A DNA stretch of 64,000 bases from Polytrichum commune (taxonomy: Eukaryota > Streptophyta > Polytrichopsida > Polytrichales > Polytrichaceae): contig OX485806.1 in the NCBI GenBank assembly GCA_950295325.1, positions 42,284,001 through 42,348,000 on the forward strand, written 5' to 3'. Each line of letters starts with the position of its first letter. Position 1 is the stretch's first letter. This document shows, piece after piece, positions 1 through 64,000 of this stretch. A model generated the notes under the pieces. The model was not told the origin of the DNA. It searched no databases and saw only the letters and a program-made list of their open reading frames with translations. The position numbers and the translations under genes were made by a program.

Positions 1-1330
1 CCCATGACGTGTTCGGTGCCATGCTCCAAAAAGACTCCAACCTTGCTCACTTTGCGGCCATGATGTTCTACATGTGGGAAAAGAACCATCGATTGATAGC
101 TTGGTGGAGACAAATCAATAAGCATCACTCCTTAGACAAAGATTGGCACATCTCCATTAACTGTATTTTCGTAGACCCAAGAAAATGCACCGTCATTTTC
201 CTTAATGCCATAAATGACATCGACTGGTGAGTTTGACATTTTTTGTTTTTTTTTACTTTGTCTTTGGTTAGGTCCACGGAGCATAACCACATTAATGACA
301 ACCTCCCCACCAAGTTGCTTTGCCTCCACACATTTGGAGAGATGAAGCTAGAGGAATTCAAAGACCTCATTTCTGTCACCGACTATAAGATGTACGAATC
401 CAAGATGGAGAAGAAACCTAATTGGTATTCCCTGATATTGGACGTCTTTGTCAAATTCTTGTACAAGAAAAAAAATTCTCTTCATTTTCCTCTTCATTTT
501 CCTCTTCATTTTTTTTATTTCCATTGTCTTTTATATATATTTTGTTTTGTTTTGTTTTTGTTTTTGTTTCAAAGAAAATTATTTGGGCCGCTAAAATATG
601 TTGATAAAAATCATTTGATCTTGGAACTTTGAGAAGTTCATTTCTATCGCCCACAAAGACAATGGCAAAGTCTTATTCCACAAGGTGCCTCTCCTACCTT
701 TGTGTTTTTATTTTTCTTCCATTTTTCTACAATTATTTCTATACTTGATGTTTTTTTTCTTACATAACACTCTTCTATGTTGCAGATTGACCATCATTTT
801 TCCACCTTCCTCATGACAGATATGACAATCAAGAATCTTCAAAAGGTGGCCACCACACATGTAGATGCCTCCTTCAAGGCCAAGTGGCTTTGATGGTGGA
901 ACTCCCCTGCCGAGGTCAAAATCAACAAGTTTCCTTCTTCTTTTCATTTCAAAGAGAAAGTCTTTGAAAACTCGCCTGGACAAAGTTTCTTTCTGGGCAC
1001 ATGTACATGTACACCTTATCTTTATTTATTTTATTTTTTATATTGTTTGTCATTTCTAACCATCGGTATTTCTTATCATAGTTGGAAAAGGGGGTTGAGG
1101 CTAAGATCGTATCATTTGAAAATGAGTGCTCCATCAACATTGACTAGCTTTCAATGGAGGATATTTTGCAACCCGCCAATTATGTCGAGCATTAGAGGCT
1201 CATTTTTTGGGACAAGGCTTTCCGGGTGTATTTTGATGACAAAGGAGTTTTGAAGTTTACTAAAGGATTCGATCTTATGGAGTTTGAGGAAGGCTCCAAA
1301 GCTATCAAGCCTGTCGCTTATCAATATTTT
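1..1330 (+). pseudogene. Decayed multi-exon gene of unknown function, open at the left edge
   Basis: A reading frame is already open at the first base and runs to about 226 (residues such as HISINCIFVDPRKC). A GTGAGT donor at 227 and a TTGGTTAG acceptor ending at 271 would remove 45 bases, and the frame continues from 272 (TKLLCLHTFGEMKLEEFKDL) to about 470. Further exon-like blocks follow good acceptors near 575, 785 (TTGCAG) and 1080, separated by T-rich intron-like stretches. The last block (about 1081-1325) reads FRVYFDDKGVLKFTKGFD. In-frame stops occur in the third and fourth blocks (for example where KAKWL is followed by TGA), so the gene appears dead. I do not recognise the family. It could be a decayed host gene or cargo of a transposon whose left part lies outside the window. 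The 45-base intron is unusually short for plants and may have lost sequence. Confidence 0.4.
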
Positions 1331-2534
1331 TTTTCCCGTTGTGTAGTCTATATTTTTTTGTTTTATTTCCTTTGTACCACTTTATTTTTTTGTTCAAATG
1401 TTCTTCATTTCATAGGTACATTCATTGTGAGTTTGTTGTGAAGAATGCTCTGCTTTCTTCGTCCTTGCCAACTTTCCTTGTAAATTGGGTCAACAACAAC
1501 TCCAGCCTTTGTGTGTACACAAACATGCAACTTGCTAAGTTGTGCATTTGGTGGTTGGTGGTTGGTGTTTGGATTGCTTTCATGGATTTCCTTGTTTTTA
1601 TGTTCATTTTATCAATCTATGCCACTTAGATAATTCATAGGCCACCCAGGAAAAGAAACTGAGAGGAGGAAAACAATGAAGGCCAAGAAACGACTTCTTG
1701 AATTGCTTCTAAAATATTCTTCCAAACCTAGATATGCGTAGGTAGACCTTCGATGGCAATCTACCACATTTTGAATGAGAGCATATAGTCACCCTTTCAA
1801 GATTTGAAAGAGTTAAAAGAAGGAATTTCTCTTAGCAAATTAGGAGAGTGACACATATTACATGTTATCTCCCAATATATACAAAATTAGGATTTATATT
1901 AACTTACATTATTCATGATGATAGGCTACACGAGAGCTACGTCCTTTGTATCTTTACCATTATGAATACAATAGCTTCATGCTCAAATCATCTTCTTAGT
2001 TATTCAAGGTAAAGGCAAAAAAATTGATATCATAGACATCATCAAGTTGACAAGTCCTATGAATAGAAACTCACATGAGGTGAGATAGTCACATGAGTTG
2101 AGAATTGAGTGTGATTGAGAAATTATTATAGAAATTACAAGCAATGAGAGAAATTGTAAGTGTTGAAAGGCAATTATGTAATGAAAGATCGTAGAAGCCC
2201 ACATGAGGTGAGAATAATTGCATTACAAAGTTGGTGAGTAGGGTTGGGTACTTTGAGACATTAGAGAAATTATTGAGAGAAAGATAAAATTAAATAATAT
2301 CAAAATATGAATGTATGAGGTTGCATGTAGGGACGTTTGATAATTGAATGCATGTATCTTCTTAAATCAATGTCATATGAGTCTAGAGTTATCAATTGCT
2401 TAGCCTGTACCAAATCATAATTGATTCCTTGCGTACCTATTTCATTCCATTATCATTATTTTTATTATAGTGATTTTTGAACCTACGTTGTCTAAGATCC
2501 AAAATCGTGATTGATTGCCTAAAAAAATGAATAC
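1331..2534. other. AT-rich stretch, no gene recognised
   Basis: The continuation of the decayed gene (aromatic-rich short frames to about 1630) fades into AT-rich sequence with many stops in all frames. I see no motif, repeat or RNA gene here. Confidence 0.5.
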
Positions 2535-2542
2535 AACGAGTG

Positions 2543-3394
2543 CACGGGGAGGTCACTTAGTGCATTTTAAAAACGACGTGCGGCATAATATAGGGAGGAT
2601 TAAAATCATTTGACATAAAAATTATAAAAGAATTCCAAATAATGAAGGGTCCATTAAAAGTACATAAGCCCATTACAAGTAAAATAGATAGGTATAAAAT
2701 ATGGACCATTCCCTTTTAGTAAAAATAATATAGGGGCTGAAAATAAGAATCTTAGGATGTATGTTTAGTAGAATCAATTTCGTACGCATGCCTCACGAGG
2801 GATGGATGAAAAATTACTCATCATTCACCCAAAAATGGATGAAATTGGAAGCCTAACTCTATGCCCGACTTCTCTTGGTGGTTTTTCTCCCCTTCTCTTT
2901 TGAAACTCTTCAACCCGATTGTAGGGCGCCCGTTTGTGCACAACATTTGAGCCTCACCGTTGTGTTTAGGGTTTATGGAGCGGGTGTTGTGTTTGTGAAC
3001 ACACACACAATCTTGTTGTGTTTGTAAACACACACTCAATCATGTTGTGTTCCATCCTAAGTCTTCTTTTTGTATTTTCACTTTAAGTTTTTGTACTTGG
3101 TTTTTGCAATGGTACGTAATTTTTATATTTTTTTGTTGCCATGCTTTTCCCATCACTTTTGCATTGCATACATTCTTAAATTCAGTTTTTTAAAATAAAA
3201 AGAATATAGACTACAAAAAAATTCAATGACATGGGCATTATAAGTAATGGTAGAGTACAAAAAAATAGGCCATTTTAGAATATTATGTAAGTAAAAGGAG
3301 CTTTTAATTCGTGCCTTGGAGGTAAATAGCCCCTAAACAAATACCCCTCCTCCGCACGTGGTACACAAAAATCCTACTGAGTGACCTCCCCGTG
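2543..3394. mobile_element. Non-autonomous DNA element, hAT-like, with 8-bp target duplication
   Basis: The 852-bp segment begins CACGGGGAGGTCACTTAGT and ends with the inverted form ACTGAGTGACCTCCCCGTG, terminal inverted repeats of about 19 bp with one mismatch. It is flanked on both sides by the exact 8-bp direct repeat AACGAGTG (2535-2542 and 3395-3402). An 8-bp duplication and CA-starting termini fit the hAT superfamily. The interior has no transposase; it contains runs of a TTGTGTTTGT-like motif near 2970-3050. The intact duplication suggests a fairly young or well-preserved insertion. Confidence 0.85.
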
Positions 3395-3402
3395 AACGAG
3401 TG

Positions 3403-4019
3403 GTATGAATATTAAAAGTGTTAGGACGCAATTTTTAATTTGGTAAAGTTGAGTATATAAATATGTTGAAAATATTTTATTGTATCATTTTGTTTTAAAA
3501 TGGAACGTGGCCATTTATAACTAAACCTTCACAAAAGTCACATAGTTGCATTAAAAATATACTACACTCAAATTTTAGTTGAGATTGAGATATAAAGATT
3601 GTAGTATATGGATATTTATAGCCATAATATCATAAACTAATAAGATGCACAAAAAATATTTTAATCCATTTATAGATGAAATGATAACAAAATAATCATG
3701 AATATTCTATAAATAGAATGTAACATATATAACTATCATTCCCAAAATAATATAAATCAATCGTATGAGAAGAAAACTATCTCATAAAAGGGATTGAAAA
3801 TTTAGAGAAATTACTAAGTTCAAGAAAATGACTCAAAGATTTTTTTTCTAGAGTTGATGAGAAAATGGGAGGTTAGTAGAGGCATTATCTACATGGTAAG
3901 ATAGTGACCACTAACAACTTGATTATTATTAAATTAGTTTCCATATATGTTTCACTAGAAAGAAGTTATGGTAACAAAAACTAACAATTAGGAGACTAAA
4001 AATAAAAGTTGTTCCAAAA
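3403..4019. other. AT-rich stretch, nothing recognised
   Basis: Very AT-rich, with stops in all frames. I see no repeat or gene signal. Confidence 0.5.
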
Positions 4020-4445
4020 AAAAAATTTGGAACAAAAACTTACATTGTTACTTGGACATTTAGCTATTTGCCACCCAAAAAATTTGTTACTTGGTCACTT
4101 GGTTAACTTGATTCTTGAAGAAAAAATATCTAGTTACTTGGACATTTAATTACTTGCTATGAGGGAGAAAATTACTTGTTACTTGGTTACTTATAAAAGA
4201 GACATTTAGCTATTTGTAAGATAAAAAGGAACTTGTTACTTGGCAACTTGGTTACTTGGTTACTTAAGATGTTTAGCTACTTGGAAGAGAAGAAAGAACT
4301 TATTATTTGGCAACGTGGTTACTTGAGTGCTTAGCTACTTGGAAAAGAGGAAAAAACTCGTTACTTGGTGACTTGGTTACTTAAGATATTTCGAAAAGAA
4401 GAGGAAATTGTTACTTGGATACTTGGCTAATTAATTACTTAAACA
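4020..4445. repeat. Degenerate minisatellite
   Basis: Imperfect tandem repeats built from the phrases TTACTTGGTTACTT, TTTAGCTACTTGG and GAAAAGAAGAAAAA, recurring about every 55-60 bp. Copies vary in length and have many substitutions. No coding potential. Confidence 0.65.
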
Positions 4446-4491
4446 AGAAGAAAAACAACTGTGTCACATGAAAAAATTACAAGACTATGAC

Positions 4492-5669
4492 TGTGAGGCC
4501 AAACCACCCACCCTTATGCGTCGTAGTCCGGGTGAGGGCATGGAACTCACATTGATCCCTATGTCATTCTCAACGTCACATGGTCGAGCTCCACCGCATT
4601 ACACATTGATGTGGACACACCAGTTTTTTTATAACATGAGTACGAGCATTGAAAAATGCTCCTCTCCTTTATTGCACTCTTCCACACAAGCTCACAAAAC
4701 CACACACAATCCCTCACCTAAGATTCACTCCCTAATTTCACCACATTACATTGAGTGGCTCCCTAATCCTCCACTAACCCCATTTACTAGCCTAATCCCT
4801 TGTTTTCACCCTAGCCAACCCTTCCACCATGTAATGTAGTAATATTACTAACCCCCCCTCTACACTAATTAAGGTCAGCCTCGGTTCCCTAAGCACAAAA
4901 TTACGTTGTTCGGCTCTGGGACTCTGCCCGTCATCGCCCGTCACCGGGCAGGCAGTCGGCCACCGAGCTCACTCTTTGCTGTCTAGCCACCGAGCTTCCT
5001 CTTTGTTGTTCGGCCACCGAGCTCACTCTTTGCTGTCTAGCCACCGAGCTTCCTCTTTGTTGTTCGGCCACCGAGCTCACTCTTTGCTGTCTAGCCACCG
5101 AGCTTCCTCTTTGCTGTTCGGCCACCGAGCTCAGCTTTTTGCTGTCTAGCCACCGAGCTTCCACTCTTCAGAGCCTGGCCACCGAGCTTCAGCCCTTTGC
5201 CTTCTCATTCTGGCAACTCTAATAGGAACAACCACCACACAAAAAAACCCGCAATTTTCCTCTTTCTCCCCGCATTTCTCCACCCCCTTAGGAATCCGAA
5301 CCAAGCTTATCCATAAATCACCCTTCAAACCTTAAAACCAACACACTAAAGCCCTAATGCGAACATTAACCCCGAACCCTTTGTGGGCAAGCTCCACGCC
5401 CAATTCGGACACCTATCCCGGCCTTAAGCCCAAACTCACATCCCCTTTCCCAATAACAAAAGTACTAACTACCATTACTCTAACTAAAACTAATTAACAC
5501 TAACCCTCTCCCAACACACAAATGACATAAATCATTTGTTAACCCAAAAACACACAAAATCCAAGGGTTACACTCTTTTTAGTTTGAAATAACAAACACA
5601 ATAAAAAAGGACCAACTCCTAATAACTTTTGAAGTTAACCACACATGTGGGCACCATTTTGGGCTCACA
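4492..5669 (-). mobile_element. Solo LTR, family A (Ty3/gypsy type)
   Basis: The segment starts TGTGAGGCCAAACC and ends GGGCTCACA, with the exact 5-bp duplication ATGAC on both sides (4487-4491 and 5670-5674). Both ends match, in reverse orientation, the LTR of the Ty3/gypsy element at 12187-20493 (start TGTGAGCCCAAAATGG, end GGTTTGGCCTCACA). No internal domain or second LTR is present, so this is a solo LTR left by recombination. An AGTCCGGGTGAGG block follows the first 40 bp and is shared with other family A copies. It contains a minisatellite (about 4955-5165) and a hairpin at 4644-4661. Confidence 0.88.
4955..5165. repeat. Minisatellite inside the solo LTR
   Basis: About seven to eight copies of a 27-bp unit, alternating in pairs to give a 54-bp higher period, built on GCCACCGAGCT plus CTCTTTGCTGTCTA or CTCTTTGTTGTTCG. 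The family A copy at 43835-45341 has an unrelated minisatellite at the equivalent place. Confidence 0.85.
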
Positions 5670-5674
5670 ATGAC

Positions 5675-6147
5675 GCAAGAGGGGAAGTTAATAAGATCTA
5701 GATCAATGTTTTGAGATAACGCTTGAACTTAAAAGGACAATTATGGCACATAAAAGGTTACAACACTATGATACACAAAGGAAAATTAGCATGATCTAAA
5801 AAAATGCTTGAGGAGTAACACTTGAGCTTAAAAGATAATTATGGCACATGAAGAAGACTGACACAATAAGAAAAGTACAAACAATCAAGTTAATAGATTG
5901 GAAACATCATTTAGTTGGACGAGACTACTTGAAGAGATTTCATCAAGAGAAGAATTCATTACAACAAAATGGACTTTAGATTAAACTTTATAAACCATCA
6001 TGATGAACACAAGAAAGAGGATTTTTTAAAAGATGAACTAAGACACTCTAGCAAAGGAAACCATCTTTGGAACCAAAGGAAGACAACAAACACTAAGGAG
6101 ATTAGGTGGTTCAACCATCTTAATCCGTATGACACTCTAAGTCACTA
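5675..6147. other. No gene recognised
   Basis: AT-rich sequence. Two short similar blocks near 5700-5860 share ACTTAAAAG and AATTATGGCACAT, a weak local duplication. No coding signal. Confidence 0.4.
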
Positions 6148-6346
6148 CAATACGGCAAAGCCCAACATTTTCCTTTAAATTGCACCCATACCCAGACCAT
6201 GCCCATCAGCAGCGACCTATGCCCACCCATAGCATGACATGTGCGCACCCATGCCCACCCATGCCCACACATAGCATGACATGTGCCAACCCATGTCCAC
6301 CCATGCTATTCAAATTGCGCCCATGTATTAAAAATTTGTGTAATGT

Positions 6347-6944
6347 GTGTTACCCGCCTACACCAAGTATTGGTTGGATCGGACAAATAAAAGGTCATTC
6401 ACTATCGCTAGCTTCAGCCCGGAGCGCTTCTTGGTTAACGTATTCCTTGCATCCAAGAAGTTTGACTCCGATTTGGAGTTGGATGCAGGGATGCACAAAT
6501 TTGAATGCGCCACGCGCGGCATCATGGGGAATGTGGGGGCTCCAACTCAAAACCTTTTCTTCTCAGGCCACAAAAATTGGGTTAAGGATTGCAGGTGAAA
6601 AATTGCATCGACAAATCGAGAGAAATCAGGGAAGAATTTGCAACCAGATTCCATCGTAGTTGTTTCCGGCAGCGAGGGAGTTGTTTCCAGCATGCAGGTC
6701 ATGTCCTGATTCACAACATTTTTTCCTCTTGCTCCCTACCACTTTACAACATCGTCTATTTCTTGAGTTTTGGAATTCTCTTGGCAGGAACGGGTTTAAG
6801 GTAGGGTGGGAAAACCAAAAGCATAAGAAAGTGGCAAAAAAGAGACTGAGGATTTTTGGGAGCCTAGGGACACACTCAAGAAGGAGGAGGAGGAGGAGAA
6901 CAAGAAGAAGACACACTGAAGGATGGACTCACCTTACTGGGTGA
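6347..6944 (+). pseudogene. Spliced gene fragment carried inside the hAT element
   Basis: An open exon from about 6347 to 6594 (core FLVNVFLASKKFDSDLELDA, end KNWVKDCR) stops at a CAG|GTGAAA donor. A TTGGCAG acceptor ends at 6787. Joining across the 193-base interval keeps the frame: the split codon becomes Arg, followed by NGFKVGWENQKHKK, an arginine run (THSRRRRRRR) and a stop at 6942-6944. Open frames on both sides of a good intron indicate a captured piece of a real gene rather than chance. I do not recognise the protein. The basic tail could simply reflect the GGA/AGA-rich DNA at 6880-6910. No promoter is evident, and it may be expressed only by read-through. Confidence 0.55.
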
Positions 6945-7019
6945 AGGTGATTCAATGTTCTTACCCTCAAAAGCATTGAATGAGAGCTCATTCAATGACC
7001 CCTTCCAATATGCTTTGCT

Positions 7020-7200
7020 TTAGCCCATGCTCACCCATGAACAATAATATCGCAGCCATGCCCACCCATGCCCACCCATGAACAATAATATCGCAGCCAT
7101 GCCCACCCATGCCCACCCATAAACAATAATATCGCACCCATGTCCACCCAAAACCCATGGGCATGGGTGGGCATGGGCATGGGCATGGGCACCCAATGTA
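7020..7200. repeat. CCCATG/CCCACC tandem repeats at the end of the hAT element
   Basis: Roughly 40-bp units of the form CCCATGAACAATAATATCGC followed by AGCCATGCCCACCCATGCC, repeated about three times, then an inverted GGGCATGGGCATGGGTGG run. The two halves can fold on each other. The same arrangement is at 11700-11850. Confidence 0.8.
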
Positions 7201-7216
7201 GGGCTCTGCAATACGG

Positions 7217-9365
7217 TCAACCCTAAGAACAAATAAAGGTAGTTGAGCTCTACAATGGCTTTGGTATTTAAGTTTGTGTGTTTGGTGTATGCTTTTAGGT
7301 GGGTAATATGAGGAGTTAATAGTTTTTAAGCTTTGTTTGTTAAGCATGAGTGTGATGGGATATTTGATGGAAAATAAAAGGATGTGTTGCATACATGCAT
7401 GGGTAGGCATGAGGGGGATGTAGCAATGTTAAGATAATTTAATGATTGTATTTGTATGTATCTCTCCCCAAATGCCAATGTGAGGATGGGTAGGGTAATA
7501 TACCAACCATCGTATCCTAGTGTATCAATCAACAATTGGTATTTGAGTTTTTTGCATTGAGATGTTGTGGTGCAGTCATAGTTGTGACAAAATGTCTATT
7601 CAATGAAGTGGGTGGTATGATGGGGAGAAGCAATATTGATTATTAATATGTCGGGTTTGAGTTGCATAAGGCATTTGCATGGGTATGTTGGGTAAATGTA
7701 GGGGCAAAACCATGTGGAAATTGTGTTATCTTATGGATTATTTAAATAGGTGTTGGTGATCATCATGATTTTAATTTAATTTTGGAGTGGAATAGGATGG
7801 GTTTGTGAAGTTGCCATATTTTATTGTGTTTATTTTTCTTGGATATTATGGGGTTTGTGCACATATATAGTAGGTGAATGCACATGTGAGAGGTCTAGAA
7901 TGGGCAAAGGATGGAAACAAAGATGGGAAATTGAGTGTATATTGGAAACGAAGATGGGAAGATGGCTAAATGATATATTTCCTTAGATTGCCCATGTATT
8001 GAATGTAGCGTAGTTTGGAAATTTGTGTAATTTGTGCATTTGCACATTTGGGAGATGGCCATAAGTAGTTGGAGATGGATGAGTGCACAAGCAAGTTACC
8101 TAACTTTTTTTCCACCTAGGGGTATTGAGGTGATATATTGTCATATTAATCCTTTATGTATATAAGATTTGTGGTATTTGATGGGGGTGGTGTCAAGGCG
8201 TTCCATGAATATTCTTGTGTGCATTGTAGGGATTGCTCATTGTGAGGTTTGTTGATACCAAATTTGGTAAGTTTATTGACAATATCATTGCTAAGGATAT
8301 GTGAGAATGCTCGATTTTTTGTAGGGTGATTTGGTGAGTTTGTTGAGAGAAACGCCTAATCATGGTTTGTATGAGGAGTTTATCATGGTGGTTGTATGTG
8401 AATGAGGGGCATCGGAAGTGGTTTTCAATAAGGTAGAGAGACTTGAGGTTGTATGTAAAATTATGTAAGTTTTTGTGGTTGTTTTTGGTGAGGTGCTCGT
8501 TTGTGGACTATCATTTTTTTCCCCAACAGAAGTTCTAGATCAATTGAAATTGGTCACACCAAATGCCACCATATTTATGTTCCAAGTATGCAATGAAGTT
8601 TTTTAGACGATTGAATGCATGTGGCTTGCAAATGTTGTTCTATACTTTATAAAAACATGAGTTGTGGTCCTTTGGAATCCAACTCCATGAATCAATGAGG
8701 CCCACTAGAGGAGGTTAATATCCTAAGAATTAACATGGTCCTCTTTGGAATTAACAAAATCCTCACACCAATATATCTCAAGGGGATGAATGTTTCTCAA
8801 CAATTAACACGGCCTTGCATGAACATCCAAGGCACAAACCAACATCCTATATAGCCCAAGAAACTAAGAGGATGTCAACCTAACCTAGGAGAATTTTTTG
8901 CAAAGACATAGAATGACCCACATTATAATGTCGTGTGACACAAACACATCTTTTGAAAAATTAGATTGTATGCATATATGAATTTATAATTTGCAATTTG
9001 ACATTTGGAACAAGGATTTTATTACTACCATGTGAATTTAGATGTGGTAAATGTCCTACAAAGAGTGCATCCTTTGGGCATATAACAAACATCATGCACG
9101 CACATATTTTTCAAACTTCTTTGTCATATAAGTTCAATAGAATGCCTCTCCCCATTTTAAAAATATTTTTGCAAAAACCTTTCATCACAAAGTTTAAAAC
9201 AATAGAATCCCCTCCCACCTTCAAATTCCCTTCTTAATGCATCTTAATTTTTGGTTGAAGAATTGAAGTATAATAGGCCATCATGGCATTATATGAAACA
9301 TTTCTACAAATAGAGAAAAAAACTTTGTGTGATTGCCTACCTACAATAATATGTGCAATGAAGGG
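7217..9365. other. AT-rich stretch, no gene recognised
   Basis: About 2.1 kb with no open frame that resembles a protein, no terminal repeats and no RNA gene that I can see. It is T/G-rich on the plus strand up to about 8500 and A/C-rich afterwards. Confidence 0.45.
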
Positions 9366-10511
9366 TTGGGGCTAGAGTTCATGCCATGTGGGCAGGCCCT
9401 ACAATCCTGCACCTCCAAGCAACCCCATCAATTTTATTTATTTATTTAAATCTCAACCGACAATTGTTGCCCACCTTACCCGATTTTTTTTTTAAATCAC
9501 CTTTGCATTTTTTTAGGCCATTTGTCCGTAAATCCCATATTGAGTGCGTTTCACCTTGAAAGCCCAAAATTCAATATATGTGTTCACTCTCCCTTAATAA
9601 AAAAATTAAAAAGATTGGGATTTCATTCCAAAAGAGAAACTGAAAACATGTAAATGAACGTTAATAAAACATGTAATGAACATGGAAGTAAAAAATATTA
9701 AAAAATTCCTAGTAGCATTGAGATTATAATGTATGTGACTTACCATTTGAAAATGTCTTAATAAATTTGATATTAAATTTATAATAGTGTAATTTATGCT
9801 TTTTACTTTAAGAGGAATTCATACATATTCAAATTAATTAAACATGATCGGATGTAATAAATCATAATTAATTCTAGTATGCGCATTTTATATATAAAAA
9901 GGCTTAATTACCGTGGTAAGCATATTTTTATTTAATTGTATTTAAGTAGGTTTGATACACTTAATTAGTTCGAATATGTATGAATACTTGTGAAAGTAAA
10001 AAGCATCAACTAGAGTATTGCAAATTAAACAATTTAAATATAATTTTCATTTTAGAATGACAAAGGAAACTTTCAAATGGTAAGTCACATACATTTAAGC
10101 CTCAATGCTAATGAAGATTTTGTGATATTTTTCATTTCCAAGTCCATTACATGCTTTATTGACTTACATTCATATGCTTTTGGTTTCACTACGGGAATGA
10201 ATGCCTAGTTAATTGCTTATGTACCAAGGGGAAGTGAACATATATTGAATTTTGGGCCTTCAAGGTGAAATGCACTCAATATGGGATTTGTGGACAAATA
10301 ACTTTCAAGAATACAAACGCAATTTTTTTGAAATCGGGCAGGGTAGACATGAGTTGTTGTGCAAGATCAAAAATATTTAAAAAGTTTGGTGGGTTGCCCG
10401 AGGGTGTCAGAGCACAGGCCCCGACATTGAGACCCCCTTCCCCCCCCAATGATGGGGTCATGATTTGGCCAGGTGGGGCCCACCCAAATGGCATGAGCTC
10501 TAGCCCAAATT
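9366..10511. mobile_element. Long foldback (inverted-repeat) element, possibly MULE-derived
   Basis: The two halves are inverted copies. The left arm starts GGGGCTAGAGTTCATGCCAT and the right arm ends with the inverse of TGGGCTAGAGCTCATGCCAT. Further matched blocks are AAATCCCATATTGAGTGC (left) with its inverse near 10280, CCCAAAATTCAATATATG with its inverse near 10240, a CATTTGAAA/TTTCAAATG pair near 9745 and 10072, and TGCTTTTTACTTT (about 9797) with AAAGTAAAAAGCA (about 10000). Arms are roughly 500 bp, somewhat diverged, around a short AT-rich centre. Flanks share only TGCAAT followed by mismatches, so a 9-bp duplication is only tentative. No transposase. Confidence 0.7.
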
Positions 10512-11458
10512 GCAATAATGTTGCTCCACACTATTATATTGATATTCCGCACTAGTTTGTGTACTTACTTCCAAAGTATAAAACTACACTAGATGTATTT
10601 TCTATGATTGCTCTATAGGCAAATAAACAAAGTTATCAGTTTTTATTCTTTAATTTTGATCCAAGATAATTTATATGGGTAAAGAGGTAAGCTAATTTTT
10701 GAAGTCAACCTAATTGCACATATCAGTGTAGATATCAATATATCATGAGAGCGAAACTTATGGCCAAACACAAAGCAACATCCCTATCACACTCCAATGA
10801 AACTACCTACATATTTTAAAGAACAATTTGCAGTCTTCTATCTTTTTTAATGTAATAAAGCTCCCCATTAGCACATAGGGATCATTTAAACCAATTCATT
10901 TTAGAATAGTGGGGGATGTACATACTTTTATGTACCATATCAGGCACATTCAACCAAGGATATTACTAATCTGAGACAATCATCTTGAGGGCTTAAATTC
11001 CTCCTAGTAACTTTTGAAATATGATATGTATACTTAGGGTAGACATTTGTGCTTTGAGTAATTTGAAAAGAGTGCAATTGTTGGGCCTAAACATAATCTT
11101 TATGCAATCTGCATTTGACTCTCACCACAAACAAAGTCCTCAAGTTGTGATCCCACGTCAAAATTAAAGGAAATGAAAATGGCGACAAATAACCAAAAAT
11201 AAAACCACCTCAAATTCTAGCTAACACAACTAAATATATTATCCATGTCTTGCACATGTATATCTAGTACCTCGAGTCTTCACAAAAATAAGACTTTCAA
11301 TTGGGCCCCATCCACACAAAACATTAATCATATGTATTATGGTGCTCATGTTTCTATAATTGGCCATGATGCCCAAATGCCTACATGAATGGCCAAGTCC
11401 TTGGTTGAGGCATATAATTGGCCATGTATGGAGGGCGAACCAATCTCAGTCGTCCTAA
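10512..11458. other. No gene recognised
   Basis: AT-rich sequence with stops in all frames and no repeat structure visible to me. Confidence 0.45.
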
Positions 11459-11466
11459 CTATACAT

Positions 11467-11851
11467 CAGAGCCCAACATTTTCCTTTTTAATTGCACCCA
11501 TACCCAGACCATGCCCATCAACAGTGACCTATGCCCACCCCTAGCATGACATGTGCACACCCATGCCCACACATAGCATGACATGTGGCCACCCATGGCC
11601 ACCCATGGCCACCCATGCTATTCAAATTGCGCCCATGTATTCAAAAATTGTGTAATGTGTATTGTGTACTTGTGTAATGTGTCTTGTATGATTGTGTAAT
11701 TGTGCCCCACCCATGCCCACCCATTATAATATCAAACCCATGCCCACCCATGAACAATAATATCGCAGCCATGCCCACCCATGCCCACACAAAAATGGCA
11801 TGGGTTGGTATGGGCATGGGCATGGGTATGGGCACCCAATGTAGGGCTCTG
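11467..11851. mobile_element. hAT MITE (385 bp) with 8-bp target duplication
   Basis: Starts CAGAGCCCAACATT and ends with the inverse of CAGAGCCCTACATT. The 8-bp duplication CTATACAT is exact on both sides (11459-11466 and 11852-11859). Almost its whole length aligns with the two ends of the 1053-bp element at 6156-7208. It has no coding capacity and must have been moved by a hAT transposase in trans. Confidence 0.92.
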
Positions 11852-11975
11852 CTATACATGCAGGATTCAAACGACATTTCCACTTTTTGGGTTGCTCAAA
11901 CATTTACCTCGCTGGTTGTCGGGTTGTATATAAGGTCAGTGATTGGGGAGATTTTTGGGCATACCCGTTTGAGAT

Positions 11976-12125
11976 CTTAGGGCTGGTTTACACTATGGAC
12001 CATGAAATCGGACCATGGAAGATATCGTTTGTCAATGGTCTGAGTTCATGGTCCGACTTCCATGCTCCAACATCATAAAAAATTAGTTTTGAAAGCCATG
12101 GGCCCTTCACTAGGTGTAAACCGAA
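11976..12125. mobile_element. Fragment of a MITE-like repeat
   Basis: TAGGGCTGGTTTACACTATG followed by GACCATGAA matches, inverted, the right end of the repeat at about 28165-28709. A GTAAACCGAA block follows near 12117, as in that copy. No target duplication found. Confidence 0.4.
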
Positions 12126-12186
12126 TATGGACTAAGAGGAAAGACCTTGGAACAAAAAGTGAGGGTGTGGATTTTTTTAATATAAG

Positions 12187-13109
12187 TATGAGCCCAAAAT
12201 GGTGCCCACATGTGTTAGTAACCCTTTAAAACCATTAGGAGTTACATTTTGATGTTTTATGATTATTCTCAAAAATATAAAAAGAGTGGGGCTTGGTGTA
12301 AAGTTATGTTTAGGCCTTTGGCTTATGTGGTGTAGTTAATTAGAAGCTTAGCGTCATGAAGGAAGTTCTTTGGTTAGATGAGTGTAGCATGTGGTGGACC
12401 AAGGGGAGCTCCTTGAGTTTAAATATTTGAATTGGGATCCATCTTGTTGGTTTAGGAGTTGAAGGCTTAGCGGATAGGATGAGAGCATACGAAGTAGGCG
12501 AGGATCGAGGGGCTTACTTGGCGGATAGGATAAGAGCCTACGAAGTAGGAGAGGATTGAGGGGCTTATCTTGAGCTTTGACGGATGCTCACCCCTTCCCT
12601 TCCCCTATATATTCTTTTATCTCACCTTCTTCAGTCACGTGTGTTCCTATTCACTCTCTCTTCCTTCGCGCTCTTCCATCTTGCACGTGTGGGTGCACAC
12701 GTGTGTGTGGGTACATGAGCATGTTGTATTGAGAGGGGAGTGTGGGTAAAGGGAAGAGGTTCATATAAGGCCCCCTTCCCTTCTCCATTCCCCTCTCCTT
12801 CTTTCTCTCTCCCTCTTGTTGTTCCTCTCATAGAATTGAATTTTAGAATTAGAGTTGTGTGGGAATTAGTAGAAGGATTAGTAGAATTAATAGAATTCAT
12901 AGAGACTTGTAGAGGACTTAGTAAGGTTAAGTGTAGTCGTTGGTCAACCCTTGAGAACGCCAATGCTCTATCTATTCAAGAGACTAACATTAATAAAACA
13001 TCATGATTTCAAGTAAGTTGGGATCTTGTTGAGATGGAAGTACATTCTATGTTACCACGAGCTTTGGTATGACACATGTGATTCTCAAAACCATCACCCG
13101 AACTAGGAC
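12187..13109 (+). repeat. 5' LTR (3' end deleted)
   Basis: Matches 19490-20467 along its length. It carries two copies of a roughly 55-bp unit (GGATAGGATAAGAGCCTACG type, about 12465-12570) where the 3' LTR carries three. The match breaks off after CTAGGAC at 13109, so the last 27 bp of the LTR are missing. Confidence 0.9.
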
Positions 13110-13288
13110 CGAATTTGTACTATGACCATGGTAATGCAAGACAAACGTTTCATCCACCGGCGGGATTACCAACGTCGAATGGGTACATTCCGATTCAAGG
13201 TAGACAATGAGGTCCACAAAACTTTGACAATAAGCGCCAAACCCCTCCTACGGATCCGGATCCGTCTAATTCTGAAGACGTTAGATTT

Positions 13289-14160
13289 ATGGATGGTGTG
13301 ATGGATGCTCATTATGATGACACGCTTCCTCTCCCAATGGGGATTGGAGAGGAACAAGATCAATGGTATCCACACACCAATATCATCACCTATGAGTTGA
13401 GGAATCTAGATGATGAGATCATTCATGAGGCACCAGCTTTGGCGGTCACAACTAGGGCTATGAGGGAGAAAAATCCATTAGAGGTAAGAGTGGAGGGTCA
13501 AGAGGAATATTCTTCGTACGAAGGCATTAACATTTCCGATTTGGACAAGGTGGCTAGAGTGGCTAGGAGGGTCACTAAAGAGTTGGAAAAGGAAAATGTG
13601 ATTCTCCATGATAGGGAGAGACCTAATGTCGTTCATGATTTAGAGGATAGTGATATGGGAGAATGGGAAGGACCGGAAATTCCTTTGGATGAGTTTGAAG
13701 GTGTCGGCAATGCCAAAGTGGAGAAGTCAAGTGTGTATGATTTATGGGCCGACCTTAGTTCGCTCAAGGCGGACATAACCTTTGGACAACTATTGGAGAT
13801 TTCACCCGTCGCACGGAAGACTCTCAATGACGGCATGCTGGTGAATAGAAGAACTAGGAAGGTGAAAACTAAAATTGCCGCTAGAATTCAATCACAAGGA
13901 GGTCGCAATGTGAAGGCTATAGAGATAGAGGTCATCATAGTGGACAAGGTGGTTCCCAATGTGCTAGTCGATGGAGGTAGTAGTTTGAACATCTTGCCGG
14001 AACACACTATGAGGAAATTGGGTCTTGGTCTTACGGGTCCTTCACCTTTGATTATAAACATGGCAAATCAAAGCTCAACCATACCTTTGGGAATGATTAA
14101 GGATTGTAGGATGACCACCGGGGGAGAGGAGTATTTAGTCACTTTTCATGTGATTAAGAT
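13289..14160 (+). pseudogene. Retropepsin-region of the Ty3/gypsy polyprotein, N-terminal part
   Basis: The open frame encodes an acidic linker followed by an aspartic protease core, NVLVDGGSSLNILPEHTMRK, with DGG in place of the more usual DSG/DTG. This is typical of plant Ty3/gypsy proteases, which dimerise and cut the Gag-Pol polyprotein. No zinc-knuckle gag precedes it; that part was probably lost in the deletion that removed the 5' LTR end. The frame stops just after FHVIKM because an LTR element is inserted at 14163. The protein resumes at about 15937 with NKDTFPILLGRPWLRMADAI, the second conserved block of the protease (ILLGRPW), so insertion of the LTR element is what broke it. Confidence 0.8.
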
Positions 14161-14162
14161 GT

Positions 14163-15936
14163 TGTCGCAACCCTTGCTAGTTTTCCTTCACTTAGCTTGA
14201 CCGCCTCTCCAACCTAGCAAGTGCCATGAGCGCTAACCTGCACATCCCACGCACATGCATGGTTAGCTCCCAAAACCGCGGACCTTCAAGCTCATGGCTA
14301 GGTCACCAAACCCTCCTACACATGCATTCGGGACTCTCCCCTTAGTAGGTAGCCAATGGCTAAGGTGGACTTCCATCCATGAAAGTCCACTCTTGAGTTG
14401 ATCATCGTGTTGCCAAAACAACACTACAACTACCCGGAGCACATTGCCAAGTATGCTCCGGGGGGGGGGGGTCAGTCGGCTAAGCCGCCTCACCCATATA
14501 AGCCTCTAGGACTTTGGGCGGGGCCCCTACCCCACCATCAAGTATCCTTGTCTCTCTACAAGGGTTGGGGCCAAGTGGACATTTTCCCTTAGCCGCTGGG
14601 GCTAGAACCCCCCCAGCAGCTTCAGACCACCATAACTTCTACATATGATGTCTGATGCTATTAAGCAACCACTCTATCGTCACCTACTCTTTGCGTAGAT
14701 GCCGATGGACTCCTCACTTGCCCCATTCGGGCAAGTATTGAGGAAGTTATGGCTCTTCAAACCTTGGCAGTCCCGGGCACCACTCCCAGGTCACTGCTGT
14801 CCCAGGGTGCTGTCCCGGTACAGTGCCCCACTCAAATGGCCATATCTCCTAGCTAGCACCTCCGATTGAGGTGTTCCTTAGCATTCTAGAATTCCACCGC
14901 CATAAGCTACTCATAACTTATGGCCTTACCCTCATGACTCTTAGTCCCCGTGGGTGAAAGGCGTTCTCAACGCCCGGGGCCCTCACCCACACTAAGAGTA
15001 CTTGGGCCCTCTCACCAATGGCGCCACAAGTCCCGGGTGTCATTCCGGGGTCCCCCTTGTGCCCATGGTGTTGCGGGCACTCCTCATGGAGAGGTGCGCG
15101 ACACTCACCCCAACCAAATGGAGTCGATGCCCTCATCGACTATACTCATAGTCGGCACACCAATTCTCAAGTTGCCATCCTCTCTTGGTGTGGCATTGTG
15201 TTTCCCTCGGGGCGCTTCCCCCACAATGCATCTTCAAATTTGGCAAAGTCCCAAAGGTGTCGTTCCTAGTTGGTCCGTTTAGGTGACCCCGGACATCTTT
15301 GTCCAAGGACCTAAACTACACTATACCCGCCTACTTTGAGACTCACTTGGGTTGCCCTTGCTTTTGGGCCTCCCAAGTTAGGCTCCACTAGCCTAACTCT
15401 ACCATTTTGACACAACTAGGTTGGACCTCAACGTTTCCACTAAGTTGTCTCGGTTGCAACTCCGATATGGCTTTCCATTGTTAAGCCACGCCTCGATTGC
15501 ACGGGGGTGATGCCAAGTCCCGCCGGACTTGGTTCCCACTTTGCTTTTTCGAGACATGGGTTCATGACTCCCATGCGCCAACTCTCGTTAGCTCGCGGGT
15601 TGCACTTTTATGAGCACGCGCCATCACCTTGCCCCCACCCGGACAAGCCCATGGCTAAGAGATTTCTTAGTTTTATCCAAGCCCCCTCTAAGCCATGGCC
15701 CCCAATTACTCGGCCTACCCAACCTAGTTTGGCATATTTATTCCCCCTCTTCCACTAACCAAGCACAAGTACAAGACTAGGACTTCATCCCATACTTTTC
15801 TCTTTGCACCACTAAAGTTGAACTTTATTGCCTCAAGCCAAAGAACACCAATGGCGCCACAAGTCCCGGGTGTCACTCCAGGGTCCCCCTTGTGCCCATG
15901 GTGGTGCGGGCACTCCTCATGGAAAGGTGCGCGACA
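14163..15936 (+). mobile_element. Nested LTR element, family C, inserted in the protease
   Basis: Starts TGTCGCAACCCTTGCTAG and ends GGTGCGCGACA, with flanking 5-mers GATGT (14158-14162) and GATGC (15937-15941), a target duplication with one change. A complete LTR spans about 14163-15103. An internal remnant with no recognisable coding follows, then the last 88 bp or so of a second LTR (AATGGCGCCACAAGTCCCGG onward, 15849-15936). Most of the 3' LTR is deleted. Other copies of this LTR lie at 31808-33414. Confidence 0.82.
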
Positions 15937-16633
15937 GATGCATTCCAACAAGGACACATTCCCCATCTTGTTGGGAAGGCCTTGGTTGAGAATGGCGGAC
16001 GCCATAGTAGAATGGGGAGGGGCGAAGTCATCCATTACTTATGGTCCTAAGGATAATCGAGTCATGGTATCAATTGGGTCATTAGGAGGGTGGATGAAGA
16101 AGGAATTGTACCTACCATTGGAGGAGGAAGGTGTTGACAAAGCCAAGGATGAGAGAGGGGAGGCTCTAGTGGGAGTTGTTCATCCCAAAAGTCAAAACAC
16201 TATCATGGATTCGGGTTCGGAAGGTTTAGGTCTTAGGTTCTACCATTATGGAGATAATGGGGAGTATGCATAATGGTTAAGGGAATATCCCGAGTCGGAG
16301 TTCGATATATTGGCAACATCTCACCATCCATGTTTGAATGATGAGAGGCTTAGTTATAGTGGCGAGGATTGTTCGTTGTTGGAGCCATGTGAGGTGTTCA
16401 CCGAAGAGGAGTGGATTTTAGGGGGTTTGACGCCTTGGGTGGATAGTGTTGATGATAGTGATGTTAATCTAGTACACGTGGATGGGACTCAAGAGGAGGA
16501 GGCTATCTTGGAGGCTTCTAAGTTAGAGGAACCTTTACATTTTAGGACTACGTCTACGGGGATAGTTGTCGGTCACGATATCAAGGATTATCCCAATGTG
16601 TCGGCGGATTGGTATAGAAACAAAGATGAGTAA
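15937..16633 (+). pseudogene. Protease C-terminus and linker to reverse transcriptase
   Basis: The frame resumes the protease (DTFPILLGRPWLRMADAIVE) and continues as an acidic linker through one in-frame TAA at about 16273 and a TAG/TGA-type break near 16633. The same frame then runs on into the reverse transcriptase, so these were one polyprotein. The linker has no recognised domain. Confidence 0.65.
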
Positions 16634-16639
16634 AGCCAC

Positions 16640-17865
16640 GTGTCGGAGGCGGATTGGCTGTATGTGAATGTGAAGTTGAAGAATGGCAAGGTTCGCCAAA
16701 TGAAGATGGGGTCTAAATTAGAAGAGAAGGAGGTTAGGGAGTATAGCGAATTGGTAGATGAGTTTAGTGACACCTTTACTTGGTCATACGATGAACTTAA
16801 AGGGATTCCTAGGGAAATGGTGGAACATCGTATTCCATTGATTCCGGGAGCGAAGCCAATTAGACAAAAGGAAAAAAGAATGAACCCGAAGTTGCAATTG
16901 GTGGTTAAGGCGGAATTGGAAAGATTGTTGAAGGCCGGGTTTATTAAGCCGGTGGAAATTACGGATTGGATGTCTTCAATGGTGTTGGTGAAGAAAAAGA
17001 ACGGAAAGTTAAGGGTGTGTGTCGATTATAGGAAATTGAACGCGTGCACACAAAAGATCATTTCCCCTTACCATTTATCACGTTGCTACTTGAGGAGGTG
17101 GGAGGTCATGCTAGATATACTTTTATGGATGGGTATACAGGCTACAATCAAATTTTGATCGCCCTACAAGATATCCATAAGACGGCTTTCACTACACCTT
17201 GGGGAACTTTTGTATGGATCGTAATACCATTTGGACTATGTAATGCCCCGGCTACTTTCCAACGATTAGTTATGTACATCTTCAACGACTTGTTGTTTAA
17301 ATCCATGACCGTGGTTGTGGATGATTTTAGCACTCAAAGTAATGTGAATGATCACTTACATTATATTAGAGAGACATTGGTGAGGTGTAGGAAGATGAGG
17401 TTAGCTTTGAACCCGGATAAAACATTCTTAGGAGTCAATAGGGGAGTATTGCTAGGCTATGTTGTTAGCGACAATGGTAGGGAACCGGATCCGGAAAAGG
17501 TTGTGGCCATAAGCGAGTTGGAGACTCCAACCAATTTCAAAGGGATCTCTAAATTACTAGCGCATGTTGGATGGTACCGGGAACTCATTCCAAATTTTTC
17601 AAAGATAGCGGTCCCTATTACACAATTGCTAAAAAATGATGTCAAGTTTGAGTGGACGGATGCATGCCAAAAGACTTTCAAGGAGTTGAAGGATAAATTA
17701 AGCACTTATCCCGTTTTGAGGCCACCCGATTGGAGTAAACCCTTCCATATTTTTTGTGACGCTAGCAATGTGGCGGTGGGTAGCGCACTTTGTCAATCTA
17801 CGGGAGAAAAAGAAAAAGATCAACCCATTGCTTACGCTAGCAAGCAATTGACACCGACCGAATGA
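16640..17865 (+). pseudogene. Reverse transcriptase and start of RNase H
   Basis: The first part (16640 to about 17060) holds the fingers: AELERLLKAGFIKPVEITDW and KKKNGKLRVCVDYRKLNA. A frameshift near 17060 moves the frame; the second part (17044-17865) continues FMDGYTGYNQI, TPWGTFVWIVIPFGLCNAPATF, the catalytic block VVVDDF (normally YxDD, here the Tyr is Val), then the thumb and connection (FEWTDACQKTFKELKDKL). RNase H starts at about 17749 with FHIFCDASNVAVGSALCQ, which carries its first catalytic Asp. Length and order fit plant Ty3/gypsy. The frameshift and the altered YxDD box make it non-functional. Confidence 0.88.
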
Positions 17866-18022
17866 AATTAGTCAACCACCGAGAGGGAATGCGATGGTGT
17901 TCTCTGTGAAAAAGTTTAGACATTACCTCTTGTGTAACCCGGTGGTCTTCTTCGTGGATCACATGGCCATTAAGTATTTGGTAAACAAGGCGGAGCTAAG
18001 TGGTAGGTTAGCGAGGTGACTT
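17866..18022 (+). pseudogene. RNase H, frameshifted middle part
   Basis: After a stop at 17863-17865 the frame is broken. Pieces of RNase H can be read in the other frames (ERECDG, VFFVDHMAIKYLVNK, LSGRLAR), covering the catalytic Glu region and the DHMA block with a catalytic Asp. A TGG-to-TGA change (LARW expected) ends it at about 18018. Confidence 0.6.
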
Positions 18023-19430
18023 TTGCTATTAGAGGAATTTTATTACACGGTGGAATATAAACCGGGTCGCATGCACTTACAAGCCAACCACTTGTGTAGG
18101 TTGTCGGAAAATATGCGAGAAAATCCGGTGGATGATAAGTTAGTGGATGAGGATCTCTTTGTTGTTACTTCAAAACCGGATTGGTACGCGGGCATCGTGG
18201 AATTCTTGGCAACCCAAATGTTGCCCGAGGAGTGGTCCAAGGAAGAGAGAAGAAAAATGAGAGTTAATACTAGACATTTCATTGTGTTGGGACATAGGTT
18301 TTTTAGGAGGGGAACCGACGGCCTTCTTAGGAGGTGTGTGTCCGCAACGGAGGTTTCTTCCATTTTATTGGCATGCCACGATAGCGCATGCGGTGGGCAT
18401 TTCTTGGGTCAACTCACCGGCCAAAAAATCCTTAGGGCGGGTTACTTTTGGCCTACGTTATTTAAGGATGCACATGATTATGTAAAAAAATGTGATGCTT
18501 GCCAAAGGTATGCCCGAAACGATCTCCGCATGGAGATGCCACTCCATGTATCGTTACTGCTAGTTCCCTTTGAGAAATGGGGAATCGACTATGTCGGTGA
18601 AGTCCATCCCCATTCCTCAAAAGGGATGGCCTACATTGTGGTCGCTACCGAGTACCTTACCAAATGGGCGCAGGCTAAAGCAGTGAAAACCGACACGGCG
18701 GAGCACGCGGCCACATTTATGTATGAAAACATAATCTGAAGGTTCGGAGTGCCAAAAATTCTAGTGAGCAATCAGGGGAAGCATTTCTTGAATTCCTTAA
18801 TTCGAGAAATGACCGATAAATTTAAAATTGACCACCACAAGACTACCCCTTACCACCCCCAAACCAACGGTCAAACGGAATGAGTCAATGGCATCTTGGT
18901 AAGTATCCTACGCAAGACGGTTTTGGACTCAAAAAGGGATTGGGATACGAAATTAACGGCGGCACTATGGGCATACCAAACAACCTACAAGGTGACTACC
19001 CACGCTACACCTTTTTCATTGGTATACGGTTTGGAGGCCACACTTCCGATCGAGTATGAAGTGGAGTCACTTAGGGTGGCCATAGGTTCGCGACTTACCG
19101 AAAAACAATCCTTGAGGAATAGGCTCACCGACTTGGAGAAGCTTGACGAGCGTAGACGGACGGCCGCTCAACACATCGAGGCGATTCAACGTCGAAGAAA
19201 AATCATCTTCGACAAAAGGCATAAGAGAAGGGCACTCCAACCGGGAATGATGGTGATGATACAAGACGCGTGAAAACTTGAGTTCCCTGCAAAATTTGAC
19301 GCGGTTTGGTTGGGGCCTTACCTTGTGCATGCGGTTTCTCCCAACAACTCACTCCAATTGAAAACCTTGAATGGCGAATTCTTTCCTACCCGCACTTCGG
19401 GGAGTAGGTGTAAGGAGTACCAGGCTTGAA
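18023..19430 (+). pseudogene. Integrase of the Ty3/gypsy element
   Basis: After the RNase H tail (YTVEYKPGRMHLQANHLCRL) comes the HHCC zinc-binding domain (HDSACGGHF with KKCDACQRYA). The DDE core follows: first Asp in WGIDYVGEVHP; second block LVSNQGKHF, where the usual Asp is Asn; Glu in HPQTNGQTE. Two in-frame TGA codons sit exactly where Arg is conserved (before FGVPK at about 18737, and after NGQTE at about 18881), consistent with CGA-to-TGA changes. The C-terminus ends at a TGA after MMVMIQDA near 19273, and the family's terminal GPY-like region (VWLGPYLVHAV) continues in frame to about 19430. No chromodomain is seen. Confidence 0.88.
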
Positions 19431-19489
19431 TCGACACTTATCTTCGGAGCAAAAGATGTCGGGATCCATCCCCCGATGGTCGCCAATTA

Positions 19490-20493
19490 TGTGAGCCCAA
19501 AATGGTGCCCACATGTGTTATTAACCCTTTAAAACCATTAGGAGTTACATTTTGATGTTTTATGATTATTCTCAAAAATATAAAAAGAGTGAGGCTTGGT
19601 ATGAAGTTATGTTTAGGCCTTAGGTTTATGTGGTGTAGTTAATTAGAAGCTTAGCGTCATGAAGGAAGTTCTTTGGTTAGATGAGTGTAGCATGTGGTGG
19701 ACCAAGGGGAGCTCCTTGAGTTTAAATATTTGAATTGGGATCCATCTTGTTGGTTTAGGAGTTGAAGGCTTAGTGGATAGGATAAGAGCCTACAAAGTAA
19801 GAAGATGATCGAGGGGCTTACTTAGCGGATATGATAAGAGCCTACGAAGTAAGGAGAGGATCGAGGGGCTTACTTAGCGGATAGGATAAGAGCCTACGAA
19901 GTAGGAGAGGATTGAAGGGCTTATTTTGAGCTTTGAGGGGTGCTCACCCCTTCCCTTCCCTTATATATTCTTTTATCTCACCTTCTTCAGTCACGTGTAT
20001 TCCTATTCACTCTCTCTTCCTTCACGCTCTTCCATCTTGCACGTGTAGGTGCACACGTGTGTGTGGGCACATGAGCATGTTGTATTGAGAGGGGAGTATG
20101 GGTAAAGGGGAGAGGTTCATACAAGGCCCCCTTACCCTCTCCCTTCCCCTCTCCTTCTCTCTCTCTTGTTCTTGTTGTTCCTCTTATAGAATTCACTTTT
20201 AGAATTAAAGTTGTGTGGGAATTAGTAGAAGAATTAGTGGAATTAGTAGAATTCATAGAGACTTGTAGGGGACTTAGTAAGGTTAAGTGTAGTAGTTGGT
20301 CGACCCTTGAGAAGGCCAATGCTCTACCTATTCAAGAAACTAACATTAATAAAACATCATGATTTCAAGTGAGTTGGGAGCTTGTTGAAATGGAAGTACA
20401 TTCCATGTTACCACGAGCTTTGGTATGACACATGTGATTTTCAAAACCATCATCCGGACTAGGACGCTTAAGGGTGGTGGGTTTGGCCTCACA
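19490..20493 (+). repeat. 3' LTR, complete
   Basis: 1004 bp, TGTGAGCCC to CCTCACA. It carries three copies of the 55-bp GGATAGGATAAGAGCCTACG unit (about 19765-19920). It ends with GTCC/GGAC and the GGGTGGTGGGTTTGGCCTCA block shared, inverted, with the starts of the minus-strand family A copies at 4492 and 43835 (and, weakly, 58871). Confidence 0.92.
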
Positions 20494-20712
20494 ATAAGCA
20501 CATAAAAATATATTTAAAAAAAAAATCAACTTTGACCATTTTCTTGGCTTCAATAATTTTGTCTTGACCTCACTTCTATTTTTTGCTTGTATTCATTTTG
20601 AATTTCAAAAAGTATGGTTGCAATGGAGGAGAGGAGGTAAAACTTTGTTTTGCATTTAGGATTATACATGTGTTTGTACATGCTTGTTAAACATGTTGTG
20701 GACATTAAATAA

Positions 20713-21783
20713 ATGCTTTTGAAAGGAGAATGGATGAAGGTTGTTATTTTGAGCTTGATGTATGAGAGTATGGGACATAGAGAAAGAAGCATATGGAGTC
20801 AAGAACGGATGTCTGGATTTGTAGAATGTTTATTGTTGGGATCGTGGACGGAGAAAGAGTTTAGCAAACGAACTCAAGTGACATATAATACTTTCATATT
20901 TTTGTGAGAGAGGTTGGGACCATATTTGAAGAAAGAAGAAATCCGATTTAAATTTATTGTACAAGTGCAAGAAAAAATAGCAATGTCATTGCACATGTTA
21001 AGTAGCGGTAATGGACTACAAAGTAGAGGAGACTTGTATGGAGTTCATAAGAGCACATTATAAAAAATAATGAGGAAATTCTGTAGGACTGTTAGGAAGC
21101 ATTTGCAGCCAATTTTTATACAAACTCCGGATGAATCACAATTTAGGGTTTTAGCCAGAAGGTTTGAACAATTGCATGGTATACCGTATGTTATAGGGGC
21201 GATAGATGGTTCACATATTATTGTTTTAGCTTCAATAATCGGTGAAAAAAATTATTACTATAGGAAATCATTTCACTCAGCAATTTTACAAGGGATTGTT
21301 GAACCAGATTGTATGTTTTAGGATTATGAATTTGGATGGGCAAGAAGTCTACACGATTGGGCCGTATTTCAGGTGACAAAAATTGGACGGGCATATGTAG
21401 AGGAAAATTACCATCCATACAAGCTTGTAGGCGATGCTACGTATCCGGTGAGGCCGTGGATGTACTGTCTGTTTAAAGGTGAAAAGACTGCATTGTCCGA
21501 GAAAAAGATAAACTGGAATTTTATACAGTCTTCAACATAAATGTGTGTAGAAAGGGCATTTCGTATACTGAAGGATAGATGGAGGTTGGTAATGAAGTGA
21601 TCGGAGATGCCATTGAGAAATATGCCAAATATTGTAGTTACGTGTATAGTGTTGTATAATTTATGTATTGTGAACAATGAAGGTCTTGAAAAAGATTGGA
21701 TTGTGGAAGCAAAAAAAAACTAGCTAGAAGAGTTACTGATGGAGAATTACGAAAAGGAAGCGAACTGCGGGGAGAAATAGTGG
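20713..21783 (+). pseudogene. PIF/Harbinger transposase, first part
   Basis: PIF/Harbinger transposases cut and paste DNA with a DDE nuclease fold. An N-terminal part with a helix-turn-helix-like region (LYGVHKSTL) precedes the catalytic core. First Asp lies in PYVIGAIDGSHI; the second region holds HDW (expected WPGSxHD) and KLVGDATYPVRPWM; the final acidic residue is in VERAFRILKDRWR. Frame is kept through in-frame stops at about 20905 (TGA where Arg is expected before ERLGPYL), 21061, 21318 and 21538, so it is a pseudogene. At 21784 it is interrupted by a 2839-bp insertion and resumes at 24628. Terminal inverted repeats of the Harbinger element were not found. Confidence 0.88.
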
Positions 21784-21788
21784 GGCTT

Positions 21789-24627
21789 GTGTGGTACTTT
21801 TGGGCCACCCCCTTTCGAGGGAGCCTAAAAGTATCACACAAGCCCTTCGGTGAAGGTGGCCTGCATTTGCAGGCGCCCAAGCCGAACCCGGATGATAGGT
21901 GTATAACGTGAGTAGTTAGATTTTTAAGGGAGATTAAATATGCGTCGTAGTACCTCCGGAGGTTAGGCCTTAGTTTTTTACTAGTGTGGCTTTAAACTCC
22001 ACTAACCAATTTCATATCTAGTTCTAACCTTAACCTACAACCTATTCTACGCGCAGACGCACCAGCCTTGAAACCAAGGCAATCCTAATTTGTGAATTGG
22101 GATGGTTCTGATACACCCAACCGGGTGTGACTCATACCACCCTAACTCAACGAACGGAATAACGACAATTTGATGGACCATTCAATTCTTCCTATTTCTT
22201 TATTTAGTTTTATTTAGTTTTCTAAGCGGGGGAACTTGGCCTAAGTCCCACCCTTCACACAAATTCCTTCTTAATTACTTACTTTTGTTTGCACGTCCTA
22301 ACTTACTACATTAACATATTAGGCATCACCCCTTACCTCGGGTCTCTTGCCAACAAGGGTTTACGATTTATTTTGTATGTTTTGATTGTTAAATGTGTTT
22401 ACACTGGATAGACCACGAAATGCAACTCAATGGGACCAGGGTGACGGGCGACCTGTAGGTTCAACATGTTGCGCAATCTTCATAAATTGGGGCCATTACT
22501 CCCAATCTATGGGGCCAACAACATAATAGTGGATTCGCGGGTCATTAACCCCACCTTTCCACCAACAACATTCAGAGTGGTCGTGTCGGTGATTAATCCG
22601 ACTTACCACACACGAAACTTGCTAATAAATGAAGCTACTACCACAAAACATACCAAGGGCCCCGAAAACAATGGAATTGGGTACTCCCTTGGCGGTCAAG
22701 TGGTCAAGCCACTTGACCTTACGAGATAGGTGAGTGGGTTTAGAGATGCGTACCTTAGCCGTGCTCCCTCCGATCCTAAATGGAAGGCTTAAGGTTAGTT
22801 AATTTACCTCAATTTTCCTCGGTTGATTTGGGCTTGATGTAGGCCGAGCCGCTACCTCCTTCCTTGCTCCACTTTCCGAGCGTCGACCTTGCCTCCTTCT
22901 TTGTAACTAGTTTGGTAGTAAGCGTACCTTAGTTAACAATTAAAATATAAAGTGTTATTCTGCCCTGTAATTTAATCCTAAGCATAATATTTATACTTAG
23001 TGCACCAAATTATCTTTCCAATGATCTAAAAATCACTCTAATCGGATAAGAAATGCAAAAGTTATGAGGGTTGGAAGTGTGAGGTCGATTCAACCGACCC
23101 TTCCAACCCACCTATCTACCTTCTAACTTCAAGAATTCATAGCACATTCCTTACTACTTGGATCTAGGCTTTCCTTATACCATTGGAAAGCTATGAACAA
23201 GCTCTAACTAGAAAAATTATGACATCAGCAGGTTAAGCTAATAGAAATTCAGCGGACTCCTTGTAACACAGCAGTCAATCAAGAAGGCTTAAACTATGTA
23301 TCTCGCCTTCAACAATTCATATCTAATTCAAATCTTAGTCAAATCAAACGTTCTATATGACCCTGGAGAGATATTAAAAATATGTATTTGATAAAAATAT
23401 GTGATTAGAAAGGTAAGCCGAAGTGAACCCAGCAGGTCCTCTGTAATGCAGCAGTCAACCAAAAGTTCTCAAACTATGTGTCCCATCTTGCACAATTCAT
23501 ATCTAATTCAAATCATGCTCAAATCAAATGTTCTAAGCCATTTTGGAAAGCTACACAAAAGTTCTACTTGGGAAAAATATAATTTCTTGGAATTAAAATT
23601 CCTATTGGGCTCGCAGGTCTGATCCAGCAGCCGCTACCCACAAGACCACCCAGTTTTTCTACTCCATCTTTGAAAATCCATAACTAATTGTCATCTCAAC
23701 CAAATCACAAATGGGAAACGGCTATGGATAGCTATATGAAATCTCTCTAAGAGAAAAATGATAAGTATCTTGTTCTAGCTTTTGAACTAAGCCTTCAGGG
23801 CATTGGCAGATGAGGTCTATAATGCCTCTACTCAAAACTCTACCATCCAACCTACCTCTACAAAAGAAGGAATAATTTTGTTGGTGTGTTAATAAACACA
23901 CAACCTAACTAGGAGAGAGAGAGTAGAGGAGGTTCTCAAGCCTTTCTTTTAGACCATTGAGAATACATGCTAAAGGATTTTTTCCTAACTACATTGAAGC
24001 AGGGCTTCGCCCAAAAACTAGAAAAAGAAAGAGAGCTACAAAGTGGAAGGAGGGGTTTTTAAACCCTCTCACAAAAGGGTTGGACCCCTCCTCCACCGGA
24101 TCCATTTTTCAAACCCTTTCCCGAAATTTTGGCTCGGGGGTTTTTCCGGTTGAGGTTGCCACCCTCTCGCCGAGGTGGCTCCGACAAAAAACCTTTAGAA
24201 ATCTTTCTAATTTTTCCGCCATCGAGTTGGCAAGGGGGCAAGTGGGCAAGTATCCCCCTTGCTCTCTTTCTTTTTTGTCTTCAAAATTCTTCACGCCGAT
24301 TTTATCTTCTTACGTAAAACACCTCCAATAGTCTTGTGTGCCTCACACTAACTAATAAACTAACACTTGCTTAGCTAGCATCTACTAACATTTGCTTAAT
24401 AACTAGCATCTACTAATATTTGCTTAGCTAGTTGTTTTTACTAGCTAGCACATTTTTTCTACTTTGCTATCTTCTAGCACTACTTAGTTTCATTTTGACC
24501 TTCCTTCTTCTAGGCTAAATGCTAAATGAACTAATTTTTCCTAAATTCCCTATCAATTCTAACTTTTAATGCTAACATTCTAACTAAAAGTGATCCCGCA
24601 GAGTGGTGGACCACTCAAAGGGTTCAC
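21789..24627 (+). mobile_element. 2839-bp non-coding element X, copy 1
   Basis: This segment is an almost identical inverted copy of 52319-55157; both are exactly 2839 bp by these boundaries, with only scattered single-base differences. It is flanked by GGCTT (21784-21788) and AGCTT (24628-24632), a 5-bp duplication with one change. Ends are GTGTGGTACTTTTGGG and AAGGGTTCAC; because both copies share T before and A after, TGTG/CACA ends with a 3-bp duplication are also possible. Both ends can fold into hairpins. There is no protein-coding frame. Inside are degenerate roughly 200-bp repeats (ATTCATATCTAATTCAAATC at about 23316 and 23497). A very long solo LTR is the most conventional explanation. 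Confidence 0.9.
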
Positions 24628-24863
24628 AGCTTGCTAAAGTGAAGAGAAGGATTATGGCCAAAGATGATGCTCCAATTCCAGACGAAATCAATGATGTTGC
24701 AAATATTTATTTTTATTGAGAGAAAATAAGAAGACAAATAACCTTCTAAGAGAAGCCATAGTTGTGCATAATTTACTAGCAGAATGTTTGTGGCAATATC
24801 AAATATGGTATAAATATAGTATACTGGATACATATAACGATAGTGATATGATAGAGCAGTAAC
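24628..24863 (+). pseudogene. PIF/Harbinger transposase, C-terminal part after the insertion
   Basis: Directly after the duplication the frame reads AKVKRRIMAKDDAPIPDEIN, in the same frame as the transposase before the insertion. A frameshift near 24720 then leads to NNLLREAIVVHNLLAECLWQ and a stop at about 24863. The acidic/basic tail is consistent with the end of a Harbinger transposase, though the tail itself is not a conserved domain. Its position is the main evidence. Confidence 0.6.
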
Positions 24864-25404
24864 TAAAATTTATCTTAGATAGAAGAAAAAATTCTATCTA
24901 TGTTTTTGAAAAATATAATAAATTCTTGGAATGATGCAAGAAAAGCTTTGAAATTGCCGACAACGTGTTCTAGTTTTTTTTTTTTTAGTATTTTTTTTGA
25001 ACCAACTGTTGTTACTAATCCATATTGTTTGACATGATATAAGTGTAGGAGGAATAACATCTTTTACAAATGACTTCATTGCACTTGCTGGAATTTGATT
25101 TTGTACACTTGCCTTATTTCCATGCTATTCGTTTATTTTTTGAAACCATTTACATTTTTGCACTGTATCTTAACCAAAAACTTCATTTGCCTTCTTGTTA
25201 GACCAATATTATTTCAGGATGATTTTTTTTTTTAACGAGACAACCAAGAACGATTAAAACCTTTGATTGTTGGCACCAAACAAATCTGCAATTTAATCCA
25301 ATTGTTTACACCTGCACATGACAACAAAAGACTATAAAAATGCTAATTAAACATAACATATACAAAGTAACCACATAATATTGATTTTATGAAGCATGTT
25401 GAAT
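24864..25404. other. No gene recognised
   Basis: AT-rich sequence, probably the 3' flank of the Harbinger element. No terminal repeat identified. Confidence 0.4.
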
Positions 25405-25610
25405 AAAGTAGATAGTGGTTAACGTGTTGGGCCGGTGGTATTTTAGAACCGGTAGATCGAGGGTTCAAAATCTTACGCGCGTGCGAGCTCGGATAGGGAG
25501 AGATCCAAATCTCGAAGCCACCGTGGTAGCAGCTAATGTTATTTTGGGGGGAGAGGGGCATAAGGGCTATACGGCTAAGGCTAAGGCTTTCTATAACCCA
25601 CATACTTCCT
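25405..25610 (+). mobile_element. tRNA-derived SINE
   Basis: The head resembles a tRNA-Ser/Leu-like gene: AGTGGTTAACGTGTTGG (D-arm and A box) followed about 35 bases later by GAGGGTTCAAAATC (B box, one base from GGTTCRANNCC). A tRNA-unrelated body follows to about 25610. There is no anticodon arm able to make a working tRNA. Target duplications and the tail are unclear. Transcription by RNA polymerase III from the internal boxes is expected for the family. Confidence 0.65.
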
Positions 25611-25984
25611 CATACATCCACATTCAACTTCATTCAACTTGCTTTTTATTAAAATAATTATTTATTTCAAAAAACATTACTGAAACATAATTTATCTTGT
25701 TTGTTTGCAATTTTTGCAAACTTTTCGTCCATTTCGCCTTGAATGGCAATGAGCTGATGCACTTTAAAGTCCCTCCAATTTATTGTCACCGTCTCTTTTC
25801 CTTCCTCTTCTTCAGACGCACCAACTTCAATCATGTCGTTTTTTGTCCTCTTCGTCTTCTTCTTTTGTTACCCTCATTCTCTTCTTTTTTAGAACAAATT
25901 TTGGTGTTGTTGTTGTTGTTGTTGTTACTGTTCTTGTTGTCTCAAATTGCCCATTCATTTGTTGACCTTCTAAAAAATTAAACA

Positions 25985-27640
25985 TTAGTGGTTGTCAAAA
26001 TACATTGGAAAGTATAACTTTAACCATAACTTTAACCCATACACTGGCCCATTCTTGGACACACACATCATTGCCCACTTTGCAGCAGACACCATCATAT
26101 ACAAAGAACCCACAATTCCCCCCAAACTCAATATCACGAGAAAACAATTATCAACACTACGAATATTCTGTATCCACCACCAAAACAATCACATCGGTAC
26201 GTACGAAGAAATGAATCAACTCACCAATATAGCAAATAACCTCCAAATATTACAAATTCACACACAAATTGCACCACCCACCCCCTTAAATACCGCCGTT
26301 AATCCTAGCAAAAAATGGGCTTAATCTAATTATCCAAACACACCCAATAATAATAACATACTTATTCCACAATTCCCTAATTACCAAACCAACTTACCAT
26401 TAAAATTCCATCCACAATTCAACTACTATACAAGGCCTTAACATCTCCAAAAGACTACATGGACTCCAAAACATACTACAAGCAGAAATGATAGCCATAC
26501 ATGAAACACTCTATACAAAGTCAGAGCACACGTCAACATTAACGGCAACAAACAAGCATACAAATTGGCAAAAGAAGGGCTAGAACTAAAGCACAAAATT
26601 GCCATTCACCCATATGAACATGCCCATGCCACCCCATACTACTACCAAAAGGACGTTTGGGCCTCAATGATGGATGTTCCTGATAAAGGCCTTGTTAGAT
26701 TCCTAGAAAAACAAATTATTAAATACGACAGGGAAAACAACTTGGAAAACATGGCCACACAAACCCCCAACACTTACAAATGGACAGGAAATGCAGATAT
26801 AGACAAAGAACTTTCTAATGAATTATGGGAAAACCCGGAAATCACGGATAAACAAAAATCATGCCTCATCAAATTCCAAACATGAACCTATATGGGCAAT
26901 GCTCGAAAACAACTGTTCTTCGGTAGACAATCATATCCCTCTATTACGTGCCCCATTTGCAACTCATACGAACCGGACACGTGGTTACATGTACTACTTA
27001 CGTGTAAACAACAACATATACATTCACTTCACGTCAAAAGACACAACAAAACTGTATGGGAAATTAGGAAATTACTAATCTCATCTGAAAAATCTCGATG
27101 TTATATTCTCATGAACGCTAGCACCTTCAATAATACATCCCAGGAAAACACCGTTCCCAACTAGCTACTCCCTTGCACATGTGGTACACAAAGATGCCAT
27201 TGTAACTCCAGATTTAGACTTGACATCCTTTGTGTTAGAGGATTACCGTACCAAAATGACCCCCCCACAGACATGGACCCCAACCTCACCATACAATTCA
27301 TCGAATTCACATATTGTAATGATAGATTCTCTCCAGAAACACTCGAAGCAAAAATTAACAAATATAAACCATTAATCGATAGTATTGCTGCTAGAGGATG
27401 GAAAGTTGACCCCCTTATTATAATCACCGCAGGCACTAGAGCCACTACACACATTCCTTCAATGAAATCACTCGAAAATAAATTTAAAATGCCTATGCCT
27501 ATCATTAAAAATACTTTTAAAAACATCAATACTATCGCTATTAAATATGCCATGTCTATCCTCCTACACAAAAGAAGAATAGAAAACCACCAACCCCTAC
27601 CCCAAACACTAGACCCCCCATAGACAAAGCCATAAAACTT
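25985..27640 (+). pseudogene. LINE (non-LTR retrotransposon), 5'-truncated, RNase H and C-terminus
   Basis: One frame can be followed from 25992 to 27623 through a few stops and a compensated frameshift. In the shifted frame at about 26440-26515 is an RNase H block, LQNILQAEMIAIHETL, holding the catalytic Glu. In the main frame is the last RNase H motif, VRAHVNINGNKQAYKLAKEG. Next comes a zinc-binding motif CPIC-x9-H-x4-C (about 26960-27010), found near the C-terminus of many LINEs. The end is a conserved-looking tail (RGWKVDPLIIITAGTRATTH and AIKYAMSILLHKRRIENHQP). Reverse transcriptase and endonuclease domains are missing upstream, as expected of 5' truncation during target-primed insertion. 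No poly-A tail or target duplication was found. The LINE clade cannot be assigned. Confidence 0.75.
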
Positions 27641-28164
27641 TGGTAACTAAGCCACTCTACTCCATCCACTAACAAATGCACTAGAGACTTGGCGACCCAA
27701 ACCATACTAACAATCCCCCCTAAAAACTAACCATTTTGGTTCTTGTTACTAGTAACTGGTGACTATAGTGTCTACTCTTGAAAAGGAGGAAGAGATCTTT
27801 ACCTCCATACCTTTGTCCTGTGGGCATCGGATTGGAGGAGGATCGAACAGACACTTCATTCACGTCGGTCTCCTCCGGAGACCGAAGTTTTTCTTCTTCT
27901 TTGGAAAGTGTAAGCAGCAAATTGGGACCATGCAACATTTATGAAATGGACGATTGTTTGCTCTCAAAAAATCAAAGTCTCATATCTTCTATCCATTGCG
28001 AATTCTCTGACCACTCTCTTTGTGACTCTATACGTGATTTTTCATATGCAGTGTATTACTCTATTTTTGCCAAAAAAAAAAGTTGAGATTACTATATAAT
28101 GCCACAACATGTTGAAAAAAAATAAGAGCATGTAGTATACAACAACCTTATATATAGATTTTAG
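27641..28164. other. Open frame of unknown origin in intergenic sequence
   Basis: A plus-strand frame at 27778-28086 (serine-rich, VSSGDRSFSSSLESVSS) has a more protein-like composition than its surroundings, but I recognise no family and see no intron or promoter. It may be a gene fragment. The rest is AT-rich. Confidence 0.25.
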
Positions 28165-28709
28165 TTTAGGGGTCGTTTTACTATTTCATTGTTTATTGTA
28201 CTTTGTTTTTTTATTGTCTTCATGTTATTTTTTTATTTTTTAACGTTTTATTTTTTATTTTTAAAATTACCATTTTAATGTTTTATGTTCCATTTAATAT
28301 TTTAATATTTTTAGTTAACTTAATATTTTCCTATATTTTTGAATTTGGACGTTACATTGGTTTTTTGAATTATAATGTTTTTGTGTAATGAAGGGCAACC
28401 GCCATATCACGCACAACCCCAAGAAATTATTTATTAAAAATTTATTAAAATAACAATTTTTTGCCATGGGCCCTTGCATTTTCCTACCGGACCACCCTCT
28501 TGCCTTTCTCAACGCAAAACCCGTTGGACCATGCTAGTGTATTTATTAGGCTTAAAAAAAAATATTTTGGGGACCTAGACCTTCATGGTCCCTCTACCAT
28601 TTTTTTTTCTAGTGTAAACCGAAGTTGTCCGGGGACGACCTTAGCAGCCAATCAATGCTCTTAGATCGCCATGGGACAACTTCATGGTCCATAGTGTAAA
28701 CTGGCCCTT
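28165..28709. mobile_element. MITE-like repeat
   Basis: Left end TAGGGGTCGTTTTACTAT resembles the inverted right end (TAAGGGCCAGTTTACACTAT), hAT-like imperfect inverted repeats. The right end matches 11976-12005. GTAAACCGAA occurs inside as in that copy. No 8-bp duplication was found, so boundaries are approximate. Confidence 0.45.
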
Positions 28710-29220
28710 AGTGTTTGCAAGTCCAACCGATGGCATGTTGACATCCTCCGGGTTTTTTAAAATTGAATTGGGGTATATTCTATAAATCTCTCTAAAATGA
28801 TCAGTAATTTTTATTTAGTCTTGAATTTCAACCAATTCATATGTAACTAACTGATGGTTCACCCCGATCATTGTATAAGACGGGTATGTAGCCACACTAG
28901 GGGAACTTGCAGCTCCACATGACAACGTGGACGGGTCTTAAATGGTTATTCCTTCTCCAACTAACCCGCGTCTCCTAGGATATGGAACACACAATTAGCA
29001 CGAGATGGTTAGCAAATCTAAATTGAATTTGGAGTTTGTACAAATAGATAAATATTCATGTGACACACTTTTGAAAAAATATAGCATGATTTGACAAAAC
29101 CTTAGAGAGCAATGCATCACCAAAATTTAGTCGACTTCACAAATTTACGCATCACTACAAAATCTATGCATTGATTATGTATATCAAAATGATACTATAC
29201 ATGTCATAAAAGTATATGTA
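28710..29220. other. No gene recognised
   Basis: AT-rich. The block GTGTTTGCAAGTCCAACCG at 28709 recurs as GTGTTTGCAAATCCAACCG near 34828, a shared repeat of unknown type. Confidence 0.4.
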
Positions 29221-29221
29221 A

Positions 29222-29241
29222 GTGTATATATATATATATAA
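29222..29241. repeat. TA microsatellite
   Basis: A run of about eight to nine TA dinucleotides. Confidence 0.9.
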
Positions 29242-29249
29242 TAATAAAT

Positions 29250-31807
29250 ATATACAACATTCAATATTTAATATTCTAGGTACAATGTCCAAAATAAAAC
29301 CTTGATTTTTTTTTCCAAAATGGTGTTGAATGAAATCGGTCACATTGTACACTAGTACCATACATTTTCGTTTGGAAATTGTATTGCCCATATAACCACT
29401 CCATTTTTAAAATCAATCCTATATGATTGATAATGCTCACTTGAAATGATATAATTGAAATCAATTTATTTTCTTGGATATTATTTATCCTCATTTGTGA
29501 AATATATTTCTACTGCATGACCAATGAAAGATCCATTTGTTCCATTTACACATGGAGGTTGAATATTCCTATTCATCTCAAGAATGTTTTTTTGCAAAAT
29601 ACAATTCTCTCTTCTTTAAGCATGACATTGTGAGTGCCACAAGCAGTACAAGTTTGTTTTTTCAATTTTGGTAAGCAAGAGAAACTACGTCTTTTTGCCA
29701 CATATTAACTTCGATGACTTTCAAAAGTTGGCATTTGGTTGAAAAATTTGAAGTTTTAAAAGTACCGTCGTGGCAGTAGACGACTCACCAATATCATGAA
29801 TATGTTTTGTTTTTGACACATTAAATCCAAGTCTTGTCCATGTCACATTCTTTTGTTGAGTCTTTTTGTTACTTCAGGCATGCGACATAAAGTTTCTAAG
29901 TGACTGAGCTATCATTTTTTCCACTACAACCATCAATTTTTTCAATTTTAAACTTAGCTCACAAAATGTTTTTTGATCAATAGATTATGTTCCAATATTA
30001 AAAAAATTCAATGATTTTTGAACATCTTCAACCTCCTTATAGAATTCAACATCATCATTGACCGTCCTGAAGGTTCTCGCATTTTATTTTTGTTAAAAGA
30101 TAGATCCTCATATATTGCATTGTCTATGCAAAAGGTATCCTCTTTAATAAAACCTTGTACATTGTAGTATTTTTTGTCAACAATTTTTCTTAAAGCCAAA
30201 ATGTGTTTGCACTTTGATTGAGTTTTGACAAAACCACATTGTTTGGATCACATTGATATTGTGTACCATAAATACTCTTTAATTATAGACCAATTTCAAA
30301 TATTAAACAAAATATGTCCACTTCACAAAGAAGTTGCTAAGAATCGTCCAAATATTTTTCAAAAATCTTTAAAGTTTTTTGTAATTTATTGGTGACAAAT
30401 TTGGTAGATCAATGAAGAGAATTTTTCCTAATTCATTTATCTTTTGTCAGTCCTTATAATGTTCAATCTAAATCATACCCCCCAATTCATTGTCCATTCA
30501 AACTTGGGTCACTTGTAATAATTATAAATAATTCATTCAACCTACGATTGATTATTCTTTGCAATAATGTGTATTTGATAAAATGCCACATTCAATCTAC
30601 AAAGTTAATGGTATCAACAAACTCATGGGAAATCAACCTTCCAAATACAGTGCACATTGTTCTACAATAATAATTTTGGCATGTCTGACCTACATCATCC
30701 ACATATATCATAACAACTGCAATATGCCCATAATCTTCTTTGAATGTATTGTACTTCTTTACAAATTCTATTTCAAACTCCGCATCCATTAACGTACACA
30801 TTGTTTTATATAATTCATCTCTTTTATTTCACCAACTTTAGGTAGAAGATTTTCCACCCATTTTTTTGTATCAAAATTGCACAACAAAAAATTACATAAA
30901 ATTTTTATTTGTGTCCCTCCCACAACACCATACCTCCAAGAATGTGGATCCATTTGAATAATGGCTCTATAAGAATTGTACTCTGTTTTGTTCATTGTCA
31001 ATAACAATCGCATTGGAACGAATGTCTCTCATAACGTCAAATATTTTCTCATTGTTAATTGTAAAACAACTTCGTCATGTCCATTATTTCTATCATTGAA
31101 ACATCACATCAAACATACAGAACATTCCGATGCCTTCCGCGTTAGGACATACAACTTTAAATAGTTGCATGTTATATTGGCCAGTCTTGAAAATTGAATA
31201 AGTTGTCTACGTTGAATTAGGTATAAAAATCTTTGCCAGTTGTAACATCCAATCATCCATCATAATAAGGACAAATGGATGTTTGTAAGGATTCACATTA
31301 CATGATTATGATTATGATTATGATTATTATTATTATTATTATTATCCTTCCAATAAAAATGGTAAGCATATGCATTTGTCCAATCATTTCATGATATCAC
31401 ATTATGCACTTGGGGATTCTATGCAATATTTTCAACATCATTTGAGGTAAGTCAAAACATAAATTAAACTTGCTCATAAGGAGGTGCAACTTCATTTAAA
31501 AACCTTGCTCTTTGTTTCAATGCCAAAAGAGCATGTTGTACACATTTAAAGACTGTCAAACTTTCTTTGCAATAATAAATGGCCCGAGGATGTATTGGAA
31601 GGAAGAAATAATCAACATCAAATCATGGTTCATGTCCAATATGGTTTCTTAAGTATAATTTAGCTTGAGGACCTTTGATTTCCTCCACATCCAAGGACAA
31701 GCTTGCATCCTTCTCTTCTACATATGGTTTTACTACCTTCAAAATAAACTCACACCCGCAATGCTTTGAAACAAATTCCTCACGTGTGATTACGTTTTGT
31801 AAATTGG
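29250..31807 (-). pseudogene. Decayed coding sequence, family not recognised
   Basis: The minus strand keeps protein-like stretches that jump between frames: SLDVEEIKGPQAKLYLRNHI (about 31690), then in the same frame TLRETFVPMRLLLTMNKTEY and IIQMDPHSWRYGVVGGTQIK (30789-31050). Later, in another frame, come EFEIEFVKKYNTFKEDYGHI and VVMIYVDDVGQTCQN (30592-30790), and further pieces to about 29250. Many stops and several frameshifts mean it is long dead. The size, over 2.5 kb, suggests a large transposon-encoded protein, but no catalytic motif is certain. Its upstream end is cut at about 31808 by a family C LTR fragment. Confidence 0.4.
31306..31345. repeat. GATTAT/ATT microsatellite
   Basis: Four ATGATT units followed by about seven ATT units. 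Confidence 0.9.
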
Positions 31808-32449
31808 GCAACCGGGATTTGTGGCGCCATTGGTGAGAAGGCGCAAGTGACATAATGTGGGTGATGGTCCCGAGCATTGAAAACGCCTCCCACACTCAAA
31901 GACTAAGAGTCATGAGGGTAAGGCCATGAGCTATGAGTAGTTTATGGCATCCAAATTCTAGAACGGTTAAGAACTACCTAATTGGAGGTGTAAGCTAGGA
32001 GATATGGCAATTTAAATGAGGCGTTGTCTAGGGACAATAGTGATTTGGGAGTGGCTCCTGAGACTACCTAGGTTTGAACAGCCATAACTTCTTTAATACT
32101 TGTTTGAATGGGGCAAGTAAGGATTTCATCAAACTTTACGCAAAGAGTAAATATTGATAGAGTGGTCGCTTGATAGCATTAGAGATCATAGGAAAAAGTT
32201 ATGATGGTTTGAAGCTGTCGGGGGCTTCTAGCCCTTGCGGCTTAGGGAAAATTTCTATTTGGCCCCAACCCTTAGGAGAGAGACAAAAGATTTATTGACG
32301 GTGGGATAGCGGCCTTGTTTAAAGTCCTAAATGGTTTTATGAGTAAGCCAGTATGGCTGACCGAACACTCCCGAGGCTGAACGACACGGCCTCCATGGGC
32401 TTTGGCCCAACATGGGGGCATAGTTGTCTAGTATGATTCGGGTTGTTGT
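31808..32449 (-). mobile_element. Family C LTR fragment, minus orientation
   Basis: Reading the minus strand, it matches the family C LTR at 14163-15103 from an internal point (ACAACCCGA..., about 270 bp into the LTR) to near its end (GGCGCCACAAATCCCGG). Both LTR ends are missing. It lies directly head-to-head with the plus copy at 32450. Confidence 0.75.
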
Positions 32450-33414
32450 TGTCGCAACCCTTGCTAGCCCCCCTTGACAATCTTGCCAATTTTCAATTCT
32501 AGCAAAGGTTACGAGCGCTAACCATTCGCATTCCGCCATGCTAATGGTTAGCTCCTCCTACCCCGGACCTTATAGTTCATAGGAGGGAACCAACCCTCCT
32601 ACTTTGCTTTCGGGACTCACCCCTTAATCGGTAACCCATTCCTAGATGTGGACTTCCGTCCTTGGAAGTCCAATCCCATGTTGATCATCGCGTTGCCGGA
32701 GCAACACTACAACAACCCGAACCATACTAGGCAACTATGGCCTCACAATGGGCCAAAGCCCATCGAGGCTGAGCCGTTCGACCTCGGGTGGGTGAGGCCA
32801 CACCACCTCACCCATATAAGCCTCTAGGACTTCACGCGGGGCCCCTACCCCTCCGTCAACCAACCTCTTGTCTCTCTACCAAGAGTTGGGGCCAAGTGGA
32901 CATTTTCCTTTAGCTGCTGGGCCTAGAACCCCCCAGCAGCTTCAGACCATCATAACTTCCTTGTATGATGTCTGATCATAACAACCAACCACTCCATCTT
33001 CATCTATGCTTCACGTAGATGCCGATGGGCTCCTCACTTGCCCCATTCGGGCAAGTATTGAGGAAGTTATGCCTGTTTGAACCTTGGCAGTCCCGGGAAT
33101 CACTCCCAGGCACTGCTGTACCAGGGCGCTGTCCCGGGACAGCGCCCCACTCAAATGGCCATAACTCCTAGATCACACCTCCGATTGAGGTGTTTTTGAG
33201 CTTTCTAGAATCACCATGCCATGAGCTACGCATAACTCATGGCCTTACCCTTGTGCCTCCTAGTCTTCGTGGGTGGGAGGCGTTCCCAACGCCCGGGGCC
33301 CTCACCCACACTAGGATCACTTGGGCCCTCTCACCAACGGCGCCACAAGTCCCGGGTGTCACTCCGGGGTCCCCCTTGTGCCCATGGTGTTTCGGGCACT
33401 CCTCATGGAGAGGT
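32450..33414 (+). mobile_element. Family C LTR, nearly complete
   Basis: Starts TGTCGCAACCCTTGCTAG and ends at GGAGAGGTG, lacking only the last few bases (CGCGACA) of the LTR. At that point it is fused to a methyltransferase fragment, with GTG shared at the joint. A full LTR of this family is about 941 bp (14163-15103). Confidence 0.82.
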
Positions 33415-34122
33415 GTCGTAAGTTGGCCTCACTGATGAGTGTGACATCACGAGGGAGATGTGAAAAACACCCACGAATGGCAGTCGGGTGTAACTGCTGT
33501 GGGTACAACACCATCAACTGGTGAAGATGACGACGAGCCACACGGGTGGACACTTGCGAGTTGTCCACATAGACATACCGCTTGACTGTAAGGCCAGCTT
33601 CCAATACGGCTGCTAATCATGTGCCAATGCCCCCAAACAGCTTCACCAAAGTAATCCTAGTGTCTGGAGGGCACCACAAAATGGGGAGTGCCAATGTGGA
33701 TAGACTATCCGATATGATTGGTGTGGTAGAACTGAGAGAGAGGACAATGTTTTCACAGCGTTGGAACAAGTCGGAGGAATCACGCCACAGAGGTAGAGGG
33801 TCCTTAGAATGGCGTACCAAGGTATGCCTAGGTGTCATCTCTCGTGGGTCTTCAACACTCCCCATGAATGCCAATGACTCCTCCAATAATGCGGATCCAT
33901 GAGGCAATGTATCCACCATAGCACTGGATCCAAAAACCATGGATAATGGTGCGATGGTTGCAGCCGTTGCGAATGCCACAGGAATGAGTTCCCTACGACC
34001 GTCTCCAGCCGACCAACCTGGGCGGATCCAAGCCTCCTCAGTCCAGTTGTCCAATCCAAAACCAAGGGGGTAAAGTGCTTGCTGACCAACTAAAATATCA
34101 TAGTTGGTCGCATCCGTCACCC
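33412..34122 (-). pseudogene. Fragment of protease plus DNA methyltransferase from a second copy
   Basis: On the minus strand this matches 38080-38795 of the larger element, with clear divergence. It starts in the retropepsin tail (TDATNYDILVGQQALYPLGF), runs through the linker, and includes methyltransferase motif I with its surroundings (FGGIGTWLAAVLEAGL, VYVDNSQVSTRVARRHLHQL). It ends at NLRHL, just before the catalytic PCQ block. It has no stop within the shared part, and keeps a CGA (Arg) where the larger copy has TGA. One Gly of motif I is Trp here. It is truncated at both ends by joints to LTR sequences, so it cannot make an enzyme. It proves the methyltransferase was part of a multi-copy element. 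Confidence 0.9.
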
Positions 34123-34239
34123 TCTATTTACACTATTGGATTCTCCCTTGGTGGAGTGAGAGATAGCTTGATTAATTGTGTACATTTGAAGAGAGATGTA
34201 GAGCTCTTGTGAGTGTTCTACTCTCTTCCTTCTCACTTC

Positions 34240-35880
34240 GCAAGAATGCGCATGATTCCTTTTCTTTTCTTCCAATCTTGAGTTACAACACTCAAGAAAG
34301 AGTGTGAGAACAAGTGGTGGCGGGATTGTGGAGTGGAGAACGACAAACATCGCGGATTAGCGGAGCAACAAGAAGAAAGAGGTGTATTTGTGAAGTGCAC
34401 ACATCACTTTGAATTGTGGTGAGAAATCTTTGAATTTTTCACGGAATTTTGTACCATTTGTTTGCCCACAAGCATGAATTTGTGAAGTGGGAGGCGTACA
34501 AGTATTTGTGATCTTCAAAGAGATCAAAATCTTCCCAAAAAAAAAAAAAAATTGAAAGGAAGAAGAGGGAGGCGGCCTGCCTCCCTCCGCTGCTGGGTCT
34601 GTTGTAAGAGTTGGTCTGCGGTTGCCCGCGGCGGCGGTGGCTTGCATGCCTGCCAACCATCAAAGGCACCAGGCCCTTTAATTAACTAACTCGGGAGGCA
34701 GTGACAATAAATAACAATACTAGGCTTTCACAAGGAATGAATACAATGTAAATCCCTAAACAAGGATCCATAGGAGGCTAGTGATCGGGGAGAGATTTTT
34801 TGGGTATCATCGGTTGAGACCCGGGTGTTTGCAAATCCAACCGGTTACGTAGTGACAATTCGTTTTATTTTTATTTTTATTTTATTTTATAAATGAATTA
34901 ATGCCTTAATTAATTAAAAACCGGACTTTTTAAAATTAAAAATTAAAAAACCGGATTTTTAATTTTTAATTACATTAATTATTTATTTTATGTTTTCCTT
35001 CAACTTCTCATTTTTCTTTTCTCTCTAAGAGGTCAATTTCTTGTTTTCATTAATCATGAACACAAGATGAAACCAAATTTCTTATGAAATATTAAGGTGT
35101 TTGGGATTGCTTTTAGGAATCGTGTTGCACGAAATTTCTGAGGAGTGTCATTGGAAATTGGGTGGAATATGGAATTCCGTTCGGCCTAAAATAAATTATT
35201 ATTAGGGTCGAATTGTGTTTGTCAACACATATTCCCGGCATTCTTGTGAGGAGGGATTCTTAGGTTGTAGTGGGAAGATGAGAGATGTACATAGGTAATA
35301 TTTCATTTTCTTAAGCAACAGGGGCTCTTCATTTTGACCACCAACCGCAGGCGGGTGCCGGTTGGTCGCGGTCGCTTTCAATTGTTTAAGTGTTGTTTTG
35401 GGGAAAAGGATCCAATGTTGTTATTGCATTGTTCCTTGTATTTTGTTGTGGTACCTTTCCCCGTGGCGGGCTGTTGTGTTGGAGTTTTTCAACATTGCCC
35501 CATTTTTGTGTTGTCCTAGTTTGTGATAGGGTATTGTGGGGGTGAGGTCGGAGTAATGACCGAGGAGACCCTTGTGTGTGTACCAAGTGGGCGGTGCTTG
35601 TATTCCCTTATAGTGAGGCTGGATTGATGACCAGCAGACCATAAGATTTGGTGGTGGTTGCAGGTGCAGGTTGCTTTTACCCTAATACCACATTAGTTTA
35701 GGTTGTTGGCTCCAGTGACCAAATCCATTGCGGGTTTATGGTTACAACTCGGAGCCAACATCATCGTTCTCCGTCTCCGGCATCATCGCAAGGTCAATCT
35801 TTATACCCGTGATAGCACCCGACGAGGTTTTTTAGCCTACTTCGGCGTGGGGGACTGCCACTCGGTCTCACGTCCTTTGG
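34240..35880 (+). other. 5' leader of the methyltransferase retroelement
   Basis: About 1.6 kb between the LTR remnant and gag with no convincing protein. The part from about 35090 to 35880 is clearly repeated at about 63010-63800 (shared blocks include TGGTCGCTTTCAATTGTTTA-type sequence, GGAGACCCTTGTGTGTG, AAGTGGGCGGTGCTTGTATT and GATAGCACCCGACGAGGTTT). The earlier part (34240-34700) ends in a poly-A run at 34538-34551. Possible LTR or leader, boundary unknown. Confidence 0.55.
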
Positions 35881-35898
35881 GTGGGATCCTTTGACGAG

Positions 35899-37769
35899 AT
35901 GGAGGAGGAGACGCGAGGCGGCATCCGGGACCGATTTTCTGGTCCAGCGGGGACCATTTCCTTGCAAGATTGGAAAATTTGGTTCAGAATATGGATGAGG
36001 GAGAAGCGTCAACGCAATACCAACTTCAATGATTGGTATGCGTTCGAGCTTCTGTCACAGCATTTGGAGCACGAAGCTCTCCAAACCTATGAGTAATGGA
36101 CGGATGCTCATTGGATGGAGTTGTGCCAAGTGGAGCGGTACTGGGAGACTCGGGTTGAGTTGGTGTCCGCATTGAAGGAAGGCGCAGCTTCCAGTTTGAT
36201 GGCCGTTCCTGAAGTTAAGCCAGAGGTACCGGAGGGAGATATGTGGTGGATGTGGAGGGAGCTCCTCCTGGTGAGTCGAGGGCTAGGGGTCCTGCTCTTG
36301 CCGCGGCGAGTACTTCGAGCCCCATTCTTCCACTGTCACGTTATGCCCAGGCTACCCAGGCGGCATTAGCTTCTTTAGGAGCTCCGCCGGATTTTGGTCC
36401 TCTGCAGGAATTCCAACTCCATTTGGAGGAGGAATATGGAGGCTTCCGCCGCGATCAAATGCAGCGTATCCAGGACTTTCGACGGGAGAAAGATGACACA
36501 CCTCGTACCATGTACACGAGGTTGGTGAGGTTTGCCAGGGAATCTGGAGGTGTTTTTGCTAAGAGCCAGTTGGTAAAGGTGTTTTTGTCAAAGATTGACA
36601 AACGCCTCATTGACTTAGCTTTGCCCAGGATCATCATGGATTTTGGTGGCCAAGCGACATTTGCGGAAGCTTTCGCCATTGTTGAGCAGTGTGATCGTGC
36701 ATTGTGTCAGCACGACTCCACTGACTTGGTGTCCATGCTAGTGGATTCTAGCAAATCCCGGAAAGTTCCGGTTGCGACTGCGGGGTTGGCGGAGGCAGAA
36801 ATGGACAGGACCTTGCATTGTTCGTCTTGTGGGCAGGCGGGCCATGCTAAGAAAGATTGTCCTTCAAAGCAAAAGCAAGCCCAGACCGTCACTACTCCGA
36901 AGCGGAAACCATTTGTTCCCTCTAAGGGCGCGGCAAAGGGGGCGGGTAATCAGTTACCCAAACAGTTGAAGTGTTCCCATTGTGGGCGGAACAATCACGC
37001 AGTGGAGAACTGCTTCGCTCTCCATCCAGAGAAACGTCCTTCTTCCGAACGGGAAAAGACGTTGAAGGCGAAGATTGGTGTCTTAGAGGAGAGGTTCAAA
37101 ACTTTGGCATCATCTAGCCAAATTTTGGACTCACCATCTACCTCCGGAACTAAGGCTAGTTCTTCCACTCCAGATTATTATATGTTTGGAGCTTCTGGAC
37201 AGGTGGTGAGTTCCGCAGCGGTGACACGTGCTCAAACCGTGTCACAATCCACGCCTCCGACCACAGGGGAGTCTGTGGACAACTTACGCGCTCGGAACAA
37301 TGGTCCTGCGGATCAAATTGGCCAGGCACGTCTTCCATTGTCTTTTGGATTGGCTGACGCTGCCCAATCTATCAGTGGTCGTAATCCGAGCTTGGAGGCT
37401 TCGAATCCGGAGACCGACGTGGTGCACACTTTGGCATCCAAAGTGTTGCACATCCCTTTGTTCACAGCGATGGAGTGGTCGTCATCAGATGTCCAACCTG
37501 CTAAGGTTTTTCACCTAGCAGGTAGGATTTTGGAGGGAAAGGCATCCCCATCTTCTTTGACTGTGGCTCAAGCTGCCGCGGACCTTCCTACCACGGAGGA
37601 TCCGGAGGAAGCGGCCAAACGGCGAGCGAGGCTTGCGGCTGAGGCCATTATGTCTTTTGACGCACACACCTCAGATGGCCAAGAGCCCACCTCATCTTAT
37701 GATTCACCAGCCTCCGCAGGTGCAGCTTATCTCTCAAATGTAGCTGCTCGACCTGCTCGCGAGTGTTAA
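35899..37769 (+). pseudogene. Gag protein with two CCHC zinc knuckles
   Basis: Gag packages the element RNA. The frame begins near 35899 (MEEETRGGIRDRFSGPAGTI) and runs SLQDWKIWFRIWMREKRQRN; a TAA at 36094 and a frameshift near 36240 interrupt it. The main part (36243-37769, 508 residues) holds the retrotransposon gag core (FRREKDDTPRTMYTRLVRFA, LVKVFLSKIDKRLIDLALPR). Then come two zinc knuckles of pattern C-x2-C-x4-H-x4-C: CSSCGQAGHAKKDC and CSHCGRNNHAVENC. A coiled segment and a low-complexity Ser/Ala-rich tail follow. It ends at TAA (37767), but the same frame continues into the protease. This is therefore probably an internal CAA-to-TAA change in a single Gag-Pol frame. Confidence 0.9.
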
Positions 37770-38170
37770 CGCATTCGACCTGGCTTTGTACGGATGGTGA
37801 ATGATTCCGAGATTTTGATGGTCCATCGGACTAGGGGCAACCCTATTCGCGTTGCTCCCCAGTGTGTGATGATGGATTCAGGAGCACAACCTGTTATGAT
37901 CGGCAAGACGCTTGGCGCAGGCATTGCGGTTGACAACCGACGACTTGGCTCCATGCCCATTTACCATCGTCACATCTATTGGCCACGTGGAGCGGGCCAC
38001 TGGTTGTACTTGGGAGCCATTACAGCTTAGCTTCTAAGTGAAGCCTGGAGATTCACCCGCACCTCTTTTTCTTAGGTGTGCGGTGACGGATGCGACCAAC
38101 TATGACATTTTAGTTGGTCAGCAAACACTTTATCCCCTCGGTTTTGGTTTGGACAACTGGACAGAGGAGG
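37770..38170 (+). pseudogene. Retropepsin (aspartic protease)
   Basis: The protease matures Gag-Pol. The active site is VMMDSGAQPVMIGKTLG (Asp-Ser-Gly, about 37868-37920). The C-terminal half, CAVTDATNYDILVGQQTLYP (about 38080-38140), includes the YDILxG block typical of the family. A frameshift lies between the halves (about 38030). The first half is in the gag frame; the second shares its frame with the methyltransferase. The order gag-protease-methyltransferase-RT places the extra domain inside Pol, between protease and RT. Confidence 0.82.
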
Positions 38171-39531
38171 CTTGGATTCGACCAGGTTGGTCAGCTGGAG
38201 ACGGCCGTAAGGAATTTATTCCTCTGGCCTTTGCCGCGGCCGCCACCATCGAACCATTATCCATGGTTTTTGGGTGCAATACTATTGTGGATACATTGCC
38301 TTATGGATCCGCATTATTGGAGGAGTCATTGGCATTCATGGGGGATGTTGAAGACCCACGAGAGATGGCACCTAGACGTGCCTTGGTGCACCATCCTAAG
38401 GACCCTCTACCTCCGTGGCATGATTCCTCTGGCTTGTTCCAAAAATGTGAGGACATTGTCCTCTCCCTTGGTTCTACCACACATTTCATTCCGGATGGTT
38501 CATCCACGTTGGCACGTCCCATTTTGTGGCGGCCGCCAGACACTGGAATTACTTTAGTGGAGTTGTTTGGGGGCATCGGCACGGGATTAGCAGCCGTATT
38601 GGAGGCTGGCCTTACACTCACACGGTATGTCTATGTGGACAACTCTCAAGTGTCCACCCGTGTGGCTCGTCACCATCTTCACCAATTAATGGTGTTGTAC
38701 CCTCAACAGTTGCCTTCAACTGCCATTCATGGGTGTTTTTCACGTCTACCTTGTGATGTCACACTCATCAGTGATGCCGACTTATGACACTTGGATCCAG
38801 TGGATATGGTGATTGCGGGATGGCCATGCCAGGGCCATTCACATGCTGGAACAGGCGGAGGACTAGAGGATCCCAAGTCTAGTCTATTTTGGGACCTCAT
38901 TCGCCTCATGCAGTGGTGGTAGTCCCACCAACCTTTCCGTCCAGGGTATATTTTCGAGAATGTACCTTTGTTGGGAGACTCTCGGGACAAGGTGTTGGAA
39001 GGCGATTATTATGTTCGTCAACACCTTAGAGATCCCATTTTTGTGGATGCCACGAGCATTGGTTCTTATGCCCACCGGCCTCGGTGGATTTGGACCAACC
39101 TCGCACCATCATCTACTTTAGCTACAGCATTTTCTGCGGTGCCTCCACCTTTTGATCAAAAGGTGGATGACATCTTGGATCCAAACCGGACTTCTTTGCC
39201 GGTTGTTCGAGATAATTTACCCCCGTTGGCATTGGTCAACAAAATGGGGGCACCACGGCGGGCCTTTCCCACATTTATGACGTTTCCACAGTCATTCGCT
39301 TTCCGCGATAGGGGGCCGGGTATGGTGTGGGATGTTCACACCAAAACCCACACCGAACCATTGGCTGACGAACGGGAGCGTGCCATGGGATTCCGCAGTG
39401 GCACCACCGCAGCTCCCGGCCTTTCTGAGGGCCAACGACGCTTCGTGTTGGGCCAAACTATGGATCTTCATACCATGGTGTGGACTGTTGCTTTATGCCT
39501 TTCATTGCCAAGGCATCGTGGTGACCAATAG
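38171..39531 (+). pseudogene. Cytosine-5 DNA methyltransferase domain in Pol
   Basis: After a roughly 120-residue linker the C5-methyltransferase motifs appear in order. Motif I, which binds S-adenosylmethionine, is TLVELFGGIGTGLAAVLEAG. Motif IV with the catalytic Cys is MVIAGWPCQGHSHAG (about 38806-38850). Motif VI, with the catalytic Glu, is YIFENVPL. Motif VIII is AHRPRWIWTN. Motifs IX-X are ERERAMGFRSGTT with a Gln-Arg-Arg and VLGQTMDLHTMVW, resembling DRM/DNMT3-type ends in the family as I know it. All lie in one frame (38038-39531), interrupted only by TGA at 38785 and TAG at 38920; both are C-to-T changes of plausible CGA and CAG. The inverted fragment still has CGA at the first site. 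The PCQ is Dcm/DNMT1-like, so the subfamily is open. Confidence 0.92.
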
Positions 39532-40640
39532 TTGTCTCTGGGGGCAGAGGACTCTGGTCAGGGGGCACAGCAGTCCACACCCATGGAGGAAGGAATTCAC
39601 GCCATGGTTGGAGAAGCCGAACGAATTTCTCAATTCGAGCAGCATGTGATGGAGGAGCTTTGAGCTCAATATTTTTACACTGCTTCAGTTTCTTCGCCTC
39701 CGGTGGTGGCTTCATCATCACATATTGGTGGTTATGAAGAAATGTCAGACTCTAGTGCTAGCACCGAGACTGGGGGCATGGTTAAGGCCCCCTCCTCTCA
39801 TTAGCAATTAGAGTCTGTGCCAGCATCAGGTGGTTCTCCTTTGGTGGAGAGGGAGACTACAGAGTTTGATGATTGGCTACTTGAATTAGGCCTTCGTCTC
39901 ACTGGTGCTGAGGCACGGAAGGTACGAGCATTTATTCGCTCGTACCGTAGATGTTTTGCTTTTAGCCTTCAGGATCTTAAAGGTTATAAAGGAAAACCCT
40001 ACCACATTCAGTTGGAGGACGACCATCCCATTTTTCGGAGACCTTACAGGCTCGTTGCCGAGAGCTCTTGGCAGCAGGGCTAATCGAACTTTCCAACGGG
40101 AAATATGCTTGTGCTACGGTTATGCCATCAAAGAAGGATATCTTTGGCAATTGGACGGAGAAACGGATGTGTGGGGATTACCGTCCAGTTAATCGGAAGA
40201 CCAAGTTGGATCGGTATCCCATGCCAATCTCGGAGGAGTTGTTCGATGCCATTGAATTTTCTCGGGTCTTCAGCACCTTGGACTTGAGATCCGGATATCA
40301 CCAACTTCCATTACTTAGGGGAGATCGGGTGAAGACCGCATTTTGGGGAGTTGATCATGATGGGAAAGATCAACTATACCATTGGAAGTTTCTTCCATTT
40401 GGCCTCAAGAATGCGCCTGCTGAGTTTCAGAGAGTGATGGACGAAGTTCTCTCTAGCTCGTCTTTTGCTCGGTGTTACATTGATGACGTAATCATTTTCA
40501 GCAAAACACCACAAGAGCATGTAAAGCATCTTCAAGCCGTTTTTGAGCGATTATGGCGGTGGGGATTGCGCTTGCACCATGGCAAGTGCAAGTTTTTCCA
40601 TGACCGACTAGCATATCTAGGTCATATGATTATCCCATGA
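39532..40640 (+). pseudogene. Linker and reverse transcriptase
   Basis: The methyltransferase frame continues through TAG (39529), TGA (39661) and TAG (39802) as a Ser-rich linker and then the RT start (FRRPYRLVAE at about 40030). A frameshift near 40060 moves to a second frame: AAGLIELSNGKYACATVMP, RMCGDYRPVNRKT, the palm block FSTLDLRSGYHQLPL, and FLPFGLKNAPAEFQRVMDEV. The catalytic box is CYIDDVIIFS (YIDD, intact), then HGKCKFFHDRLAYLGHMI. A TGA at 40638 precedes the connection to RNase H in the same frame. These are canonical Ty3/gypsy RT blocks. Confidence 0.92.
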
Positions 40641-41205
40641 GGTCTTGGGGTGCAACAAGCTAAGGTGGACGCCTTGCAGAAGATCCCGGCACCGGTCGAT
40701 GTGTCGAGACTTTGTGCTTTCTTGGGCTTGGCGAATTACTATCGTCGATTCGTCAAGAACTTCAGCTTGATCGCCAAGCCTCTTACCATTCTCACGAGCA
40801 AGGACCAACCTTGGGCTTGGGGTCGTGAGCAGCAACAGGCATTTGAGACATTGAAGCAGAAACTGGGTGCAGCTCCAGTGCTTCGACGTCCGGATGTTTC
40901 CAAATCCTTCCAGTTGCATACGGATTGGAGTTTATTGGGTTTGGGAGTAGTTCTCACTCAGAAGGATGATTTTGGCCGGGAGTATGTTGTTGCTTACGCT
41001 TCGCGAAGAAATAACACGGCGGAGGTTAATTATTCGTCCTACGAAGGAGAAGCATTGGCGGCGGTATGGGCTATTGCCCATTTTCGGCCGTATCTTTATG
41101 GTGAGCACTTTACTTTAGTGACTGACCATCAGCCGTTACGGTGGCTCATGGAGTCGGATAAGCTTACTGGCAAGCTTGCCAAGTGGGCTTTGTTGCTCTA
41201 GGAAT
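40641..41205 (+). pseudogene. RT connection and RNase H
   Basis: The thumb/connection (RLCAFLGLANYYRRFVKNFS, QQQAFETLKQKL) is followed by RNase H with its acidic residues: LHTDWSLLGLGVVL, VNYSSYEGEALAAVWAIAHF and FTLVTDHQPLRWLM. At 41199 a TAG stands where Gln is expected in the conserved (L)QEYDFE block. Right after EYDFELD the sequence jumps to the integrase core, so the RNase H tail and the integrase zinc domain are deleted. Confidence 0.9.
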
Positions 41206-41930
41206 ATGACTTTGAGTTGGATCGTGTGTTGGTACGTTTTGGAGCACCGGCTGAGGTGTTGACGGACCAAGGGAAGGAGTTCCTTGGTACTTTTGAGGAG
41301 TTGTGCACCAAGGCGCTCATAGATCACCGCACCACCTCTCGGGATCATCCGGAGGCAGATGGCTTGGCTGAACAGGTTGTTCAGACAACCAAGCATGGTT
41401 TGAGGAAGTATGGATTACTTTGGGGAAGCCACCGGGATTGGGACCTTATGTTGCCTTGGATTGCTATGGGCTATCGATTTGGTAGGCAGGCCTCTTTGGC
41501 ATCCTACAGCCCGTATAAGTTATTGTATGGACGTGAGCCTATTCCCCCGAGTTCTATTCGGGAAAAGTTAGCTCCTGTTGTGGACTTGGATGACCCAAAC
41601 ATTTGGGCAGAGTGTTTGCAGGAGCGGGCTCAATTCTTCCAGAGAGCCATGCCTATGGCCATGGAGAATTTGTCCATTGCTCAACACTGTGACACATTGC
41701 GTTATGCACGCATTTGCAGTGGTGCTTACCGACCTCAGTTGCGGAGATTTCGGCAAGGGGATTATGTTTATCTCCAACTTGAGGCGCCTACAACATTGGA
41801 TGTCAGGGCGGGGCGCACTATCCTTCGGGTGAAGGAGGTGTTGCCGAGTGGTTTGTTGTTGTTGGAAGGCAAGGATGGCAGGGAATGTCGCGAGCATTCC
41901 AAAAACTGTGCCCATGTCATCTACCCATTG
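41206..41930 (+). pseudogene. Integrase core and C-terminus, N-terminal part deleted
   Basis: The segment starts at RVLVRFGAPAEVLTDQGKEF, which carries the second catalytic Asp. The Glu is in HPEADGLAEQVVQT. The HHCC zinc-binding region and the first catalytic Asp are missing (deletion at about 41215). The post-core part is typical: PWIAMGYRFGRQASLASYSP, YKLLYGREPI, and a terminal barrel-like region (FRQGDYVYLQLEAP, ILRVKEVLPSGLLLLEGKDG). A frameshift near 41915 joins it to a PHD-finger frame. With two catalytic elements absent, this copy cannot integrate. Confidence 0.9.
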
Positions 41931-42127
41931 AGGGTACAGTTCATCCTGAACTGGCCGTCGTGCCAGAGGGTCTTCCATGTTTTGTGTGTGGAGAGAAGAA
42001 AGGAGCGGCTACTATGCTCTTGTATGATCAGTGTCAACGTGGTTGGCACATGACATGTTTGAGGCCACCTTTGACTTCTCTACCATCTGGACAGTGGAGT
42101 TGTCCTCGCTGTCGAGGATCTTCATGA
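41915..42127 (+). pseudogene. PHD finger at the end of Pol
   Basis: After CHLPIEGTVHPELAVVPEG the sequence reads CFVC, then MLLYDQCQRGWHMTC, then LRPPLTSLPSGQWSCPRC and a stop. This is the PHD (C4-H-C3) layout: C-x2-C, then the LLxC position, DxC, WH-x2-C, CP-x-C. The third zinc ligand, normally Cys in LLCD, is Tyr here (TGT to TAT, a G-to-A change). PHD fingers bind histone H3 tails. Many plant Ty3/gypsy integrases instead end in a chromodomain, so this finger plausibly took the chromatin-targeting role. That role is inference. Distance and frame suggest it was the C-terminus of integrase rather than a separate gene. Confidence 0.85.
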
Positions 42128-42398
42128 TCATGTGTGCTCAGGCCTGCCTAAATGGAAGATGAGGAGTTATGGCTTAGAAACGCAATCGACATGAGGCGGT
42201 GAAATTAATTCTGTGGAATCTGATGGCCAACCATCAGAGGCGATTAAGGATGGGGCTCACATTGCACCTAGCCTACAGTTCTTTGGGATGACGTTCGCCA
42301 CGCTAGTTTGTTGCGGAGCAATCCGTCATTATCCATACCCTTGGCTTAGCATTGGTCCTAGCTGCTTGGCGGGACTCCATAGTCAGCTAAGGGGGGCA

Positions 42399-42941
42399 TG
42401 TCGAGATGTGTTGTTCATGTGTGACCATGTTATGTTTTAGTGTTGTTTATTAATGGTGGTTGGTACTCGAGCTGCAGTGACACACGATCGGTATTTACAT
42501 GACAGCTGTGACGGTATGCGGCGTCAGCGATCACACCTTATCCGTTGGACTTCATCCATGTTTTGGATGAACCTTAGTTTTGGAAAGTGAGGCTCCTAAG
42601 TGAGGAGCCTCCTCCTTGGCTTGGCATTCTTGCCAAGTCAAGTCTTGTAAGTTAGTGTGTGAAGAGAGCTTGTGTGAGGTGTAGATTGCGTGATTTTGCA
42701 ATAAATTTTGAGTTCTTCTCCCTTTATTTACACTCTTGGATTCTCCCTTGGTGGAGTGAGAGATAGCTTGACTAATTGTGTGCATTTGAAGAGAGATTTA
42801 GAGCTCTTGATAGTGTTCCACTCTCTTCCTTGTCTGTCGAGGTGTGTTGTTTATGTGTGACCTTGCTATGTTTTAGTGTTGTTTGTTAGTGGTGGTTGGT
42901 ACTCGAGCTGCAGTGACACACGATCGGTATTTACACGACAA
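42399..42941 (+). repeat. Family D LTR, 3' copy, with a second partial copy
   Basis: A first LTR start TGTCGAGATGTGTTGTTCAT (42399) runs to about 42834. A second start TGTCGAGGTGTGTTGTTTAT (42835) repeats only the first 107 bp and ends ATTTACACGACA at 42941. The shared part includes ACTCGAGCTGCAGTGACACA. Two adjacent starts suggest unequal recombination or a second insertion. The block 42721-42834 recurs at 34123-34235. Confidence 0.65.
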
Positions 42942-43596
42942 TGCGAAGACAAGAATTTTGTGTATCAAGGGACAGGGAGGTCATTGCGTGGTAGAGGAAC
43001 ATGCTTAAATAATGACAAATCCGTGTTAGATGGACGTGTGCTTTCTTAAATTGATCGCCTAACCTCAAATTCATGTTGAATTTGAATGGAAGGAAGGATC
43101 AAAGGGCATAATGCCTTCCTAAAGCATGGGCCCATTGTACATTAATACATTGCTTGATAATGTTATGTAACCTAGGGCATGGCCACACTAGGGGTGTTGG
43201 GCTGGAACCAAAGAAGGCCAAGTGAGTTGGGAAGCTCCCAACCAGGTAGGGGGTTTAGTTATGGGTGTAGACCGCAACAGGCGGGTTTCTGATGGAGACG
43301 ACAACTGATCATTCAACCTCTTTTCTGTTATTGGGCTTCCAAGCTCCGAGGGCTCTCCGACCTCCCATGATGATGATGGTGGGCGCCAAAAATGCGATGG
43401 AGTAAGTCAGCCACAACTATGGCCTCTTATCAGCTTCAGTTTCAGCTATGTAACATTTGGGCGGGCTTTTCCTTTTGCAAAACAAGTTGGAAACGGAGCA
43501 TTTTTGGCAGCAACAAGGTGGATGATGGAGCCCTTGCTTGGTCGTTAAGTTAGGGTTGCAAAAAAAAATTCAGATGGTTATGGTCAGAAATGTGGT
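42942..43596. other. No gene recognised
   Basis: Mixed-composition sequence with no domain, RNA gene or repeat that I can see. A short poly-A tract lies at 43561. Confidence 0.4.
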
Positions 43597-43833
43597 CAAG
43601 GTTGTCTATTGTGTCGTGACAGAGGCTAATCTCGGCATAATGTCGTGCCGTCACGACACGTATCCGTCACTACATTATGCCGGATGTTGTCTTTATCCTG
43701 ACGGACTTGAATTTTACCGAATTCTGTGTGTAATTACATTACCCCATTTCGGACACGTAGGATGTAAGATGTCCACGTGTGATGACTTGTCAGCAAAGTA
43801 GAGGTAAAGTGGGGAAAAAATTACTAGCCCCCG
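43597..43833. repeat. Left terminal inverted repeat of a large hAT element
   Basis: CAAGGTTGTCTATTGTGTCG onward matches, inverted, 56046-56282 (outer end CAGGGTTGTCTATTGTGTCG). The matching length is about 235 bp, with perhaps 10 percent differences, and includes GTCACGACA-rich subrepeats. The first bases fit hAT termini (CAGGG, here CAAGG). The 8 bp outside (AATGTGGT) do not match the right flank (AACCTTAG). Confidence 0.8.
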
Positions 43834-43834
43834 T

Positions 43835-45341
43835 TGTGAGGCCAAACCGCCCACCCTTAAGCGTCCTAGTCCGGGTGAGGGAATGGATCTCACATTCGTG
43901 TTCCCATGACTCCATCTTACCAACCTCGTGAGAATCCATCACATTTCCCATCAAATCTTGCACACCAATTTATTCCATAATGAGATTATAAGCATTAAAA
44001 AATGCTCTACCTTATCTATCCCCTTCTCTCTACACTAACTTACACACCAACTTCACTCATTACAAAAAGTTCATCCCTAGACCACCCTCTAATGATGGAG
44101 CAATACCCCCATTAAGTCCTTGGCCCTACCCGGTCCGTAACCGGCTCGTGCCCGGTATTCTACCCGGTGCAATGACCTTCTCATACCCGGTCTTCCCTCA
44201 GGGCATCAGTCCTTACCCCGTAGCAGCAACTATTTGCATTTCAGTCCGAGCTCCTGGATTCAGTCCGAGCTCCTTACCCATTAACAGCAACTACTTGCAT
44301 TTCAGTCTGAGCACCTGGATTCAGTCCGAGCTCCCCAGCATCTGCAACTACTTGCATTTCAGTCCGAGCTCCTGGATTCAATTCGAGCTCCCCAGCAGCT
44401 GCAACTACTTACATTTCAGTCCGAGCTCCTCAGCAACTGCAACTACTAGCATTTCAGTCCGAGCTCCTGGATTCAGTCCGAGCTCCCCAACAACTGCAAC
44501 TACTTGCATTTCAGACCGAGCTCCTGGATTCAATCCGAGCTCCCCAGCAACTGCAACTACTTGCATTTCAGTCCGAGCTCCTGGATTCAGTCCGAGCTCC
44601 TCAGTAGCTGCAACTACTTGCATTTCAGTCCGATCTCCAGGATTCATTCCGAGCTCCTCAGCAGCTACAACTATTTGCATTTCAGTCCGAGCTCCAAGAT
44701 TCAGTCCGAGCTCCCCAGCAGCTGCAACTACTTGCATTTCAGTCCGAGCTCCTTAGCCCTTCTTAATATGGTCGTCCCCTACCTAAATTCCACTAAGTTC
44801 CCCTACTTACTTCCCCTCCTAATTTCACTAATTCCACTAAGTCCCCCTACTTACTTCCCCTCCTAATTTCACTAATTCCACTAAGTCCCCCTACTTAATT
44901 CCCACATTTTTTTCCAACCTCTAAGAGCTGAACCTCCTAGAGAAGAGAGAGAGAGAGAGGAGAGGAGGAAGAAGAGAGGAAGAGAGAAGGAAAGAGAGGG
45001 GAGGGCACCCAAGACCACAAATCCCCTCAACCTTCACCTACTTAGTAGGACCTTATCCTATCCACTAAACCCTCACCCCTAAACCAACATAAACGTGTTC
45101 TAAATCAAACATTTAAATCAAAAGCACTTCTCCTTGCTTCACCAAAAACTACTCACTCAACCAAAACACTTCCTAATGTCACTAAGCTTCTACTTAACCA
45201 CACAAAATAGGCTTAAGGCCTAAAACATAAACCACACCAAACCTCACTCTTTTTATACTTTTGATTGTTTCAATAACACTTCAATTGCAATTCTAAATGA
45301 ATTCTAAACATAAAACACATATGAGCACTCATTTTGGGCTC
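43835..45341 (-). mobile_element. Family A LTR inserted next to the hAT terminal repeat
   Basis: Starts TGTGAGGCCAAACCGCCCAC with the AGTCCGGGTGAGG block, and ends near CACTCATTTTGGGCTC (45341). The last bases (ACA) and a clear target duplication are missing. It begins immediately at the inner edge of the terminal repeat (CTAGCCCCCGT). It holds a 57-bp minisatellite (44222-44755) and a hairpin at 43991-44006. Confidence 0.78.
44222..44755. repeat. 57-bp minisatellite in the LTR
   Basis: About nine units of the form TTTCAGTCCGAGCTCC, TGGATTCAGTCCGAGCTCCC, AGCAGCTGCAACTACTTGCA. One unit is shortened. Long open frames on both strands here are a by-product of the repeat, not genes. Confidence 0.95.
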
Positions 45342-46546
45342 CTTTGATCCTCCACTTGCCATGTTAAAAAATTTAGCACATCCTTCGAGTACCCCGTTAC
45401 CCGCGCTCACACAGAGGCGAGTTGACTGGGCGCGTCAGAAGGAATGTGCCAAAAAAACGGCCACCCTAAATACACCCACAAAACACGTGAATAATACTGT
45501 TTGTGAAAAAAAAAGTCCCCATAAAGGGACCCCACACTCCCCTGAGCACCCCGCTGGCACGCGCTCTTTGTCAGAGGAGGGCCGTCCGGGCGCCCACAAG
45601 GAATGGAATGGGGTATAACAAGTGGTCCCTTCCACTTATATACCCCATCCGCCTCCCCTCCCCCGTACCCGTCCCCCCCCCTCCCCCCCCGTCCGCTCCC
45701 CCTCTGCCACATGTCCCGACTAAAAGTAGGTGGCTGATAAAAATATTTATCTCATCTATTTATGACCGATTGAAAATAGGCATATATTTTCATCTATTTA
45801 CGAGCCGATTCAAAAGTGGGGTTGGATACGAATGGAATGGAATTCCACACATTTGGATATTAGGACTGTCATTTGTTTAAGACACATTTGTATATGAGTT
45901 ATACATACAAATGGAATTCAACACATTATTATGGATTCGATTTCCATTCGTTTAGGAGCAGGGTTTAGGGTGTTGGATATAAATGGAATTCACCACATTA
46001 TCTTGAGACCTTAAACTATTTGTTGGAATACTAGTGTGTTGATGGAATTAGTATATATAAACATGTCCAAAATTTAAAAAATGAAGACCTACTTACCCTT
46101 CAAAAAAATAGATGAATTTTTCTATCCTTCATGTTTCTCCAAACAAACATCACTACATTCCAATTGATGTTTTCAACTGGAATATTTGCACATAAAATGA
46201 AAAACTTCAAACTAGTACATAGATGACTTTTGATTAGGTTTTGTTTGTAAAAATCCCTCTCACATATTACTGTGCATGACACAAAAAGGTAGGTTGAATC
46301 TCCTTGACCGCGAAGCCTATTATTTCTTGTTAAAAATAAAACTCAAATCCTTCATCCAAAGTCATAGAAGTATGCAATAATAAACGGTTGGTTGAATTTC
46401 AAAATTAAAGAAAACTAAAAAATCATAAAGTTGGTACAACATATTATACAAGTACTAACTTTATTACTGCGACGACGATACAAATGCCCTTTGAAAATCA
46501 TATACATGAACAAACCATGCATAATCTAATATTCCACTTCATTCCA
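45342..46546. other. Interior of the hAT region, C-rich tract, no gene
   Basis: A C-rich tract at about 45655-45710 (CCCCCCCCGTCCGC type) resembles those at 55950-56050 (inverted) and 58362-58445. The rest is AT-rich, with three related AATGGAATTCMACACATT blocks at 45836-46000. Near 46455, CTAACTTTATTACTGCGACG resembles the sequence past the hAT gene's 3' end near 49497. Confidence 0.45.
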
Positions 46547-47125
46547 TCAACTTGACTTCCGTGGCTTCCGTCGAAGGTCCGTTCTTGGCCGAACAAGATC
46601 CGGCCGAAGTAAATCAACATAACTTATCGTTCGGTCTTTCATCCGTTCCTTCAACGGTAGTCGATGAGGCGATAATCCTCTCATCTTCATACGAAAAGGC
46701 AAAGTTCTTGAAGATTCCCCCGCTACCTTGAGTTCTTCAATGTCGATTAAATTGTCATCCACATCCACATCCCCGGGCTTCCGTTCCATATGCGCATTCA
46801 AATCAACCACATCATTTGGATCTCCACCCACGCAGTTTGTTAGGTCCTTCTCCACCGCATCGATCTCCAATTTGTCCGCATTTCGTCGTTCGTCTTCTTT
46901 CACCCTCAACTTCCATGCTTGTGTAAATTGTGAGAAGGGGGTCATGACATACTCATCACGAAATCGATCTCTAGCACTTCTCTCATTTCTTTCACGCTCA
47001 GGTGATGGATTGAATGGAATATAAGAATCCCCTAAATTCACGCACTCCTGATCCCATCCAAGACCCTCAAACATGTCTCTCTTTTCTCCCATCCTATCCA
47101 TATTACTGTACCTCGTCATATGCAT
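46547..47125 (-). pseudogene. Hypothetical charged protein, 192 residues
   Basis: A complete minus-strand frame of 192 codons. The sequence is rich in Arg, Glu and Asp, with SPERERNERSARDRFRDEYV, a helical stretch (FTQAWKLRVKEDERRNADKL) and a very basic end (RPRTDLRRKPRKSS). No domain is recognised. It diverges from the RING-like gene at 47640, with the 81-bp tandem array between them. The region past its stop resembles that past the hAT transposase, which suggests both belong to the same transposon family. Intactness makes it a possible real gene, but upstream exons may be missing. Confidence 0.5.
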
Positions 47126-47384
47126 GAGTCTAAATGCTCTACTTATATATTGAGCTCAAAGGACTTCATGAAATATACAATAATTGATGTAATCCAAGAT
47201 GTAGAGGATCCAATTCTCGTTGGTGAAATAAAGACAACACAATTAGAACAAAAAAGGTTTGTGAAGTAAAAAATGAAGTTGCATTTTTTGGAAAAGTCGT
47301 TTGACATCCGCATTGGAAACCTCTTTGATACCTCTTTGAAGCTTCTATATTTCATATGTTATCCATTCATTCAACAAATCACAT

Positions 47385-47600
47385 AGTGGTGCTTCAACCT
47401 TAGTGGTTCATATGGTTTCACAACCCACACGCATACGAAGGCCACTTTCATTCAACAAATCATATATATATGCTTCAATCATAGTCGTTCATATGGTTTC
47501 ACAACCCATGTCACGCATGCGAAGGCCACTTTCATTCAACAAATCACATATTGGTGCTTCAAATTTAATGGTTCATATGGTTTCACAACCCTAAACCCTA
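47385..47600. repeat. 81-84 bp tandem array, copy 1
   Basis: Units contain GGTTCATATGGTTTCACAAC, GAAGGCCACTTTCATTCAAC and AAATCACATATTGGTGCTTC. About three units are present. The array ends in CCCTAAACCCTAAACCC, then CAAATCACAAACCAACAA. The same units and the same ending occur at 56285-56620. Confidence 0.9.
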
Positions 47601-47639
47601 AACCCTTTCAAATCACAAACCAACAATAATATTGAATGA

Positions 47640-48972
47640 AATAATGCAAAGAAAGATGGAGGCTTTGCAAAAAGAGGTGGTGCACATGCGGCAACAACTT
47701 CAAGTGATCAATGAAGTTATTGTTGATTACAAAGCGAAGATTGACCTTGACTGGAGGAGCGAAATGCAAGGTTGAAGAAATTTCTGTTGGATGCGATTAT
47801 GGAACGCGACAATATGAGGACAAGCACATTGTTTGCTATGGCAAAGGCCCGTCAATTTAAACCTGAATTTGAGAGCATCCGGAAATAATGGAACCGCAAT
47901 CAAAGAATGTGGAACATGATGCTCACGTGATGGCCAGAAGGTGAGCAGATGTACCATAGTAGGTCGGATGAGAATAGGGAGTGGACATTGCCAAATGGGA
48001 GCATTGATTGGCAGCAAGTGTCCGATGAGGATCACCATTGGGATGTGGAACAAGTGCATGAATATCCATTCCACATGGCTGGTGAAAAGTTATGGCCTAA
48101 TTCAAATGGAATGGTTTCAGACGGATCCGTGTGTGCGATTTGCTAATGTCCATTTGGCTCAGAGGGATGTTTTTAAGTTGGATCATGTAAGGCCCAATTT
48201 CATCCACAATGTCTAATAGGGAATATGATTAAGAAACGCCAGTGTCCTCATTGTAGATCACCCTTCCACCCTCGTTTGTACCTTCAATTTGGCCTTCGGG
48301 ATTACATGCCTGACGTGTGGGTGTTAAAACCTGAGGACTTTCCCTTCGCACTTCAAGAGTTTGATGGGGAGAATGTTGAGTGGAATTGGTTATACAATTG
48401 TGCCAAGGTTCAGCTATGGAACGAGCACAAAAATAGAGCATGGCACGGAGTGCACATCTAATTACGTATGTTGCAGATGAGTTATATCCCAACAAGCCCC
48501 CCGAGCATGGCTTGAAAATATTTTTTTACCAATCTCTTGATTGGCATTGGGATACAACAAGCAGACAATTAAAAAGAGATAATCATCCTCCTTGGTACAA
48601 TGCAGTAAGTCTCCAATCAGTATCGGAGCATGATTTGGAAGAAGATGCAGATGACATGCCTATGGAACGAGATCCGAGACTTGAATTGGAGTTGGAGCAA
48701 GGGTACCACCAGAACAGGCTGCAGTTGAGTGCAATTGATGCACTATTGCATAGAGTTACGGATGATGCGGTTTTGAAATGGCTAAATGGTGGGCCTAGAC
48801 CACGTAATGCCGTTTCATTGTCTCCTAGAAGTCGTCCATATCTCACCCGTGGAGCAGCGCAAAGCATGGAAGGTGCAGGGGAATCATCACGAGCACGACG
48901 AGGACTTCAACAGTACGGCGGTCTTGATCCATCAACTCCAATTGCAATAGATCTCGATTCAGATTCAGATTA
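47640..48972 (+). pseudogene. Coiled-coil and RING-like zinc-finger protein, decayed
   Basis: The N-terminus is a predicted coiled coil (MQRKMEALQKEVVHMRQQLQ). After a frameshift near 47745 it continues LEERNARLKKFLLDAIMERD. Then come YHSRSDENREWTLPN and a zinc-finger region: CAIC, a Gly/Ser-rich stretch, GSCKAQFHPQC and CPHCRSPF (48138-48255), which fits a RING/PHD-type Cys/His pattern. Next are LYLQFGLRDYMPDVWVLK, a frameshift near 48450, and an acidic C-terminus ending in DLDSDSD (48972). In-frame TAA codons at about 48144 and 48168 sit where CAA is plausible; TAA and TGA also occur near 47886 and 47930. I do not recognise the family. RING proteins are usually ubiquitin ligases, but that role is unsupported here. 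Confidence 0.55.
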
Positions 48973-49907
48973 GGAAATTTTGTATGATGTTTAGGAAGTT
49001 GTATAGGAAGGGAGGAAGACTTTGGACATAATGAACATATTTATTGTTCAAATAATATGTAATATGAAGAGGATTTACCGGCAAGTTGTCACTTCTAAGT
49101 GATTAGAATGTGTAAAAGATAGCATATGGATGCCACATGTTCTAGTGTTTTTCGACACTTTTAAAAACTTACTTAAATATTAGTAATTCATATGATAGTC
49201 TAACCAAAAGTACTATTAATTACATAGTCAATATTAAAACCACATAACGATATAATTATATAAAACACATAGAAATGTTCCCAAAAAGTGGAAGTCACCA
49301 ACGAAGCATGTACAATCGAGCAATAGGGGGCTTGCAATATTTATAAAAGCATTTGCTTTAAGAAGCTCAAGAAATAAAAATAAACTCCATGCACAGTAAT
49401 ATTATACTAATAATGGCATAACATTCTGTTGGAAATTAATTGCAACGACAAGTTGACAACCATATGGTATTTTAAAATTTTAAAAACATGCAATAAATAA
49501 CTTTATTACTATAATAAACGATACAACTGCAAAGGTAGCGTTTGCTTTGTGGTCTAAATATCTTACCGAAGGCCCTAATGTTGTATCAATTTTGACGTAA
49601 GTAAAAAAAATTACGGGAGTACGTATAAGCACCGAACGACCACATTTGTGCAAAACCATTACGTTCGAATCCGTACGGTGGGATCATTTGCTTCGACACA
49701 CCTTAGGTCCTCTTCAGACTCGTCTGTGCTGAAATCATCATTTGTTTGGGGAGTCGCGCTCCGAAGGTGCAACTCTCGGTCAAGTTGTGAGATAATTATC
49801 TTCTTGGCGGGCCGGGAGCCCTCTACATCCTGTATGTCATTTTCATCTAGATGTGGTCTACCCTCATCTTCATTGTAGTCTTCTACAATAAACGGAAGCG
49901 ATCTTCC
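48973..49907. other. Spacer between the RING-like gene and the hAT gene's 3' end
   Basis: AT-rich sequence with no gene. It should hold the 3' ends of both converging genes. Confidence 0.45.
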
Positions 49908-52313
49908 CTAATACCTCTTCCTAGTACATTTGATACCTCTCATAGTTTTCAGGCGCCCTCCACCCGTACCAGGACTTGAATGCACTTCATCTCTACTTCC
50001 ATCTATAATTGCATCCCCCACTGTACTTCCACCTCCAACTCCGAGACCACCTCTTCCATCGGATTGACTGTGTGGAAGCGAAACTGATGCGGGTGGAATT
50101 GCAATTGGTATGTTCTCAACAACATGTCGATGAACAGATGGACGGCGTGGCGCCTCTATAGCAACATTTCTTGAAATATTGTGTATAGCAACCAAAGTAG
50201 CACCCACAGCAATTGCACGTAAAACACCCAATCAAGAAGTATTGGCAATACTTCGAGTGAGAGGACGATGTTGACGTTGTACATGCACTTGCACCGTAGA
50301 GGTGGATGCAATTTCTTGAAGAGCACGAAATCGAGTTATAGGCATTTCAGCAACATTGGGCGTTTGAACTTCTATACGATGGTTGGATATGAGGGAGGCT
50401 TCCATGGATTCAGAATGTACTATGGCTGGAAGTGGATCCTGTTGAACATGCGTTGGCTCATTTGCGGGTAGTACATTGTCACCTCCACCAAAAGAAAGAT
50501 AATCGCTATGAGGTTGCAAGGAATCTACTTCAATTCCTACATTCTCTGTTGCCCCCATAACAACATTATGGTCAGAGGGAAAACCTTATTCAGTATGGAG
50601 GGTTTCAAAAGGTGGTCCTCCAATAGACCCCTCATGATCGTCATGCATTCCGTCGTTATGATGGGGGACATCCGTTTCATCAAAATCAAACACCCCAAGG
50701 TTTCCATCACTACCATTGCCATCATCATCTTCTGAATTATGATTCTCTGAATCGAGATCATCCAAATCAAAGTCAATGTCATCAACATTGTTGTCATCAT
50801 CATTTCCGGCCCTATCATTTGGATCCACGTCATCTTCGTTGTCATCTTCTTTGTCAAGGTCATCGTCAGAATGGACCTCATTCAATTCGTACCATTGCGC
50901 AGGTTTTGGGCCCCTCCGATGTCAAATGAGCCTACTATTGGTATATATGTAGACGAGGTCCTCAACACGACTATGCTTCAAGCGATTGCGACTCTTGTTG
51001 TGAACATATGAGTACATGCTCCAATTGCGCTCACATGCGGATGCGGAACATACTTGTGCAAGGATATGTCTTGCTATTGTTTGGAGGGCCTTAGCTCCAC
51101 CTCCCATTGCATCCCACCATTCATGGAGAGGTGCGGCATGCACGTTCGGGTCTGTAGAATCAACAAAAGGCCCTCGATTTTCAAGGAAATCTTGGTACTG
51201 GTGGAGGATTTGGACATAAGTGTCCTCATCTGGAGCAAGCCTACGAATAACTTGATTTAGGATTGTACTCGAATTCTCATCCTCATGGAGTGGGGCCCAA
51301 CCACGTAGAAGTGGATTTAACATCGCTCCAGCCCAATGAAGATCATTCAACATCAACCTCCATCTATTTTGAAACATTAGCATAGCATTTGCAGCAAGCT
51401 CAAGGCTTAAACGAAATGGAGGTTTATTGAATCCACGAATATGGGTTTGTAAATCATGCATGACCTTCCAAGCCAATCCCATTGGAGGCGCCTTGCCATC
51501 AAATACACAAAGAGCTTTAACAACCGGGATCACCATATACAAGAAATTTTCACACGTGTTCCAGAATCCATCGGAATGTATAAAACGTCGCACTACAAAG
51601 CCCTTCATGTAAGCGGTGCGAGATCTCCTCCTCAAGTCACGCATTAGAGTAAGCCAATCCTCATCAACCACCATTCTTTCCAAAGCATTGCGTATTTGAA
51701 GAAGACGTTCTATCATGATGAAGTTCGTTGCAAAACGGGTCTCTACAGGTAGGCGGAGTGAGAGATTTGGTGATAACCTCCGGAATATAGCTTGATAAGC
51801 ATGATGGTTTTTAACAAAAACACAAATATGGCACGCTTTTTTTACCAACTTTTTCACCCATTCCTCCTTCCCCCAATCTTCTAAGAGGAGATCTAGGCAA
51901 TGCGCAGCACATCCTTGAGAATATAGATCGGGATTTGCTCGAATCAAGTCGCGAGCAGCGGAGGCCATAACTGGGGCATTGTCGGTGCAAACTTGGACCA
52001 CATTATGTCGACCAACCTTTTCCACAAATGGTTGAATTTGAGCAGCAACGTAGACATGATCCTTGTGATTTCCCGTAGTATCAATGGTACCCAAGAGAAC
52101 GTCTCCCTTTGTGCCACATTGAAGAACGTTTAGGAGAGGTCGGTTTTGCACGTTGTCCCATCCATCACAACATATTGTAACGCCATATTTGTCAATGGAA
52201 TTCCCCAGCTTCTCCTTCACTTGCCTATCTAGATCAACTTTTTTAGCAGTTAACAACTTCGTACGGATTGCATTGTACGATGGTGGTGTGTAGGCTGGCA
52301 TTCGATGGCGAGC
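49908..52313 (-). pseudogene. hAT transposase, catalytic and C-terminal part
   Basis: hAT transposases move DNA using an RNase H-like DDE core with an all-helical insertion. Downstream of the inserted element the frame reads TARHRMPAYTPPSYNAIRTK, then the first catalytic Asp block (GVTICCDGWDNVQNRPLLNV), the second (VVQVCTDNAPVMASAARDLI), and AAHCLDLLLEDWGK. The C-terminal dimerisation block, with the catalytic Glu region, is LAQVCSASACERNWSMYSYV followed by KSRNRLKHSRVEDLVYIYTN. TGA (50922), TAA (50586) and TGA (50232) then interrupt one continuous frame. That frame goes on as a long Asp-rich tail (DDNNVDDIDFDLDDLDS) and a low-complexity end to 49908. The tail of over 300 residues is long for the family. 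Confidence 0.93.
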
Positions 52314-52318
52314 AGTTT

Positions 52319-55157
52319 GTGAACCCTTTGAGTGGTCCACCACTCTGCGGGATCACCTTTAGTTAGAATGTTAGCATTAAAAGTTAGAATTGATAGGGAA
52401 TTTAGGAAAAATTAGTTCATTTAGCATTTAGCCTAGAAGAAGGAAGGTTAAAATGAAACTAAGTAGTGCTAGAAGATAGCAAAGTAGAAAAAATGTGCTA
52501 GCTAGTAAAAACAACTAGCTAAGCAAATATTAGTAGATGCTAGTTATTAAGCAAATATTAGTAGATGCTAGCTAAGCAAGTGTTAGTTTATTAGTTAGTG
52601 TGAGGCACACAAGACTATTGGAGGTGTTTTACGTAAGAAGATAAAATCGGCGTGAAGAATTTTGAAGACAAAAAAGAAAGAGAGCAAGGGGGATACTTGC
52701 CCACTTGCCCCCTTGCCAACTCGATGGCGGAAAAATTAGAAAGATTTCTAAAGGTTTTTTGTCGGAGCCACCTCGGCGAGAGGGTGGCAACCTCAACCGG
52801 AAAAACCCCCGAGCCAAAATTTCGGGAAAGGGTTTGAAAAATGGATCCGGTGGAGGAGGGGTCCAACCCTTTTGTGAGAGGGTTTAAAAACCCCTCCTTC
52901 CACCTTGTAGCTCTCTTTCTTTCTCTAGTTTTTGGGCGAAGCCCTGCTTCAATGTAGTTAGGAAAAAATCCTTTAGCATGTATTCTCAATGGTCTAGAAG
53001 AAAGGCTTGAGAACCTCCTCTACTCTCTCTCTCCTAGTTAGGTTGTGTGTTTATTAACACACCAACAAAATTATTCCTTCTTTTGTAGAGGTAGGTTGGA
53101 TGGTAGAGTTTTGAGTAGAGGCATTATAGACCTCATCTGCCAATGCCCTGAAGGCTTAGTTCAAAAGCTAGAACAAGATACTTATCATTTTTCTCTTAGA
53201 GAGATTTCATATAGCTATCCATAGCCGTTTCCCATTTGTGATTTGGTTGAGATGACAATTAGTTATGGATTTTCAAAGATGGAGTAGAAAAACTGGGTGG
53301 TCTTGTGGGTAGCGGCTGCTGGATCAGACCTGCGAGCCCAATAGGAATTTTAATTCCAAGAAATTATATTTTTCCCAAGTAGAACTTTTGTGTAGCTTTC
53401 CAAAATGGCTTAGAACATTTGATTTGAGCATGATTTGAATTAGATATGAATTGTGCAAGATGGGACACATAGTTTGAGAACTTTTGGTTGACTGCTGCAT
53501 TACAGAGGACCTGCTGGGTTCACTTCGGCTTACCTTTCTAATCACATATTTTTATCAAATACATCTTTTTAATATCTCTCCAGGGTCATATAGAACGTTT
53601 GATTTGACTAAGATTTGAATTAGATATGAATTGTTGAAGGCGAGATACATAGTTTAAGCCTTCTTGATTGACTGCTGTGTTACAAGGAGTCCGCTGAATT
53701 TCTATTAGCTTAACCTGCTGATGTCATAATTTTTCTAGTTAGAGCTTGTTCATAGCTTTCCAATGGTATAAGGAAAGCCTAGATCCAAGTAGTAAGGAAT
53801 GTGCTATGAATTCTTGAAGTTAGAAGGTAGATAGGTGGGTTGGAAGGGTCGGTTGAATCGACCTCACACTTCCAACCCTCATAACTTTTGCATTTCTTAT
53901 CCGATTAGAGTGATTTTTAGATCATTGGAAAGATAATTTGGTGCACTAAGTATAAATATTATGCTTAGGATTAAATTACAGGGCAGAATAACACTTTATA
54001 TTTTAATTGTTAACTAAGGTACGCTTACTACCAAACTAGTTACAAAGAAGGAGGCAAGGTCGACGCTCGGAAAGTGGAGCAAGGAAGGAGGTAGCGGCTC
54101 GGCCTACATCAAGCCCAAATCAACCGAGGAAAATTGAGGTAAATTAACTAACCTTAAGCCTTCCATTTAGGATCGGAGGGAGCACGGCTAAGGTACGCAT
54201 CTCTAAACCCACTCACCTATCTCGTAAGGTCAAGTGGCTTGACCACTTGACCGCCAAGGGAGTACCCAATTCCATTGTTTTCGGGGCCCTTGGTATGTTT
54301 TGTGGTAGTAGCTTCATTTATTAGCAAGTTTCGTGTGTGGTAAGTCGGATTAATCACCGACACGACCACTCTGAATGTTGTTGGTGGAAAGGTGGGGTTA
54401 ATGACCCGCGAATCCACTATTATGTTGTTGGCCCCATAGATTGGGAGTAATGGCCCCAATTTATGAAGATTGCGCAACATGTTGAACCTACAGGTCGCCC
54501 GTCACCCTGGTCCCATTGAGTTGCATTTCGTGGTCTATCCAGTGTAAACACATTTAACAATCAAAACATACAAAATAAATCGTAAACCCTTGTTGGCAAG
54601 AGACCCGAGGTAAGGGGTGATGCCTAATATGTTAATGTAGTAAGTTAGGACGTGCAAACAAAAGTAAGTAATTAAGAAGGAATTTGTGTGAAGGGTGGGA
54701 CTTAGGCCAAGTTCCCCCGCTTAGAAAACTAAATAAAACTAAATAAAGAAATAGGAAGAATTGAATGGTCCATCAAATTGTCGTTATTCCGTTCGTTGAG
54801 TTAGGGTGGTATGAGTCACACCCGGTTGGGTGTATCAGAACCATCCCAATTCACAAATTAGGATTGCCTTGGTTTCAAGGCTGGTGCGTCTGCGCGTAGA
54901 ATAGGTTGTAGGTTAAGGTTAGAACTAGATATGAAATTGGTTAGTGGAGTTTAAAGCCACACTAGTAAAAAACTAAGGCCTAACCTCCGGAGGTACTACG
55001 ACGCATATTTAATCTCCCTTAAAAATCTAACTACTCACGTTATACACCTATCATCCGGGTTCGGCTTGGGCGCCTGCAAATGCAGGCCACCTTCACCGAA
55101 GGGCTTGTGTGATACTTTTAGGCTCCCTCGAAAGGGGGTGGCCCAAAAGTACCACAC
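52319..55157 (-). mobile_element. 2839-bp non-coding element X, copy 2 (inverted)
   Basis: Near-identical inverted copy of 21789-24627 with the same length. It is inserted in the hAT transposase with AGTTT on both sides (52314-52318 and 55158-55162), an exact 5-bp duplication; an AAACTG 6-bp reading is also possible. Removing the element and one duplicate restores an uninterrupted transposase frame (FVHVVRET joined to ARHRMPAYTPPSYN), which defines the insertion precisely. Differences from copy 1 include single-base changes near 52363, 52450, 52908 and 52925. Confidence 0.95.
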
Positions 55158-55162
55158 AGTTT

Positions 55163-55700
55163 CACGCACAACATGAACAAATGCAGGATGTCTCACAATG
55201 TTGAAAGGAATGTTAGCTTCATAAAAAACCGTTGCCCATGCTCTATCAAGGAGTTGTCTTGTTGACACATTGAACCCCTCCGTTATGTTGAGTTGACGTA
55301 ATTCACGAGGAGGTGTGCCATGTGCCACAACACCAGAATGCTGTGTGGATTGGGACATAAGCAAAGGCTCTGTTTCACTATCTACAGAGTCCGCTATAAT
55401 AGGCTCCAGAGGTACATCATCTCGCACCGGAGGGTCCTCATTTACAATGCCTACATGTAAGGGCACAACGCCTCCGCAATGTTCAAACAAGACCCTAATA
55501 TGCGGAGGTACCATCCTACATGTGGAAACATCACTAGGACCCCCTAAAGGAGGTCTATAACCAAGGTGTGCCAACATTCTATTTCCTCGGTAAGATATGA
55601 CGAACGAGCAAAACCTACATTTAACATGTCTTTATGATTTACCGGGAACCATCCCCTTATCCTGGTACCAATGATCCCATGCATCATTTCGGCGTGGCAT
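55163..55700 (-). pseudogene. hAT transposase, N-terminal part with BED zinc finger
   Basis: The frame starts at an ATG at 55700 (MPRRNDAWDHWYQDKGMVPG). It continues through a TAA (55632-55634) to HVKCRFCSFVISYRGNRMLA and HLGYRPP, the C-x2-C...H layout of a BED-type DNA-binding finger. Then comes LLDRAWATVFYEANIPFNIV followed by RHPAFVHVVRET, the standard block just before the catalytic domain of plant hAT proteins. The frame runs straight into the 3' part (49908-52313) once the inserted element is removed, giving a gene of about 980 codons. A TATA-like TTTATAAATT (minus strand) lies about 230 bp upstream near 55935. Minus strand throughout, opposite to the RING-like gene. Confidence 0.88.
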
Positions 55701-56045
55701 GACTTCAACAAAACTTGCAAATATAAACAAGGTAGAGCAAGTAACTTTGATCGCATACTAGGTCCTGTTCAAGAGTGCCACAAGGGCAACCCTAATTCAC
55801 AGTCACTAGAGTGGACAAAGTATCCTCTGCAATTGGGTCTCATGCATTCAATCCTCACTCCTTAGAAGAGAATCAAAAGTCTTGAGACACACTATAACAG
55901 TGGAGGCAAAAATGGCACCTTGAACCCTCAATTTATAAAGGTTGAGCGCAGACGGGGGGGCGGACGGGGCGCGGGGGGGCGGACGGGGGGGGGATGTGGG
56001 AACGGGGCGAAAACAAGGCGGGCCGGATGCAGGAACGGGGGCGGA
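55701..56045. other. hAT 5' flank with G-rich tract
   Basis: Between the transposase start and the right terminal repeat. Positions 55950-56052 are strongly G-rich (GACGGGGGGGCGGACGGGGC type), with potential for G-quadruplex formation on the plus strand. It may hold the promoter of the minus-strand gene. Confidence 0.5.
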
Positions 56046-56282
56046 CGGGGGCTAGTAATTTTTTCCCCACTTTACCTCTACTTTGCTGACATGTCATCAC
56101 ACGTGGACATCTTACATCATACGTGTCCGAAATGGGGTAATGTAATTACACACAGAATTCGGTAAAATTCAAGTCCGTCAGGATAAAGACAGCATCCGGC
56201 ATAATGTCATGACGGATACATGTCGTGACGGTACGACATTATACCGACATTAGCCTCCATCACGACACAATAGACAACCCTG
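56046..56282. repeat. Right terminal inverted repeat of the large hAT element
   Basis: Inverted match of 43597-43833. The outer end is CGACACAATAGACAACCCTG. It lies about 350 bp upstream of the hAT transposase, the expected place for a terminus. Outside it starts a tandem array; within array units the sequence TTCAACCTTAGTGG shows what the empty site looked like, with AACCTTAG as the expected 8-bp duplication. Confidence 0.82.
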
Positions 56283-56283
56283 A

Positions 56284-56620
56284 ACCTTAGTGGTTCATAT
56301 CGTTTCACAACCCACACGCATACAAAGGCCACTTTCATTCAACAAATCACATATTTGTGCTTCAACCATAGTAGTTCATATGGTTTCACAACCCATGTTA
56401 CGCATCCGAAGGCCATTTTTATTCAAAAAATCACATATTGGTGCTTCAACCTTAATGGTTCATATGGTTTCACAACCCATACGCGTACGAAGGCCACTTT
56501 CATTCAACAAATCACATATTTGTACTTCAACCATAGTAGTTCATATGGTTTCACAATCCTAAACCCTAAAATTCTAAATTCTAAACCCTTTCAAATCACA
56601 AACCAACAACAATATTGCTT
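56284..56620. repeat. 81-84 bp tandem array, copy 2
   Basis: About four units (GGTTCATATGGTTTCACAAC, CACTTTCATTCAACAAATCA) very similar to 47385-47600, ending in the same CCTAAACCCTAAA and CAAATCACAAACCAACAA sequence. The hAT terminal repeat abuts it in the middle of a unit. Confidence 0.9.
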
Positions 56621-57980
56621 CCAATCTATATTCAATTAAGGCATTGTGAATTGTACATTGTACATCACACTTAAATTGAAGGGGATCTCTGCATTTTGCA
56701 AAGTCTACCTCAAATCATCCCACTGTCAAGCTAAGATGCCTCATAATTAACCCAATATTTAACCAGCCAAAGCATTACTAGCATGTCAATTGACGTGTGG
56801 TTTTTTCTTCACAAGTCACAGTACGTGTCAACTTCTCAATTATGCATGTCAATTGACATGCATTTTTTTTTGCGAGTTTTTGCGTGTCAAAAGTGAATAA
56901 CTTGCAAAAACTTGTCAAACATACAAACTGCTTCCCCCCATCCCCCAGCCTTCCCCCCCTATGTTCCCGTACAGTGTGTAAGTTTGACAAATTTCATTTG
57001 ACGTTCAACTCCAAATACAAAGTGTCATGTGACATTTAAAAAAAATGAATGTCAAAATGACATATACATTTAATTCTAAAATGTCACCTCAATTTTGGGT
57101 TACACAACATTTTAGAAAAACTAATATTTTAAATAATAAAAAATACAATGTTGATTTGTAACAAAAAACTATCAATCGGGCATAAGGGCCAAGTTCCATG
57201 TACCGGTCCCGATCCGTTTATTTTGAAATAAATGGGTGGGCCGGTGAAAAGAGGATGGTGCCATGTGCCCATCCCCCTCACCCAAGGACTTCCCTAAAAC
57301 CCGGGTAAAGCTCCCTCGGTTATAGCGGACACGTCCGGCTATCCCAATACACCTACAAGAACTTGTTCCGGAGATTTCCAAATAGCTTTTAGTTAAGTAG
57401 CTTTCACACATGGTCATTGTTTTATCTACCAACCAATGAATATTAGATAGTTTTTGTCCCATACCCAAATGCCTTAATCCTTACCATCGGTTTTTGTTAA
57501 TGGAGCTCCTCGTGCCCTCATAGCTAAGACTAAAAGCAACCAATCACAAGAGCGGGAGGCAACACTTTTAGAGGTCCTACATTCTTGCCTCATGTCTAGG
57601 TACCGATGGGAGGGTCCGTAGTTTTAGCTTAAAACCTCTACTTTTCGTCTCGGTAGGTTCATTATTCATCATTTTCCTAAAAGGACATTCATTCACGTAT
57701 TTTTTCCGGATTAAGCCATGCCACATCATTTGCCAACTAGGCTTGGCACTAGATAATGTCGATGGTGTGAACGCTCAGTTTTAAGGACCCACTTTTAGGC
57801 TTAGCTAATGTCAAGTGGGGAGGGGGCATAAGTAATATATTTATATATAGAGGAAAATATCAAAAGAAATATTCATAAAATATTTAAAACATTGTTTTGG
57901 TATCATTTAGGGGTTACACTTCAATTGTAGTAAAATAATCACATGATTATTTGTTTTTATGAAATAGTTACATGGAACTC
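56621..57980. other. Intergenic sequence with a palindrome cluster, no gene
   Basis: Positions 56780-57085 contain many TGTCA/TGACA motifs, including a 22-bp perfect palindrome at 56842-56863 (core GCATGTCAATTGACATGC). The remainder has no protein-like frame. Confidence 0.5.
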
Positions 57981-57981
57981 G

Positions 57982-58361
57982 GATTCCAGTGAACATCGTA
58001 GAATTGCGGTTGCACATTCTCTTGCAGTACAAATGTTATTTCATATTTGTATAGAGGACTTCATTACCTATCCGTGGACACCACGAACTCATTTTTTGGA
58101 ATTCGTATGATTTTTTGAGAGCCAAAAAACCGAGACTATGTCTTAAAATTTCGAAAAAAAAGTGAAAAGGTGTTGATTCCAACGAACAGCGTAGAATTGC
58201 AATCGCACATTCTCTTGTAGTACAAATGTTATTACATATTTGTATAGAGGACTTCATTACCTATCCGTGGACACCAAGAACTCATTTTTTGGAGTTCATA
58301 TGATTTTTTGAGAGCCAAAAAACAGAGACTTTGTCTTCAATTTCAAAAAAAAAGTGAAAAT
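57982..58361. repeat. 193-bp tandem duplication
   Basis: Two direct copies with period 193 bp, sharing CGTAGAATTGC, CACATTCTCTTG, ATATTTGTATAGAGGACTTC, ATTACCTATCCGTGGACACC and TGATTTTTTGAGAGCCAAAA. Differences are roughly 8 percent. No coding potential. Confidence 0.95.
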
Positions 58362-58445
58362 CCCCCCCCGTCCACCCCTCCCCGTCCGCCCATCCCCGTC
58401 CGCTGTCCGCCCCCGCCCCCCCGTCCGCCCCACCGCCCTCTTACG
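58362..58445. repeat. C-rich tract
   Basis: Imperfect CCCCGTCCGCCC repeats, similar to 45655-45710 and to the complement of 55950-56052. Confidence 0.85.
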
Positions 58446-58865
58446 TCCGTCCCATACACTCCTTAGTCATATTTTACTACTTTGATTTTAACAGAATGAT
58501 AACAGAATGGCAAAATGGTTTACCTAGCGCTAGGCATATCCACGTCCACGTCGGTCTTTTCTGCCACATAGGACGCCACATTGGCAAGAAGGTAAGTATT
58601 TTACCCACCCTACTATCTGACCCCTAGGTTGACCCTACGTGGACCTTATTGCAATCTCGATGTTGTTGCATCTCTGGCTCCACCTGCAGCGATTCCGAAC
58701 ACCCAGCACTCGGCTGTTGACTACCCCACTCCTTCACAACACACAATGCTCATCTACAACAGAAACATAGTACAATTGCTCCCGCAGCTCAGCACTGTAC
58801 ATCGCTGGTTGTGCCCGATTTCGTTATTCTTGTTGGCTTTAGCTTGTCATTAGTCCCAGACGAAC
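58446..58865. other. No gene recognised
   Basis: No motif, repeat or coding signal seen. Confidence 0.4.
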
Positions 58866-58870
58866 CCACC

Positions 58871-61800
58871 TGTCAGCCACAAACCCCCACCCCTGTGCGT
58901 CGTAGTCCGGGTGAGAATTAGTGGCTCACATGTCCTTGCTTGATGTCACTCAACCCTTGGACTTGAGCTCCAGTTACTCCAATAACACGAATATTGAACA
59001 CACAACTTTTTATTCAAAGAGCATGAAGTGACAAGTATTTAGAAATACTTTACTCATCCTCAGTAGGCATCACACCCACTCGCATGTTTCTACCTACAAC
59101 AGTGAAATGATCAACAAGCCTAAACTATTTCATAATGGCCTTCAGGCAACACCTCATTACACCATTGGTAGCCCATGCTCATTAGGCATTCCATCCACTC
59201 ACCTAATCGGCATTTAGCTCAATCCCTAATTATTGCCACACACTAAAGTCACTAAATTCTACACTAATAAAGACGTGAAGGCTAGTATGTGTCATTTTTT
59301 GACGGTTGGCAGCAATGATGCCATGCTGAGATTCTTCGCCCTTCCGTAGTATCTGAAGCCTTGAGCTCCATTCCAGTAGCTCGGCCATGGCCATTCGGAA
59401 TCCCTTCTTGCAGGAGATTCTCTCTCCCTCAGACTCTTGCTGGACCAACTTCTCCTCCCATCTTCCCCGCTCGATGATATACCTTGTCACCCACTACTGC
59501 TCGGCGCAATCCATAAGAATTCTGACAGCACCCTATAAGCCTCAATCACCCTCACCCTTCGATGCGTCCTAGTCCGGGTGAGGGGTCATGGACTACAGTC
59601 AAGTTTGCAATTCCCATGTGCAATAAATAGAAGGAAGATTAGGAGAAGTGGTGTGTATAACACCCTTTTCTTTTTATTACTTATGCAAGCATTTACAAAT
59701 GCTTTATGCCACACAATGTCAATGCACAATGAACTAACTAAGCCCCCCTTCCTTATAACTCATTGCATCAATCCTTCTCAAGTAGAAAGTAAGCTTCTCC
59801 CCTCTAGCACAATTACTACTAACCACCAATTCCAGTGCGATGCCAATCCGTGGACCCTTCCGTCCACCTCCCTGCTACCCTAGTTTACCCTAGCGTCCTA
59901 CTCGTAAGCTCTTCCTTTCCATCGCAGGCTCATTCACACCCAGCTGTGGAGTAACCTCCTCCTGTTCCCGCACATTCTCCTTATTGTCCGCCAGTAACCT
60001 CCCTCGAAGGTGGCCTTTCAAATCATCAAAACTCCCTCAGCATTACTTGTCCTCGTGTATTCTGCCGGCCCTTGGCTCTCATTTCCACCTTGTGCCTTGC
60101 CGCGGCTCTGCTAAATGCTCAATCTTCCCCAATAAGGACCTTCACCAACCCCACTGAGTCAGAGCAACAAAAGAATTATGTAAATGACAGCTCCCTCTCG
60201 ATCAGACCATTATTGTGCGAGACCACCGTAAGCTAACCATTACCTACCAATTGCATTTGATTTGCGGCCCGATCCATGATGAAGGAATCGTCCCATTCAA
60301 ATGGTTGTTACTGACATCCACTCTTGTGGTGGGCTAAATAAGAGCTTCAGCAACCATGGAAATGGTCCAGAAAATTCAGTGTTAGGGACACGAGATTGCT
60401 GAAGTCTTCAAGTTGCTGGCTCCCCCCACACATACAAGAGCAATGCTGGCGATGAAGATGATCAGTTGGAGGGCAAGTGCAAGATTCGTGACCCTCTTCC
60501 CCGCACCCACGTCGCCTGCCGCAACATTAGCACATACACATCGAAGGAGTTTTCTTACGGAGGGATTGAAGTATGCATGGTGAGACGCCAATTTCACGTC
60601 TTGCACCACCCAGTCGTCCCCATCTCAGTATGACCGCCTCTCCGATGTTCTCCTTCCCGCTGCTGTCAACACTCCTCCCTGATCCTCTCCCTTGTGCAAG
60701 CGAATCCCCACACAACACTTCCAAACCCCATTGCTTCGCTCCGACTCCCTCCGTCCTCCTCCTATTTGCAGCAATCTCCATCCATCTCTTCTTCTCACTT
60801 GCAATGTCCGCAGTGAAGCCTCGTGGTCCCTAATGCCCCTGCTAGCTGTGAGATAAAGTTCCGATCCACAGCCTCACTTATTTCATCCTTCCTGATCTCA
60901 ACACCATCGGACTGCCGTCGGGAATGCGACCACTTTGTCGCTCTTCAACCATCCTCGAACGTCACCTGGCACCCCACAACTCCGCCTTTCCTGCCTATGA
61001 AGCTAAAACTGTCATCCTAGGAGGAAGCCTCCGATCCACCGCCTCCATCTCTATTACTCCAAACCTCAGTCAACCGAGATCCAACCCACGATAAGGGTAC
61101 ACCTCCGATGCTATCAACAATTCCCAGCGCTGTGCCACCTAATGATCGACCAGCGCAGCGCCTCCACTCCCAATGGTTTTTCGATTGTCGCTCCACCGAC
61201 AACTATAAAAGAGGATGTGACCGCAGCCAGGTGAGATGCCCACCGTCGCAATGGCAGCTTCTGCCTCTATGATCCTAAGTCACCCTCCACTACCAATCTG
61301 CCTTCAATTCACACCTGGTATCCATCCTCCATAAATTCTAGAGAGCGGCAGGGCTTCGCCTCTCCTCTCCTTCACCTACCAACAATTTTTGGCAGGGCTT
61401 CGCCCTCTTGCCCCTTCTCCCTCCTCTACCTCTAAACATGCATAATGAGGCTCCTTGCCTCTACCTCCCGAGACCCCTCCAACCTCTCATTTTTTCCCAA
61501 GTTGCCCGACATCTTTTCGGGCCGTCCGAGAGAAAAAACGGGTTGAGACCTTTTCTCTTGGCCTCTCCCCCTTTCAAACCCACTTTCCCTCTTCTTCACT
61601 TGACTTCTTCTCCCCCTAGACTCATAGATAATTAAAACTCATAGATAGATAGATAGATTGATAGATAGGTAGGACAATTAAGAATAACCCATCGTAGTTG
61701 TTAACAAATAATCACGCTTGGGTCATAGTATAAATTGTGATTTGTTGTGTTGGTGGTCACCAAGTCATGTTTCCTCGGTTGGTTGAGGAAGGATGTTTGT

Positions 61801-62157
61801 ATTACACTTAGACGGTCCGGGTTCAATTCCCGTTGAGTTCGTCTGATCGTTTAGTGTATTACGCATGACTTGGCGCTGCTAGTGATTTCTAGGCAGGAAA
61901 ATTGTATCAACCAACCGGCTCCTACTTGTTTTACACTCAAGCCCCACCTAAGCCTTAACAACCATCTACGAATCATAATTTTAACCACACAAGCCTCGAC
62001 TCCTTGTAACACCGATTCAAGTTTTTAACCTCACTCTAATTTAAACATAAAAACTTCACTATTTTTATCTTTTTGAATGACTGAATAAATACCAAAGCCT
62101 AAGTTCTAATGGTTTTTTGGGATTGAGAACACATGTGGGCACCAATTTGGGCTCACA
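58871..62157 (-). mobile_element. Family A LTR element, composite
   Basis: Flanked by CCACC on both sides (58866-58870 and 62158-62162). The left end TGTCAGCCACAAACC with GTCGTAGTCCGGGTGAG is a diverged family A end; the right end GGCACCAATTTGGGCTCACA is the typical other end. A second left-end-like block (CGTCCTAGTCCGGGTGAGG) occurs at about 59562, so the interval probably contains one and a half LTRs or a nested insertion. Hairpins lie at 59033-59050 and 59687-59704. No coding domain is present. Confidence 0.65.
61760..61873 (+). other. tRNA-like sequence inside a nested inverted repeat
   Basis: A D-arm-like hairpin TTCCTCGGTTGGTTGAGGAA (61771-61790) is followed by a T-arm with an exact B box GGTTCAATTCC (61820-61830). 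The whole is enclosed by CCAAGTCATG (61760-61769) and CATGACTTGG (61864-61873), with an inner pair TTACACT/AGTGTA and AGACG/CGTCT. It is not a standard tRNA gene: the outer arms are too far apart for an acceptor stem. A tRNA-derived SINE head, or a decayed organellar-like tRNA, are alternatives. Confidence 0.5.
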
Positions 62158-62162
62158 CCACC

Positions 62163-62945
62163 TCAAAAATCCGCCAGGGCTTCCGCCTTTTGTGCAACCC
62201 TCCAGTGTGCCGTGCTCAAGATTCCCCCTGCCCCCATATAAGCAAAATAACAACAACGAGAATTCAATCTCCGCTCAGGCTGCGGATCTGCAATGTACCT
62301 TCACTCAGAACCTGATTAGGGGATTGTGGCTTTTGCCCTTCCTCCTAACTTGGACCCCCATTTGAATCGCGCACTACCTTCCCCTCACCAGAATAGAACA
62401 TCGCCGCCACCACAGAGTTGTTCATCTTCACTCCAGTTGCCAATGTCGGCATTCCCGAGCCATCCCAACTCTCACCCACCTTTCCATCCAATTCCCTCTC
62501 ACCCATTCTTTCTACTGTGCTCAGCCATCGCCATCACGCATTCTTGTTCTTCCTCTCCCATTCACAGTTCCACAGCTCCCCTGCTCCTTCTCTGTTCTCC
62601 CTCGAGTCCTTAGCTCAAGTCGCTCCTGGTTCTCCCTGGCCCCAAATCTGGAGGAGGTTATCTGCTTCCGAAGCTCCCCTTAAATGAACAGGGCCCTCCC
62701 CTTCAACCACCACTTGGCCTTTTATGGCTTGCCTTAAAGCATCGCCTACCTAACTAATTCCCAAATCACCCTTCCAAGCCTCACACCCTAATTAACTCCC
62801 ACCCTAACCTTTTAATTCAATTCAAAACTTATCTTTAAGACATTACTCTTTTTATCTTTTTGAAATACTCAATGCAAATACAAAGCCTAAGGTTTTAATA
62901 ATTTTTAAGATTAAGGACACATGTGGGCACCATATTGGGCTCACA
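62163..62945 (-). mobile_element. Family A LTR fragment
   Basis: Ends ACACATGTGGGCACCATATT followed by GGGCTCACA (62945), with the preceding TACTCTTTTTATCTTTTTGA also shared with the copy ending at 62157. The other LTR end is not seen, so only part of an LTR is present. Confidence 0.65.
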
Positions 62946-62959
62946 ACTTGGCATAAGAT

Positions 62960-64000
62960 GGGATTTTTTTTCTGATTCTTAAATAAAAAATAAAAATAAA
63001 AGAGAAAAATTGAACAACCACATACTTGTTTTTTGGGACGCGAGTTGTAGGCGTTGGAATTTATTTGGAATTATGTGTATGCGATTGCCGAGGAATTGTC
63101 ATTGGGAGAATTGGCACATGAAATCACCATTCGACTAAACAACATAATTGTTAAGGTCGAACTGTATTAATAAACACAAATTTCAAGCATTTTTTGAAGG
63201 AAAACCTTTTTATATTGTAGCAGGGGATGAAAGATGTATTTATTTGCAATTATTTTCCAATGCAACAGAGATGTTCCATATTTTTGCTTAAGTATTGTTT
63301 TGAAAAGAGGATCCAGTGCTGTAATTGCGTTGTTTTCTGTATTTTGTCATGGCACCTTCGCCCGTAGCGGGCTGTATTATTGGAAATTGCCAACTTGCCC
63401 CATTTTGTGTTGTGATAGGATATTGTGGGGGTGAGGACGGAGAGATGACCGACGAGACCCTTGTGTGTGCACTAAGTGGGCGGTGCTTATATTGCCTCAT
63501 GATGAGGCTAGAGTAATGACCAGTAGACCATAAGGTTGGTGATGATCGCTGGTGCAGGTTTTCCTTTTGTTTTTTATTTTACCTTGACACTAGAATAGTG
63601 TAGGTTATCGGCTTCAGTGATCATATTCATTATGGCTTTATGGTTACGATTTGGAGCCAATATTATTGTTTGTCATCTTTAGGAGCATCGGAAGGTCGAT
63701 CATCAGACCTCTCAGACGTTGAACTAGTGATAGCACCCGACGAGGTTTTCTCAGCTTATTTCGGTGTGTGTGGGACTACCAGTCGGTCTCACGTCCATTG
63801 GATAAGGACCTTTGATGATATGAAGGAGGAGACGTGATGTGAAGTCCGAGGCCGGTTTTCCATTTGAACAGGAACCATTTCCCTAAAATACTAGAAAATT
63901 GGCATAGGATATGGATACGGGAGAAATGTTAACGCAATACCAGTTTTAATGATTGGTATGCGTTCGAGATTTTGTCCCAACATTTGGAGCACGAAACACT
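62960..64000 (+). mobile_element. Third copy of the methyltransferase retroelement, leader and gag start, cut by the window
   Basis: From about 63010 onward it parallels 35090-36085, with shared blocks GGAGTGTC/GGAATTGTCATTGG, GGATCCARTG, ACCCTTGTGTGTG, AAGTGGGCGGTGCTT and GATAGCACCCGACGAGG. The final 200 bp match the start of gag, including AATGATTGGTATGCGTTCGA (63947-63966), though with stops in the gag frame (for example near 63836). Pol lies beyond the window, so whether it carries the methyltransferase cannot be seen. Confidence 0.75.

What the first reader, a model, noticed from the sequence alone, without database searches (positions are those of the whole stretch)
38038..39531. DNA cytosine methyltransferase built into the Pol of a plant-type Ty3/gypsy retrotransposon
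Seen: C5-methyltransferase motifs I (FGGIGTGLAAVLEAG), IV (GWPCQGHS), VI (FENVP), VIII (HRPRWIWTN) and IX-X (ERERAMGF, VLGQ) in one frame between retropepsin and reverse transcriptase. The frame is continuous with the protease tail upstream and the RT start downstream apart from C-to-T stops. Known: from memory, retrotransposon-borne cytosine methyltransferases have been reported in dinoflagellates and in a charophyte alga; they are not part of ordinary plant gypsy elements. Inference: the element may have methylated its own DNA or new insertions, perhaps to reduce harm or to mark copies for maintenance.
Basis: partly seen in the sequence, partly recalled or inferred. Interest (0 to 1): 0.95.

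Follow-up and report, generated by a model that had tools for sequence, protein, structure and literature searches.

The report
Retrotransposon family carrying its own DNA methyltransferase
Many copies of a jumping gene in a plant-like genome carry a DNA-methylating enzyme, encoded with the particle proteins ahead of what looks like a leaky stop signal, which may let the element mark its own DNA.

Summary
Window 38545-39501 encodes a C5-cytosine methyltransferase (MTase) in a degenerate Ty3/Gypsy element. It is not a chance insertion: 40 of 40 scored places in the same 408-Mb genome (385 candidates) match at 92-100%, and 127 proteins fit the MTase profile, including records of Marchantia, Closterium, Klebsormidium and Monoraphidium. 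Profile and fold are closest to DNMT3; selection is purifying.

Three points change the reading. (1) In this subfamily the MTase is not on the Pol side. The gag-protease-MTase frame ends at UAG-CAA-UUA (39802-39810), the UAG-CARYYA leaky-stop motif. TAG stands there in 39 of 39 copies with data; every other in-frame stop is in at most 3 of 40. In the relative L055, RT-RNaseH-integrase-PHD follows in the same frame. If the stop leaks, the MTase is made at Gag-like amounts. (2) The integrase ends in a PHD finger. (3) Termini are A-internal-B-A-B with 4-bp target duplications (6 of 6), the DIRS-like layout published for KnitGypsy-Dnmt3.

So: a new variant of a known kind, part of a green-lineage Gypsy group with two domain orders that reaches land plants, from which one article says such methylases are absent. 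The likeliest role, self-methylation of element DNA, is inferred, not shown.

The parts
34117..34234 (+). remnant (last 118 nt) of the 5' terminal repeat A1; the rest of the 5' end of this copy is rearranged
   Evidence: 92% identical to 42717-42834; complete A1 repeats seen in other copies
36219..37769 (+). gag part, with two CCHC-type zinc knuckles (36819-36860 and 36972-37013)
   Evidence: open 516-aa frame; Pfam zf-CCHC E 0.0062 for the first, below cutoff; second by eye; coordinates
37869..38154 (+). retropepsin-like protease (MMDSGAQPV ... YDILVGQ), broken by frameshift and stops in this copy
   Evidence: unbroken homologues P0008 and P0010 carry PF13650; profile order PR-MT
38155..38544 (+). 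spacer between protease and methyltransferase
   Evidence: shared by close homologues; partly low confidence in the model of P0001
38545..39501 (+). DNMT3-like C5-cytosine methyltransferase domain
   Evidence: model of relative P0001
39502..39801 (+). variable tail of the gag-protease-MTase frame
   Evidence: pairwise dN/dS 0.689
39802..39810 (+). TAG CAA TTA: conserved stop in leaky context (UAG-CARYYA) between MTase and reverse transcriptase
   Evidence: TAG in 39 of 39 copies with data, whole 9-mer in 38 of 39; TAG CAA TCA in L055; motif described in PMC4132726
39811..39931 (+). possible RNA structure 3' of the stop
   Evidence: fold z-scores -3.22 (window) and -4.51 (L055); covariation not above shuffles
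40155..40631 (+). reverse transcriptase
   Evidence: PF00078 E 2.3e-30
40818..41198 (+). RNase H
   Evidence: PF17919 and PF17917
41202..42053 (+). integrase remnant, with its zinc domain and most of the catalytic core lost in this copy
   Evidence: rve E 8.6e-4, residues 8-50 only; full integrase in L055
41978..42112 (+). PHD finger at the C-terminus of integrase, out of frame with it in this copy
   Evidence: PF00628 E 5.8e-11; in frame with integrase in L055
42390..42398 (+). polypurine tract
   Evidence: sequence directly before B1; same place in 6 other copies
42399..42504 (+). terminal repeat B1
42505..42834 (+). terminal repeat A2; the B1|A2 border is the conserved palindromic junction
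42835..42940 (+). terminal repeat B2, 3' end of the element
   Evidence: 93% identical to B1
33413..34121 (-). second fragment of the same family (protease end, spacer, MTase motif I, ending before motif IV)
   Evidence: 87% identical to 38082-38790 reversed

Best explanation
This is a degenerate copy of a multicopy Ty3/Gypsy retrotransposon whose first ORF is gag-protease-methyltransferase and whose second, reached by readthrough of a UAG-CARYYA stop, is RT-RNaseH-integrase-PHD. The methyltransferase is a DNMT3-like enzyme kept under purifying selection. Shown: the anatomy, the conservation across copies, the leaky-stop sequence, the split terminal repeats with 4-bp target duplications. Inferred: readthrough itself; that the enzyme, lying on the Gag side of the stop, is made in excess over RT and integrase and goes into the particle; that it methylates the element's new DNA before or at integration, so that fresh insertions arrive already marked; that the PHD finger helps to steer the integrase. 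The benefit would be a less harmful or less visible insertion.
For: Copies: 40 of 40 scored places at 92-100% identity. Stop. ORF1 of 17 of 38 listed relatives ends with the same block, 6 more with a looser one. DNMT3-like; C and Q of PCQ and E of ENV invariant in 36 sequences. Selection: pairwise dN/dS falls from 0.75 (dS under 0.05) to 0.26 (dS over 0.2), MTase core 0.30; against L055 pN 0.224 with pS saturated at 0.75 (20 copies). SymbioDIRS-Dnmt3 enzymes methylate CG de novo in yeast (PMC5890265).
Against: The one Gypsy-borne relative tested in yeast (KnitGypsy-Dnmt3) showed no activity, called inconclusive by its authors. Singleton changes among copies show C-to-T excess in CG, CHG and CHH alike (0.0083, 0.0072, 0.0066 per site and copy against 0.0015 for A-to-G), so host silencing or a general mutation bias can explain the marks on copies without this enzyme. 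Several other type A relatives read from MTase into RT without a stop, and type B carries the MTase between RNase H and integrase, so Gag-level amounts are not required across the group. No expression or methylation data were available.
Confidence: 0.5

Rival explanations
1. The enzyme works in trans on the host: it marks host chromatin, competing elements or DNA viruses, rather than the element's own cDNA.
For: Gag-side expression would give surplus enzyme. An antiviral role for such methylases has been proposed (PMC6338049, passages), and host-wide effects were discussed for Symbiodinium.
Against: Selection on a mobile element favours its own spread; no localisation or expression data either way.
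Confidence: 0.2
2. The domain has a non-methylating or RNA-directed job, such as nucleic-acid chaperone or RNA methylation.
For: RNA methylation was raised for SymbioLINE-Dnmt; KnitGypsy-Dnmt3 was silent on DNA in yeast.
Against: DNMT2-type tRNA enzymes score far below DNMT3 (1e-6 or worse against 1.6e-24); catalytic motif residues are invariant in 36 sequences.
Confidence: 0.13
3. ORF2 is expressed not by readthrough but by reinitiation, an internal start or an alternative transcript, the UAG context being incidental.
For: No ribosome or protein data; the RNA fold behind the stop has no covariation beyond shuffles.
Against: ORF2 follows in the same frame directly after the stop in L055; the hexamer fits CARYYA in two lineages that differ at an allowed position.
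Confidence: 0.15
4. Types A (MTase before RT) and B (MTase between RNase H and integrase) captured related methyltransferases independently.
For: The two orders are nearly separated in both RT and MTase trees (1-2 changes against 10-20 in shuffles); roots unknown.
Against: Type B proteins match the window's MTase at about 32-42% over about 320 residues, while DNMT3A aligns only in blocks; most type B and some type A elements share the integrase PHD.
Confidence: 0.3
5. Passenger gene or assembly chimera without function.
For: This copy is degenerate.
Against: Family-wide presence, purifying selection, a relative with both ORFs unbroken.
Confidence: 0.02

Closest known systems
KnitGypsy-Dnmt3 of Klebsormidium nitens (de Mendoza et al. 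2018, PMC5890265; outline with abstract, sections 6, 9, 10, 11 and search passages seen)
   Same: Gypsy domain set with an intronless DNMT3-type domain in the polyprotein, DIRS-like repeat layout, purifying selection. A K. nitens protein with this domain (P0217, KFL_009030040, partial; that it is KnitGypsy-Dnmt3 itself is inference) has the order PR-MT-RT-RH-INT and is 32% identical over 96% of the query.
   Different: Here MTase and RT are separated by a conserved UAG-CARYYA stop and the integrase has a PHD finger; P0217 shows neither. 'PHD' does not occur in the paper's main text. Host and copy number differ.
SymbioDIRS-Dnmt3 and SymbioLINE-Dnmt (same paper)
   Same: retrotransposon-borne DNMTs; A-coding-B-A-B repeats in the DIRS type
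   Different: tyrosine recombinase or LINE machinery; here a DDE integrase and 4-bp target duplications
Retrotransposon-embedded DNMT3s noted in a 2025 survey (PMC12344493, passages seen)
   Same: DNMT3 members inside retrotransposons, said to be as reported in streptophytes and dinoflagellates
   Different: the passages name Copia and DIRS types and give no anatomy
Plant DNMT3 of Physcomitrella (PMC6453930, passages seen)
   Same: DNMT3-type catalytic domain, unrearranged motif order
   Different: host gene with a C-terminal DUF3444 according to the paper; here embedded in a polyprotein. No direct sequence comparison was possible.
TMV-type leaky stop UAG-CARYYA (PMC4132726, passages seen)
   Same: the hexamer rule after UAG
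   Different: here between gag-PR-MTase and RT-INT-PHD; readthrough not measured

Membership tests
C5-cytosine DNA methyltransferase | motifs I, IV (PC), VI (ENV), VIII, IX-X in order with catalytic Cys | tested here: met
DNMT3 class | closest by profile and fold to DNMT3 | tested here: met
DNMT3 class | motif IV reads PCN as in DNMT3A | tested here: not met
   PCQ here, PCN in DNMT3A; hence 'DNMT3-like', not filed as a member
DNMT3 class | groups with host DNMT3 in a tree with DRM, DNMT1, CMT | not tested
   the genome search for host methyltransferases did not complete (11 calls)
Ty3/Gypsy retrotransposon | gag-PR-RT-RNaseH-DDE integrase order | tested here: met
Ty3/Gypsy retrotransposon | same LTR at both outer ends | tested here: not met
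   A-internal-B-A-B in 6 copies with 4-bp duplications
KnitGypsy-Dnmt3 type | Gypsy domains with DNMT in the polyprotein and DIRS-like repeats | tested here: met
KnitGypsy-Dnmt3 type | sequence homology to a K. nitens Gypsy protein with DNMT | tested here: met
   P0217, E 5.3e-55
DIRS element | tyrosine recombinase, no target duplication | tested here: not met
   rve integrase, 4-bp duplications
UAG-CARYYA readthrough | UAG followed by CARYYA with an in-frame ORF behind it | tested here: met
UAG-CARYYA readthrough | measured readthrough product | not testable with these tools
   needs a reporter or proteomics

The most novel reading that the evidence does not exclude
A retrotransposon group spread over chlorophytes, charophytes and liverworts carries an epigenetic writer (DNMT3-like enzyme) and, in many members, a reader (PHD finger on the integrase); in the branch of this window a leaky UAG raises the writer to capsid-protein level, so that each particle methylates its own DNA before integrating. 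The element thus sets the chromatin state of its own insertions.
Probability: 0.3. Interest if true: 0.87.

Novelty: new variant of a known kind. Interest (0 to 1): 0.7.

Why it matters
Silencing by cytosine methylation is how plants restrain retrotransposons, so an element that keeps the writing enzyme under selection turns the usual story round. The published cases read here are a dinoflagellate genus and one charophyte, described as independent captures; a 2019 article says transposon-borne methylases are not present in land plants such as tracheophytes (PMC6338049, passages). Here the same kind of element is found in Marchantia records and in many copies in an unnamed 408-Mb genome, with a second domain order that includes a chlorophyte record. 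The leaky-stop sequence, the PHD finger and the many copies make the question of what a mobile element gains from carrying a methyltransferase directly testable.

Tried and rejected
Single-sequence PDB searches gave only weak hits (E 0.2-0.3 at best); the family profile was needed. Viral collection: P0001 found no relative; the family alignment found 54 loci matching MTase regions at 27-59% identity, taken as ordinary viral or phage enzymes and not followed. One genome-collection scan gave one close relative (L055) and four Streptomyces loci with weak matches. Chance insertion, passenger and DIRS membership were rejected for the reasons given above.

A covarying RNA structure behind the stop was looked for and is not supported beyond folding energy. 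Rooting the A/B split was not possible. Rows dropped: P0253 (outlier); P0051, P0250, P0046 and P0035; P0253 and the window's other Gypsy RT (which fell inside A on a long branch). In the MTase tree the type B row P0225 stood beside type A rows, and only 6% of bootstrap trees put the two orders on clean sides (60% for RT). In one search seven copies (L070, L071, L084, L088, L090, L095, L097) were left out; copies with stops stayed in, stop codons skipped. L088, L071 and L089 were left out of alignment A3 (38 rows: window, L055 and 36 copies; cut short or interrupted there). P0177 ends elsewhere than its relatives. Papers: in the listings I noticed none on a PHD-bearing Gypsy integrase, and in those none on Marchantia DNMT retrotransposons; this is no proof of absence in print.

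Host: unnamed. Seven contigs hold 406 of 408 Mb; relatives in liverworts suggest a bryophyte, and seven chromosomes fit Polytrichaceae (recalled, untested).

Full report
OBSERVATION. Motifs I, IV, VI, VIII and IX-X lie in one frame at 38566-39456. The middle piece hits Pfam DNA_methylase at 1.4e-9; the flanking pieces alone hit nothing in Pfam. A weak zinc knuckle, RT, RNase H and a weak integrase remnant stand around it in Gypsy order. A second fragment of the same family, 87% identical and inverted, lies at 33413-34121. The window copy is broken: several stops and frameshifts, about 31 bases fewer in 38038-40200 than 31 of 39 other copies (lengths), and most of the integrase core missing against L055.

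THE FAMILY IN THE SAME GENOME. A search of the window's own assembly (408 Mb, 64 contigs) with 38530-39531 listed 385 candidates, of which 40 were scored and all 40 matched: the window itself and 39 others at 92-95%. I fetched the 39. The stretch from 38086 to the conserved stop is open and in frame in 12 of 40, one of them with an internal loss of length. Pairwise dN/dS among 33 copies (528 pairs; seven copies left out) falls from 0.75 for the closest pairs to 0.26 for the most distant; it is 0.30 for the MTase core, 0.30 for protease tail plus spacer and 0.69 for the tail behind the MTase. Against the relative L055, pN is 0.224 and pS 0.75, saturated, over the MTase core (20 copies that were full-length and stop-free there), and 0.290 and 0.749 over protease tail plus spacer (28 copies). 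This is the pattern of near-neutral decay after insertion on top of long purifying selection.

THE STOP. In the window the MTase frame ends at TAG CAA TTA, 39802-39810. TAG stands there in 39 of 39 copies with data (one of 40 is cut before it); the whole 9-mer in 38 of 39, the exception reading TAGCGATTA. All other stops in the window's frame are shared by at most 3 of 40 copies. Of 2000 9-mers, 49 vary in no more than one copy, so invariance alone is a modest argument; the shared stop is the strong one. L055, a 9285-bp contig filed under a cyanobacterial bin but carrying a eukaryotic-type element, has ORF1 (gag-protease-MTase; its start lies beyond the contig's first base) up to TAG CAA TCA and directly behind it, in the same frame, a 1047-aa ORF2 with RT, RNase H, integrase zinc and core domains and PHD. 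Both hexamers fit CARYYA, the rule known from tobacco mosaic virus and other plant viruses (PMC4132726, passages). Among 38 homologous protein ends printed, 17 close with the same block as the window's frame and 6 with a looser version; the DNA behind them was not available. The RNA behind the stop folds better than shuffles in both (z -3.22 and -4.51), but pair changes do not exceed shuffles, so a stimulating structure is only possible. If the stop is leaky, the MTase is made with Gag and protease, in excess over RT and integrase. This corrects the phrase 'built into the Pol'.

THE WIDER GROUP. Two protein searches gave 55 and 78 homologues; in each only about 8000 candidates were scored, so these are lower bounds. 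Of the 253 proteins then held, 127 matched a profile of the MTase core. Named records are Marchantia polymorpha (6), Closterium (3, one of them an MTase in which no other element domain was found), Klebsormidium nitens (1), Monoraphidium neglectum (1) and two bacterial bins that look like contamination; most are unnamed. Domain order was mapped by profiles seeded from L055 and iterated on the same proteins (tally): MTase before RT in 11 proteins (one, P0253, an outlier), MTase between RNase H and integrase in 40; 41 show only protease-MTase (the window's piece and L055 ORF1 among them) and 7 only MTase-integrase. The first order (A) holds Marchantia, Klebsormidium and Closterium records and this family; the second (B) holds Monoraphidium. 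The PHD finger is found behind integrase in 37 of 40 type B proteins (the other 3 end before integrase), and in type A in P0199, L055 and the window, but not in P0198, P0202, P0203, P0204 and P0217, which do have integrase. Integrase-PHD proteins also occur in the liverwort Calypogeia; whether those carry an MTase is not known. In RT and MTase trees the two orders need only 1-2 changes (10-20 in shuffles); clean sides appear in 60% of RT and 6% of MTase bootstrap trees, and A as one RT clade is not rejected (p 0.53). One capture followed by a move inside the polyprotein, or two captures of related enzymes, remain open.

TERMINI. For ten copies I fetched both flanks. The 5' end begins with repeat A (about 333 nt) and no B was found before it in 10 of 10 upstream pieces (in one the A is cut by the end of the piece). 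The 3' end reads B-A-B in full in 6 of 10, interrupted in 1, with only B found in 2, none in 1. In the 6 complete copies the outer ends TGTC...GACA are flanked by perfect 4-bp duplications, 6 of 6 (read by eye). A1/A2 differ at 0 to 7 of about 333 positions in the 5 copies where both are complete, and B1/B2 at 0 to 4 of 106 in 6, so some insertions are recent. This is the A-coding-B-A-B layout that de Mendoza et al. report for SymbioDIRS-Dnmt3 and, in words, for KnitGypsy-Dnmt3. The B|A border TTTACACGACAGCTGTCACGG is identical over 21 bases in L055, while the repeats otherwise align in blocks of 75-80%. Since what looks like the primer site follows A and the polypurine tract precedes B, ordinary reverse transcription should give B-A at both ends; cutting a two-repeat circle at the B|A palindrome would give what is seen. 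That last step is inference.

MARKS OF METHYLATION. Singleton C-to-T changes among copies are four to five times commoner per site than A-to-G and nearly equal in CG, CHG and CHH. This fits silencing in all contexts as in moss (PMC6453930, passages) or a plain mutation bias. It neither shows nor needs activity of the element's enzyme.

MECHANISM AND VERDICT. Best supported: a Gag-linked, DNMT3-like enzyme that methylates the element's own DNA around integration. The same idea was proposed for the earlier cases; activity was shown for SymbioDIRS enzymes, not for the Gypsy one. I put the anatomy at about 0.95 and the role at about 0.4; the joint figure given is 0.5. Novelty: new variant of a known kind.

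Noticed in passing
window 21788-24628 and 52318-55158: A 2.84-kb inverted pair at 99.75% identity, so a recent duplication or transposition of an unidentified repeat.
   Followed up: no
window 12189-20465: Another Gypsy-like element with 89% identical repeats at 12189-13109 and 19492-20465; its RT lies on a long branch against the MTase-bearing group.
   Followed up: partly
window 44206-44810: Tandem array with mainly 57-base spacing, open in one frame over much of it.
   Followed up: no
window 63284-63995: 74% match to the leader and gag start of the element (35382-36075), probably a further copy running off the window.
   Followed up: no
window 50922-52352 (-): Open 476-aa frame that resembles an hAT transposase by eye (recalled, not searched).
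   Followed up: no
L055 1-9285; proteins P0009 and P0228: Eukaryotic-type retrotransposon sequence filed in bacterial bins (cyanobacterium, Obscuribacterales, Minisyncoccia): likely contamination that can mislead gene catalogues. The L055 ends overlap by 127 bases.
   Followed up: partly
P0230 (Monoraphidium neglectum) 2352-2407: A Tudor-like domain behind the PHD finger (PF21743, E 3.8e-5, below its cutoff): a second possible chromatin reader.
   Followed up: no
P0253: MTase followed by a very divergent RT and a cellular-type RNase H; may be another class of element with its own MTase.
   Followed up: no
L110: A copy whose last repeat B2 is interrupted by about 940 bases, perhaps a nested insertion.
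   Followed up: no
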